Shown in pieces: positions 1 through 45,407 of a stretch of DNA of 45,407 nucleotides. The position numbers and the translations under genes were made by a program. How positions within the stretch are numbered: position 1 is the first letter of the stretch; each line of letters starts with the position of its first letter. Below the pieces are notes generated by a model that was not told where the DNA came from, ran no database searches, and worked only from the letters and a program-made list of their open reading frames with translations. Source of the DNA: a virus; IMG/VR virus record IMGVR_UViG_3300017713_000011, positions 1 through 45,407 of that record. The stretch is one strand, 5' to 3'.

Positions 1-3000
1 CTGATCTTGTGTTCAAGTTCATTATTGTACCTACAGATCCGTTTAAGTAATTTAATATAGCATTACCACCTTCACCTAAGTTAGCGCTTCTAGTTCTACC
101 AGTTTCCATGCGGTCAAGCATATCTTCTAAGTTTCTTCGCCAATTAGTGCCTAACTTAGACTCTATTTTGTTTAAGTTTTCTTCAGAGAATATTTCGTTT
201 TTAACATCTATAAATTCTGCTAAATGTTTCTTCCTACTAACACCCTCGCTAAGCCCACTAATCTCACCAGCTATAGTATCTGTCCACCACTCTGCGGTAG
301 GCTCTTTTAATCCACCTTCAATACCTGTAATTCTAGCAACTGACTCTGCAAAAGCTCGTAGCTTAGGATTATTTTTAATTTCATTAACTAATTTATCTTG
401 AGTTGATTTAGCTAAGTCAGGTATTTTCATACCGCTTTTGTTCCATATGTAAACACGCATAGCCATATCAGTAGTAAAGCTAGTACCCGCTACTTCTTTA
501 TCTAATGATTTTACAATGTCTTTGTTTTGCTTTCTAAGCTCCATGTATTCATTAGTAGCCTTTTGCTTAGCGTTATTAAGATCGTTGTAACCTCTTTCAA
601 AAGGTTTAATTATATTTTCTTTAAACCACTCTTGATTTTCAACACCTTTTTTACCTTTACCATATAAAGGCTCTAATAATAACTCAAAGTCTGCAGCACC
701 GTCTGTCATAAACAGTCTACGTCTTTTAATATTTGAACCACGAATTTTACCTTCAGCTTTAGAAAAAGTTTTTTCAGGCTCTATACCTAAAGAGTGTTTC
801 ATTATTTCATTAACTTCAAGGTTTACGTTTTTAGAAGCTAATGCTTGTTGCACTTTAGATTTTATATCTAACTGATCTAAAACTTCCTTAACAGCTTTTA
901 CATTAGGTAAAGCGTCGTCTACAAAATACATATCATTATATCCTTCAGCAAACTTCTCTAACATCCACATAGCTTTTGCTTCACCAGTACTGTTACCTAA
1001 TCCAGTTATATTTTCTATAGGTATTTCTATACCTTCTGATTTTAAGTATTCGTGTATAGCGCTTCTACTTTCAGCAGCTCTAGCGGTAAGTATAAACACA
1101 TCTTTAGCACCATACTTTTTAATTTGATTTTTCATTTTTTGCATAAGAGGACCTGGTTTACCATCAGTAACTCTATTAAAATCAGAAAAATCCATCTCCC
1201 AACCTTCTTTCATCATCTTATCACCCATAAAAGGCCATTCAGCAGATGATATTCTTCTTGTTTCACCGCCTCTGTTAGCTATAACATAATTATCGCTAAT
1301 GCCTACAGTCTCATCAAAATCAAACACACTTATACCTCTAGGTTTTTTATTTCTAAGTCTACCTTTTCTTATAGCCTCATCTCTTATTTCAAGATTTCTA
1401 GCCATCTCAGTTGTTGTAACATTTTTAGAAGGTAAATTTAATTTTTTAGAAGCAGCTTGCAAAGCTTTATAACCTGCTCCACTTTGTAATCTACCATCAA
1501 GAATCTCAGCAAAAGTCTTTCCAGTTTTTAAATCAACTATAGACTCCATTATAATTCTCTCTACTAAATAATTTGCTTTTGCAGGAACATCTAAAGTCAT
1601 ACCTTCTTTAGAATATATATTAGCAGTATTACCACCTGACTCTACGCTATCAATAATTTCTTGTAGATCTTTATTTATTATACTTTGCTTAAACTCTCTA
1701 ATTAAAGGGCTTACTTGCTCTGTAAATTTAGATTTATTTCCAGCGTAATTTAAAGTATTTAATAGAATATTACCAGTAAAGTTAGCCAATTGAAACTCAT
1801 GCTCACTTCTATATCTATTTTTTAAAGCTAAATTTAATTGACCACTTCTCTTTAATGTTATAGCGTTGTGAGATGCTAAACCTCTAAACCAACCACCTCC
1901 TAAGTTAGTTTGCATTTGTAAAAAGTAGCTTATGTTATTTATAGCTTTTTCTAAAGCACCCTTTTTACCAGACTTCATAGCGTTGTTAACGTGATCAAAC
2001 ATTTTTTCAGACATATACTTTAACATGCCTTCATTTGATTTAAGCATTTTATTGTAGCCATTAACTGTGCTGTCTGGGGATAACTGTTTTTTAATGTAGT
2101 TTACAAGCTCTTGTCTACCTTTGTTGTTGTTAGTAATTAAAACATTTTTAAATTTAGGTAAAGCTAAAGCATTATCAACAATTTTCATTACTTCTGAGTT
2201 GTCGTTTACTTTAACGTACTTAGGATCGAAATACTTTTTAGTAAATTCTGCATTAGTATAAGGCTTTTTAGTTTTTGGATTTATCTCTTGAATACCTTCA
2301 AGCCCTTCAAAAATACCATCTCTTAGTTGTTTATCAAATATCTTATATCTAAACCCTTCGTACAAACCAGTTTCTTCATTTAGTTTGTAGCCTTTTATTT
2401 TCTTTTTAGTAGTATGAGGTACAAGTTCCATAAAACCAAACCTTTCTTGACCACTACCCATAGTAGTACCTAAACCTCCTCTATCTTTACCTTCAAAGTT
2501 TAATAATCTAGAATCAAATAAGTTGAAAAAGTCAGGTAAAAACTCTTCAACAAAATCTCTAGAAAAATCTTTATTTCTTTGTCTACTAGCTTTAGCTTCA
2601 TTTATATTTATAAGATCTTTATCTAATAAACCTTCTTCAGATAATCTATCAATAATTTTATTTAACTCTTTATATACACTATTACCTTTTTTACCGTCAA
2701 ATCTGCCTTCAAATATAAGTGGTTTTACTTGTGGACCTTGTACTATGTCGAATATTCTTTTTGACTCACCAACTTTAATAAACATCTGATCAAAGTCTTT
2801 TAAATCGTCAGTCCTTAGATTCATTTCTTTTAAAATAAAATCTTTGTAAGGCTTAAGCGTTTCATTTTGAGCTATAACTTCTAACATTGCTGCTCTAGCA
2901 GCTTGTCCTTTTTGTATTTTTTCTACATACTGATCTGCGGCTAGTTTGACTACTTTAGAAGCTAAAGATTCAGATGTAGTACCTCTTAAATTCTCTTTAA

Positions 3001-6000
3001 CAGATGTTAATACTTGATTAAATTTTAATCCTTCATAAACACCAGGGCTCATCGTTCTTAGTAAGTCAGCATACTTAGGATTATTAAGCATCATATCAAC
3101 AATTTTTCTACTTACAGCAAACCCACCATGTGCCATAAGATAATTCATTTTTTTATGATGCTGATCTTTTCTATCTCCTTCAAAAACTATTTCATTAAGA
3201 ATACCTTTTCTATAAGGTTTTTTATTCATCTTCATTCTACCTTCAGCTTTTTGAGATCTAGTCAATATCTCACCTGCTATACCTTTGTTTAACTCTGCAA
3301 ACGTAAACTCTCCTGCCGGTTCGTATAATCTTGCGTAAGCAGATTTTGCCGCGTTAGTAGTTTCAGAAGTATACTTATCTCTACTTTCAGGTAAAAAAGC
3401 TTCATATATTTCTTTTTCGTATTTTTCAAATCTTTCTTTTGAAACGTCGTAGTAATCTTTTTTAGCAACTTTCTCATATGTTACATTACCTTCAGTATCT
3501 ACAACTTCTCTAACTCTACCAAATGCTTTTTCAACAATAGACACCGTCTCTGGTGATATGTTTTTAGCTAATATAAAAGGTCTTAAATCTATTAAAGCTT
3601 TATTAGATCTTAAATAATTAGTCATATTTTGTCTAATTCTAACTAAGTCTCTAGAGTTTATATAATTTAAAGGATCTATCTTTCTTATATAATCAGCGCC
3701 TACATCTTCAGATTTAAACTCAAAAGGCTCTGCTTTTACATCTGCTATATCCATACCCATCTCAGACATCTCTTCAACACTTCTAGTATAACCAAGACCT
3801 TCAAAGTCACTCTCTTGACCAAGAGCGTCTCTTTTCATTTTATGTATACGTCTAATAAGCATCTCTCTAACAGTTTTAGTTAGATTTTGCTTACCTTTAT
3901 AACCTTCTTTTTTTGCTTGAATTATAAATTCAGGTGTGCCAAATTTAGCGTTATACTTAGCTTCTAGTTCTGCAACTTGTTTTTGAGTTAATCTTTTATT
4001 TCCTTCAGAATCATATATGTCTGCTACTTTTTTTACGCTACCATCTTTTTGTTTTCTATCAGTAATACTAAACTCAGGTTTAGCCTCGTAATCTTTTATT
4101 ATACCTTTGACCCCACGGTTTTTACTACCTTCTTTGCTATTAAGGTCATATACCATGTCTAAAGCCAACGTATATCTTTGATCTGGATTCTTGTAAACTT
4201 CAGGATAAATATCTTTTATAAGCTGATATATGATATTATCAAAGTTTTTACCAGCAACAGATGTTGGATTATTAAAGTCTGGCATTAATAACTTGTCAAT
4301 AGAAGCATCTAATTGTCTACCTTCTTTACCTTTTATTTCTGATTCGTACTTACTTTGTGTTTCAGCAGACAGCTTAACAGACTTAGAAGATAAAGGTTTA
4401 TTCATAGCTTCAGTCGACTTCTGCTCTTCAATTCTTTGCTCAGTCCTACTATCAGCTTCGACAGCTTCACCAAACACACCGTCAGCTTTTATCTTTTTAA
4501 ACATATCTACTTGCTTTCTAGTAAGAGTACCTGACATTACTGATCTAGAAAAGTTTGCTATAAAGTCTACAATATCTTGCTTGCTACCATTTTCAAGAGC
4601 GTTTAATCCAATATGTCTGTTAGTGAATTTATTAATATCTAGTTGCAGTCTTTTCCAAACACCACCGGCTACAAAGTCGCTATAGTATCTCGGGTTAGAA
4701 AGTATTTCAGCTACATAAGCTGTGAATTCATTAGCTTTAATATCGTCAAAGTTTTTTTGACTACCGTGCTCATTCATTATAAGCTCTTCGATAGTCATAT
4801 TTCTTTTCTCTCCAGTCAAGTTACCTTTAGCATCTTTAACTTCAACGTCTACAAAAAACTTTTTATTACCAAAAACGCTTTCTACGCTAGACTTAAACAT
4901 GTTCATCACTTCTGGTTTAGCTTTGAACAATTTTTGCATAACTAAATGAAACACTTCGTGAGGTAGTTTACCAGCAGTAACTTTGTTTACATCAACAAAT
5001 ATAGTGTTCTTACCATCAAACTCAGCTGCCGAATCATCAAATGTAAACTTGTTGTTTCCGTTTTTATCTTTTCTACCATTAACAGCTTTTATTTCTACTG
5101 TATGTTCTGGAAAAACACTTTTAATATTTTCATTTATTCTATTTAAAGCTTCATTAGCTTTTTCTGTATCTTGCCATTCACTAGTTTTAAATAAATCGTT
5201 TAATTTAGAGCTAACTCCATCTAAGAGCTCTTGGTTTTTCTCTAACTTTTGTTTAGTTTGATTTATTAATTCAATGTTTTTACCAGGACTTAATGTAGCT
5301 TCCTCTTGTTTTATAGTGTCTTTAAGCTCTTTGTTTTGCTCTCTAAGCTCTCTCTCAAGCTTTCTAAGTTTATCTCTACCTCTAAAATTATTTCTCCAGT
5401 TTTTACCACCTTCAAAGGCCCAACCTTTAGCACCTATTAAAGCAAAAACCATATAGTCAACTATAAAACCTTCAGTAGTAAGATTTAAATCACTGTAGTT
5501 TTCTTTTACCCAAGTTTGCCAAGATTCTTTACCTGCTATGTCTCTAGCTAAAGCTTCTAAATTTGCTGCAGCTTGTGTTGATAAAGCACCACCAAACCCA
5601 GCTTTGTTTGCATTTAAAAATGTGTTAAGTCTATTACTAACAGTTTTAAATTTTGGTAGTAAATTACCTACAGCATAAAATCCAGTACCGCCACCTAGAT
5701 GATAATGCTCATCAAAAGCTTGTTTCATTTTAAGCTCTTCTTTTACTATACCGTAAGTGTGAAACATTGTTTTTTGTAACGTAGTACCTCTAGATAATTT
5801 ACTTAGTGTTCTTGCTGCACCAGGAATAACACCAACACCTTTTTTTATAGCTAAGTCTATTAAAGCGAACTCAGCTATAGCAGGAACAAAGCCAGATACA
5901 CCCTCATATACTTTATATGCAGAAGATCTTTTTATAGCATCAGTTTGAGTTTCTGTTAAAGAAAATCCACGTTCAGAAGAAGATAGTTCTAAAATGTCAA

Positions 6001-7837
6001 GTTTATCTCTTTTGCTAGTCATTATATCAGTATCTACGGCACTACCACCAAACATACCTTCAAAACCTTCTAGTATAAGCTCAACACCTCTATCACCCGG
6101 TAAAGTTTTTATAGAAGCAGGATCAGTATTAGTTAACCACATATTAGATAATACTTCACCTTCTTTTAATAAAGAAAATCTTTCATCTCTATAATCTTTA
6201 AGCATACGCTTAAAAGCTATAGACTTATCGTCCTCTGAGTATTCGTCTTCATCAAAAAATCTTTGCTCTCCAAACGTAAACTTTTGTTCACCAACTTTCT
6301 CAGTTAAACCAAAATAACCTTGTGGCGATTTAAATGAAGCTTTGTCTGATACACCAAATAAACCCATCAATGAAGCCGTGGCACCAGGTAAAAACTTATC
6401 TCTACCAACTTGTTCTTGATCTTCTGGAGCAACATCTAAGGTTGCTATATCAAAGAAAGTAAAACCATCAGACTTAACAGTAGCATCGTAATATCTAGAT
6501 AAGTGTTTTAGTTTAACCTCAAACTCATAACCATTTTCATTATCACCCACAGGTTTATAACCTAGCTCTTCAAAAACGCGGTAAGCTTGCGGATCGTTAA
6601 TAGTTATACCATAAACCTCTTCACCTCTAATATCACTATACGCTCTATCTCTACCAGTCTCTATGAAGGCTTGTTCTATTTTATCACCATATGTTAATTT
6701 CAACTGACCTTCTAGCTCTTTTAATTCTTCAGCTGTTACTTCAACAGCAGTGCTAGCTTCTTTAGACTCAGGATTAATTGACGCACCTGTTATAGGGTCA
6801 ATTAGTCTTTTAGTACCCCAACCTTTAATTATACCTTCAGTATCTTTTCTTAAACCTTTAATAACTTCTTCTTGATCTTTATACTCATCAGAACCTGGTT
6901 CTAAAGTAGCTAGCTTTTCAAAACCTAATCTAAGAAGATCTTGCTCCTTTGTTAAATAAGGATTATTATTTTTATATAAAGAGTCAATTTTAGAATATGT
7001 TAAGTTATTTTCATCAAATGCAGCAGCTTGCTTTTCATTTCTCTCTGCTTTTTTTTGCTCTTCATTTTGATTATATTTTTTAGTAATACCAAGTGAAATT
7101 GCACTTTCTATAGCTTGCTCATCCATATTACTAAACTCACCGCCAGGAACAAACGTGCCACCAAAAAACCCTCCAAAGCTTCCAACCTCTTCTTTTAAAG
7201 CTTGTAAAACTTTTTGATAGTCTTCACCTTTACCACCTCTTTCAGGTTTCTCTATATACTTAAAATCATACCCTTCACCAAGCAGATTAGTCATGAACTC
7301 TTTGTCTTCTAACTTTGTAGCTATAATATTAGAAGCTTTGTTTCTTTGTTCCTGAAATTTAGCATCAACTCTAGCCTCTCTGTTTACAAAGTTTTTTACA
7401 CCATCTTGAACAAGTTGCCACTGATCAATACCAAAACTAGGTGTTATTGAGTCTATAATATTAGGTACAGAAATTTCTTCAGACTCTTCATCAGTTCTAG
7501 AATCGTACATAGTAAACGCATCTTGCATAGCAGATGACTCTTTGAACTCTATACCAGTACCTTTATATATATTATTCATTTTAGAAACAAAATCACCTTC
7601 TGCTGTTAAGCCAAGGACACCTTGTTTCATTTGATCAGCCGTTGGTACATTCGGCATTGCTAACTCCAATAAACCACCTTCCGAGCCTGATGCCGTATTG
7701 CTCGGTCCTGCATTTGCACCCGCTGCAAGACCGCTCTTCTTTCCCTGCTGTTCACCAAGCATTGCTAATTGCTGCGCTACTTGCTCTTCATTATAACCTG
7801 AGTTTCTTAATCTTTTAATAAGTAGATCTTTATCCAT
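1..7837 (-). CDS. Giant internal virion-like polyprotein with HExxH and HAD domains (partial)
   Basis: An uninterrupted reading frame from ATG at 7837 to the window edge gives at least 2612 residues; the C-terminus lies outside. The N-terminal third is hydrophilic, with a coiled-coil-like stretch near residues 818-885. HEVFH at residues 960-964 (4946-4960) fits a zinc-metallopeptidase HExxH helix. Near the C-terminal end of the visible part is a HAD phosphatase-like domain: DFDET at 2173-2177 (motif I, preceded by hydrophobic VF), FILTAR with Thr 2251 (motif II) and FVDD with Asp 2307-2308 (motif IV). It is the last visible gene of the virion block, directly after two internal-virion-like genes. 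That position and size fit the very large multidomain proteins ejected by short-tailed phages (T7 gp16-like role) or 'large polyvalent proteins' of phages. Substrate and role are inferred. The frame is certain and the domain calls rest on motifs. Confidence 0.85.
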   Translation of the reverse strand, partial: MDKDLLIKRLRNSGYNEEQVAQQLAMLGEQQGKKSGLAAGANAGPSNTASGSEGGLLELAMPNVPTADQMKQGVLGLTAEGDFVSKMNNIYKGTGIEFKESSAMQDAFTMYDSRTDEESEEISVPNIIDSITPSFGIDQWQLVQDGVKNFVNREARVDAKFQEQRNKASNIIATKLEDKEFMTNLLGEGYDFKYIEKPERGGKGEDYQKVLQALKEEVGSFGGFFGGTFVPGGEFSNMDEQAIESAISLGITKKYNQNEEQKKAERNEKQAAAFDENNLTYSKIDSLYKNNNPYLTKEQDLLRLGFEKLATLEPGSDEYKDQEEVIKGLRKDTEGIIKGWGTKRLIDPITGASINPESKEASTAVEVTAEELKELEGQLKLTYGDKIEQAFIETGRDRAYSDIRGEEVYGITINDPQAYRVFEELGYKPVGDNENGYEFEVKLKHLSRYYDATVKSDGFTFFDIATLDVAPEDQEQVGRDKFLPGATASLMGLFGVSDKASFKSPQGYFGLTEKVGEQKFTFGEQRFFDEDEYSEDDKSIAFKRMLKDYRDERFSLLKEGEVLSNMWLTNTDPASIKTLPGDRGVELILEGFEGMFGGSAVDTDIMTSKRDKLDILELSSSERGFSLTETQTDAIKRSSAYKVYEGVSGFVPAIAEFALIDLAIKKGVGVIPGAARTLSKLSRGTTLQKTMFHTYGIVKEELKMKQAFDEHYHLGGGTGFYAVGNLLPKFKTVSNRLNTFLNANKAGFGGALSTQAAANLEALARDIAGKESWQTWVKENYSDLNLTTEGFIVDYMVFALIGAKGWAFEGGKNWRNNFRGRDKLRKLERELREQNKELKDTIKQEEATLSPGKNIELINQTKQKLEKNQELLDGVSSKLNDLFKTSEWQDTEKANEALNRINENIKSVFPEHTVEIKAVNGRKDKNGNNKFTFDDSAAEFDGKNTIFVDVNKVTAGKLPHEVFHLVMQKLFKAKPEVMNMFKSSVESVFGNKKFFVDVEVKDAKGNLTGEKRNMTIEELIMNEHGSQKNFDDIKANEFTAYVAEILSNPRYYSDFVAGGVWKRLQLDINKFTNRHIGLNALENGSKQDIVDFIANFSRSVMSGTLTRKQVDMFKKIKADGVFGEAVEADSRTEQRIEEQKSTEAMNKPLSSKSVKLSAETQSKYESEIKGKEGRQLDASIDKLLMPDFNNPTSVAGKNFDNIIYQLIKDIYPEVYKNPDQRYTLALDMVYDLNSKEGSKNRGVKGIIKDYEAKPEFSITDRKQKDGSVKKVADIYDSEGNKRLTQKQVAELEAKYNAKFGTPEFIIQAKKEGYKGKQNLTKTVREMLIRRIHKMKRDALGQESDFEGLGYTRSVEEMSEMGMDIADVKAEPFEFKSEDVGADYIRKIDPLNYINSRDLVRIRQNMTNYLRSNKALIDLRPFILAKNISPETVSIVEKAFGRVREVVDTEGNVTYEKVAKKDYYDVSKERFEKYEKEIYEAFLPESRDKYTSETTNAAKSAYARLYEPAGEFTFAELNKGIAGEILTRSQKAEGRMKMNKKPYRKGILNEIVFEGDRKDQHHKKMNYLMAHGGFAVSRKIVDMMLNNPKYADLLRTMSPGVYEGLKFNQVLTSVKENLRGTTSESLASKVVKLAADQYVEKIQKGQAARAAMLEVIAQNETLKPYKDFILKEMNLRTDDLKDFDQMFIKVGESKRIFDIVQGPQVKPLIFEGRFDGKKGNSVYKELNKIIDRLSEEGLLDKDLININEAKASRQRNKDFSRDFVEEFLPDFFNLFDSRLLNFEGKDRGGLGTTMGSGQERFGFMELVPHTTKKKIKGYKLNEETGLYEGFRYKIFDKQLRDGIFEGLEGIQEINPKTKKPYTNAEFTKKYFDPKYVKVNDNSEVMKIVDNALALPKFKNVLITNNNKGRQELVNYIKKQLSPDSTVNGYNKMLKSNEGMLKYMSEKMFDHVNNAMKSGKKGALEKAINNISYFLQMQTNLGGGWFRGLASHNAITLKRSGQLNLALKNRYRSEHEFQLANFTGNILLNTLNYAGNKSKFTEQVSPLIREFKQSIINKDLQEIIDSVESGGNTANIYSKEGMTLDVPAKANYLVERIIMESIVDLKTGKTFAEILDGRLQSGAGYKALQAASKKLNLPSKNVTTTEMARNLEIRDEAIRKGRLRNKKPRGISVFDFDETVGISDNYVIANRGGETRRISSAEWPFMGDKMMKEGWEMDFSDFNRVTDGKPGPLMQKMKNQIKKYGAKDVFILTARAAESRSAIHEYLKSEGIEIPIENITGLGNSTGEAKAMWMLEKFAEGYNDMYFVDDALPNVKAVKEVLDQLDIKSKVQQALASKNVNLEVNEIMKHSLGIEPEKTFSKAEGKIRGSNIKRRRLFMTDGAADFELLLEPLYGKGKKGVENQEWFKENIIKPFERGYNDLNNAKQKATNEYMELRKQNKDIVKSLDKEVAGTSFTTDMAMRVYIWNKSGMKIPDLAKSTQDKLVNEIKNNPKLRAFAESVARITGIEGGLKEPTAEWWTDTIAGEISGLSEGVSRKKHLAEFIDVKNEIFSEENLNKIESKLGTNWRRNLEDMLDRMETGRTRSANLGEGGNAILNYLNGSVGTIMNLNTRS

Positions 7838-7849
7838 AATTTTATTTTA

Positions 7850-9082
7850 TTAATCATCTTTTGGTAAAATACCTGCCGCAACACCATCTTCATATCTTTT
7901 TTGCCATTCTTCAAGACCATCTTCTGGTTTTAATTCCCTCATAACAGTTTTACCATCAGGTGTCATTTGTGGAACTGTCATCCAAGCTTTTAATGTTGAT
8001 TGTAGATTCTCTCGTTTAAGTCTTTTATTTTCTGCTACTGTTGGCGTGTTATCAGTAACTCTACTACCTGTGCCTGTGTCCCAACCTTTTTCTTTAACAA
8101 CAGTATTAGTAAAATAGTTTGATAATTCTTCTTTTAAAAACTTTTTATTGTCATCTTTAAAAAGATAATTCATTATGTTTTTAGCTTCGTCTTCGTCTAT
8201 TTTACCATTATTATTATCATCTAAATCGTAATCACCACCAACTAATTCTGAATAAGGTTTACCTACTAATTCATTATATAAATTATCTTCAAAAGATAAC
8301 GCACCGCCTAGCATTGGATCTGTAGCTAAAGATTTTAAATTAGTGCTAGTATTAATTAAGTCGTCTACTTTGTTTTTAACTAGATCAGGATTCCAATTAG
8401 AAAATTTAACGCCATCTATGTTCTTAGCAGAGTCTTGAATAACAGCATCGTTTATAGCACGAAAACCTTTTTTAAAAGTATCATCTACTCTACCGTCTTC
8501 TATTTTTTTTTGTATTTCAGAAATAGGCATAAACTTACCATCAACAGTAAAACCCATTTCACCATTAGGATTATTTGGATCTGCTTCAATAGTCGCATCA
8601 GGATTAGTTATAACTTCAATAAGAGCTTTACCAGATGCATCGTTTTTAAATGAGTTACTTATATTACCACCTTCTTGAGAATTTTCACCTACATCATTAA
8701 TCATATCTTTGTAATCTCTAGTAGTTCCAGCTATTTCAGTAATACGTCTTAGTATTCTACTTTTATCTGCTGGCGTAGCATTTGGATCATTGTAAGCATT
8801 TTGAAGCTCACTATTTGCACCAATTCTTTTTTCAAATTCGTCATACTCAGCGTTGCTAAGTTCACTTGCGTTAGCAGCCGCGTCTAGTTGAGCTTGAAAA
8901 TCTTCTTCCTTTTTCTTTTTGTCTTCTTTTTCTTGCTTAACTTTAGCGCTTGCAGAGTCTATAAAAGACGTGCTTGCGTCTGATATAGTTTTACCTATAC
9001 TAGTTGCTAGCTTACTACTAGGTACACCTCTTGGTGCGCTAGCTGCGTAAGCTCCTTCTATTAATGTTGTGTCTACTGCCAT
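7850..9082 (-). CDS. Internal virion-like protein with one EF-hand loop
   Basis: 410 aa, rich in Asp, Asn, Lys and Glu. There is a highly charged Lys/Glu helix around residues 48-65 and no signal peptide or membrane segment. Residues 288-299 (DDNNNGKIDEDE, bases 8186-8221) match a 12-residue EF-hand calcium loop, with acidic or amide residues at positions 1, 3 and 5, Gly at 6, Ile at 8 and Glu at 12. The gene sits 12 nt before the giant internal protein and 12 nt after the Gln/Ala-rich 256-aa protein. This suggests one of a set of ejected or core virion proteins. Family not recognised by name; the structural role is inferred from position. Confidence 0.75.
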   Translation of the reverse strand: MAVDTTLIEGAYAASAPRGVPSSKLATSIGKTISDASTSFIDSASAKVKQEKEDKKKKEEDFQAQLDAAANASELSNAEYDEFEKRIGANSELQNAYNDPNATPADKSRILRRITEIAGTTRDYKDMINDVGENSQEGGNISNSFKNDASGKALIEVITNPDATIEADPNNPNGEMGFTVDGKFMPISEIQKKIEDGRVDDTFKKGFRAINDAVIQDSAKNIDGVKFSNWNPDLVKNKVDDLINTSTNLKSLATDPMLGGALSFEDNLYNELVGKPYSELVGGDYDLDDNNNGKIDEDEAKNIMNYLFKDDNKKFLKEELSNYFTNTVVKEKGWDTGTGSRVTDNTPTVAENKRLKRENLQSTLKAWMTVPQMTPDGKTVMRELKPEDGLEEWQKRYEDGVAAGILPKDD

Positions 9083-9094
9083 AATTATATTTAT

Positions 9095-9865
9095 TTAACC
9101 AGAATAACCAAGATTTGATAGAAAATCTATTTGAGATTTAGATTCTTGTCCAGACAAACCACCACCTGATTGTAGCGGACCAGACATATTAGCTCCACCA
9201 CCGTCACCAAAAATTCCAGAAGAAAAAGTACCAGCTTCAGCGCCAAATACAGATCCAGCTAATGATGTCATATTACTAATACCTCCAGATATAGCATCCA
9301 TTCTAGCTTGTTGAGCTATAGCCCGTTGCTGTCTAGCTGCTGCTACCTCTTGTTGAGACATGCCTAGTAACGTACCTGCTTGGTCTCTTTGTTGTTGTCT
9401 AGACGTGATCTCACCTTGTCTTTCAAGGTTTTGAATATTTGCTGCTTGTTGAGCTGACGCCTGTTGATTTGCGGCCTCTTGTTGACCTATTCTAGCTGCT
9501 GAACTTTGAGCTTGAAGTTGACCTTGTTGTGCTAAAGTTTGAGCTAAAGCGGCTACACCGCTACCCCCGGCTGAACCTCTTAATTGAGCTAGTATATTAG
9601 CTCTTTGCTGTTGACCTTGTTGGTTTTCTAATTGAAACTGTTGTTGGTTAACAGTTAGATCTTCCATAGTGTTTTCCATATTAAGATATGGATTACTAGT
9701 ATCTATATTAGAATAAACGTCTTTAAGCCTATTCATCTCTCTTCTCTTTCGAGCTTCCTGTGCCGCTGCTCTTCTTTCGGCTTTTTTAGCTCTACTAGCT
9801 CCGAATATAGATGACCCGATGTTTGCTAAGCCCATTGCTATGGGTACTGCTAATGGTATTGCCAT
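9095..9865 (-). CDS. Gln/Ala-rich internal virion protein (T7 gp14-like role)
   Basis: 256 aa. The N-terminus is a hydrophobic, glycine-containing helix (IPLAVPIAMGLANIGSSIFG) followed by a basic Lys/Arg/Ala helix. Then comes a long Gln/Ala-rich helical region (about residues 70-190) and a Gly/Ser-rich C-terminal tail. This arrangement is typical of podovirus internal core or DNA-ejection proteins, which insert into the host membrane. The position between fibre-like genes and the two large internal proteins supports that role. The assignment is by composition and context, not by a catalytic motif. Confidence 0.7.
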   Translation of the reverse strand: MAIPLAVPIAMGLANIGSSIFGASRAKKAERRAAAQEARKRREMNRLKDVYSNIDTSNPYLNMENTMEDLTVNQQQFQLENQQGQQQRANILAQLRGSAGGSGVAALAQTLAQQGQLQAQSSAARIGQQEAANQQASAQQAANIQNLERQGEITSRQQQRDQAGTLLGMSQQEVAAARQQRAIAQQARMDAISGGISNMTSLAGSVFGAEAGTFSSGIFGDGGGANMSGPLQSGGGLSGQESKSQIDFLSNLGYSG

Positions 9866-9908
9866 ATTATTATATTTTATGTATGTTTATAATTACTCTT
9901 ATATTACG

Positions 9909-10829
9909 TTATTTACTACTTTCAAATATTTCTGAGCCTATAGAAAAAAGTTCTGCTTTAGTTAAAGAATTATTTGACAATTTAACGTCAGCAAAATATC
10001 CTAATAAACCAGATGTATTAACGCTAGTATCTTTTACAAAAAAGTAGTAAGGGTTGTTACTATGTACTGGTAGCGTAACGTCATTGTCATCTACATGTAT
10101 TAGTACTTCAAAAGGTTTAGGCGTGACAGTGTTATCACCACTAAAAGTTAGCGTGACAGTTGAAGATCCAGAAGTTATAGCAGGGTTATCTAAAGTTATA
10201 CTAATATCTTCAACTACATTAGTAACAGTTGCTGTTGGGGTGCTACCTCCAGGTAGACTAGCACCACTAGCAAATAAACCTTGAGAAAACAATTCAGTAT
10301 CACTTGTAAAAATTTTAAGCCTAGTAGGAGATGTTGTTGTAAAGTTAATGTTGTTAGTATAAGTTGTAGAACCTATGTTAGAATTTAAAACATAAAAAAG
10401 TTCATCACCAATTTTTTCAAAACTAGCTATTGTTCTAGTAATAGAAGTTAATGCACCTGGTGAAGTAAAACTAACAACATCACCTACTTTAGCCACGTTA
10501 CCAGCAAGCGTAAACGAAGTAGCAGAAGATATAGTACTAGCGTCAACGCTGCTAACGTTAAATTTAGTATTTAATTTATTAAATCCGTTTGGATTACCTA
10601 AGCTAGCTCCAGTTATTGTAAACTGAGTATAATGATCTCTGTCTAAAGTAAAACTTCTAACTAATAAAGGAACAGATTTATTTATTTGTTTAACTGGCCC
10701 TAGTAGCTTAGCTTCTGTTTTAGCTAAATTGTAATCAAAAAACGTACCACTTTCCACGTAGTAAACGTAATCATTTACACAAAGAGAAGAAAAATCTTCT
10801 GTTCCAAACTTTAAACTTATTACTCCCAT
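9909..10829 (-). CDS. Virion-associated beta-rich protein, possible fibre component
   Basis: 306 aa, dominated by Ser, Thr, Val and Asn in alternating patterns that suggest beta-sandwich folds. No signal peptide or membrane segment is seen. It starts MGVISLKFGTEDFSSLCVNDYVYYV. The gene lies 10 nt downstream of the 717-aa appendage protein and upstream of internal virion genes, so it is probably part of the tail tip, fibre or capsid decoration. I do not recognise the family. The plus-strand frames across it look like shadows. Confidence 0.6.
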   Translation of the reverse strand: MGVISLKFGTEDFSSLCVNDYVYYVESGTFFDYNLAKTEAKLLGPVKQINKSVPLLVRSFTLDRDHYTQFTITGASLGNPNGFNKLNTKFNVSSVDASTISSATSFTLAGNVAKVGDVVSFTSPGALTSITRTIASFEKIGDELFYVLNSNIGSTTYTNNINFTTTSPTRLKIFTSDTELFSQGLFASGASLPGGSTPTATVTNVVEDISITLDNPAITSGSSTVTLTFSGDNTVTPKPFEVLIHVDDNDVTLPVHSNNPYYFFVKDTSVNTSGLLGYFADVKLSNNSLTKAELFSIGSEIFESSK

Positions 10830-10839
10830 GCTTTACTTT

Positions 10840-12993
10840 TTATCTTTGATGATTACTACCGGTTATATTAAAAAGTTGAGCTACGTCAACGTTTAAAACG
10901 GCATCTTTATTACCATACTTTAAAACCTTTAAGTTACCAGAGATATTAACAGTAGTGCCGTCTATGGTAACATCAGAACTTGTAACCGTAAGAGATGTAC
11001 CTCCATTTTCATCAGGTATGCTGTTAGAAAACGTAGAAGTTGTTACAGAGTGTACCCTAGCCGTAGCATCTGTATTGAATAATATTTGAACGTTTTTGTT
11101 TGTAGCAGCTGTAAGACCTACTGATATTTTTCTTCTAGTGTTAGCTGCGGTTTGCTCTAAAGCTTGAGCTCCGCTAGTAGCTGTGCCAGCTTTAATAGTT
11201 ATTTCTCCACCAGCTTTATCTTGCCCACTATATTCTAATACAACAACGTATTCTCTACCAATATCAAACGCGTCTGCTTGTGTTACTCCAACAATTTGTG
11301 AGTCGCTACCAGTTCTTTGTATATAATCACCGTTAACAGCGTCAGTCACGGCTTGTATAGTAGAGTTGCCACTAACACCCGCTGTCCAATCAGTTAAACC
11401 GTTTTCAAAGCTACCATTTTTTATGTTAGCATTATTTAAAATTAAAGGCTTAGGATTACTAGGACTACCTGTAACACCTGTTAAAGTCCAATTAATAGGT
11501 ATTACATCTGACTTGTTTTTAACATGGTTAAGGTCAGATCCTATAGTATTTGCTACACCAACTCTAGTTATTTGTAAACCTGCTAGCTGGCTGTTGTAAC
11601 TTGGGCTACCACTACTATGTGAACTTATTGCGTTTATAGTAATGGTTGGGTTTGCAAATTGCTGGAAATTGTAGTCATATATGTTACTTGATCCTCCTTG
11701 TGTTATATTACTGCTTAGGCTACTACCAGTGCCAGCGGATATTTGCATACCGTAGTTTTTATTAGTAGCGGTAAAAGGAAACACAGCGGTAAAAGTAAAT
11801 ATACCTTGCCCTCTAGTAGAGGTTGTAGAGCTTGTTAACTCACCATTAGTCACACTAAAAATGTCTGCAGATTCACTACCGTCTTCAGTACCCACAGTAC
11901 CAGTATCTGTGTATATTCCTATGTTAACTTTAGCACCTACGTCACCGTAAACTTTCATTATCCTTCTATCTCCATTAGCGCTAACCTCTGCTTTACCAAA
12001 ATCAATAGATTTTATAACTTTAGTTGTAGATACAGCTGGCGGTGAAACAGCTTTACCAGTTAGTCTAAATGTAGATCTTTGACCAGTGGTAGGTAAGTTT
12101 GTAGGATTAAGTACCATACGATAAATTATGTTTTCAGGTAATTCTTCTTCACCATCAATAGTTACAGTTTTAGGTGTCATAGTTAAAAATAAGCCATGAC
12201 CACCACCAATACCACCACCAATACCACCACCACCAGTAAAAACAGGTGTAAAACCACCGCCGGGTTGCTGACCTGGCTCTGATTCAAGAACGTTATCATC
12301 TATAGAAGTAGGATCTTCTTCTTCTTCTTCTTCTTCAAGTTCAAATACATCTAATAAGCCATCAGCCCCAGCTGGAAGATCACTTTCTACAACATCAATT
12401 TCTATTTCAGCAATATCTAAATCACCTTCTTGAAGTTGCGTTGCATCAAAAATGGCGTTCCCGCCTATATTAGAGCTTCCAACTTGACTTGCACTATTTA
12501 AAGCACTACCATCACTATTATTAGTCCAAGCTAGACCGGTGGCTAAGTTAGTTATATTAAAACTTACACCTGTTAAAGAGGCTAATAAATCAAAATTAAT
12601 AGGTATAGATAAAGAAACATTTTGAAATAAATGAGCACTACCGTCTATATCTAAACTTATATTGTGGTTTTGATTGTTAATTGTAAAATCACTAGCAAAA
12701 GTAATAGTGGCAACAATAGTATTGTTTTGACTGTAGCTTAGCCCCGGTATGTAATTTAAATCTGTGTCTGTAAATTTTACTGAAGCTATAGAGCTTGGTA
12801 AATCACCACCTGTCCAAGTATTAAACGCTGCACCACTACCTCTTGAAGCGTTATGTATACTAAAATCTTGCGCTCTTATAACATAACCTTCATTAGGCGT
12901 TATAGTGAGCGTTGGTGTAACTATGTTTGCGTTAGACATAGTATCGCTACCTAACTCTGTAGCTGTGTATGTAGATATTGCGTAGTTAGCCAT
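10840..12993 (-). CDS. Tail appendage protein with carbohydrate-binding-like C-terminal domain
   Basis: 717 aa. The N-terminal half is beta-rich. An acidic run of Glu (ELEEEEEEEDP, about residues 218-228) is followed by a glycine-rich hinge (GGGGIGGGIGGGHG) near residues 250-265. From about residue 525 the text GSFENGLTDW begins a module resembling the jelly-roll carbohydrate-binding modules of the CBM4/9 type, which typically open with a 'GSFE.G...W' pattern. A role in binding host surface glycans is inferred. Its start codon overlaps the stop of the 1856-aa adaptor gene by one base, showing tight coupling to the tail genes. Confidence 0.6.
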   Translation of the reverse strand: MANYAISTYTATELGSDTMSNANIVTPTLTITPNEGYVIRAQDFSIHNASRGSGAAFNTWTGGDLPSSIASVKFTDTDLNYIPGLSYSQNNTIVATITFASDFTINNQNHNISLDIDGSAHLFQNVSLSIPINFDLLASLTGVSFNITNLATGLAWTNNSDGSALNSASQVGSSNIGGNAIFDATQLQEGDLDIAEIEIDVVESDLPAGADGLLDVFELEEEEEEEDPTSIDDNVLESEPGQQPGGGFTPVFTGGGGIGGGIGGGHGLFLTMTPKTVTIDGEEELPENIIYRMVLNPTNLPTTGQRSTFRLTGKAVSPPAVSTTKVIKSIDFGKAEVSANGDRRIMKVYGDVGAKVNIGIYTDTGTVGTEDGSESADIFSVTNGELTSSTTSTRGQGIFTFTAVFPFTATNKNYGMQISAGTGSSLSSNITQGGSSNIYDYNFQQFANPTITINAISSHSSGSPSYNSQLAGLQITRVGVANTIGSDLNHVKNKSDVIPINWTLTGVTGSPSNPKPLILNNANIKNGSFENGLTDWTAGVSGNSTIQAVTDAVNGDYIQRTGSDSQIVGVTQADAFDIGREYVVVLEYSGQDKAGGEITIKAGTATSGAQALEQTAANTRRKISVGLTAATNKNVQILFNTDATARVHSVTTSTFSNSIPDENGGTSLTVTSSDVTIDGTTVNISGNLKVLKYGNKDAVLNVDVAQLFNITGSNHQR

Positions 12994-15900
12994 TATCCTC
13001 CTCCGTCTATATTTATACTATATGATGTTTGTGATCCGCTTGAGTAAACAGGTTGTACACTAGCAGTCCCTAATCCTTGCACATTAAATTCTGATTCATC
13101 TATACTTGATATGTTTGTAACATTAAAATCACCAGCTATATCTGAAAACCACTTACCTTCTTTTTCTTTTACATATATAGCACTACCACTTTGAAGATCT
13201 GTTATTATAGACTCAAAGCCCCAACCAGTGGTTACAGGTTTTCTCTCTGTAGCAATGTAAGGAACAGAGCTATTCAAACCATCAAGAGCATCAAAACCGT
13301 CACTAGTTAAGTTATTAACCGTCACACCGCTAGGAGACACAGTACTAAGCTGATTGAAGCTTATTTTTTTACCTTCGCTACCTTCGTAGTTTAAAGTTTT
13401 AAAGTTCTTAATTGACCCAGGCGCGTCGTTAAATATTGCATTTATTGTAGAGTTTACGTAGTTAAGGTCATAAAAAGTATTTCTATTAACAGTTGAACCG
13501 TCAGCTTTAACATCGACATGGTGCTTGTATATTGAGCTTCCGAAAGTAGTATAATAGTTTCCACTAACAGAAACACCTGAATCAGTAACAAAAGATTTAA
13601 AGCTAACCCAACCTTTTCCAGATTCGTTAAAAGATACAGTAGTGTCAGGATATTCTACGTTAGAATATAAATCACTATATTTTAAAGATATATTATACTC
13701 TCCGCTAACCGTGTCGAAAGATCCTATAAGCTGATTAGACTTGTGCAGGTTGTCTCTAAACCAAGTTCTCATGCCTACATTAGATATAGGTGTTAAACCA
13801 TCTCTAGACAGCCTTAAAACAGCTCCTCGTTGTCTGTCTGTAAAATACATCCTATACTGATCCACAGCTAAAGACTCAGGATTTTTGGATATACCATAGT
13901 CTCCAACATAAGGTACAGCTTGACCTAACACTCTATCTGAAGATGTTAAGTTAGTGTTACCATCAGCATTAAATAAAGCATCTTTGTTAGCTAATATTCT
14001 TAATACTTTATCTTCAGTAAGTGTAATTAAATCAGTATCTCTAGTTTTTAGTGCCTGTATAGATCCATATGCTGGGTTTAAATCTTTCGTAATCTTTTGA
14101 GACATATTAAACTCATTAAGATTATTTACACTAGAGTTTGAGTTATATATACCAGAATATATTAACCCGTTTTGTCTGTGTTCTGCTTGATAATCACTTA
14201 ATACTGTAGAAACATTAACGCCATTATCTATTGTAGGAGCGTTAAAATCATCTCTAATTCTATCTGATTCAACACCGTTACCAAAACTATAGCAATTAAA
14301 CCAAGGTAACTCTACTTCGTTTTTCCAAACTTCAGGGTCTAAATTGTAGTAACCAGTTGCATTGTTTGCATTTATTGTATAAGTAGTGTTATCAGATTCA
14401 TTAGTACCGCTAGAACCAGTAACAACAAGAGTATCAGAAGCATCTGTTACATTAAAAAAGCTCGCAGTAGTAGGAGGATTATGTATAAATGTATTAGCAG
14501 GTAAGTTACCACCAGTAATACTCATATCATCAAGTAAGCCGTTTTGCTCGTTAGAAAGACCGTTACTTGGAGCTAACTTAGAACTACCAGCTGCACCAAA
14601 ATGACTAGCTTGTAAACTTATTGTAGCTGTAACAGTTTTTATTACACCTAAATCAGCAGCAGTAGCATCTAACCAATTAGATACTCTTGCTTTAGTTTTA
14701 GTACCATCAGCGTGTGTAAAAACTATAATGTCATTTACTAGTATAGCTACCGCTGTAAATGCAGTATTAGTATTTTGCGTAACTAATTTAACAGCTTTAT
14801 CTAAACATTTACCTACAACAACTACAGCACCTAAATCTATTGTAGAGCCATTTCTAACTACATTTACTATAGATCCTACAGGCGCAAACATAGGTGTGTT
14901 TTCGTAATTAAGCCTCATTGGTATAGCATTAGACGCCTCGTAGTATATATCTAAATCAACACTGTCTTTTGGCTCAGTTTCCCATATACCAGCGTTAGGT
15001 GAAGGAACTATTTTGCCGTTGTATATATCTGTTTTTTGTACTATCTCTATTTGTCTAGCTTGAGAACCATCATGCTTCATATCCCCTCTAGGATCCCAAT
15101 CGTTAAAATTTATACCTTTGTTTGTGACTAAGCCTGTTGCTGGATCAATTCTTCTAAAAGTAGTAAAAAAACTAGATCTATATTGATTACTGGAAAGGTT
15201 ATCAACAAGAGGCTGCGCCATCGTATATTGCGAAGCTGTATTAATCCAAGGATAATTAACAATATAAGGACTATCAGTATTTTCAGATCCATTTTGAACA
15301 ACTCTATAAATAGAGTTATTAGGGTCATTTTTAAATCTAAATTGAGTTCCAGCTGAAGTAATATCAATATAAAATTGATTAGTTTCAAGTTCAGAATTTC
15401 CACCTGTAAAATAGTTAGGTTGAAAAACTGCAAAGTAAATTCTATCATGCGTAGAAGTATCTACTCCTTCCATGCCAGATTTAGCAAAACCTCTTTCTGA
15501 ACCTGATAAAGGAAATTTACTTAAAAAGTCAGACAACTCACTTGATGAAATACCAGGTATGAGCGTGGTGTTTGAGCCTAATATAGCCTTGTAATCCACA
15601 GCATCTATAAATATATTAGAGACGTTTGCTTTTGCCCTATCATTAAAGAAATTAAAGTAACCAGCAAAATACTGAGGCATATTTGAAAAAACATAATCTT
15701 TTTGCTCTCCAGTTGCGGCTGGATTTGTTGAACTAGTATTATCTATATAATCAAAATCCGTTGAGCTAACTGTAGTGTAAACATAAGAGTTTTGCAAGGT
15801 GCTTAAACTCATTACTTTATCTTCAAGAGTATTGTCTTTTAATATTTTAACAAAAAATCTACCATCAAACTCTGGTCTATTTTCAACAACATCATCTTTA

Positions 15901-18563
15901 AACTCTAAATAATATGTTATACCTGTGCTTAAATTAGTAGCTCCAGCTATGTCTGTGTAATCTTCGTTGTTTACAAAAAGTTGAGCAAAATTAGCTTCTT
16001 GGAAAAAAACAGAATCTATCTGTATTTCACCATCTGAATTGCTAACTCCATCAACAATTGGATTTGTGTATCTAGTTACTTCTCTATAGCCTGAATACAA
16101 AGTATTTGAAGTTCCAACCGCTTTTATTCTTACTCTTAAAACTCCTTTAGGTTCTTCTATTTTAAAACCATTTAAACTAAATATCAAGCTAGTCATCAAA
16201 ACGGTAGGCTCATTATTACTATACTGTGAGTCAGATTCTGCAACTTGATTACCACCCCTTGTTCTACCGACTGTTTTTATAAAATCAGGAGCTTCACTAG
16301 ATATAGCTATGATTTTATATCTAGCTTCTTCTTCTACGAAAACATCACTGCCGTTTTCGTTTTTAAGTATAAGATAAGTTTCTTCGTCAACTTTGTTTCT
16401 ATCTGATGATGCAAAAGCAAGCCAAACATTGCCGTCTTCAGCATTATACCATCTTTCCATAACTAAGTTGTAATATTCAGTAGAAGTTTCTTTAATATAA
16501 TACTTAACGTAATCCATCCAAGGACTTATAGCTTTAGAAAAAAGATTATCTTTTTTATATTGTCTTACAGCAAAACGGTTAGCTTTGTTCGATTTTGATT
16601 TAAGTATTGTTTTAGAGTCTTCTATTTGTGATTCTACAGTATTTTTAGTTGCTATAGTTTGATTACCAATAGCAAAAACAGGAGTCTCTCTACCGTACTT
16701 ATCACCGTATACTACTCCAAATTTATAAGTTCTAAGAGATTTTACAGACTTCTCTGGGTTTAAATTTTGCGTTATTTCATCAGATATAACTCGTTGATTA
16801 ACAGAAAGGCTATTAGTGTTATAACCCTGAACATAGTTTGCATAAATTAATCTATTACCAACTATTTCTTGACCTTTAGCGACTCTAGGCACGTTATCCC
16901 AAGACCTTAATATTTGGTCACTAGGTAAAGCTTTATGCACCATGTCTGATGTTATATGTATATCACTTAATACGTTTGTTCCTGCAGTACTCCACTCTGG
17001 ATCAATGTTTTTTTCTATAGTTTTAACAACATACACTACAGGAGAGTCGGTCGACTTGTATAGTATGTCTATGCAAATTATATCGTCAGGCTTAATTCTA
17101 TCATCAGCTAAAACGTTAGTTATTTTTAACTGTCTAAGATTATTAACCATGCCTAAATTATGACCTTTTTTAGGTTGATAGTCAAACTTACCAGGCAGGA
17201 AAGCTATTTCAGAAAAAGGAGAAAAGCTAGAATACTCACCATCATTATACTTATATCTATAACCAAATCTAGGAAACTTTAGTTCAAACAAAGGACTTCC
17301 TTCTTCTTCTAAATCTATAAACCAATTATTATTAGAAGCAGTTATATCTGTTGGCATTGATAATATTTCAATACCTATAAGATTAGGAAACTCGTTTGCA
17401 TTATCAATGTAAGCTCTTATAACTGATATGCTATCATCGACTAAATCGTTTGTGCAAGTTAAAGTAATGTTATCACCTTCAATAAAATTAACACCATCTG
17501 GAACCTCTATAAAAACAAAGCTACCTGAAGTGTGAGTAGAAAAATCTTGAACTAAAGAAAAACTACTAACACCAGGCCTATTTGTATCGCTCATTACTAG
17601 TGTTGGTGCCTGAACAGGTGCTTTACGTATTACTGTTAAGTGTTCTTCTAGTAAGTCACCAGTTTTAGCTGGTATTAAACCTACTTCTTCGCCGGTACCT
17701 GGAAAGCTTAATAGAGAGTTAGTGTTACTATCTTTATTAAGCTTTAGCTTAGTATGCGAATCAAAAGGCGAAACAGTCATAGAGCAACCTTGCTTACACC
17801 TAGAAATGTTTATTTTTTTAGGCTCAGATACGTTTGTTGTATAAAATAAGAAATTATCTATAACATTTATACCTGTAATTAAAACATTGTAATTAAAACC
17901 TAAAGCTTTTGGATGATTAAATATTAAGTGATTACAAGTACCACTGTTTGCAACGTGGTCTTTATTTAAAAATAAATTGTTACCAGTTATCTTAACTATT
18001 TTAGTACCACCTTTCATTATAGGTGAGCCAGCGCTAGTATAGGCTTGCACAGACATACCTACTCTATATTTAGACCCGTCTGTAGCTGTTATAAAATTAG
18101 AGTTAGCATTAAAATTAAAACTCCCATTAAAGTCAGCGTATCTCTCTACTAAAGCCCAAAAATCAACAACAACAGGAGTAAAGGTTCCATTAGAATCTTG
18201 TTCTAAAATATAGTCTACAAACTTCGTAGAGCCTGTTATTTCACTAATCTTTACTCTTAATTCAGGGCTAGCAAATAGAAAATAAGCTTTATCGTTTCTT
18301 TCATCTGCAACCTTTCCAACACATTTAGTTTTTAGTGAATTACCATCTATAGAAGTAGTATTAAAACCTGTCAACAACGTAGGTGATAAAAAATAAGAAG
18401 TACGGGTATTACCTTGAATATTTTGAACAGTACCAGCAGCATCACCGTCAGTGGTTCTAATTTGAATATTCATAGCATCTCTGTACTCGCCATTAGGAAC
18501 AAGTCTTTCATCGAGATCTTTATTCATCCTAGCGGCCGTAAAAGTTCTTTTAATCTCTGCCAT
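12993..18563 (-). CDS. Large tail adaptor/stabilisation protein (P22 gp10-like N-terminus)
   Basis: 1856 aa, the largest complete gene in the window. The N-terminus (FTAARMNKDLDERLVPNGEY, then RDAMNIQI) resembles the start of proteins annotated as packaged-DNA stabilisation or tail-hub proteins in short-tailed phages, where a beta-propeller-like domain follows. The rest is beta-rich with many Asn, Thr and Ser residues and no catalytic motif that I recognise. It follows two connector-like genes (297 and 240 aa) and precedes appendage genes, as expected for a tail hub or ring component. It is several times longer than P22 gp10, so extra domains such as receptor-binding parts are likely. Function inferred. 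Confidence 0.6.
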   Translation of the reverse strand: MAEIKRTFTAARMNKDLDERLVPNGEYRDAMNIQIRTTDGDAAGTVQNIQGNTRTSYFLSPTLLTGFNTTSIDGNSLKTKCVGKVADERNDKAYFLFASPELRVKISEITGSTKFVDYILEQDSNGTFTPVVVDFWALVERYADFNGSFNFNANSNFITATDGSKYRVGMSVQAYTSAGSPIMKGGTKIVKITGNNLFLNKDHVANSGTCNHLIFNHPKALGFNYNVLITGINVIDNFLFYTTNVSEPKKINISRCKQGCSMTVSPFDSHTKLKLNKDSNTNSLLSFPGTGEEVGLIPAKTGDLLEEHLTVIRKAPVQAPTLVMSDTNRPGVSSFSLVQDFSTHTSGSFVFIEVPDGVNFIEGDNITLTCTNDLVDDSISVIRAYIDNANEFPNLIGIEILSMPTDITASNNNWFIDLEEEGSPLFELKFPRFGYRYKYNDGEYSSFSPFSEIAFLPGKFDYQPKKGHNLGMVNNLRQLKITNVLADDRIKPDDIICIDILYKSTDSPVVYVVKTIEKNIDPEWSTAGTNVLSDIHITSDMVHKALPSDQILRSWDNVPRVAKGQEIVGNRLIYANYVQGYNTNSLSVNQRVISDEITQNLNPEKSVKSLRTYKFGVVYGDKYGRETPVFAIGNQTIATKNTVESQIEDSKTILKSKSNKANRFAVRQYKKDNLFSKAISPWMDYVKYYIKETSTEYYNLVMERWYNAEDGNVWLAFASSDRNKVDEETYLILKNENGSDVFVEEEARYKIIAISSEAPDFIKTVGRTRGGNQVAESDSQYSNNEPTVLMTSLIFSLNGFKIEEPKGVLRVRIKAVGTSNTLYSGYREVTRYTNPIVDGVSNSDGEIQIDSVFFQEANFAQLFVNNEDYTDIAGATNLSTGITYYLEFKDDVVENRPEFDGRFFVKILKDNTLEDKVMSLSTLQNSYVYTTVSSTDFDYIDNTSSTNPAATGEQKDYVFSNMPQYFAGYFNFFNDRAKANVSNIFIDAVDYKAILGSNTTLIPGISSSELSDFLSKFPLSGSERGFAKSGMEGVDTSTHDRIYFAVFQPNYFTGGNSELETNQFYIDITSAGTQFRFKNDPNNSIYRVVQNGSENTDSPYIVNYPWINTASQYTMAQPLVDNLSSNQYRSSFFTTFRRIDPATGLVTNKGINFNDWDPRGDMKHDGSQARQIEIVQKTDIYNGKIVPSPNAGIWETEPKDSVDLDIYYEASNAIPMRLNYENTPMFAPVGSIVNVVRNGSTIDLGAVVVVGKCLDKAVKLVTQNTNTAFTAVAILVNDIIVFTHADGTKTKARVSNWLDATAADLGVIKTVTATISLQASHFGAAGSSKLAPSNGLSNEQNGLLDDMSITGGNLPANTFIHNPPTTASFFNVTDASDTLVVTGSSGTNESDNTTYTINANNATGYYNLDPEVWKNEVELPWFNCYSFGNGVESDRIRDDFNAPTIDNGVNVSTVLSDYQAEHRQNGLIYSGIYNSNSSVNNLNEFNMSQKITKDLNPAYGSIQALKTRDTDLITLTEDKVLRILANKDALFNADGNTNLTSSDRVLGQAVPYVGDYGISKNPESLAVDQYRMYFTDRQRGAVLRLSRDGLTPISNVGMRTWFRDNLHKSNQLIGSFDTVSGEYNISLKYSDLYSNVEYPDTTVSFNESGKGWVSFKSFVTDSGVSVSGNYYTTFGSSIYKHHVDVKADGSTVNRNTFYDLNYVNSTINAIFNDAPGSIKNFKTLNYEGSEGKKISFNQLSTVSPSGVTVNNLTSDGFDALDGLNSSVPYIATERKPVTTGWGFESIITDLQSGSAIYVKEKEGKWFSDIAGDFNVTNISSIDESEFNVQGLGTASVQPVYSSGSQTSYSINIDGGG

Positions 18564-18568
18564 ACTTA

Positions 18569-19462
18569 TTATTTTATAGGTTTACTTAAGCCTTTTAATA
18601 CTTGAGTAAACTCTTCTATCTTAATACTAGACAATCTAATCTTAGCTTTTCTAGCTTCAGCAAATCTTTCTTTCTTAAATCTTTGTACAATGTATTCTGG
18701 TATATTAGATCTTGAAGCTATTACACCGTAAGCTATCCACTTGTATACAGCTTCTTCAGCAAACTTATGTACCAGCATCTCACCGTCAGTGCCAAGACCA
18801 TCACTTATATAGTGTAGCACTATGGTTTTACCAGAAAGATTAGAGCCAAAGTGTATATGTTTAGTTCTTTCGTCTATATAAAACGTACCATTTTGATGAG
18901 CATGTTGTGGATCTAATCCATATCTTCTACCAAACTGATGTATAACATCGTCATCTGTTTGGTAATCATTCGTAGATGCGTCTATAAATTCAGATCTATG
19001 GGTTTTAAAATTATCCCAAGTGTTAGAATTATTATTAGTCGCATCTTGTTCTTTAAGAGCAGCATTATCAGTAAATTCGTACGCACCGCTAGCAGTTTGT
19101 GATATAGCAAACGGGTTAGAGGTTTTACCTGTAGGATATAAGTTTCTTTCAATACCATCAGAACCGCTAATAGTAATTTTTACATAATTAACATAGTCTT
19201 GAGGTATAATCATTTTTAAAGTGTTGGGTACTTCTATTTCTTGAGACTTAACAGATCTAAATATATCGTAACTAAATTCTTGTATAGCCCTCATGCCATG
19301 AAACTGAACTTCAGTTCTGTTAACTTTGTTTATTATTTTACTTTCACCCACATATGTGTACATAAATGCTGATATAATATGATCTAAGCTAACAAATTGA
19401 TAATCACCAAATGAGCTACCGCCGTAGTATGAACTTTGAGTTGTACTGTCTAGTAGTCCCAT
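18569..19462 (-). CDS. Connector/neck-like structural protein
   Basis: 297 aa, starting MGLLDSTTQSSYYGGSSFGD. It is a mixed alpha/beta, soluble-looking protein with no signal peptide and a basic C-terminal helix (KKERFAEARKAKIRL). It sits between the 240-aa protein and the 1856-aa hub with gaps of 2 and 5 nt. Short-tailed phages place head-to-tail adaptor proteins here. No motif defines its exact role, so it should be read as a probable neck or tail-adaptor component. Confidence 0.55.
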   Translation of the reverse strand: MGLLDSTTQSSYYGGSSFGDYQFVSLDHIISAFMYTYVGESKIINKVNRTEVQFHGMRAIQEFSYDIFRSVKSQEIEVPNTLKMIIPQDYVNYVKITISGSDGIERNLYPTGKTSNPFAISQTASGAYEFTDNAALKEQDATNNNSNTWDNFKTHRSEFIDASTNDYQTDDDVIHQFGRRYGLDPQHAHQNGTFYIDERTKHIHFGSNLSGKTIVLHYISDGLGTDGEMLVHKFAEEAVYKWIAYGVIASRSNIPEYIVQRFKKERFAEARKAKIRLSSIKIEEFTQVLKGLSKPIK

Positions 19463-19464
19463 AA

Positions 19465-20187
19465 TTAATTATTTTCTTGAGCTTTAGTATTTAATCTGTC
19501 TCTCATTGCTACTTGGTTTAATGAGCCGTCTTTAATAGTTATTCCAGAAAGCTCTAATATTCTCATTACTAAATTATTTTCTTCTGAATCGTGTAAGTCA
19601 AAATTTTGTGCATCACCAGCAGAAGAATTGTATAAAGCTTTATTGTTAACCACAACGTATGTCCATTTAGGCGTTGCTGGTTTTTTAAAAAATGTAGTAG
19701 TAATAACAGATGGTGATGTTGGACTTATTAAAATATTTCCATCATTTTCTCTGCAAAAATTTGGTCTATCTGCAGAAGCTTGTAGTAGTTTGTTTTTTTC
19801 AAAAGCAATAGTATCTCGGTGGCTTACTTTTTCAGCTTCAGAAGAAATACTTACACCGTTGACAGTATAACTTAAAACAATAGAATCAATTAAATAAACA
19901 TCAGAGCTAACAGAATATTTATTACCTGAAACTAACGATAAAGAATTAATTGAAGATACTCTATGTACGTCTAGCTTTTCTTCTAATATATCAACGCTGT
20001 CTACATAGTCATCGGTTTTAGTTTGATCAAACTGGGCTCTAGTTAAGTCTTTAAAATAACTATGAAATATCTCTAATTGAGCCTGATCAGCAAACAAGTT
20101 AAACTCTTGAGGTGTTATATAACCTCTTTGTTCTTTATTAGCTAAAGCTAAAACTTTTTGATATACACTATTTATATTTATTGCCAT
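19465..20187 (-). CDS. Probable head-tail adaptor protein
   Basis: 240 aa. The N-terminal helical segment (VYQKVLALANKEQRGYITP, then a Phe-rich helix reaching FHSYFKDLTRAQ) is followed by a beta-rich core. This layout recurs in marine phage structural proteins found just before the tail hub. It overlaps nothing and is spaced 1 nt from the secreted thioredoxin-fold gene upstream. Its partner is probably the 297-aa protein, which begins 2 nt later. No enzymatic motif; role inferred from position. Confidence 0.55.
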   Translation of the reverse strand: MAININSVYQKVLALANKEQRGYITPQEFNLFADQAQLEIFHSYFKDLTRAQFDQTKTDDYVDSVDILEEKLDVHRVSSINSLSLVSGNKYSVSSDVYLIDSIVLSYTVNGVSISSEAEKVSHRDTIAFEKNKLLQASADRPNFCRENDGNILISPTSPSVITTTFFKKPATPKWTYVVVNNKALYNSSAGDAQNFDLHDSEENNLVMRILELSGITIKDGSLNQVAMRDRLNTKAQENN

Positions 20188-20188
20188 A

Positions 20189-20521
20189 TTAAAATGCCTC
20201 CATTATTATTTCGTCAATAGCATCTTGAAGCTCTTTTCTTGTAGCTTCCATAGTCATCATAATATTTGCTTGAAACCTTTTAGCTTCTTCGTTGTTATTA
20301 AGTACGACTAATGTAGGTACTACCACTATTTTATAATCACTTGCCCAACGCGCATCCGCAGCTATGTCAACTCTCTGTATTTCACAGTCAGTTAATTTAG
20401 GTAACCACTCTACAGCGTTTGCTTTATTAAAGCCTGCATTAAATTCTACAACTACTAAGCCTTCAGAAAAGTCTTGAGCAAAGCAGTTGATAGTAAGTAA
20501 AAAAGTTATTAATCTTAACAT
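20189..20521 (-). CDS. Secreted thioredoxin-fold protein lacking both redox cysteines
   Basis: 110 aa. Residues 1-16 (MLRLITFLLTINCFAQ) form a signal peptide with probable cleavage after AQ. Residues 25-36 (VEFNAGFNKANA) align with the thioredoxin active-site stretch V-D-F-W-A-x-W-C-G-P-C, but both catalytic Cys positions are Asn (N32 and N35). A cis-Pro motif (VVVPTLVVL) follows at the expected distance. The fold call is fairly strong, whereas redox activity is not expected. Thioredoxin is a subunit or partner in some phage enzymes, but here the signal peptide points to the periplasm. It closes a four-gene envelope cassette (spacing 2 nt from the upstream gene). Confidence 0.7.
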   Translation of the reverse strand: MLRLITFLLTINCFAQDFSEGLVVVEFNAGFNKANAVEWLPKLTDCEIQRVDIAADARWASDYKIVVVPTLVVLNNNEEAKRFQANIMMTMEATRKELQDAIDEIIMEAF

Positions 20522-20523
20522 AC

Positions 20524-20808
20524 TTATTTTAATTTATCAATCTTATCCTCCATTCTAATCATTTGACTTTTGATGTCTTTAACATCATCTTGCGTAGACA
20601 TGATAGTTTGTCTTATCAATTGATCTTTCATATCATACTCCATTCTTGTAATCTCTGGATCTGGAGGTAAAGGTAATTTTTTAGCTTCTGCTATATCTCC
20701 TTGTAAGACAAACCAACCGCTAATTACCGCTGCCATTATAACACCTATACCTGCTAATGTCTTTATACTTACCTGTACAGACGTGTCTTCATTTAATTCT
20801 TTTGCCAT
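20524..20808 (-). CDS. Small membrane-anchored coiled-coil protein
   Basis: 94 aa. One transmembrane helix (IKTLAGIGVIMAAVISGWFV, about residues 14-34) follows a short N-terminus. After a Pro-rich linker (KLPLPPDPE) comes a heptad-like helix to the C-terminus (MKDQLIRQTI...VKDIKSQMIRMEDKIDKL). The helix resembles inner-membrane spanin or holin-accessory arrangements, but no family is recognised. The gene lies 2 nt from each neighbour, between an outer-membrane barrel gene and a secreted thioredoxin-fold gene, so an envelope role is likely. Confidence 0.6.
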   Translation of the reverse strand: MAKELNEDTSVQVSIKTLAGIGVIMAAVISGWFVLQGDIAEAKKLPLPPDPEITRMEYDMKDQLIRQTIMSTQDDVKDIKSQMIRMEDKIDKLK

Positions 20809-20810
20809 TG

Positions 20811-21899
20811 TTAAAATATTACGTAGTTAATTCCTATACTGAAGTTGTGCCAGTCTCTGTTCCAGTATTTGTTATATCGACCTTCTACAAAAGCACCTAA
20901 GCTTTTATTAAATCTATAACCAAATATTAAACCGCCAGAGTAATCAACCCATTGCCCACCGTTGAACTTGTGATATGAGTATTTGTTTTTTGTTTCTAAG
21001 TGATACGGCATTACGTTTGCCCATGAGTGAAACCAAAAGTCTTTTGTAAAATGATAATAATCCAAACCCACAACAATAGAGTATTCTAATATATTAGGTA
21101 TAGCACTTTTTTCTTTTTCTACGTATTCATCTATTACTTGCGGTATAACAACTTCCTCCCAAACCTCTTGACTGTTAGCAACTACAGTGCCATCAGGCGC
21201 TGAGTATATACCATCTAAACTAATATCATAACCTTCTTGTAACGCTAAGTAAGTATAATGTAATGAACCGTTGTCTAATATCCAGTCTGCTAATGGATCA
21301 AACCCGTATGGCTCAGACAACCTCTGAACAGCTCCTGCGTTTAAAGATAGTTTACCATCACCAAACTGTTTTCTGTATCTCTCAGATGCCTCAAAATACT
21401 TTATATCTGCAAAGCCATCTTCAAGATATTCTACCTTACCAACCCATTTGTCAGCTACGTATCTAACAAAGTGGTGTTGATTAGTATAGTTTACACCTAG
21501 TCTTCTTACAAAATCAGCTTCGAACAAATATTCAAAGCCATCAACTCTACCGATTGTCGCGGCATCAGAGTAAGAATTTTCTGTACCATTATAAAAAGTG
21601 TTGGCTCTGTTCTCATATCCAAATCGTTTTATTTTTCTAATACCAACAGACATAGAGTAATCAAACGGCGTTTCAATTAACTGTTGCTCTAGTAAACCTG
21701 AAGATATAGAGAAGATCTGATCATCACCTAGTGATGTGCCACCGTTTACCGCTGCGTAAAATGTAGAGTATTTAAATATACTATTTAAACCTTGAGCGCG
21801 ACAAGATTTTGATAATCCTATTAATATAAGAGAAAATATTATAACAAGACCTATACTAACTAAAAACTCTAGTACAAAACTTTTAACAAACTTCATCAT
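20811..21899 (-). CDS. Predicted outer-membrane beta-barrel protein
   Basis: 362 aa. It starts with a long hydrophobic signal sequence (about residues 8-34, with likely cleavage after CRAQ). The mature protein alternates aromatic and polar residues, has frequent Tyr/Trp/Asn turns, and closes with a strand ending in a terminal Phe (FSIGINYVIF). These are hallmarks of Gram-negative outer-membrane barrels inserted by the BAM complex. The start codon overlaps the stop of the T9SS-substrate gene (ATGA, 21896-21899), so the two are translationally coupled. An adjacent Met at 21896 is an alternative start. A barrel gene within phage structural genes is unusual. It may alter host surface properties after infection; function is inferred. 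Confidence 0.7.
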   Translation of the reverse strand: MMKFVKSFVLEFLVSIGLVIIFSLILIGLSKSCRAQGLNSIFKYSTFYAAVNGGTSLGDDQIFSISSGLLEQQLIETPFDYSMSVGIRKIKRFGYENRANTFYNGTENSYSDAATIGRVDGFEYLFEADFVRRLGVNYTNQHHFVRYVADKWVGKVEYLEDGFADIKYFEASERYRKQFGDGKLSLNAGAVQRLSEPYGFDPLADWILDNGSLHYTYLALQEGYDISLDGIYSAPDGTVVANSQEVWEEVVIPQVIDEYVEKEKSAIPNILEYSIVVGLDYYHFTKDFWFHSWANVMPYHLETKNKYSYHKFNGGQWVDYSGGLIFGYRFNKSLGAFVEGRYNKYWNRDWHNFSIGINYVIF

Positions 21900-24148
21900 C
21901 TCTTAATAACTTTTTTAGTTGCTGTTGTACCTTGGTATCTTATTGTAAAACTATAAACACCTGACTCTAATAAACTCATATCTAATATGTTTAAACCTTT
22001 ATGAGTTTGACTTGGTTTTACTTTTATTACTAATCTACCAGTCATATCGTAAACCTCTATAGCTACTTTACTTTTAGTAAGTATGTTTAAGTAATCATCA
22101 ACAGGTACAGGATATAAAGCTACACCGTTACTTCTCATTAAGTCTCTAACATCAAGCTCAGAATCATCGTTACACCTCCAGTATAACTGCTGACACTTTT
22201 CATCCCAACTATTATCACAACAGTAAGGATCTACCATTATTACCCAAGCGTAGCACGTATCATTTAACCAGTAAGGAATACCAGGACCGTCAGTACAACC
22301 TGCATCGTATAAACAACTATAACTTTCTGTATTAGCAAATTCATCATAGTTGTAAGCTTCGTTATCCATACAACCCTCTATAACTTCTAAACAATTATCG
22401 TTACTAGTGTTTGCTAGAGGATCATAATTAAACGCTAATGAGTCTACACATCCATAAAGTATTTCAATGCAAGAGAAGTCATCTGTGTTAGCCTCAGCGT
22501 TGTAATTGAAAGCTTCTGGATCTGTACAACCCAATACTGTTGTAAAACAACCACCGTTATCAACGTTAGCACTTGGATCGTAGTTGTCTGCTTCAGGGTC
22601 CATACAACCAAAGTACAAGCAAGATCCATCCGATGTATTAGCTAAGCCATTGTAGTTCCAAGCTACGACATCCATACAGCCAACAACTACAGGTATACAA
22701 CCCTCGTCGTCTACGTTAGCTAAAGAATCATAATTAAAAGCTAACTCATTTGTACATCCGTAAACAGTTTCAATACAGTCACCGCTATCGGTGTTAGCAT
22801 TAGCGTTATAGTTTAATGCGTCTTCATCCATACATCCTTCTACTACATCTATACAGTAATCACCACAGTAAGGTAAAGCAGTATATACGTGCCAGAACGG
22901 AGGCTCAAAAGGTTGAAGTGCACCAGCACCGTTTAGCGCAAAAGGGTTTGCACCACCTGATATTAATAAGCTTAAGGCATCGTTGAACAGAAAGAAAGAG
23001 TTGTGCATAGTTTGAAACTCTAATTCTTCTTGTGGTACTTGTGGTGGCCCTACTTCAAAGTATTTTATTTCAATCGGTATATCTGTTCTAAGATATAACC
23101 ATTTAACATCTTCGTATATACCAGGTCCTAACGTATATACACCGATTATACTGTCGCCTTGTGTAATAACTAAATGTGAATCACCCCAGCCATCGCCACC
23201 ACTATCGTTTAATACTAACCTGTATTCACATATAGGTATTATTTCATTAAGCGTAGCTAGTGAATCATAGTTAAAAGAGTTCCAGTTTATACAACCTACA
23301 ATATGAGGTGTTATACAACTACCAGTATCTACTTGCGCAAAAGGATTAAACTCTACATAGCTGTTATCCATACAGCCATACTCTACTGGTATATCACAAT
23401 GCTCTATCCATATTGCGCCTGAGTAAGCCGCACTACCAAAGTTTGCATCTTCTAGCTCCCATATAACATCAGGGCTACCGCAAGGTTCTAAGTCTGCGAG
23501 TATAACAAAGCCACCGTCGTCGTTATCATTACTCATAGATCCGACCATACCATCACCGTAAGTATCACTTAGTATAAGTTCAACTCCTGTTTCAGGTACA
23601 CATAACTGATAAGGTATTGTTGTGTTTGCTTGGTCGTAAGAATATTCTCCAGCTTGTACGCTTTCTACTGGTTGACCATTTGATATGTCTGTGAGGATCC
23701 AGCCTGTCTCACTTGGGTATTGATCTAGTGTTACTTCAAAAAGCATTTTAGCTTCACCGTCTTGACATTGTGTGTTAGCACATCCGCCATTGTCAACTTC
23801 TGCTAAAGGATTATAGTTTATAGCTTCAGGATCCATACAACCTATAATTGGCATGTCGCACGATCCGTCTTCAAAGTTTGCTTCAGGTACAAAGTTTAAA
23901 GCCATAAAATTCATGCAACCAAATACAGTGTCTAGTATAGGTAGTGGGCAATCACCGTCATCAAAGTTAAACGCAGGGCAGTTGAAGTAAACGTCGTAAC
24001 CGTTCCATGAGTAAGCACCGTCATCACAAAAACCATCGCCTATCCAAGTTTCAACACCAGTAACGTCGTTACCATTGCAGTCAAGTGTAGCATTTTGAGC
24101 TAAAGAAGTTGTAGTAAAAAGTAGTAAAAGGTAAATCGTTTTTTTCAT
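21896..24148 (-). CDS. Secreted repeat protein with T9SS C-terminal sorting domain
   Basis: 750 aa from the ATG at 24148, chosen because a classic signal peptide begins there (MKKTIYLLLLFTTTSLAQ) and an earlier in-frame start would overlap the upstream gene. Order of parts: an LNR-like Cys segment (WIGDGFCDDG ... FDDGDC, about residues 35-65); Cys-rich repeats of the form GC-M/T-D-x-x-A-x-NY-x-x-x-A-N-x-D-x-x-x-C, about eleven units; two interspersed CUB-like beta domains containing DTYGDG and GGDGWGD; a Cys/Trp motif (DPYCCDNSWDEKC); and a final ~75-residue type IX sorting domain (ALYPVPVDDYLNI ... IEVYDMTGRLV ... LESGVYSF ... KKVIKR). T9SS exports such proteins across the Bacteroidota outer membrane and the sorting domain is removed on anchoring. 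Gene context is entirely phage. Confidence 0.85.
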   Translation of the reverse strand: MKKTIYLLLLFTTTSLAQNATLDCNGNDVTGVETWIGDGFCDDGAYSWNGYDVYFNCPAFNFDDGDCPLPILDTVFGCMNFMALNFVPEANFEDGSCDMPIIGCMDPEAINYNPLAEVDNGGCANTQCQDGEAKMLFEVTLDQYPSETGWILTDISNGQPVESVQAGEYSYDQANTTIPYQLCVPETGVELILSDTYGDGMVGSMSNDNDDGGFVILADLEPCGSPDVIWELEDANFGSAAYSGAIWIEHCDIPVEYGCMDNSYVEFNPFAQVDTGSCITPHIVGCINWNSFNYDSLATLNEIIPICEYRLVLNDSGGDGWGDSHLVITQGDSIIGVYTLGPGIYEDVKWLYLRTDIPIEIKYFEVGPPQVPQEELEFQTMHNSFFLFNDALSLLISGGANPFALNGAGALQPFEPPFWHVYTALPYCGDYCIDVVEGCMDEDALNYNANANTDSGDCIETVYGCTNELAFNYDSLANVDDEGCIPVVVGCMDVVAWNYNGLANTSDGSCLYFGCMDPEADNYDPSANVDNGGCFTTVLGCTDPEAFNYNAEANTDDFSCIEILYGCVDSLAFNYDPLANTSNDNCLEVIEGCMDNEAYNYDEFANTESYSCLYDAGCTDGPGIPYWLNDTCYAWVIMVDPYCCDNSWDEKCQQLYWRCNDDSELDVRDLMRSNGVALYPVPVDDYLNILTKSKVAIEVYDMTGRLVIKVKPSQTHKGLNILDMSLLESGVYSFTIRYQGTTATKKVIKR
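22310..23925 (-). repeat. About eleven Cys-flanked tandem protein repeats (GCxD...NYN...C)
   Basis: Within the T9SS-substrate gene, units open with GC(M/T/V/I) and close about 19 residues later with Cys, with a conserved NY(N/D) and A-N/E-x-D core. They are split into an N-terminal group of four and a C-terminal group of seven near-contiguous units. A pair of Cys per unit suggests disulfide-stabilised small modules. Similar units occur in secreted proteins of marine Bacteroidota and in some large viruses. Boundaries are approximate. Confidence 0.75.
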
Positions 24149-24161
24149 TGAATTATTTGTG

Positions 24162-24449
24162 TTAACATTTCCATCTGCGACGTGCAGCACATAGTCTTTT
24201 TTTAGGGGTTTTTTTACAATCTATATTGTGCTTTTTCATTTGACCTAAAGATCTAGCGCAGTAAGATTTTTTTCTTGATCCACCACCAGGTTGCGGAGCT
24301 CTTAAGTTACCACCGGTCTCTTTGTTATAAGCAGCTCTACCAGCAGCAGTCATACCAGCACCTTCTTTAGCACTAAGAAAATGTCTACCTTTACCTCTAG
24401 TAGTTTTTCTAAGTTTTTTACATGGATTATTTTTCTGTATATATGCCAT
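24162..24449 (-). CDS. Small basic protein with C-terminal CAR...RWKC motif
   Basis: 95 aa, starting MAYIQKNNPCKKLRK. The start at 24449 is chosen because its ATG overlaps the stop codon of the upstream gene (TAATG). It is rich in Lys, Arg and Gly, with a GAGMTAAGRAAYN segment, then SYCARSLGQMK and a terminal ARRRWKC. This resembles a family of small basic proteins in marine phages and algal viruses that I recognise by pattern only. Four Cys residues could bind metal or form disulfides. The role is unknown; a virion or DNA-associated role fits the position and charge. Confidence 0.65.
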   Translation of the reverse strand: MAYIQKNNPCKKLRKTTRGKGRHFLSAKEGAGMTAAGRAAYNKETGGNLRAPQPGGGSRKKSYCARSLGQMKKHNIDCKKTPKKRLCAARRRWKC

Positions 24450-24736
24450 TACTTTTCTCCACACTTTTTTTCTGGATTACCAACTTGTCGCCAGTCTTGT
24501 TTAACCCAGTCTTTTAAGTTTTTACTACCTGTACCAGAAACATTGCTACTACCACTTCTTCTGTATTCACCTCTACTAGCCGCTGCTCGTTTAGCGTTAA
24601 TAACTTTTTGTCTTTCTTCTTTAGACATACTATCTATTTTAGCTTTAGGTAAGCATACTTTTCTAGTACCACCGCCTTTAACTTTTTTAATAGACGATCT
24701 TAACTTATTAGGATGATTTTTTTGAACGTACGCCAT
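24449..24736 (-). CDS. Small basic protein, N-terminus related to next gene
   Basis: 95 aa, starting MAYVQKNHPNKLRSS. The first dozen residues match those of the following gene (MAYIQKNNPCKKLRK), after which the two diverge. It is Lys/Arg/Gly/Ser-rich with a VCLPKAKIDSMSKEERQK helix and ends GNPEKKCGEK. It overlaps the 100-aa gene upstream by 29 nt and its stop overlaps the next start by one base. Family and function are unknown. The shared start suggests a common targeting or assembly tag. Confidence 0.6.
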   Translation of the reverse strand: MAYVQKNHPNKLRSSIKKVKGGGTRKVCLPKAKIDSMSKEERQKVINAKRAAASRGEYRRSGSSNVSGTGSKNLKDWVKQDWRQVGNPEKKCGEK

Positions 24737-25010
24737 GTTCTTTTTTTAATTGTTCTTTAGCTTCTTTAGCTAATCTAGCTTGTTCCATCTTACCCATAAC
24801 TTTAGCTCTTTGTTCTAACACGGTAAGTATTTGGATTTTCCTAGCGTATGGTTTGTTTATGTTTTTTACTTTAGCTATTGTTTTTCTAGCGTCAGCAACT
24901 GTAGCGAATTTTATAGATACAGTATCTTTAGGGTTTTCATCTGTGTATAATCTTCTGCCACTACCTTTAGGTTTTTTACCTGTACCAACTAAAGGATCTT
25001 TCCTACTCAT
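24708..25010 (-). CDS. Small basic protein of unknown function
   Basis: 100 aa, Lys/Arg/Ala-rich. Starts MSRKDPLVGTGKKPKGSGRR, then a beta segment (KDTVSIKFATVADARKTIAKV) and a helical basic tail (EQARLAKEAKEQLKKEHG). It overlaps both neighbours (8 nt upstream, 29 nt downstream), consistent with a coupled mini-operon. No signal peptide or membrane helix. A nucleic-acid-binding or virion role is possible from charge alone. Confidence 0.6.
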   Translation of the reverse strand: MSRKDPLVGTGKKPKGSGRRLYTDENPKDTVSIKFATVADARKTIAKVKNINKPYARKIQILTVLEQRAKVMGKMEQARLAKEAKEQLKKEHGVRSKKSS

Positions 25011-25365
25011 CTTTTTTACCTAATCGTTTTCTAACTATGTTCATAACAGTTTTCATTTTACTAGCATAGCTAAGATTTTTACCTCTGTTAAAAACAACTT
25101 GTTGATTTAAACTACTAATTATTTTTGATAAGTTACCTTTACGAGACTTAATCATCCAGCTAGCAAGAGCAGATGGTGAAAGTTCTTTAAACTTACCTTT
25201 AGCATCAGGCGCATCAGAGTGTTGAAACTTACCCATCTTTTTATTAATAGGTGAAGAGTCTACTATACTCTGCAGCTTATCAGCTTGTTTAGCGTGAGCA
25301 TTACTAGCTTTTCTAAGCTGGCTAATAACACCTTTTATTTGTTTATTTCTTAACTTAAAACTCAT
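25003..25365 (-). CDS. Small basic helical protein of unknown function
   Basis: 120 aa from the ATG at 25365. A GTG two codons further upstream is possible, but the ATG overlaps the stop of the upstream 52-aa gene (TAATG), so it is preferred. Helical, Lys-rich (KLRNKQIKGVISQLRKASNA, then HAKQADKLQ) with an internal segment LSPSALASWMIKSRKGNLSK that looks like a small helical domain. Resembles unannotated phage proteins in composition; function unknown. Confidence 0.6.
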   Translation of the reverse strand: MSFKLRNKQIKGVISQLRKASNAHAKQADKLQSIVDSSPINKKMGKFQHSDAPDAKGKFKELSPSALASWMIKSRKGNLSKIISSLNQQVVFNRGKNLSYASKMKTVMNIVRKRLGKKDE

Positions 25366-25523
25366 TAGCACTTACCTGCTTTCTGTGTTTTAGAAGCCCA
25401 CATATTAGCATACGCACTAGGGTAAACTTTAAACTTTTTTCTTGCAGCAGCTTTACAGCTAGCAGATAATTTAAGTTTAGCAGGTGATGCTTTCTTCATA
25501 GGATGAGACATTTTAAAAGCCAT
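25365..25523 (-). CDS. 52-aa basic protein with VYPSAYAN motif
   Basis: A short frame translating as MAFKMSHPMKKASPAKLKLS followed by ASCKAAARKKFKV, YPSAYANMWA and SKTQKAGKC. The 'RKKFKVYPSAYAN.WAS' segment recurs as a conserved motif in small marine-phage proteins that I recognise by pattern only. The frame is supported by the one-base TAATG overlap with the next gene and by a 3-nt gap from the upstream 70-aa gene. Function unknown. Confidence 0.6.
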   Translation of the reverse strand: MAFKMSHPMKKASPAKLKLSASCKAAARKKFKVYPSAYANMWASKTQKAGKC

Positions 25524-25526
25524 AAC

Positions 25527-25739
25527 TTATTTTTTAGCAAACTTCTCTACGCCTGATATACCGAAGCAACCAAGTACAACCCAAACAAACGAGTTGTATA
25601 CGTATTCGTTTATTATTAAATCTTGACCTACCCAGCCAGTGGCTAGGTCAGCAACCATTATTAAACACATAACTGCAAACGCTATAAAACCTACCACAGC
25701 TTTTTCGTTCCAGTTATTATCGTTTTTAAATATTTCCAT
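25527..25739 (-). CDS. Two-TM small membrane protein, possible holin
   Basis: 70 aa with two hydrophobic segments, about residues 15-34 (VVGFIAFAVMCLIMVADLAT) and 46-62 (VYNSFVWVVLGCFGISG), and charged ends. Size and topology fit class II holins, but many small phage membrane proteins share them. Its start overlaps the stop of the 136-aa gene by one base. A better holin candidate lies at 36278-36673. Confidence 0.5.
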   Translation of the reverse strand: MEIFKNDNNWNEKAVVGFIAFAVMCLIMVADLATGWVGQDLIINEYVYNSFVWVVLGCFGISGVEKFAKK

Positions 25740-26149
25740 TATTGAGGACCGTAGTAAACTATTATACCATGAACAGAGTTAGATTCTAGTGAAACTCTAG
25801 TCCATCTACCATAAACAGTTATACCAGCTGGAAATCCTACAGTATCAGCTACAACTTCACTTTCAACTGAGCTGTTTGATTGATCTAAACCGTTAGCTCT
25901 AGTTTGAGCTTCAGTTCCAAAATAAGCAATACCATCTCCTCTAGTATCCACTGGGCTAGTTTGATCTACTACATTTGAAGCACCACTAGTATCAGCTACT
26001 AGTTTACTAAAAAAAACTGCTGTGTTTAAAACCTGTATTGCCACTATAACTTTACCGTGAGGCGGCACAAGATCTCTAGCTGCTGTTTTTAAATGTCCGC
26101 TACCGTGGTAGAATAGCTCATTGCCAGAGCCTCCGTATATACTTGCCAT
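25739..26149 (-). CDS. Probable capsid decoration or minor virion protein
   Basis: 136 aa, starting MASIYGGSGNELFYHGSGHL. It is Gly/Ser/Val-rich with alternating beta strands and ends VHGIIVYYGPQ. There is no signal peptide or membrane helix. It is the first gene after the terminator at about 26217-26249 and may open a new transcription unit. A small beta-rich protein this close to the capsid genes is often a decoration protein, but that is inference. Confidence 0.5.
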   Translation of the reverse strand: MASIYGGSGNELFYHGSGHLKTAARDLVPPHGKVIVAIQVLNTAVFFSKLVADTSGASNVVDQTSPVDTRGDGIAYFGTEAQTRANGLDQSNSSVESEVVADTVGFPAGITVYGRWTRVSLESNSVHGIIVYYGPQ

Positions 26150-26216
26150 AATTTGTTATTTTATTATTTACTTTTCTATAAATAGAGTATTACATATTAG
26201 AGTATTTTATTACCCT

Positions 26217-26249
26217 AAAAAAAAATAGCCACCCGCAAGGATGGCTATT
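26217..26249 (-). terminator. Intrinsic terminator after the 108-aa gene
   Basis: Read on the minus strand, an 11-bp stem (AATAGCCATCC paired with GGGTGGCTATT, one G-U wobble) encloses the loop TTGC and is followed at once by nine T residues. It lies 20 nt beyond the stop of the 108-aa gene. Strong by shape. Confidence 0.88.
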
Positions 26250-26269
26250 AATATTAATTCAACTTAATG

Positions 26270-26596
26270 TTAAACTGCGTAAAGAATTTCTGAACAAGCT
26301 GTAATACCACCTCCGATATATACAGAGTTTTCACCGTCAGCAATAGTAACAAGTGGTTCTTTCATAGAACCAGTAGCTGCCGCTGCGTCAACCACAGCTT
26401 GTACAGCTGCTTTTTCATCAGCACCGCACGCTAATTTAACTCTATCAACGTTGTCAGTAGCAGCAACATCAGTAATTCTTTGAGGAGTAAAGTATAAATA
26501 AACAAACCCCGCTGCTGTGTCAATACCTCTAAGAGCAGACACTGGATACGCAGCTGCATTATCAGCAGCTACCGCAAAATACAAAAATCTTTCCAT
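26270..26596 (-). CDS. Ala-rich small virion-like protein in its own terminator-bounded unit
   Basis: 108 aa, starting MERFLYFAVAADNAAAYPVS and ending CSEILYAV. It is Ala/Val/Asp-rich with mixed alpha/beta character, three Cys, and no signal peptide or membrane segment. A terminator lies upstream (after the 276-aa gene) and another downstream. This implies a separate transcription unit and possibly high expression, as for decoration or minor capsid proteins. I do not recognise the family. Confidence 0.55.
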   Translation of the reverse strand: MERFLYFAVAADNAAAYPVSALRGIDTAAGFVYLYFTPQRITDVAATDNVDRVKLACGADEKAAVQAVVDAAAATGSMKEPLVTIADGENSVYIGGGITACSEILYAV

Positions 26597-26635
26597 GTTT
26601 TCTTTTTTAATGGATTAATAAATAATTGTTTATGA

Positions 26636-26666
26636 ATTAAGGTTTAAAGTTTAAGGATTAAGGTTT
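26636..26666. repeat. Pair of 10-bp direct repeats, 21 bp apart, upstream of the 108-aa gene
   Basis: ATTAAGGTTT occurs at 26636-26645 and again at 26657-26666 in the short gap between a terminator and the start codon of the 108-aa gene. The 21-bp offset is two helical turns, placing both copies on one DNA face. It may be an operator or promoter element, or AT-rich coincidence. Confidence 0.35.
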
Positions 26667-26680
26667 GTGCTTATTTAGTA

Positions 26681-26709
26681 TTAAAAGAAACGGTTATGAT
26701 AACCGCTTC
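26681..26709 (-). terminator. Intrinsic terminator overlapping the end of the 276-aa gene
   Basis: On the minus strand, GAAGCGGTTA pairs with TAACCGTTTC (one G-U wobble) around a 3-nt loop and is followed by TTTTAA. The stem covers the last codons and the stop codon (26694-26696), an economical arrangement. The U run is short, so efficiency is uncertain. Confidence 0.7.
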
Positions 26710-27524
26710 TCAATATTAGTATATACTTCCATACCTTCATCAGTTTTAAACCACTGTGCAAGTGCGGAGTACGGGTGTTCGTCAAACGGAACTGTCATAA
26801 GTTTTCTATCGTTAGATCCCCACATAAAGTAGCGTTGATCTTGTGATAACTTTATAATGTTTAGTTCAGCCGCTTTAATACCAAAGTTTCTTAGTTGAAC
26901 ATTGTCATCGTTAACTAACTCTAAAAATAATTTAGGGTTTCGTTTAGCGTAAAGCAACAAATCTCTTCTAAGTTCTTTAGAACTCATTTCTGAAACTTTA
27001 GAACCTACTTCGACTCTCATAACTGCTTCAGCTAAATCTATATCTATATTTTTAGCAGCGTTTAAAGCTTCGATTTCAAACTCTAACCAATCAAGTTGAG
27101 ACTCTGCAACTTCAACTGGTTTATGCTCGTAGTATAATTGATCTTTATGTGGGTGGTAAAAAGATAATAACTTTTGTAATACAGTTTTTTCTTTAGGCAC
27201 GTATAAGCTTCCAGATCTAAAAATTATATGCTCTAATCTTTGATCACCTTTCATTTCGTCTACAAAACAGGTTTTTTGATTTTGACAATACTTAAGTTCT
27301 CTTTCGTAACCTTTTGATTCATCAAAATAGTATATGTTAGCAGCTTTTATAGATCTTGAAACAGGCTTTTTACCTCCTTTCAAGTAATACATCCTATCTT
27401 TTATCTCCCAAGAAAGTTTAGCTTCTTTTTGAATTACTTGTTTTGGTGGTGCAACTACAGTTTCTACAGTTTGCTCCACTACTTGTTCAACCGCTTTATC
27501 GGTTGTTGTTTTCTTTTTAGCCAT
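26694..27524 (-). CDS. Phage structural-module protein of unknown function
   Basis: 276 aa. A Lys/Thr/Val-rich, low-complexity N-terminus (residues 1-35) precedes a folded region with many aromatic and charged residues (YYLKGGKKPVSRSIKAANIY), a Cys pair (CQNQKTCF), and a helical C-terminal half. It lies directly after the capsid terminator and is bounded by its own terminator, so it is expressed separately from the capsid gene. Possible head-completion or minor capsid role, from position only. Confidence 0.55.
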   Translation of the reverse strand: MAKKKTTTDKAVEQVVEQTVETVVAPPKQVIQKEAKLSWEIKDRMYYLKGGKKPVSRSIKAANIYYFDESKGYERELKYCQNQKTCFVDEMKGDQRLEHIIFRSGSLYVPKEKTVLQKLLSFYHPHKDQLYYEHKPVEVAESQLDWLEFEIEALNAAKNIDIDLAEAVMRVEVGSKVSEMSSKELRRDLLLYAKRNPKLFLELVNDDNVQLRNFGIKAAELNIIKLSQDQRYFMWGSNDRKLMTVPFDEHPYSALAQWFKTDEGMEVYTNIEKRLS

Positions 27525-27544
27525 AATATAATATAATAAAAATT

Positions 27545-27576
27545 AAAAAATAAGACCGAGGCCGAAGCCTCGATCT
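27545..27576 (-). terminator. Intrinsic terminator after the major capsid gene
   Basis: On the minus strand, AGATCGAGGC pairs with GCCTCGGTCT (one G-U wobble) around a UUCG tetraloop and is followed by TATTTTTT. It sits 10 nt beyond the capsid stop codon. The stable tetraloop and T-rich tail make this the clearest terminator in the window. Confidence 0.9.
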
Positions 27577-27585
27577 AAATATAAA

Positions 27586-29106
27586 TTACTTCATTAATAA
27601 GAAGTTGTTTGCTCCTTGAACAACTAAACATCGTTCAGTAAGCATGTGAATTTGCATTGCATCTAAAGCAGATGTAGCAGCTCCAACTGAACCAGTAGTC
27701 CAAGTCTTCATTCTTCTATCATCAGTTTGAGAAGCTCTGTAACGCACGTGTAAGAAAGGACGCTTTAAGTTTTTACCTAAAGACTGGTCATACACTGTAG
27801 AAGTACCTGCAGGTATAACAACACCTCTAATAGCGTTAGCAGCATTAGCAGCATTAATTGATCCACGAGTAGCATGGTCATTTAAGTATCTAAAGTCAGA
27901 TTTGTAGAAGTCGTAAGAACCTCTTCTGAATCCAGAGAAACCTAAATTTAAAGCCATATCTTCATCGTTTTCAAATACTCCATAAGAAGTACCACCAGCG
28001 CCGTACGAGTTCATAGAAGCTAACATATCGTCAATAGCTAAAGAAGAAGCTCTGTTTACAAACATCATGTTTTCTTCAATAGCACCTTGCTTGTCAAACT
28101 CTGCTAGCATAGCATCAAACTCAGCTAAATCAGTAGCAGCATTAACACCTGAAATACCAGAAGAAACATTACCTCTAGCTTCAATAGCAGCAAATAAACC
28201 TTCAGTACCTGAATTGTTTTCAGTAGCTACAGATCCAGGCAGTATATGAGAACCGTCAATTAATGAACTTGACGCTGTTACTTTTTCAGCTTCAAGCATA
28301 GACATTTCTAAGTAATCTGTAAATCTTGCTCTAGTATCAGACTCAGCTTTTAAGTACCATAAGTAACCTGAAGCACCTTGCTCAGAAGTAATTTCAATCC
28401 AACCAATACGAGATGCATCTGATCCAGATACTTCGTAGTAATCTTTCATTATAATTGGTTTGTTTGAAAAAGTCTTGAAAGATGGCTCGTTAGCACCTCT
28501 AGAATCTTGCTCAGCAGTAGAAGTACCACCAACCATATATTTAGTACCTTTACCATATTCAGATCCATATACTAAAATAGTACAAGAATCATTATCGTTA
28601 GAATCTGCTATGTTTGCAGATCCGTAAGGAAGCACATCAATAGTAGCTGTACTTGCCGCAGCTGTAACAACTAAACATTTGTGAACACCAGCAGCGTTAG
28701 CTATAATAACAGTATCATTAACACGAATACCGTGATCTGTTCCTTTAACTAAACCATCAATATCTTTTTGAATAGTTACTTTAGTGGTAGCACCAGTACC
28801 AGCATCAGCACCAGCAGGTCCTGATCCACCAGTACCATCGTTAGTAGCGATCTTACCAGTGTAAGATAAATGTAATCTACCTTGCTCTGACCAAATAACT
28901 TGATCAGCAGTCATTGCCTCTTCAGCACCTACTTGAGATAAGAAACCTGAAATAGTTCTGTTACCGAACACTTCAGCTTCTTTTTCCATCAAGTCTGGCA
29001 CGTATTGTTGACCCCACCCGCCTGAGCCGGATAAGTCTAAGTAATTCGAAGCCGTCGCCTGTTGTACAGCCGATGGCACCGTATTAGTTGCACCTGTAAT
29101 TGCCAT
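27586..29106 (-). CDS. Major capsid protein
   Basis: 506 aa, starting MAITGATNTVPSAVQQATAS. The early segment GQQYVPDLMEKEAEVFGNRT is typical of large capsid proteins of marine tailed phages. Residues of about 125-190 (GIRVNDTVIIANAAGVHKCL and onward) look like an inserted beta domain. The C-terminal part has the alternating hydrophobic pattern expected of an HK97-type core. Order is portal, scaffold-like, this gene, then a strong terminator, which is the canonical arrangement. A HK97-like fold is inferred, not shown. Confidence 0.82.
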   Translation of the reverse strand: MAITGATNTVPSAVQQATASNYLDLSGSGGWGQQYVPDLMEKEAEVFGNRTISGFLSQVGAEEAMTADQVIWSEQGRLHLSYTGKIATNDGTGGSGPAGADAGTGATTKVTIQKDIDGLVKGTDHGIRVNDTVIIANAAGVHKCLVVTAAASTATIDVLPYGSANIADSNDNDSCTILVYGSEYGKGTKYMVGGTSTAEQDSRGANEPSFKTFSNKPIIMKDYYEVSGSDASRIGWIEITSEQGASGYLWYLKAESDTRARFTDYLEMSMLEAEKVTASSSLIDGSHILPGSVATENNSGTEGLFAAIEARGNVSSGISGVNAATDLAEFDAMLAEFDKQGAIEENMMFVNRASSLAIDDMLASMNSYGAGGTSYGVFENDEDMALNLGFSGFRRGSYDFYKSDFRYLNDHATRGSINAANAANAIRGVVIPAGTSTVYDQSLGKNLKRPFLHVRYRASQTDDRRMKTWTTGSVGAATSALDAMQIHMLTERCLVVQGANNFLLMK

Positions 29107-29123
29107 AATTTTAAATTTTTAAA

Positions 29124-30308
29124 TTAGCGTTTATTTTTAATTTTGAATTTTAATGAACTAGAATCTTCACCAAGCACTCTTACTTTTATTCCTCCAGCGT
29201 TAACTTCTCCGTGAGACGACCTCGCCCCTGTATTAACGTTTTTAGCTTGGGCAACGCTTTGCTTTATAGCATCAGCTTTACCTTGTTCGTAAAAGTGTTT
29301 AGCGATAGCATCTGGGTTCATCGCTGTAAATAGAGATTTATGATAACCTTTAGCATCTTTAATTGTGTTATCTTCACCAATAAACTTATTGACAAAATTG
29401 TTTAAATCGCTTTGTGTTGTTTTAACCTCATCGGTATTCTTAACATTGTAACGATACTTTTTGTCTCCAACATTGAAATCAAAACCTTTGAACTCGTTGT
29501 TAAAGACAGCATCTGTTCTCTGTCTGAATGCTTTTGTACTTCGCTCTGTAGCTTCTTTTTGAGCTTTAGAGTCTTTGTTATATCTATTAAAGAAGTCTAC
29601 TGCTTTCTGTTGTTCTTCAGTGAGTTTACTGCCAGCTTTAATTTCTTCGTAGTAAGTACTTTTTTGATTTTCTAAATACTTGCGAGCTTGTGCAGCTTCT
29701 TCTTTTAGTGCTATCTTTTTTCTTTTAACATCTCTATCTTCTTCTACATCTTCATCATAACTAAACTTTTCTTCTAACAAAAAGCTTCGCTCATCTTGCG
29801 ATAGGTGTGGTTTTGTTTGCTTATAATACTCATCAAGAACATCAGTTGTATCTAACTTGCTAATGTCAGTATTTAATCTAACATAGTCTTCTAAATCACC
29901 ACCTGTGTCATCCATAAAGTCTATTAACTTCTGAATATTCTCTGGTAGAGGTTTACCTGTGGCTTCAGCTTCGGCTACTGCTTCTTCAACTATTTCTTCT
30001 ACTTGATTAACTTGAGCTTGAACTTCTTGTTCAGTTACCTCTTCTAATACTGGTAGCTCTGCTTCCTGTACTTCTGCTTCCGGCTGTACTTCTTCTTGTT
30101 CTTCTGTGGCTCCGGGGTTTTCATCGCTTCCCACCACTCTTGCTGGGTCAGCTTCTGTTTCTTGAGTTTCATTTGGTTGTTGTACTTTATCTAGGTCTAT
30201 TTTAATAACGCTATCATCTCCAGCGCTCTGGAATTTAGATTCATCAATAGTGTTTTCTACTGGTTGATCTACAGTGTCTTCAACTGCATCGTTAATTTCT
30301 TCTTGCAT
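29124..30308 (-). CDS. Scaffold-like acidic protein
   Basis: 394 aa. The N-terminal 120 residues are extremely acidic (repeated Glu, Gln and Val) and low in complexity. The middle is predicted helical (KRKKIALKEEAAQARKYLEN, NQKSTYYEEIKAGSKLTEEQ). The C-terminus is basic (KVRLGEDSSSLKFKIKNKR-like, ending KIKNKR). It lies between portal and capsid genes, the standard position of scaffolding proteins, which are acidic, helical and bind capsid through a basic C-terminus. No protease motif seen. Role inferred from composition and position. Confidence 0.65.
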   Translation of the reverse strand: MQEEINDAVEDTVDQPVENTIDESKFQSAGDDSVIKIDLDKVQQPNETQETEADPARVVGSDENPGATEEQEEVQPEAEVQEAELPVLEEVTEQEVQAQVNQVEEIVEEAVAEAEATGKPLPENIQKLIDFMDDTGGDLEDYVRLNTDISKLDTTDVLDEYYKQTKPHLSQDERSFLLEEKFSYDEDVEEDRDVKRKKIALKEEAAQARKYLENQKSTYYEEIKAGSKLTEEQQKAVDFFNRYNKDSKAQKEATERSTKAFRQRTDAVFNNEFKGFDFNVGDKKYRYNVKNTDEVKTTQSDLNNFVNKFIGEDNTIKDAKGYHKSLFTAMNPDAIAKHFYEQGKADAIKQSVAQAKNVNTGARSSHGEVNAGGIKVRVLGEDSSSLKFKIKNKR

Positions 30309-30342
30309 AATAAAATTATATAAAATATTAAAAAATAGTGGA

Positions 30343-32745
30343 TTACATATCTAAACCTACTCCACCTGTTACTATATCATTACCTGATGATTCAAACTTT
30401 TTAATCGGTTTACCCTCTTTTACTGCTTGTTGATTTTCTACTTGCCTGTCTACGCGTTGATCTTTGCGATCTTCTCTCATAGATTCTTGCTGACTTTTAA
30501 CAGATCTTTCGCCTGATTGCAGTCTAGAATTAAACTCAAACTCTAGCTTCATTAAATCTTTCTTTACCTGCGCTTCTTGCTGTAAGTATTCTGCTTTAAA
30601 TCTACTTTTAGCTTCTTCTAATTGCATTTGAGTTTGACCTTTAGCTTGATCTTTTTGTATTTCAATTTGAGCTGCAGCTTGTTGAGCTTGTTGATTAGCT
30701 TGAGACTGTGCTTTTATGTTTTGTTGTTTTTCTTGCTGGTCTCTGTCTTTCTTCTTTTTCTTTTTAACTTTTAAAAGTTGATTAGCAAGTTTTATATTAC
30801 GTACCTCTCTAATATCTATAGCGTCATCAAGATCTATTAAACCTTGACCAAGAGCTACTTGAATGTTATTTTCAAGCATTGCTTTTTCTTCTTCGTCAGG
30901 TGTTAGCTCTATGAATATACCAAAGTCATAAAGATGAAGTTCTTTCAACTCTTCAACTGTAGCCACATTGTGAGCACCTATAGCCTTTATGAAAGCTTCT
31001 TTAGTTGGTGAGTATTCTACAATATCAGATATTCTAAGTGATAAACACTCTGCGGCTTCAGCTGTTAAAAAAAGCATTGATTGTAATATATGTCTAGTGG
31101 CAGTATTGCTATTTGCTGCAGCTAGTTTTTGTACACCAACTAAGGCATTTTTATCTGGTAAACTACCATCTCTAGCTTCATTAAGCCCGGTTACATCGCG
31201 TATCATTTGTAAGTAGTAGTTGTAAGTAGTTATTAAAGTTTGAAGCTTATTACTACCGCTACCGTTTTGTATTTGTTGTATTGGTACTTTACCTGGATTA
31301 GGATTACCTTCTGAAGTAAATGATCTACCAATAACAGAACCAGTCTGAAAGAACATGTTTAAAGCCTCTTGTGGATTATAGTTCGTACCGTTACCTAAAT
31401 CTATTTCAGCTAAACCATCAGCATCTAAGTATACACCGTCAGGAACCATGCGATTCATTACTTGCTGAATCTTTAAATGTGTTAATTGTATAGTATCTGC
31501 AAAACCAGTTATTCTACTAACAAGAGACTGTATTCTACCGTCGTACATCCTAGGTGCAACAATATTGTAATTCATTTTAATTTTACCAAAGTCAGACTTA
31601 GATCTCATCATATTTGAAGCCATCTCCCACTTTAGCAACTTGTCTGTACCTAAAACTAAAGCGCCTTCATACATTACTTCTACAACTCTGTCTAGTCTAG
31701 AAAAATCTCCATCCATATCTTCAGGAGGGTTAAACGTATCGTCTTTCTTTATAACCTTGTCAGCACCTGTGCCAGTCTTTTTAATTTTATAAACATCATT
31801 AGCATTTGTTTTAAAGTTAAAGTATAAAACCGTAACCTCATTACTTCTTTGCCTTACTGTTGATTCTACGTATGAAGGTGATTTTTTAAGTATCTCAGAA
31901 ATCTGTGATTCAGTTAAGTTTGGAAACTCTTTGACTAGTTCATTTATAGGCATTGTTTTAACTTCACTTATATAATACACATCTTCAAAATACGGTGAGT
32001 TAGTGTAAGAATAAACTAAGTTAGCTGGATCTACATATTCTACCTTAGCTCCATCGCTATAATTAAAGTTAGTTTTAGTAGCACCTATACCTATAGTAAC
32101 TAAATCATATAAACACCTTCGCTTAATTAAATCATAGTCACAACCTTCCATTAACGTGTTTACAGCTTGTTCTTGCGCAAGTTCAATTGCTTGCTTGTAA
32201 TCAAGCTGCATATGTAGTTCTAACTCTTCTGTAGTCTCTGGTACTTTTTCTTTATCGTTCTCATATGCGTTAATACCAAACTCTTTCTGTACTAAATCAT
32301 TATAGTCTTTAGATCTAATGTCTTTAAGCATAGACTCCATATACTTAGTTCTTTTACTTACGCCACTAGGATCTTGAGAAAAAGCGCTTATCTCGTAATT
32401 TCTCTGAGACATACCGTTAACTACAATGTCTACGAATTTAGGTATTATAGGCACAGGCTTCCAGTCTAAGTTTAAGTAGCTTAAGTCACCATTTATAGAT
32501 AACTCGTTTTTATACTTTTCTATAGACTGCTCACCTCTAGCATAAAGTCTTAAGTTGTGAAAGTTATTTACAGAGTTACCATATCTACTACGTTGACTAT
32601 AACCTTCTTGATAACGAGAAGTCTTACCGCCAAACCACTCTGACTGTATAGCTCTAGCAACCTTAAGACCATATTCTTGCGTCATTTTTTCTAAATCACT
32701 AACCGCTTGAGAAGGAAAGTAATCAGAGCCACTCGCGTACGCCAT
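30343..32745 (-). CDS. Portal protein
   Basis: 800 aa. It directly follows TerL, with a 3-nt gap, and precedes the scaffold-like gene, the usual order. The N-terminal two thirds hold conserved features of large portals (LDWKPVPIIPKFVDIVVNGM, FGKIKMNYNIVAPRMYDGRI). The C-terminal ~130 residues form a long Lys/Gln/Glu-rich helical region with a poly-Lys run (KVKKKKKKDRDQQEK), comparable to the extended barrel of P22-type portals that reaches into the capsid. It would form the dodecameric ring through which DNA is packaged and ejected. Confidence 0.85.
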   Translation of the reverse strand: MAYASGSDYFPSQAVSDLEKMTQEYGLKVARAIQSEWFGGKTSRYQEGYSQRSRYGNSVNNFHNLRLYARGEQSIEKYKNELSINGDLSYLNLDWKPVPIIPKFVDIVVNGMSQRNYEISAFSQDPSGVSKRTKYMESMLKDIRSKDYNDLVQKEFGINAYENDKEKVPETTEELELHMQLDYKQAIELAQEQAVNTLMEGCDYDLIKRRCLYDLVTIGIGATKTNFNYSDGAKVEYVDPANLVYSYTNSPYFEDVYYISEVKTMPINELVKEFPNLTESQISEILKKSPSYVESTVRQRSNEVTVLYFNFKTNANDVYKIKKTGTGADKVIKKDDTFNPPEDMDGDFSRLDRVVEVMYEGALVLGTDKLLKWEMASNMMRSKSDFGKIKMNYNIVAPRMYDGRIQSLVSRITGFADTIQLTHLKIQQVMNRMVPDGVYLDADGLAEIDLGNGTNYNPQEALNMFFQTGSVIGRSFTSEGNPNPGKVPIQQIQNGSGSNKLQTLITTYNYYLQMIRDVTGLNEARDGSLPDKNALVGVQKLAAANSNTATRHILQSMLFLTAEAAECLSLRISDIVEYSPTKEAFIKAIGAHNVATVEELKELHLYDFGIFIELTPDEEEKAMLENNIQVALGQGLIDLDDAIDIREVRNIKLANQLLKVKKKKKKDRDQQEKQQNIKAQSQANQQAQQAAAQIEIQKDQAKGQTQMQLEEAKSRFKAEYLQQEAQVKKDLMKLEFEFNSRLQSGERSVKSQQESMREDRKDQRVDRQVENQQAVKEGKPIKKFESSGNDIVTGGVGLDM

Positions 32746-32748
32746 AAT

Positions 32749-34977
32749 TTATTGTTTTATTATTTTAGATGATATTCCTTTATTACTATATTTAGATATA
32801 CTAATACCTAATGGTTGTCTTTTAGTTTCTGGGTTTGGTCTATATAAATGTCTATTACAAGCCATCACAGCTAAGCCGCTACTAATAGAAGCATCGTGCT
32901 TAGTTCTTTTGTTTATATCAAACTTACTCCAGTCATTTAATGTTTCATTAAAATACATAGTACCATATGTACCATCTTGAAGCAAACCTATGTGATCATT
33001 AATATACATTTCAATAGCAGCAGCGTGAGCTTGCTTTATATCTTCACTAGAGTTTGGCATACCACCAACTTCTTTTTCTGTAACAGAAAGCTTGTTCCAT
33101 ATCTTGTCAGGCCTGTTCATACTAAACCCTCTGTAACCTCTACGTCTTAAATAGTATAGTAATCTAGGTTTATTGTTCTCTGCAAGTATTGGCATACCGT
33201 AAAATACTAAAGACATTAGCACATCTTCAAAAAATATCTCAGCGGTCTGTGGTCTAGCTATATATTCTAAAAAGAAAGTGTTAGCTGGAGCATCTTCCAT
33301 ACTAAACTTAGTTAGTCCGTGCAGCGCTCCTTTAGACCCTTTATTATCAACAGTGCCGCTAATGTCGTAACTATCGCACCCGAAAGCTCCAACGTGTTCA
33401 TTGCCAGGATATTTAATTCCATTTTTTAATATTACGTTATTCTGCATGTTACCGTTAGGTACCCAACTAACTTTAAATCTACCATTAGGATCTGGATTAA
33501 AAACTACTTGCGTGTCTTTAACACCGTTAACCCATTGAAAGTTACCTACAGTTAATACAGATGAATTTCTATTTCCTTCATTGTAATCAACTTGCTCGTA
33601 GATTTTAACAAGATTAAATAAAGAGTTTTTCGTTTCATCTCTGAATGCGTGCTCTTCTGTTCTAGGAAACTGTCTGTAAAATTCATTAAGTGCATCTTGA
33701 TCTTCTTTTAAACCTTCAACTTCGTTGTTCCAATAATCAACAACACCTATATCTATTAATTCACCATGCGGCCCTCGAACATCATTACTTGGTGTATCAA
33801 AAACCGGAAGTCCGAACTCATCAATAAAACCTTCATAGTTCCACTCCATTGGGATAAACAAAGAATATAAACCAGACTTTGTTTGGCCATTTCTATTTCT
33901 CTTCGAGACATTTGAGTCATTGTAAAGCTTTTTAAAATTATCGCCACCTTTGTCTAAAGAGTTTGATGTCGATCCCATCATACACTTACCTACTATTCTA
34001 CCACCTAACCTTAAACAAGTTTTAGTTACTCGCCAGTTGTTTTGTATATTATCAGGCTTTTCCCACTTACCGCTTTCATCGTGTACTAGTAGCGCTAGCT
34101 TTTCACCATCATAGCTGTTATCGCCAGTATTCTTCCAGTCAATAGTAGTGTCTAGTCCTTGCATATCATCTTCAACCTCGTTCTCACGCATCTTACGACG
34201 CGTAAACTTTTTAGCTGGTATACGATAAGCAAGCTCAGACTTTGGACGATCCATACCGTCTTGTATAGGCTTAAAGAAAAACGGATAGTTAATACTTATA
34301 GGTACTATCTTATCCGTAAACATTTTCTTCGCGTCAGCTCCACTTTTAGACAACACCCCAAATCTACTATCACTTGCTAACGTGGCTAAGTTAACGGTTT
34401 CAGCCGAACTCATAAACGAAAAACCAGATCGTCTATTCTTTAAATAACACATACCATAGCAACGTCTGTCTGCTTTGCAGGCTTCCCAGAATATAAAAAA
34501 CAACCTATTTGCTTCTCTAAAGTCTGGAGCACCTACATCTATTTTACTCCATTGTAAATACATATAGTAGCTACCAGGTAGATATGTAGGCTTACCATGG
34601 TTTGTAAACCAAAAACCGTTATCCCTTCTATTAAACTCTTGATCTATATAGCTGTAGTACTTTTCTTTAAAATCTTTAGGATACCCCTCCCAGTCAAACC
34701 TAGTTTTTATTTTAGAAAAAGCATCTGGTGTTTTAAACTTACACCACTTCTGTTCTGACTTTTTACTAGAGCATTTATATACATCTTTAGGAGGTTTAGG
34801 CAGAGCTATGTTTAAACCTTGTATCTGTATTATATCACCTATTTGACCAGACTTAGATATAACTACAACATCGCTTTGTTTGTCATAGCCATATTCCCAC
34901 TTCTTACCTTTATTAAGCCTGTTGATAGTGGTTAGCTTTACTGGCTCTACTACTTTATATAATGATTGTTCGTACAT
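32749..34977 (-). CDS. terL: Terminase large subunit
   Basis: 742 aa. A deviant Walker A segment lies at about residues 180-188 (KNRRSGFSF). Walker B LALLVHDE at 294-301 is followed by a coupling-motif-like segment GSTSN at about 335-339. A nuclease-type acidic cluster follows (FGCDSYD, residues 532-538, with later acids in TAEIFFEDV). These are the ATPase and RNase H-like nuclease parts that cut concatemeric DNA and pump it into the prohead. It starts at the stop of the TerS candidate (1-nt overlap) and is followed by the portal gene. The Walker A deviation is common in phage terminases. Confidence 0.85.
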   Translation of the reverse strand: MYEQSLYKVVEPVKLTTINRLNKGKKWEYGYDKQSDVVVISKSGQIGDIIQIQGLNIALPKPPKDVYKCSSKKSEQKWCKFKTPDAFSKIKTRFDWEGYPKDFKEKYYSYIDQEFNRRDNGFWFTNHGKPTYLPGSYYMYLQWSKIDVGAPDFREANRLFFIFWEACKADRRCYGMCYLKNRRSGFSFMSSAETVNLATLASDSRFGVLSKSGADAKKMFTDKIVPISINYPFFFKPIQDGMDRPKSELAYRIPAKKFTRRKMRENEVEDDMQGLDTTIDWKNTGDNSYDGEKLALLVHDESGKWEKPDNIQNNWRVTKTCLRLGGRIVGKCMMGSTSNSLDKGGDNFKKLYNDSNVSKRNRNGQTKSGLYSLFIPMEWNYEGFIDEFGLPVFDTPSNDVRGPHGELIDIGVVDYWNNEVEGLKEDQDALNEFYRQFPRTEEHAFRDETKNSLFNLVKIYEQVDYNEGNRNSSVLTVGNFQWVNGVKDTQVVFNPDPNGRFKVSWVPNGNMQNNVILKNGIKYPGNEHVGAFGCDSYDISGTVDNKGSKGALHGLTKFSMEDAPANTFFLEYIARPQTAEIFFEDVLMSLVFYGMPILAENNKPRLLYYLRRRGYRGFSMNRPDKIWNKLSVTEKEVGGMPNSSEDIKQAHAAAIEMYINDHIGLLQDGTYGTMYFNETLNDWSKFDINKRTKHDASISSGLAVMACNRHLYRPNPETKRQPLGISISKYSNKGISSKIIKQ

Positions 34978-35252
34978 TATTTACTTCTACCTTCTGCAAA
35001 ACCTTGAAACTTAGGTTTAGCACCCTGTGGTTTATCTAAATCATTTAATATCCGCTGCTCGTCTTCAATACGAGTTAGTATTTCAAAAGCGTCGAATATA
35101 GCTAACTTCTTTGTAGCTGCAGCATTTTTAAGTCTATCAGCAGATATATCATCATCAGAATCTACAATAGGTTCTTCAGCTACCTTAATAAGCTCCTCAA
35201 CTGCTTTGCGCCCAGCTTGGATTATATTCTTCTTCGTCTCCTTTGTATTCAT
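34977..35252 (-). CDS. Small helical protein, candidate terminase small subunit
   Basis: 91 aa from ATG at 35252; a TTG two codons upstream would also be in frame. It is helical and charged (TKETKKNIIQAGRKAVEELI, then KKLAIFDAFEILTRIEDEQR). It overlaps the upstream GroES-like gene by about 56 nt and the terminase large gene by one base. Position directly before terL and size suggest a small terminase subunit, but no helix-turn-helix is clear. Confidence 0.45.
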   Translation of the reverse strand: MNTKETKKNIIQAGRKAVEELIKVAEEPIVDSDDDISADRLKNAAATKKLAIFDAFEILTRIEDEQRILNDLDKPQGAKPKFQGFAEGRSK

Positions 35253-35787
35253 ATTCAATTGTAATAAAATTATTCATAACTCTATATAACCTTTCACCAT
35301 CTACAATAAACTCATATTCGCTACTAGGTCTAAAACCTACTAGCTGCGTAGGTAAAAATGTACCATCAGAGTATTTAACAATACCAACCAAAGGTCTTTC
35401 TTTCTCTAAGCTATACTCTTCTTTTGATTTTAAAGGTTTAACAAAAGTAAAACCAGGCATAGCATTCCACGTATTATCTCTGTAATACATGAACACTTGT
35501 TCTTCAGAAACTAAATACTGATCTTCTTCTAAATAACCTCTAGAGTTTTTTTCAATACCTTTAACATTGTACCACCTTCTAAATACATTATGGTGTACTA
35601 GTACTTTTTCTTGCTCTTGTAAATTATGAGGATTATAAATAGGAGAAGAGATAATAACGCCTTCTCGGTTAACATACTGATGATTAAATATTTCCGTGTT
35701 TAATATTAAATCTTTACCGTCTACTTTAGTAGAGTTGTTATATCTTTCACCGTCAGGCTTTATTACAAAGTTGTATACAGGCTTCAT
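35197..35787 (-). CDS. GroES-like protein, possibly two co-chaperonin folds
   Basis: 196 aa. The text REGVIISSP ... EKVLVHHNVFRRW ... EDQYLVSEEQVFMYY has the spacing of a GroES (chaperonin-10) core: a beta strand after the mobile loop, a 'G-D-x-V-x-F' strand and a C-terminal 'E-x-x-I-x-x-V' strand. A second similar pattern follows (LVGIVKYSDGT ... VGFRPSSEYEFIVDGERLYR, then VMNNFITIEY). Together with the canonical GroES at 37954-38223 this would be a second co-chaperonin-like gene. The assignment is by pattern only. Its start overlaps the stop of the upstream gene by one base. Confidence 0.45.
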   Translation of the reverse strand: MKPVYNFVIKPDGERYNNSTKVDGKDLILNTEIFNHQYVNREGVIISSPIYNPHNLQEQEKVLVHHNVFRRWYNVKGIEKNSRGYLEEDQYLVSEEQVFMYYRDNTWNAMPGFTFVKPLKSKEEYSLEKERPLVGIVKYSDGTFLPTQLVGFRPSSEYEFIVDGERLYRVMNNFITIEYEYKGDEEEYNPSWAQSS

Positions 35788-36011
35788 TAATAGTTGAGAT
35801 CATACTCAACAGATATAGCCATGTTTTTATTAAAGTCTTTCCACGGTATAACTACATCTTGCTTTCTAATATAAATAGAGTACTTCTGTTCTTCCTCTAA
35901 TATATCACATATCGTATGACCACCATAGACGTCTTGACCAACAGCATAATGCATTGCATCGTTCTTATAGTCTTTACCTATAGTGATCTTTCTAATTACG
36001 TGATTCTCCAT
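35787..36011 (-). CDS. Small protein of unknown function
   Basis: 74 aa from ATG at 36011 (MENHVIRKITIGKDYKNDAM). A farther in-frame ATG at 36062 would add 17 hydrophobic residues but overlap the upstream gene by 71 nt, so the shorter start with a 20-nt overlap is preferred. It contains a beta-rich core (HYAVGQDVYGGHTICDILEE) and ends NMAISVEYDLNY. No recognised family. Neighbours are a coiled-coil protein and the GroES-like gene. Confidence 0.5.
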   Translation of the reverse strand: MENHVIRKITIGKDYKNDAMHYAVGQDVYGGHTICDILEEEQKYSIYIRKQDVVIPWKDFNKNMAISVEYDLNY

Positions 36012-36276
36012 CTTCAGGATATTGTATAGAGCCGTCGTTAATATTAACGTTAGCAGTTCCATAAGTTTTTTCTAAATCACCTTGTAAAAGCGTAGCTTTA
36101 TCTCTAACTACAGCTAACTGATGTAAGTAGCCATGCTTTTGAGCTTCTACTCTACCTATCTCACTTTGCAAGTTGTTTATATTAGAAACTACTTCTTGTA
36201 AGTTTTTTAATTCTTCTTCTGTAACTTTACTAGCCTTAGGCTTTAAGTCTACTACTTTTTCTTTCTTTGTTGCCAT
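35992..36276 (-). CDS. Small coiled-coil protein
   Basis: 94 aa. Residues of about 15-70 form a heptad-rich helix (EEELKNLQEVVSNINNLQSE, then IGRVEAQKHGYLHQLAVVRD). The N-terminus is Lys-rich and the C-terminus is polar (GSIQYPEDGESRN). It follows the holin gene by 1 nt. A chaperone- or spacer-like role in assembly or lysis is possible, but no family is recognised. Confidence 0.55.
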   Translation of the reverse strand: MATKKEKVVDLKPKASKVTEEELKNLQEVVSNINNLQSEIGRVEAQKHGYLHQLAVVRDKATLLQGDLEKTYGTANVNINDGSIQYPEDGESRN

Positions 36277-36277
36277 T

Positions 36278-36673
36278 TTATTTAATTTTAGTTTTTTCTA
36301 ATGATCGACCACCAAAGTATGCACCGATCACGGTTATTAATACTAATTGTAATAAGTCAGTCCACTTTTGCTCTACATTAAAAGATATAGCACCAGCGTC
36401 AATGAATATCATTAATACTGTTGATACAACTAAAAATATAAGTACTAGTGGTCTAACGTTCTTTGATAACCAAGAATCAGAGTTCATATCTGCTTCCCAG
36501 CGGTTAGTTACCTGCTTTTGCATTTCTAGCTCATGGCTAGATATTAATTCTTTAATCTTTTGCTCAGCAGCTAACTTTTCTTCTTTAGATGTAGTAAGGT
36601 TGTCTAAAACTCCACCAACATCTTTTATAAGTTTACTAGCGCCACTTGATAACACTTTCTTTAGTAAGCTCAT
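36278..36673 (-). CDS. Three-TM holin-like protein
   Basis: 131 aa. An N-terminal amphipathic part and a charged coil (EEKLAAEQKIKELISSHELE) are followed by the sequence RWEADMNSDSWLSKNVRPLV. Two clear hydrophobic helices (LVLIFLVVSTVLMIFIDAG and LLQLVLITVIGAYFGGRSLE) follow. The 'RWxADM.SDSWLS..VRP' motif and C-terminal 'GAYFGGRS.EK' are characteristic of the 3-TM holin family first noted in gene-transfer agents. It would form inner-membrane holes at lysis. It shares one base with the upstream HExxH-PAP2 gene. Confidence 0.75.
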   Translation of the reverse strand: MSLLKKVLSSGASKLIKDVGGVLDNLTTSKEEKLAAEQKIKELISSHELEMQKQVTNRWEADMNSDSWLSKNVRPLVLIFLVVSTVLMIFIDAGAISFNVEQKWTDLLQLVLITVIGAYFGGRSLEKTKIK

Positions 36674-37533
36674 TATGTTTTGTTTTTAATATAAATATAT
36701 AAAGCATTACCTATCATCTCACCAAACTTGCTGTCACTCTTGTAATGAACGTGAGCTACTCTACGGCTGTAAGATATTTTTTTAGCTAAGTCTTTAAAAG
36801 CTTCTCTAGCTTTTGGATATTTATCTCCAAGTATCTTAGCTATTAAAAAAGCCTGAGCTGAGTGACCAGATGGATATGACATTGACTTAGCTGAAACTAA
36901 ATCTACAACATCTAGCTTTAAATTCATTTTATCTGCTAATACTTTAGGCCTAGGTCTATTAAAGTAATTCTTTAAATCTGTTATTAGTTCACCAGACTTA
37001 TCAATTAATAGCTGTGATAAGTCTTTATCAAAATCTTTTACGTTTTTCTTTTTTGCTACTCTAGCGAAAGCTTTAGGCATATCGTCATGCTTTAGCACAA
37101 AACTTTTGTCTGTAATAATTCTTTGCAACTCTTTAATCTCTTGTGTAGTGTCAAATGAATTATCTTTAGGTGGCTTTATTTTTTTAAGCTCACTAGTATC
37201 AAAGCAAGCCATACAATATGGATGTTCAGCAGCTTCAGCCTCTTGCTCCCAAGGAAATACACTATGGCCTTCAGGGTAGAACTTACCGTTATACTCTATC
37301 ATACCGTCTTTTCTCTTGTAAGTCTCGCCTTGCCATACTACAGTAAAGTCGTTGTAATGAAGCTCACCTGCTTTAAATTGTTTTAAGTGATGCTCTTCGT
37401 GCGCTATAATAGATCTTTCTTTATCACTACCTTTCTTTACAGACTTATCTATAAATATAGTACCATCTAGGTTAGCTTCAGCTGATATACCTTTTTCTAA
37501 GTTTTTTCTTAATATAGGCGCTTTGTTTGTCAT
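36673..37533 (-). CDS. Metallopeptidase-like / PAP2 phosphatase fusion protein
   Basis: 286 aa with two recognisable parts. Residues 45-49 are HEEHH (HExxH zinc site), followed by LKQFKAGELHYND and, further on, acidic PWEQEAEAAE that could give the third ligand. Residues 188-196 match KxxxxxxRP, residues 221-224 are PSGH, and residues 256-267 fit SRx5Hx3D exactly. These three motifs define the type 2 phosphatidic acid phosphatase (PAP2) active site, with His 224 and His 263 catalytic. No transmembrane helices are obvious, unlike membrane PAP2 enzymes. The gene lies directly upstream of the holin. Dephosphorylation of a lipid or nucleotide-like phosphomonoester is inferred. Confidence 0.78.
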   Translation of the reverse strand: MTNKAPILRKNLEKGISAEANLDGTIFIDKSVKKGSDKERSIIAHEEHHLKQFKAGELHYNDFTVVWQGETYKRKDGMIEYNGKFYPEGHSVFPWEQEAEAAEHPYCMACFDTSELKKIKPPKDNSFDTTQEIKELQRIITDKSFVLKHDDMPKAFARVAKKKNVKDFDKDLSQLLIDKSGELITDLKNYFNRPRPKVLADKMNLKLDVVDLVSAKSMSYPSGHSAQAFLIAKILGDKYPKAREAFKDLAKKISYSRRVAHVHYKSDSKFGEMIGNALYIYIKNKT

Positions 37534-37970
37534 CTGTCTTTGTCTTTAATCATATCATCAATAGCCTTATTCATAACCTTGTCTGTGTAAGACTTATTGT
37601 TGTAATAAGGGTTTTTAATTGTAACAGGTATATCTTCTTCGCCAAGCAAAATTCTATATATCCTATTTATCATATGATTACACTTAAATGACGTTTTGTA
37701 AATTGCATACTTCATTGTTGTACGGTTTCTCTCTCGCCACACATCTATCCAGCCGTCTCTACGTAGTCTTTCCCATCGGTGCTTATCCCAAGAGTAAGCA
37801 TACACGCCGTTAATAAATTCGTCCCTAGTAAATCTGTTTAAACAATTTAAATATATTAATAACTCTAGATCAGCATCGTTGATCTTATTAGCCCTGCATA
37901 TCCACTTACGTACTATTCTATAGTATTTAAATAGTTGTATTTGTTTTATGTCATCAGCTGTTATCCTCAT
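37530..37970 (-). CDS. Small basic protein, possible winged-helix DNA-binding
   Basis: 146 aa, Arg/Lys/Tyr-rich. Helical N-terminal segment (DDIKQIQLFKYYRIVRKWIC), then DLELLIYLNCLNRFTRDEFI followed by WERLRRDGWIDVWRERNRTT, a helix-turn-helix plus wing arrangement like MarR-type proteins. It overlaps the PAP2 gene by 4 nt and GroES by 17 nt. A DNA-binding role is inferred; a regulator or small packaging protein are both possible. Confidence 0.5.
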   Translation of the reverse strand: MRITADDIKQIQLFKYYRIVRKWICRANKINDADLELLIYLNCLNRFTRDEFINGVYAYSWDKHRWERLRRDGWIDVWRERNRTTMKYAIYKTSFKCNHMINRIYRILLGEEDIPVTIKNPYYNNKSYTDKVMNKAIDDMIKDKDR

Positions 37971-38223
37971 CTACTAATACTATATCTCTAAGTTTTATTA
38001 CTCTATACATAATACCATCGTAATCTATGTCATGACCAGCATGCATATCATACATAACTACACTATCAACTTTTATTAACTCAGCTAGATTACCTACAGA
38101 TACAACTTTAGCTTTCTTGTACCTGTTGTCAGTATCAGTGTCGTCTGTAAGTAGAAGACCACCTGATGTAGTCTTCTGTTCTTTAATCTTTTCTACAACT
38201 ATATAATCATTAACTGCCTTCAT
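37954..38223 (-). CDS. groES: Co-chaperonin GroES
   Basis: About 89 aa from ATG at 38223 (MKAVNDYIVVEKIKEQKTTS), chosen because it aligns with the usual GroES N-terminus; an upstream ATG at 38235 would add four residues. The mobile-loop sequence KTTSGGLLLTDD matches the canonical SGGIVL region that docks on GroEL. Then KAKVVSVGN, a D-x-V-M-Y strand and the C-terminal RVIKLRDIVLVDED follow in the expected order. It follows groEL, with its start inside the end of groEL (14-nt overlap). That order is reversed compared with bacterial groES-groEL operons. Confidence 0.88.
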   Translation of the reverse strand: MKAVNDYIVVEKIKEQKTTSGGLLLTDDTDTDNRYKKAKVVSVGNLAELIKVDSVVMYDMHAGHDIDYDGIMYRVIKLRDIVLVDEDNS

Positions 38224-39796
38224 TGATACGTACATTTGAGATTACACAATCAGCTGACATAATAGTAAGTGCTACGGACACAGCGTTTTTCAATGCAGTC
38301 TTAGTTACAAGCACTGGATCTATAATACCAGATTCAACCATATTAACACACTCACCTGTTATAGCATCTACACCTATACCTACATCGCACATACCTTCGC
38401 AGTCGGTGTCGCACTTTCTAGTATCTGTATGCCCTGCGTTTTCTAATATAGTATCATACGGTGATCTTATAGCTTGTAGTAGTACGTCACCAGCCTCGCT
38501 GGTTAAAATTTTTTCTGATGCGTTTAGCAGTGCAACACCGCCGCCTGGTACAATACCTTCTTGTATAGCAGCTTTAGTAGCGTATATAGCATCTTCAACA
38601 CGATCTTTCTTTTCTTTAAGCTCAACCTTAGAGTCAGCACCTACCCGTATAATACCAACGCTACCAGATAAAGTAGCTAGTCTGTCTTCTAGCTTTCTTT
38701 TAATAAAACCGTTTTTCTCTTCAGCTATTTTATTTTTAACTTCTACAATACGTTCTAGTATATCTTTGTTAGGACCTTCTATAGTTATAGTAGTAGCTTT
38801 ATCATCTGTTACAGCAAAATCAACCTCACCTAAAACATCTGGTGTTATAAGATCTAAGTCATCACCTAGCTCTTCGTTTATTACAACACTACTAGTTATT
38901 ATAGCTAAATCTTCCATAGCATCTTTACGTGTAGGACCAAAACCAGGTGGATCAACTATGTTTACTTTAATGTTACCCTTAACTTTATTCATAAGTAATG
39001 CAGATTTAACCTGCTGTGCTACTGGTGCTACTATAAGTAACGCACGGTTAGACTTTATAACATGCTCTAACACGTTTTGTATCTTACGTATATTAGGTAT
39101 TTCTGAAGATACTGTTAAGATATATGGGTTGTCTAGCTCACATGTATGCTTATCTGTGTTAGTTACAAAGTGAGGTGACGTAAGACCGCAGTCTACTTGC
39201 GCACCATCTACTATTTCTACGTAAGTATCTTCTGATTCACTCTCTTCCATCAAGACAACACCGTGTTTACCTACTTTTTCGTAAGCTTCAGCAATAATTT
39301 TACCTAATTCTGCGTCATTATTGCAAGATATAGCTGCTACAGACTGCAACATGTCGCCATGTACGTCTAATGACAGCGAATTTAGGTAGTTTATTACCTC
39401 TTCTTGGCATTTATTGACTCCATCTTTAATTTCTCTGATTGATAACCCTGCAGCGACGGCAGAATTTATAGATTTTATTAGCGCTTCTGCTAAAACAGTG
39501 GCGGTAGTTGTACCATCACCTGCTTCTTTTACGGTATTGCGTGCAGCTTCTTTAATTAAAGTAGCACCCATGTTTTCAACCGGGTCAAATAAGACTACGC
39601 TTTCAGCAACGGTTACACCGTCTTTTGTTATGACCGGTTTGCCTCGTCCATCTTCGTAAATTACGCATCTACCTGACGCGCCTAATGTAGACTTCACGGC
39701 TTGTGCAAGCTTATTAACTCCGGTAATGACTCTGTTTTTAGCTTCATCACCGAAGTCTAAGCTCTTAACCAATTCACTTGGTAAGTTGTATTCCAT
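38210..39796 (-). CDS. groEL: Chaperonin GroEL
   Basis: 528 aa, near the bacterial length of about 548. Residues 93-100 are GDGTTTAT (ATP-binding with catalytic Asp 94). Apical and equatorial motifs are conserved, including EEKNGFIKRKLEDRLATLSG, EDAIYATKAAIQEGIVPGGG and the C-terminal KTALKNAVSVALTIM. The Gly-Gly-Met tail is missing. At residues 462-483 a Cys set (C462, C466, C470, C483) replaces the usual glycine-rich region. The 14 ring subunits would fold phage structural proteins with GroES. It starts the chaperonin pair; the next gene upstream is a 97-aa unknown, 43 nt away. Confidence 0.93.
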   Translation of the reverse strand: MEYNLPSELVKSLDFGDEAKNRVITGVNKLAQAVKSTLGASGRCVIYEDGRGKPVITKDGVTVAESVVLFDPVENMGATLIKEAARNTVKEAGDGTTTATVLAEALIKSINSAVAAGLSIREIKDGVNKCQEEVINYLNSLSLDVHGDMLQSVAAISCNNDAELGKIIAEAYEKVGKHGVVLMEESESEDTYVEIVDGAQVDCGLTSPHFVTNTDKHTCELDNPYILTVSSEIPNIRKIQNVLEHVIKSNRALLIVAPVAQQVKSALLMNKVKGNIKVNIVDPPGFGPTRKDAMEDLAIITSSVVINEELGDDLDLITPDVLGEVDFAVTDDKATTITIEGPNKDILERIVEVKNKIAEEKNGFIKRKLEDRLATLSGSVGIIRVGADSKVELKEKKDRVEDAIYATKAAIQEGIVPGGGVALLNASEKILTSEAGDVLLQAIRSPYDTILENAGHTDTRKCDTDCEGMCDVGIGVDAITGECVNMVESGIIDPVLVTKTALKNAVSVALTIMSADCVISNVRINEGS

Positions 39797-39839
39797 AATG
39801 TGGTATTTTATTAGATTAAATTAAATTGTCGATGCTATA

Positions 39840-40133
39840 TTAAAAGGTTTTAACTACTTTCGGTCCACTAAGGAACTCCAGTTTTTTACCAAAGTGTTCG
39901 ACACTGCCATCGATAGCAGCCTCAGCTCCATCGAGAGTTTCTCTACGCGTGATGTCAACCCACTTTTCTGCATCGTTTGGGTTGTTGACTTCTGTTTGGT
40001 AGTAACCATTTGGCAATTGTGTTATTCTCCAGTTCTTTTTATCGGCTAAGTGTTTCCACTCTTTGATCTTTTCATCCGATACTTTTGGTTGTCCAGTATT
40101 TACGGTACTGGTTTTGTAGTAATAATAGGTCAT
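39840..40133 (-). CDS. Small soluble protein of unknown function
   Basis: 97 aa, starting MTYYYYKTSTVNTGQPKVSD. It is hydrophilic with a WKHLADKKNWRITQLPNGYY segment and a helix-forming C-terminal half (GAEAAIDGSVEHFGKKLEFL). No signal peptide, membrane helix or catalytic motif. Sits between the basic 230-aa protein and GroEL, so it is probably an early-late structural or assembly protein. Not recognised. Confidence 0.5.
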   Translation of the reverse strand: MTYYYYKTSTVNTGQPKVSDEKIKEWKHLADKKNWRITQLPNGYYQTEVNNPNDAEKWVDITRRETLDGAEAAIDGSVEHFGKKLEFLSGPKVVKTF

Positions 40134-40164
40134 TTGATTTGTTTTTGGTTTATAATTGATTTAT

Positions 40165-40857
40165 TTATTTATTATTGTTTTTATTAGCTCTTTTTTCTTG
40201 TCTTGCTGCTTTTCTTTCTCTAGCTTTTTGACCTTTATAGTTTAGTCTTCTTTCAAGACCAGTCTCACCAGGTTGAGAAGCTCTAGCTGATAATCTAGCA
40301 GCTTTTTCCGTTTTGCCTTTTTCAACTGCTTTACTTATTCTTTTATCTATTCTCTTATCTGCTTTAGCTTTAACTTCAACAGCTGGCATATTAGCAGTAA
40401 CTTTTTTCTTGCCACCACCTGCATTTGCTGGTTTACCAGCTGAAGGTGCTTTTACTGTAGGTTTTAATTGTACTTTATCGCTTGCAGGCTTAGTTGTAGT
40501 TGTACTTGCAGGTTTTTCTGAATGACGTTTTGAAACACCGTAAGCGGCATTAATTTTGTTTTGAACCTTAGCATACTCGGAAGTACCTTTCTTTAAACCT
40601 TTTCTTTGTTTAATATACTCAGGTAGCTTAGAGTCTTTCTTAAGCGCTTCCGCATAAGGATCTGCTTTCTTAGCCATTGAATTACCCATGTTAGCCATTG
40701 GGTCCATTTTACCAGCCTTAGCCATTGAATGTCTGTCTTGTGTAGGTGCAGATTTTTTACCTTCGTTTACTGGCGACTTCATATTACCCGCTTTAGCTGC
40801 GCTCATGTGACCAGCTTTGAAAGGGCTTTTTGCCATAAATTTATCTCTAAATCCCAT
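40165..40857 (-). CDS. Basic Lys/Ala-rich protein opening the leftward block
   Basis: 230 aa with very high Lys, Ala, Ser and Arg content. Repeated short units occur near the start (SPFKAGHMSAAKAGNMKSPV, HSMAKAGKMDPMANMGNSMA). The C-terminal half is a long basic helix (AVEKGKTEKAARLSARASQP, KGQKARERKAARQEKRANKN). It has no folded-domain signature. Such composition suits a nucleic-acid-binding or condensing virion protein. It is the first gene of the leftward transcripts, adjacent to the G-rich divergent region. Confidence 0.55.
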   Translation of the reverse strand: MGFRDKFMAKSPFKAGHMSAAKAGNMKSPVNEGKKSAPTQDRHSMAKAGKMDPMANMGNSMAKKADPYAEALKKDSKLPEYIKQRKGLKKGTSEYAKVQNKINAAYGVSKRHSEKPASTTTTKPASDKVQLKPTVKAPSAGKPANAGGGKKKVTANMPAVEVKAKADKRIDKRISKAVEKGKTEKAARLSARASQPGETGLERRLNYKGQKARERKAARQEKRANKNNNK

Positions 40858-41010
40858 ATCGATATTTTTTTGTTTAGTTAATTAAGATCTTAACACTATA
40901 ATCACAGCAAGTTTCTTTTTTTTAAAAGTGTGACATTAGCTAGTTACTAGTTATTCTTAATAGGCTATTGTCATAGTTTTTGTTGTTGTAAATATATAAT
41001 TAAAGTGTAG

Positions 41011-41037
41011 CCCCCCCCCCACCTGCCCCCGCCCGCC
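41011..41037 (-). other. G-rich tract with quadruplex potential (minus strand)
   Basis: Plus strand holds C10, then CC, CCCCC, CCC and CC runs with 1-4-nt spacers, giving on the minus strand several G3-or-longer tracts close together. At least four G3 tracts can be chosen by splitting the G10, meeting the usual intramolecular G-quadruplex pattern. Such a run is exceptional in this AT-rich window. A C10 homopolymer may also vary in length in assemblies. Confidence 0.7.
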
Positions 41038-41061
41038 AATAACAAAAATGAAACCTGAACA

Positions 41062-41074
41062 CCCACCGCCACCC
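41062..41074 (-). other. Second short G-rich tract (minus strand)
   Basis: On the minus strand, GGGTGGCGGTGGG: four G2/G3 runs separated by single bases, compatible with a two-layer quadruplex. It lies 24 bp from the larger G-rich tract, within the same divergent region. Confidence 0.55.
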
Positions 41075-41150
41075 TTGTTTTTTGTTTTATATATACCGCT
41101 TTCCATATATATAGTTCTTTATATACAACTAATTTATTTTATACAAACTA

Positions 41151-41174
41151 AATACGACTATCGTTGGATAATAT
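41151..41174 (+). promoter_or_regulatory. 24-bp promoter-like module, copy 1
   Basis: AATACGA, seven variable bases (CTATCGT), TGGATAATAT, 43 nt before the start codon of the 79-aa gene. The conserved parts and the 7-bp spacing are identical in all six copies on this strand in this block. Confidence 0.8.
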
Positions 41175-41217
41175 ATACGTAATCAAAATAAATATAAAAC
41201 TTAAAAATAAATTTACT

Positions 41218-41457
41218 ATGTCAAATTCAAATTCAATTACTACAAAAAGATTCGTTATCAGAAAATCTTTAATTGGTACTAATACTATTATTACTTTCGT
41301 GAATAATAAAAACGTCAAAGTTTCGTATAATCACGACGAAGTATATAACAAGTATAAATCTCGATTCGAGTCAATGAATTGTTTCGCGAAATATAAGTCG
41401 TACACTAATTCAAATAATATACCAGCGTTCGCTCGTGAGTTAACTATACAAAGTTAA
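41218..41457 (+). CDS. Small protein, first of a paralogous pair
   Basis: 79 aa from ATG at 41218 (MSNSNSITTKRFVIRKSLIG). An upstream TTG in frame overlaps the promoter-like module, so it is not used. The segment KRFVIRKSLIGTNT ... SYNHDEVY ... MNCFAKYKSYTNSNNIPAFARE matches the 87-aa protein at 42167-42430. No known motif is recognised. It is the first rightward gene, and its stop codon overlaps promoter copy 2. Confidence 0.7.
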   Translation: MSNSNSITTKRFVIRKSLIGTNTIITFVNNKNVKVSYNHDEVYNKYKSRFESMNCFAKYKSYTNSNNIPAFARELTIQS

Positions 41458-41479
41458 TACGACTAACGTTGGATAATAT
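41456..41479 (+). promoter_or_regulatory. 24-bp promoter-like module, copy 2 (T7-like prefix)
   Basis: Reads AATACGA-CTAACGT-TGGATAATAT. With the preceding T it starts TAATACGACT, the first ten bases of the classical T7 promoter, and the distance to the GG pair (8 bp) is close to T7's 9 bp to GGG. It overlaps the stop codon of the first gene and precedes the 45-aa gene by 28 nt. Confidence 0.8.
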
Positions 41480-41507
41480 AAATGAAATTAATCTTAAATC
41501 TATAACT

Positions 41508-41645
41508 ATGTCAGAAGATATTAAATACTACGGTCCAGGACTTCCAGTCTCTGTGGGAATCAAGGAAATCAATAAGCTAATCGATGCTGTGACTGAAGCT
41601 CGTAAAGATCTTGCAGCAGCTAAACTAAGAACTAAATCTAAATAA
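41508..41645 (+). CDS. 45-aa helical protein
   Basis: MSEDIKYYGPGLPVSVGIKE, then INKLIDAVTEARKDLAAAKL and RTKSK. It has an amphipathic helix from about residue 18 and a Lys-rich end. ATG follows an A/T-rich leader (TATAACT) 28 nt after promoter copy 2. The stop is 2 nt before the next start. Unknown function. Confidence 0.55.
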   Translation: MSEDIKYYGPGLPVSVGIKEINKLIDAVTEARKDLAAAKLRTKSK

Positions 41646-41647
41646 TT

Positions 41648-41806
41648 ATGAAAAAACTATTACCTTTAATTCCGTTCGCGGGTACACTCGCGATGACTAT
41701 CCTAGTAATCATGATGTTCGGCGCGACTGGCGACGCTTCAATGGCAGTACTATTTCCTTTCTGTGTATTCGCAGTATTTATTACTCACGATAAATTACAC
41801 GAGTAG
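41648..41806 (+). CDS. 52-aa two-TM membrane protein
   Basis: MKKLLPLIPFAGTLAMTILV, IMMFGATGDASMAVLFPFCV, FAVFITHDKLHE. Two hydrophobic segments are separated by a short polar loop (GATGDAS), and charged residues sit at both ends. Membrane insertion is likely. Starts 2 nt after the previous stop. Could be an early membrane-acting or superinfection-exclusion protein; unknown. Confidence 0.6.
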   Translation: MKKLLPLIPFAGTLAMTILVIMMFGATGDASMAVLFPFCVFAVFITHDKLHE

Positions 41807-41865
41807 ACAAGTGGCGGAATAACTACTAACTAAAATAATTAACTAAATAAAATACCCACTTTATT

Positions 41866-42090
41866 ATGACTAAAATAAATACTAAAAATCTAATTTGTTC
41901 TCGAGTACAAGAAAATACTCACGACAATATTTGCAAAGCAATACGAGCACTTAACTTTATAGAAAACGACGAGTTCTATTACAACTACGAGTTATCTTCA
42001 GTTGCTAATGAATTTAAAAATAAACTAGTAGATGTACTATTTGAAGTTGAAAAAGAAGTAAATCAACACAAGTCAATATTTGACGAATAA
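41866..42090 (+). CDS. Small acidic helical protein of unknown function
   Basis: 74 aa, starting MTKINTKNLICSRVQENTHD and ending LFEVEKEVNQHKSIFDE. It is helical, soluble and Asn/Glu-rich. The 59 bp before its start carry no copy of the 24-bp module but are A/T-rich. The next promoter copy starts 10 nt after its stop. Not recognised. Confidence 0.5.
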   Translation: MTKINTKNLICSRVQENTHDNICKAIRALNFIENDEFYYNYELSSVANEFKNKLVDVLFEVEKEVNQHKSIFDE

Positions 42091-42099
42091 CACAAACTA

Positions 42100-42123
42100 A
42101 ATACGAACGAGTTTGGATAATAT
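42100..42123 (+). promoter_or_regulatory. 24-bp promoter-like module, copy 3
   Basis: AATACGA-ACGAGTT-TGGATAATAT, with flanks (ACAAACTA before, ATACGTAA after) closely matching copy 1. It precedes the paralogue of the first gene by 43 nt, exactly as in copy 1, so promoter and gene appear to have been duplicated together. Confidence 0.8.
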
Positions 42124-42166
42124 ATACGTAACGAAATTAATTAAACAACTAAATAAAAACTAAATT

Positions 42167-42430
42167 ATGGCAAATTTATTAAAATCAAAGAGATTTGTAG
42201 TACGTCAATCTCTAATCGGTAAAGATACCAATGTAGAAGTATCTTTCAAAAACGGTAAAATCATCACTTATTCTCACGATAAAGCGTTTGATATTATGAA
42301 GTCAGCTCTCGAAGCGATGAATTGTTGGTCAAAGTACAAGTCGTACACTGCTACTAATAATTTACCAAAAGTACTTCGTGAAAGTGACGCAGTAATCGAA
42401 GTTGTCGAAAGTGCTGAAGTTGAAGCGTAA
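42167..42430 (+). CDS. Small protein, second of a paralogous pair
   Basis: 87 aa, starting MANLLKSKRFVVRQSLIGKD. KRFVVRQSLIG ... TYSHDKAFD ... MNCWSKYKSYTATNNLPKVLRE aligns without gaps over about 60 residues with the 79-aa gene at 41218. The C-terminal tail is acidic (IEVVESAEVEA). The pair and their promoters share spacing, suggesting tandem duplication. Function unknown; conservation of KRFVxRxSLIG and MNCxxKYKSYTxxNN is the best starting point for a search. Confidence 0.7.
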   Translation: MANLLKSKRFVVRQSLIGKDTNVEVSFKNGKIITYSHDKAFDIMKSALEAMNCWSKYKSYTATNNLPKVLRESDAVIEVVESAEVEA

Positions 42431-42452
42431 CAACTAAAAGTCCAGTTAGTTC

Positions 42453-42528
42453 TACTTGTTTACTGGTAAATCAAATATGAACAAGTACTGTAGTAATGGT
42501 TACTGTGAGTTCGATTCTCACGCTACAA
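42453..42528 (+). ncRNA. tRNA-like 3' domain with upstream hairpins
   Basis: A 5-bp T-arm hairpin GTGAG-TTCGATT-CTCAC (42505-42521) followed by a 7-nt acceptor-like strand GCTACAA (42522-42528) looks like the 3' end of a tRNA. It is preceded by a perfect hairpin AGTAA-TGG-TTACT (42492-42504) and an 8-bp stem TACTTGTT/AACAAGTA (42453-42460 with 42480-42487). No matching 5' acceptor strand (TTGTAGC), D-arm or anticodon arm is visible. It may be a tRNA remnant, an attachment-site copy of a host tRNA end, or another structured RNA. Confidence 0.45.
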
Positions 42529-42541
42529 CAAAATTAAAACT

Positions 42542-42613
42542 ATGACTGAAATAGAGGAATTCGACAAGTGGTTACACGAGTTGATAAAACAAAACGGAAT
42601 AACTAATTATTAA
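42542..42613 (+). CDS. 23-aa possible small peptide
   Basis: MTEIEEFDKWLHELIKQNGI, then TNY. ATG follows an A/T-rich leader (AAATTAAAACT) typical of this block, and the sequence is amphipathic helical. It is too short to support by similarity. It lies between the tRNA-like domain and the zinc-binding 53-aa gene. Confidence 0.3.
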   Translation: MTEIEEFDKWLHELIKQNGITNY

Positions 42614-42624
42614 ATAAAGAAATT

Positions 42625-42786
42625 ATGCAATTACACTGTAAACTTTGTGGCAAAGATGTCACTATGGAAACTGAGTTCGAAACTCGATCACCATTCAGAA
42701 TTATTAATAACCACATGTGTGAAGCTAAGCGAGCTAAATTACAAGCAGCGAAAGTTAAAGCATTAGAATCAGGTATGATACTATGA
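42625..42786 (+). CDS. Small putative zinc-binding protein
   Basis: 53 aa, starting MQLHCKLCGKDVTMETEFET. Ligand pattern C-x2-C at residues 5 and 8 and a later H-M-C (about residues 30-32) suggests one small zinc-binding module, with a basic helical tail (EAKRAKLQAAKVKALESG). Its stop overlaps the next start (ATGA). Candidate nucleic-acid or protein-binding factor; no family recognised. Confidence 0.55.
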   Translation: MQLHCKLCGKDVTMETEFETRSPFRIINNHMCEAKRAKLQAAKVKALESGMIL

Positions 42787-42896
42787 TATTTAAGTGTGTG
42801 ATGTTTTTACTAGGAATTGCAATATTGCTAGCGGGTTTCTGCTATTTAGTAGTAGAATTAATTAGAAAATTAACTTATGATAAAACTATAATATGA
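42783..42896 (+). CDS. 37-aa single-TM membrane peptide
   Basis: MIFKCVMFLLGIAILLAGFC, then YLVVELIRKLTYDKTII. One hydrophobic helix with a basic C-terminal end. ATGA overlaps join it to both neighbours, which supports the frame. Unknown function. Confidence 0.5.
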   Translation: MIFKCVMFLLGIAILLAGFCYLVVELIRKLTYDKTII

Positions 42897-43138
42897 GAGG
42901 ATTATTAAACGAAAACAAGAAGATTATGTTTCGCTACAGAGGAACAGGTAAATTTGCTGTTCGTAAGCGAGAAAAACAAAGAGAAGCGCTTGTACGCAAC
43001 GCTTATTACCAAGAACAAATCAGCACTTCTGCTGGTATTAAGGAGTATATTACTAACTCGAGGTTTGTTACCACTAAGAATATTGGTGCAAAGCAATACG
43101 CTAAGTTGCAGTCTTTACTTAAAAAACTAACTAAGTAA
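42893..43138 (+). CDS. Basic small protein of unknown function
   Basis: 81 aa, starting MRGLLNENKKIMFRYRGTGK. It is rich in Lys and Arg with helical segments (VRKREKQREALVRNAYYQEQ), and its C-terminus is helical (GAKQYAKLQSLLKKLTK). Its start overlaps the previous stop (ATGA) and its stop overlaps the next start (TAATG). A nucleic-acid-binding function is possible. Confidence 0.55.
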   Translation: MRGLLNENKKIMFRYRGTGKFAVRKREKQREALVRNAYYQEQISTSAGIKEYITNSRFVTTKNIGAKQYAKLQSLLKKLTK

Positions 43139-43290
43139 TGGACTACAACGAGCTAAAAGAAGTTATGGTAGACTTAATTGAAGCTGATGAAGTGTCAAAA
43201 ACTCAGTTAAGCTACATGTTAGAATTTATCCAAGGTAATGGTTATACAAACCAAATACGATCGCTTATGGATAATATAGATGAATATTAA
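43138..43290 (+). CDS. 50-aa helical protein overlapping promoter copy 4
   Basis: MDYNELKEVMVDLIEADEVS, KTQLSYMLEFIQGNGYTNQI, RSLMDNIDEY. The last codons coincide with promoter copy 4 (43254-43277), so this piece of DNA encodes both protein and a regulatory site. TAATG coupling with the previous gene supports the frame. Acidic, helical; unknown function. Confidence 0.5.
   Translation: MDYNELKEVMVDLIEADEVSKTQLSYMLEFIQGNGYTNQIRSLMDNIDEY
43254..43277 (+). promoter_or_regulatory. 24-bp promoter-like module, copy 4 (inside a coding region)
   Basis: AATACGA-TCGCTTA-TGGATAATAT, within the 3' end of the 50-aa gene and 25 nt before the start codon of the 68-aa gene. Confidence 0.78.
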
Positions 43291-43302
43291 AAATTATATA
43301 CT

Positions 43303-43509
43303 ATGAAATTATTAAGAACAGTTAAAGAAGATAGTTGTATCTATCTAATGGAAGACTTCGCTGGTACAGTTATATCAACTAAATGGCGACCATACAAAGT
43401 CGGTGAATTACCAAGTAGATTTGGTATTATTGAAGATGGCTCGGATAAAGGCGGGTTGTACGAATGGTTTAACTATAAAGGATATACTTATGTCAGAGAC
43501 GAGCGATAA
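43303..43509 (+). CDS. Small protein of unknown function
   Basis: 68 aa, starting MKLLRTVKEDSCIYLMEDFA, beta-rich (GTVISTKWRPYKVGELPSRF) and ending NYKGYTYVRDER. It is the first gene after promoter copy 4. The next gene starts inside its end, in another frame, from 43490. Confidence 0.5.
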   Translation: MKLLRTVKEDSCIYLMEDFAGTVISTKWRPYKVGELPSRFGIIEDGSDKGGLYEWFNYKGYTYVRDER

Positions 43510-43672
43510 AAAGTTTACTCACGACGAGGTAATTCAAGTCGCAGGTGAGTACCTAGTTTGCAAAGAAACTGGTAAGTGGGTTAGTGCTACTGATGTAGTA
43601 AACTATGAAAATGAGTGGATTAATATAGAAATACAACAATTTTATGAAAAAGAACAGGATAAGTACTACTAA
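43490..43672 (+). CDS. Small acidic protein of unknown function
   Basis: 60 aa from the ATG at 43490 (MSETSDKKFTHDEVIQVAGE). A longer reading from 43403 is in frame but has no good start, so the internal ATG is preferred. Acidic, ends QQFYEKEQDKYY. Overlaps the 68-aa gene by 20 nt and the next gene by 29 nt. Confidence 0.5.
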   Translation: MSETSDKKFTHDEVIQVAGEYLVCKETGKWVSATDVVNYENEWINIEIQQFYEKEQDKYY

Positions 43673-43898
43673 ACTATTAGATATTTTAGAGTCACAATTA
43701 AAGTCACACGACTGGTTTTATGAATACTCTGATGATTCAAGGTATTACAACTCGGGTTTACGTGAGTTTACTCAGATATGGCAAACTGTAGAGCAGTTAC
43801 AAGCTATCGGTGAAAACGAATTTGACTTAGCTATTGCTATGTACAAAAAGCATAAACCAGTGGTAACTACACCTAACGAGGTTAGAATTACAAATTAA
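43644..43898 (+). CDS. Small helical protein of unknown function
   Basis: 84 aa, starting MKKNRISTTKLLDILESQLK and containing QIWQTVEQLQAIGENEFDLA. It is predominantly helical and soluble. It is the last gene of its group; promoter copy 5 begins at its stop codon (43896-43898). Confidence 0.5.
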   Translation: MKKNRISTTKLLDILESQLKSHDWFYEYSDDSRYYNSGLREFTQIWQTVEQLQAIGENEFDLAIAMYKKHKPVVTTPNEVRITN

Positions 43899-43921
43899 AT
43901 ACGATTACTCGTGGATAATAT
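43898..43921 (+). promoter_or_regulatory. 24-bp promoter-like module, copy 5
   Basis: AATACGA-TTACTCG-TGGATAATAT, starting on the last base of the previous stop codon and 15 nt before the start codon of the 69-aa Cys-containing gene. Confidence 0.8.
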
Positions 43922-43936
43922 AATAAACGAAAAAAT

Positions 43937-44146
43937 ATGAAATGTAGATGTTCAGCGGTAATACCACAAGGTAGATTAGATCTTGGCTACAAGACATGTA
44001 TAAACTGTTCGACAACAGCTCGATATGCCTGTGTACCAATCACTAACCACAAAACCGGTAATACTATACAACTTGTCAGCCAAGAAACCGCTGACGCTAT
44101 ATTCAAAGCAAGTCGTCGTAAAGGTTACGGCACTTGTTTACGATAA
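43937..44146 (+). CDS. Cys-containing small protein
   Basis: 69 aa, starting MKCRCSAVIPQGRLDLGYKT. Cys residues at C-x-C (3 and 5) and C-x2-C (about 21 and 24) suggest a four-Cys zinc site, followed by ARYACVPITNHKTGNTIQLV. The C-terminus is basic (FKASRRKGYGTCLR). It is followed by a structured RNA region and the tRNA-Arg gene, possibly on one transcript. Confidence 0.6.
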   Translation: MKCRCSAVIPQGRLDLGYKTCINCSTTARYACVPITNHKTGNTIQLVSQETADAIFKASRRKGYGTCLR

Positions 44147-44150
44147 AAGT

Positions 44151-44346
44151 AGTTAACTCATTAGGTTGCGAGCGCGGTGTTGCCTCGTGTAAAATTATGA
44201 AGCCTCTTTGAACGAGTTAACTATAAGGCTAAAATAACTCGCAGGTCTGGAACCACCTTGTTTAAGCCCTGGTGGAACTAAGTGCAACTAGGAACCACGA
44301 AACTTCCGCTGGAGTTAGAGTTACTGACGAGTAACATAGCCGACTT
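44151..44346 (+). ncRNA. Structured RNA candidate upstream of tRNA-Arg
   Basis: About 196 nt without a gene and richer in GC than its surroundings. Hairpins include CGAG/CTCG (44169-44187), CGAGTTA/TAACTCG (44213-44241), CCACC/GGTGG (44253-44275), GGAA/TTCC (44291-44307) and GTTAC-TGACGA-GTAAC (44320-44335). The strand AGTTAACTC (44151-44159) can also pair with GAGTTAACT (44214-44222), competing with one of these stems. Nothing matches RNase P, tmRNA or group I intron core elements that I could recognise. It ends exactly where the tRNA starts. Confidence 0.55.
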
Positions 44347-44420
44347 ACCTGAGTAGCTCAACTGGATAGAGCAACATCCTTCTAAGATGTAGGTTATGAG
44401 TTCGAATCTCATCTCGGGTA
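44347..44420 (+). tRNA. tRNA-Arg (anticodon UCU)
   Basis: 74 nt. Acceptor ACCTGAG pairs with CTCGGGT (one G-U). D-arm GCTC/GAGC. Anticodon stem ACATC/GATGT encloses CTTCTAA, so the anticodon is TCT (Arg; reads AGA and AGG). Variable AGGTT. T-arm ATGAG-TTCGAAT-CTCAT. Discriminator A at 44420; no CCA encoded. AGA is frequent in AT-rich phage genes, so the tRNA probably supplements host supply. Confidence 0.95.
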
Positions 44421-44434
44421 CTATTTACAAATTA

Positions 44435-44458
44435 AATACGAACACTCATGGATAATAT
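44435..44458 (+). promoter_or_regulatory. 24-bp promoter-like module, copy 6
   Basis: AATACGA-ACACTCA-TGGATAATAT, 15 nt after the tRNA-Arg gene and 24 nt before the 67-aa gene that starts the last visible group. Confidence 0.8.
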
Positions 44459-44482
44459 CTATGAACAAATTAAATTAAAACT

Positions 44483-44686
44483 ATGTATATAACAGTATTA
44501 GACTTCACAGAAGGACGAGTGCATCAGTACAATGTTACCGTATATGATGTAGCAAACATGAAAGAAGACTATCCTTCAACAGAGCAAATTGAAAACTTTT
44601 TAATCGGTGAAGGTCACAGGTTAACAGATTGTGAGTGGATGTCTCACGCAGATGGTGAAATAGTAACAGATAACGCAGAGATATGA
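44483..44686 (+). CDS. Small acidic protein of unknown function
   Basis: 67 aa, starting MYITVLDFTEGRVHQYNVTV and ending ADGEIVTDNAEI. It is beta-rich, then helical (PSTEQIENFLIGEGHRL). First gene after promoter copy 6. Its stop overlaps the next start (ATGA at 44683-44686). Confidence 0.55.
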   Translation: MYITVLDFTEGRVHQYNVTVYDVANMKEDYPSTEQIENFLIGEGHRLTDCEWMSHADGEIVTDNAEI

Positions 44687-45303
44687 GCAACAGATACTTA
44701 GATGAAGCTGGTGAAATAACTAGCAAGCAAATTGATACGACTATAAAAGATCGCACCGATGCACTTGGTTTCTTTAAACTAATGGGTATCAAAGAGATAA
44801 CTACTAGTCGTCAGAAGAAAAATGGTACAACAGTTTACGAATTACCTATTAGTAAATTAAGTTATACAGGCAATACTTACAAGTACAAGTATGCTATTTA
44901 TGACTCAGGTTACATACGAAATGTAAGTGATCACTGTAGTTCTCCGTGGTATATCAATAAAAGATACGAGACTAACGAGATGTATTGGAATAGTTATTAC
45001 AAAAAATACACTAAATACAAAACTAGTAAAGCAGCTTTTATTAGTAACTTTGATGACCAACTTGTTTACTTAGCTAATTATATACTTAAAAACCGTTATG
45101 GTAGTAAGCTATATAGCTGTTGTGACTGGAATATTGAGCAGATTAAAGAGCAACGTGAGTTTATGTACGACCATAAATGGCGAGGTAATACAGTTACTAT
45201 AACACGTGATGAGTATAACGAGCTAAAAAGATCTAATCCTCTTGCGAGAGTACAAGACAAAGTAGAAGTATTTATTAACGGTCAAAGATATAATTTATCA
45301 TGA
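44683..45303 (+). CDS. Tyr/Lys-rich protein of unknown function
   Basis: 206 aa, starting MSNRYLDEAGEITSKQIDTT. A central Tyr/Lys-rich part (GNTYKYKYAIYDSGYIRNVS, WNSYYKKYTKYKTSKAAF) and a Cys pair (YSCCDWNIEQ) precede a charged C-terminal region (VQDKVEVFINGQRYNLS). It is the longest gene in this block; no domain recognised. ATGA overlaps couple it to both neighbours. Confidence 0.6.
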   Translation: MSNRYLDEAGEITSKQIDTTIKDRTDALGFFKLMGIKEITTSRQKKNGTTVYELPISKLSYTGNTYKYKYAIYDSGYIRNVSDHCSSPWYINKRYETNEMYWNSYYKKYTKYKTSKAAFISNFDDQLVYLANYILKNRYGSKLYSCCDWNIEQIKEQREFMYDHKWRGNTVTITRDEYNELKRSNPLARVQDKVEVFINGQRYNLS

Positions 45304-45407
45304 AATTAGAAGCAGAACACATAGAACAAATAGCAAGTTACATGGCAGATAGCTTAGAAGATCACTTAGATATAGTATTCTGGGATGGTATAGCTCGTGT
45401 ATTAGAC
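45300..45407 (+). CDS. Start of a further small gene (partial)
   Basis: 36 residues to the window edge: MKLEAEHIEQIASYMADSLE, then DHLDIVFWDGIARVLD. Its ATG overlaps the previous stop (ATGA). Helical, acidic; truncated by the window, so function and length are unknown. Confidence 0.6.
   Translation, partial: MKLEAEHIEQIASYMADSLEDHLDIVFWDGIARVLD

Follow-up and report, generated by a model that had tools for sequence, protein, structure and literature searches.

Phage genes for T9SS cargo proteins are already on record. According to Bellas et al. (2020), 'Cryophage' has three genes for T9SS type A cargo, and hijacking of the host system was proposed (PMC7468147), and proteins with a T9SS sorting domain were reported for crAss-BACON phages in 2019 (PMC6949934). 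The statement in an earlier note on this DNA that no phage system built on T9SS export was known to be described does not hold for such cargo. In a survey of spanins, phages of Bacteroides and Croceibacter are listed as lacking recognisable ones, with the suggestion that an outer-membrane protein could stand in for the o-spanin (PMC6139136). In the literature searched, which was chiefly open access and makes absence a weak argument, no phage T9SS/outer-membrane lysis module is described.

The window, i.e. the whole stretch of DNA analysed, is a 45,407 bp record of an uncultured virus and is probably incomplete. It has an elemovirus-like podovirus backbone, with homologous TerL, portal, MCP and neck genes in the same order, and its cultured kin are podoviruses of Flavobacterium, Cellulophaga, Tenacibaculum and Maribacter. 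The virus is marine and its host belongs to the Bacteroidota. The gene singled out in the earlier note (gene A) does lie between structural genes, with PHROGs matches to TerL, portal and MCP upstream and to two virion proteins downstream. Overlooked at the time was an operon-like module around it, formed with genes B, C and D and usually E:

18569–20187, minus strand: virion structural genes downstream (phrog_14543, phrog_13977; PHROGs)
20189–20521, minus strand: gene D, 110-aa secreted thioredoxin-fold protein without CxxC (alignment A3, profile match)
20524–20808, minus strand: gene C, 94 aa, one N-terminal TM, Pro-rich linker and charged helical tail (alignment A2, hydropathy)
20811–21899, minus strand: gene B, 362-aa predicted outer-membrane beta-barrel of a virus-specific family (AlphaFold2 and VIA-align; at least 100 IMG/VR relatives)
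21896–21899, minus strand: stop/start overlap of A and B, 4 bp (145 of 190 A-B pairs share the -4 spacing)
21896–24148, minus strand: gene A, T9SS type A cargo protein of 750 aa (scores for TIGR04183 and PF18962 exceed the cut-offs; homologs in viral contigs)
24162–25371, minus strand: genes separating E from A, for four small basic proteins, that at 24162–24464 being DUF6321 (syntenic in L002, L003, L005 and L015–L017)
25527–25739, minus strand: gene E, small membrane protein of 70 aa, often module-linked (family in 37 of the first loci)
26694–35258, minus strand: head and packaging genes upstream, namely an elemovirus gp25 homolog, MCP, portal and TerL (PHROGs and neighbourhood comparison)
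36278–36673, minus strand: 3-TM holin (phrog_3427), adjoining the module in many relatives and about 12 kb from it here

The coordinates given earlier for gene A were correct and came without a strand; the gene is read from 24148 to 21896 with an ATG start, and a listed longer GTG ORF (24190) shares its frame. Its product is divided as follows:

24095–24148, minus strand: signal peptide, residues 1–18 (read by eye from the sequence)
23948–24082, minus strand: LNR/Notch-like Cys module, residues 23–67 (our own reading of the sequence; conserved in alignment A4)
22313–23920, minus strand: span with eleven GC...C repeats (sequence)
22172–22300, minus strand: conserved C-terminal Cys module, residues 617–659 (sequence and alignment A4)
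21899–22117, minus strand: T9SS type A sorting domain, residues 678–750 (TIGR04183, PF18962, fold match)

The N-terminus (MKKTIYLLLLFTTTSLAQ followed by N) reads by eye as the signal peptide noted before, and one is equally clear by eye in relatives of A. Pfam gave no match for residues 23–67. The previous count of Cys-flanked repeats stands at exactly eleven, each 21–23 residues long and all within residues 77–612 (77–97, 103–123, 258–278, 285–307, 438–458, 464–484, 490–510, 514–534, 540–560, 566–586 and 592–612); rather than one block, they form a tandem of seven and two pairs flanking 'GDGWG'-type domains. The repeat-like pattern was matched 10 times, against at most two matches in 2000 shuffles. 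The dN/dS of A was about 0.05 in comparison with L002, and the gene was not found in plasmids.

The sorting domain was recognised by TIGR04183 (residues 678–750, E 1.9e-12, 47 bits, cut-off 23) and by PF18962 (E 3.2e-11, 43.8 bits, cut-off 27). Its AlphaFold2 model (pLDDT about 83) matches solved sorting domains, namely those of NucA (8glk_D, Z 12.0, rmsd 1.3 Å over 72 residues), FspA (8glj_D, Z 10.6) and mirolase (8qb1, Z 10.4). Among 50 records picked by B and not by A, TIGR04183 scored above the cut-off in 49; in the remaining one (L090) the domain is recognisable at the protein end yet unscored. These matches bear out the claim that a phage encodes a T9SS type A cargo protein. Given the kinship of the phage to the cultured podoviruses named above, use of the host T9SS would be the natural reading.

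Gene B is much more conserved than A. Its dN/dS was about 0.07 in comparison with L003. VIA-align placed TamA first for the B model (Z 11.6, 180 residues, 3.6 Å), with OmpG, CymA and autotransporter barrels trailing by only about 1 Z; a BamA/TamA relationship was therefore rejected, and the fold match is generic and limits the predicted class to 'outer-membrane barrel'. BFVD entry A0A516LKJ4 also matches B (E 1.1e-24, TM 0.67, 23% identity). B has no family match in Pfam, NCBIfam or PHROGs and was not found in Tenacibaculum phage PTm1 or Prevotella phage Lak-A1. Assignments as PorP/SprF (no NCBIfam match up to E 1), as a disulfide-linked track protein (no conserved Cys) and as PorV-like (a T9SS complex chain, 8gl6_F, low in Foldseek at E 8.8e-3, which gives no basis) were discarded.

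The charged tail of C is conserved and the periplasmic part comprises about 56 residues. PHROG matches of C to spanins or holins (E 0.02–0.04) were counted as noise, and the single weak match to an Rz-like PHROG that one relative gave (E 0.041) carries no weight. The profile of D matches solved thioredoxins with E 4.8e-9, while its single-sequence Pfam score is slightly below the cut-off; CxxC is missing in all 31 aligned rows and one other Cys is conserved in 26 of them.

The module of four to five genes is present in hundreds of uncultured marine virus contigs, with 80 IMG/VR loci recovered by B as sole query. The order A-B-C-D was observed at 162 loci, C-D-A-B at 22 and B-C-D-A at 12, counts that, like that of the A-B overlap, come from loci that are not independent. 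At some loci B-C-D lacks an upstream A, and A may therefore be accessory. Two backbones carry the module, an elemovirus type (phrog_6681 TerL) and a T4-like type (T4-type Gp23), in which E adjoins A-B-C-D; B of the TerL-66% phages nests within B of the TerL-48% phages. None of 50,697 phage records contained B, and tblastn searches of phage records with divergent B and with a consensus of C gave chance-level matches only. Three bacterial-genome contigs contain B and all three bear the phage module; the single hits among 296 Flavobacteriales genomes and among 395 genomes from the class to which G060 belongs are each one of those phage contigs. The module is virus-specific, moves horizontally and probably belongs to phages of T9SS-bearing marine Bacteroidota.

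Of the 84 loci with full flanks, 52 have an endolysin or holin no more than 3 kb from the module, and the other 32 have no lysis gene within that distance. The endolysins are unrelated between backbones, M15 (phrog_894) in the elemovirus type and PG_binding plus Amidase_2 in the T4-like type, and at L092 the module sits between endolysin and holin. In the window, as in its closest relatives (L003, L015 and L017), the module is located between head and neck genes, and no endolysin was recognised. ORFs with a lipobox near the module are rare (17 of 217 loci); a simple lipobox scan found none in the window, B and D included. As a separate observation, elemovirus relatives that lack the module encode a protein of 181–207 aa close to the endolysin or adjoining it (L010 15491, L011 18183). 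This protein has an N-terminal TM, and its C-terminus looks beta-rich by eye. No homolog of it occurs in the window or at module loci, and it is a possible replacement for the module.

The sorting domain with its fold, the conserved operon, the virus-only spread, the transfer between backbones and the frequent siting by unrelated endolysins are computed results. As their explanation we tentatively propose, at somewhat less than even probability, a late trans-envelope module for the outer-membrane step of lysis. Late in infection, A would be exported by Sec and, in a second step, by the host type IX system; once at the cell surface it would lose its sorting domain. B would be inserted in the outer membrane, D would be kept in the periplasm and C, as well as E, would reside in the inner membrane. 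C and B would then do the job of lipoprotein spanins from the inner and outer side; D would lie between the two, and A would act on the surface layer or through it. The export of A, the localisation of the other products and late expression are predicted from sequence; that B and C act jointly, and the role in lysis itself, we only infer. Against the proposal stand the siting between head and neck genes in the window and its closest relatives, with a distant holin in the window and no recognised endolysin, the 32 loci, the periplasmic part of C, which is short for a spanin, the generic fold match of B and the possibly accessory nature of A, in which nothing points to membrane disruption. Other late genes also occupy lysis neighbourhoods.

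The main rival, which we consider possible and not much less probable, is superinfection exclusion or receptor masking, in which A and B at the surface would block adsorption of further phages and C and D would aid assembly; A may also vie with host adhesins for access to the T9SS. Phage-exposed F. columnare acquired sprA and gld mutations that conferred phage resistance (PMC9233685), and it follows that surface proteins delivered by T9SS matter in phage entry. The GC repeats of A recur in large proteins of marine Flavobacteriales themselves (53 of 148 genomes), one of which carries a sorting domain, and Bellas et al. suggested the same role for the Cryophage cargo (PMC7468147). However, exclusion leaves unexplained that B, C and D move together and accompany unrelated endolysins, and the far stronger conservation of B than of A would be unusual for a surface decoy.

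The same repeats and a sorting domain of host type are in line with the earlier suggestion of capture from a host, in which case A and B, like perhaps the variable Cryophage cargo, would serve the infected cell or competition instead of lysis; the site of the module in the window is an empty spot in elemoviruses and ctfjg026. We regard such a moron as unlikely. The repeats may have come from hosts, but the full architecture and the neighbours are viral, gene set and overlap are fixed in hundreds of contigs, B has no cellular relative, and purifying selection is strong.

Slightly more doubtful still is a sensor for lysis timing, in which A and B would perceive conditions or further phages at the surface and D and C would relay this to the holin. 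The predicted parts do extend from the surface through outer membrane and periplasm to the inner membrane, C combines a TM with a conserved charged tail, and E and holins occur nearby. On the other hand, a holin is not nearby at every locus, and family searches gave no homology to the lysis-inhibition proteins of T4, in which lysis timing is achieved by a different route. An assembly or binning artefact that joined host DNA to a phage contig, conceivable for an uncultured and probably incomplete record, is ruled out almost with certainty by independent contigs, since L003 and L015–L017 share order and neighbours and the module also occurs in other phage types.

Returning to the lysis role, the broader claim would be a new route of outer-membrane breaking or remodelling in phages of marine Bacteroidota, common to unrelated lineages, in which a virus-only trans-envelope complex of B, C, a redox-dead D and A, the last delivered by the host T9SS, replaces lipoprotein spanins; at about one chance in three, we hold it with even more reserve. 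For the passage of phages through the outer membrane of Bacteroidota, which are among the commonest bacteria of ocean and gut, the module offers concrete genes to test, and it is also a marker for phages of T9SS-bearing hosts. It also suggests that T9SS mutation could alter late steps of infection besides entry.

Phage-encoded outer-membrane proteins are known from the lambda Lom type, to which B is similar as a phage gene for an outer-membrane barrel and from which it differs in its lack of a Pfam, NCBIfam or PHROGs family and in its pairing with a T9SS cargo protein. In the SprB/SprF pair of gliding bacteria, as in A-B, a T9SS cargo gene adjoins an outer-membrane barrel gene; SprF and PorG, unlike B, have conserved cysteines (PMC12635249), and B does not match the PorP/SprF models. 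Two-component spanins (Rz/Rz1), to which no sequence relationship is apparent, combine an inner-membrane protein with N-terminal TM and an outer-membrane partner, as C and B may do, and are encoded by endolysin and holin, as the module is at many loci. Their outer part is a lipoprotein, whereas B is a predicted beta-barrel and the module adds periplasmic and surface proteins. With T9SS type A cargo, A shares a signal peptide, as read by eye, and a type A sorting domain of the NucA, FspA and mirolase fold, but it is phage-encoded and its operon partner in a fixed arrangement is an outer-membrane barrel gene seen only in viruses. The Cryophage and crAss-BACON proteins are likewise phage-encoded, bear a sorting domain and are presumed to be exported by the host system; each of them is a lone variable enzyme or a BACON protein, whereas here a conserved A-B-C-D set is found across unrelated phages.

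The gene carrying the type IX secretion system (T9SS) sorting domain is almost certainly a phage T9SS-type cargo gene (A) and a member of a conserved phage module, A-B-C-D, often accompanied by E:

24148..21896, minus strand: gene A, cargo protein of 750 residues
20811..21899, minus strand: gene B, 362 residues, predicted outer-membrane barrel
20524..20808, minus strand: gene C, 94 residues
20189..20521, minus strand: gene D, 110 residues, thioredoxin relative
25527..25739, minus strand: gene E, upstream of A, membrane protein of 70 residues

Position, signal-peptide-like start and eleven GC…C repeats of A are as described in the earlier note; the protein contains 38 cysteines. When its C-terminal domain was compared with sorting-domain models, the check suggested there, scores of 47 bits for TIGR04183 (cut-off 23) and 43.8 bits for PF18962 (cut-off 27) were obtained. 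The C-terminal 75 residues, modelled with AlphaFold2, aligned with the solved NucA sorting domain (Z 12.0, rmsd 1.3 Å, 72 residues) and also with those of FspA, mirolase and RemA. Values of dN 0.033 and dS 0.66 against locus L002 from IMG/VR show that A is under purifying selection. Judging from its sequence, A would very probably be exported by the host T9SS during infection. In one relative of A (L228:9843-12050) the C-terminal Cys module is kept and the tail is missing the YPNP with which the sorting domain starts; the T9SS signal may therefore have been lost in some relatives.

Genes A and B overlap by 4 bp. Protein B, which carries a signal sequence, is predicted to fold into a barrel with some 12 to 14 strands (model pLDDT 74); TamA matches the model with Z 11.6, and OmpG and others are no more than about 1 Z behind. 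Around 80 positions are invariant among 55 sequences, and comparison with Pfam, NCBIfam, PHROGs and PDB sequences yielded nothing above noise. One named viral protein, BFVD A0A516LKJ4, matched the model (E 1.1e-24, TM 0.67, 23% identity); its phage could offer a culturable system. Protein C has one hydrophobic stretch, at its N-terminus, together with a linker rich in proline and a tail that is charged and helical. Protein D (thioredoxin profile E 4.8e-9) lacks the CGPC stretch and has a signal peptide in most alignment rows. In other phages, too, E is found in linkage with the module.

Searches of IMG/VR yielded 8 relatives with A as query and at least 100 with B, 80 of which were kept. TIGR04183 scored above the cut-off in 49 of 50 records fetched by B, in a gene just before or near B; in the remaining one (L090) the sorting domain is visible at the protein end, unscored. 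Profile scans confirmed more than 500 stretches for A and more than 560 for C, both lower bounds. The gene order was A-B-C-D in 162 loci, C-D-A-B in 22 and B-C-D-A in 12, with the 4 bp overlap in 145 of 190 A-B neighbours; these counts are descriptive, as the loci overlap and are related. Since A is not upstream in some B-C-D loci, B-C-D may be the core.

For 84 loci, 3 kb or more of sequence was available on either side of the module, and 52 of these have an endolysin or holin within 3 kb of it. In elemo-type phages the neighbours are an M15 endolysin (phrog_894, PF08291) and a 3-TM holin. In T4-like phages the neighbour is an unrelated PG_binding + Amidase_2 endolysin, located after D (L094, L165, L167) or before E-A-B-C-D (L144, L250); in L092 an endolysin of this type precedes the module and a holin follows. 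The group to which the window belongs departs from this pattern: its module lies among head genes, and the holin is about 12 kb away. Mainly because two endolysins unrelated to each other accompany the module in the two backbones, we tentatively consider that it might perform the outer-membrane step of lysis. Superinfection exclusion, the main rival, is somewhat less likely than this; in its favour, F. columnare with sprA or gld mutations is resistant to phage (PMC9233685).

In a survey of spanins (PMC6139136), Bacteroides and Croceibacter phages are among those listed as having none, and an outer-membrane protein is mentioned as a possible o-spanin. Simple scans for ORFs with a lipobox came up empty in the window and detected only a few close to the module in other loci. 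Beside the window's holin, 36673-37533 (minus strand) encodes 286 residues with an N-terminal HEEHH motif (IAHEEHHLKQF) and a PAP2 phosphatase domain (PF01569, E 3.7e-10), possibly a lysis or lipid-active enzyme. Module-less elemovirus relatives encode, near or beside the endolysin, a protein of 181-207 residues with an N-terminal TM segment and a C-terminus beta-rich by eye (L010:15491-16114, L011:18183-18728), a candidate one-protein envelope bridge.

The whole virus record is the 45,407-bp window. As the earlier note had it, A is flanked by structural genes: TerL, portal and MCP upstream, two virion proteins downstream. TerL shows 63.6% identity to an uncultured Manatee Spring podovirus and about 47% to the elemoviruses, podoviruses of Flavobacterium; further matches are to Cellulophaga, Tenacibaculum and Maribacter phages. 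Homologs of the genes at 26694-27524 and 19465-20187 adjoin each other in elemovirus elemoE and the related phage ctfjg026, whereas the window has them separated by about 6.5 kb that contains A and its partners. The same insertion, flanked by the corresponding genes, occurs in L003, L015, L016 and L017, which excludes an assembly join of host DNA. The window also encodes GroEL (chaperonin models E ~1e-146) with a small co-chaperonin-like protein (37954-39796, minus strand), both also encoded by elemoviruses and ctfjg026, and a small basic DUF6321 protein (24162-24464, minus strand; PF19846 E 7.8e-14) with relatives near the module in 31 loci. In the records behind L028, L041 and L018 the TerL frame is interrupted by in-frame stops: a single TGA in each of G020 and G028, and a TAG plus two TAA in G011. 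This points to an intron, a split gene or errors.

A search of 50,697 phage records (E 1e-5) did not find B. Among cellular genomes, one for each of 84,980 species, B matched three contigs only, all of them in metagenome bins and all carrying the module, complete or nearly so, surrounded by phage genes; the single matches among 296 Flavobacteriales genomes and among 395 genomes from the same class as G060, which has a module contig, are each one of these bins. In contrast to virus-only B, the repeats of A are also cellular: of 148 Flavobacteriales genomes, 53 have them, and at least one of the proteins concerned bears a sorting domain. They also occur in a giant protein adjoining the module in related phages, directly upstream in L262:8922-17981 (3019 aa) and L263:3-15602 (>5199 aa), without a signal peptide at the single start seen; the repeats may serve virion and cell surface alike. 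Two separate backbones carry the module, one with a terminase of the phrog_6681 type and one T4-like with a Gp23 capsid. In the B tree, phages with TerL 66-69% identical to that of the window nest among those with about 48% identity, which shows that the module has been transferred between phage backbones.

No earlier description of the module was found in the open-access literature, of which coverage was incomplete. The claim that no phage T9SS system had been described did not hold: T9SS cargo as such is already known from Cryophage (PMC7468147) and crAss-BACON phages (PMC6949934).
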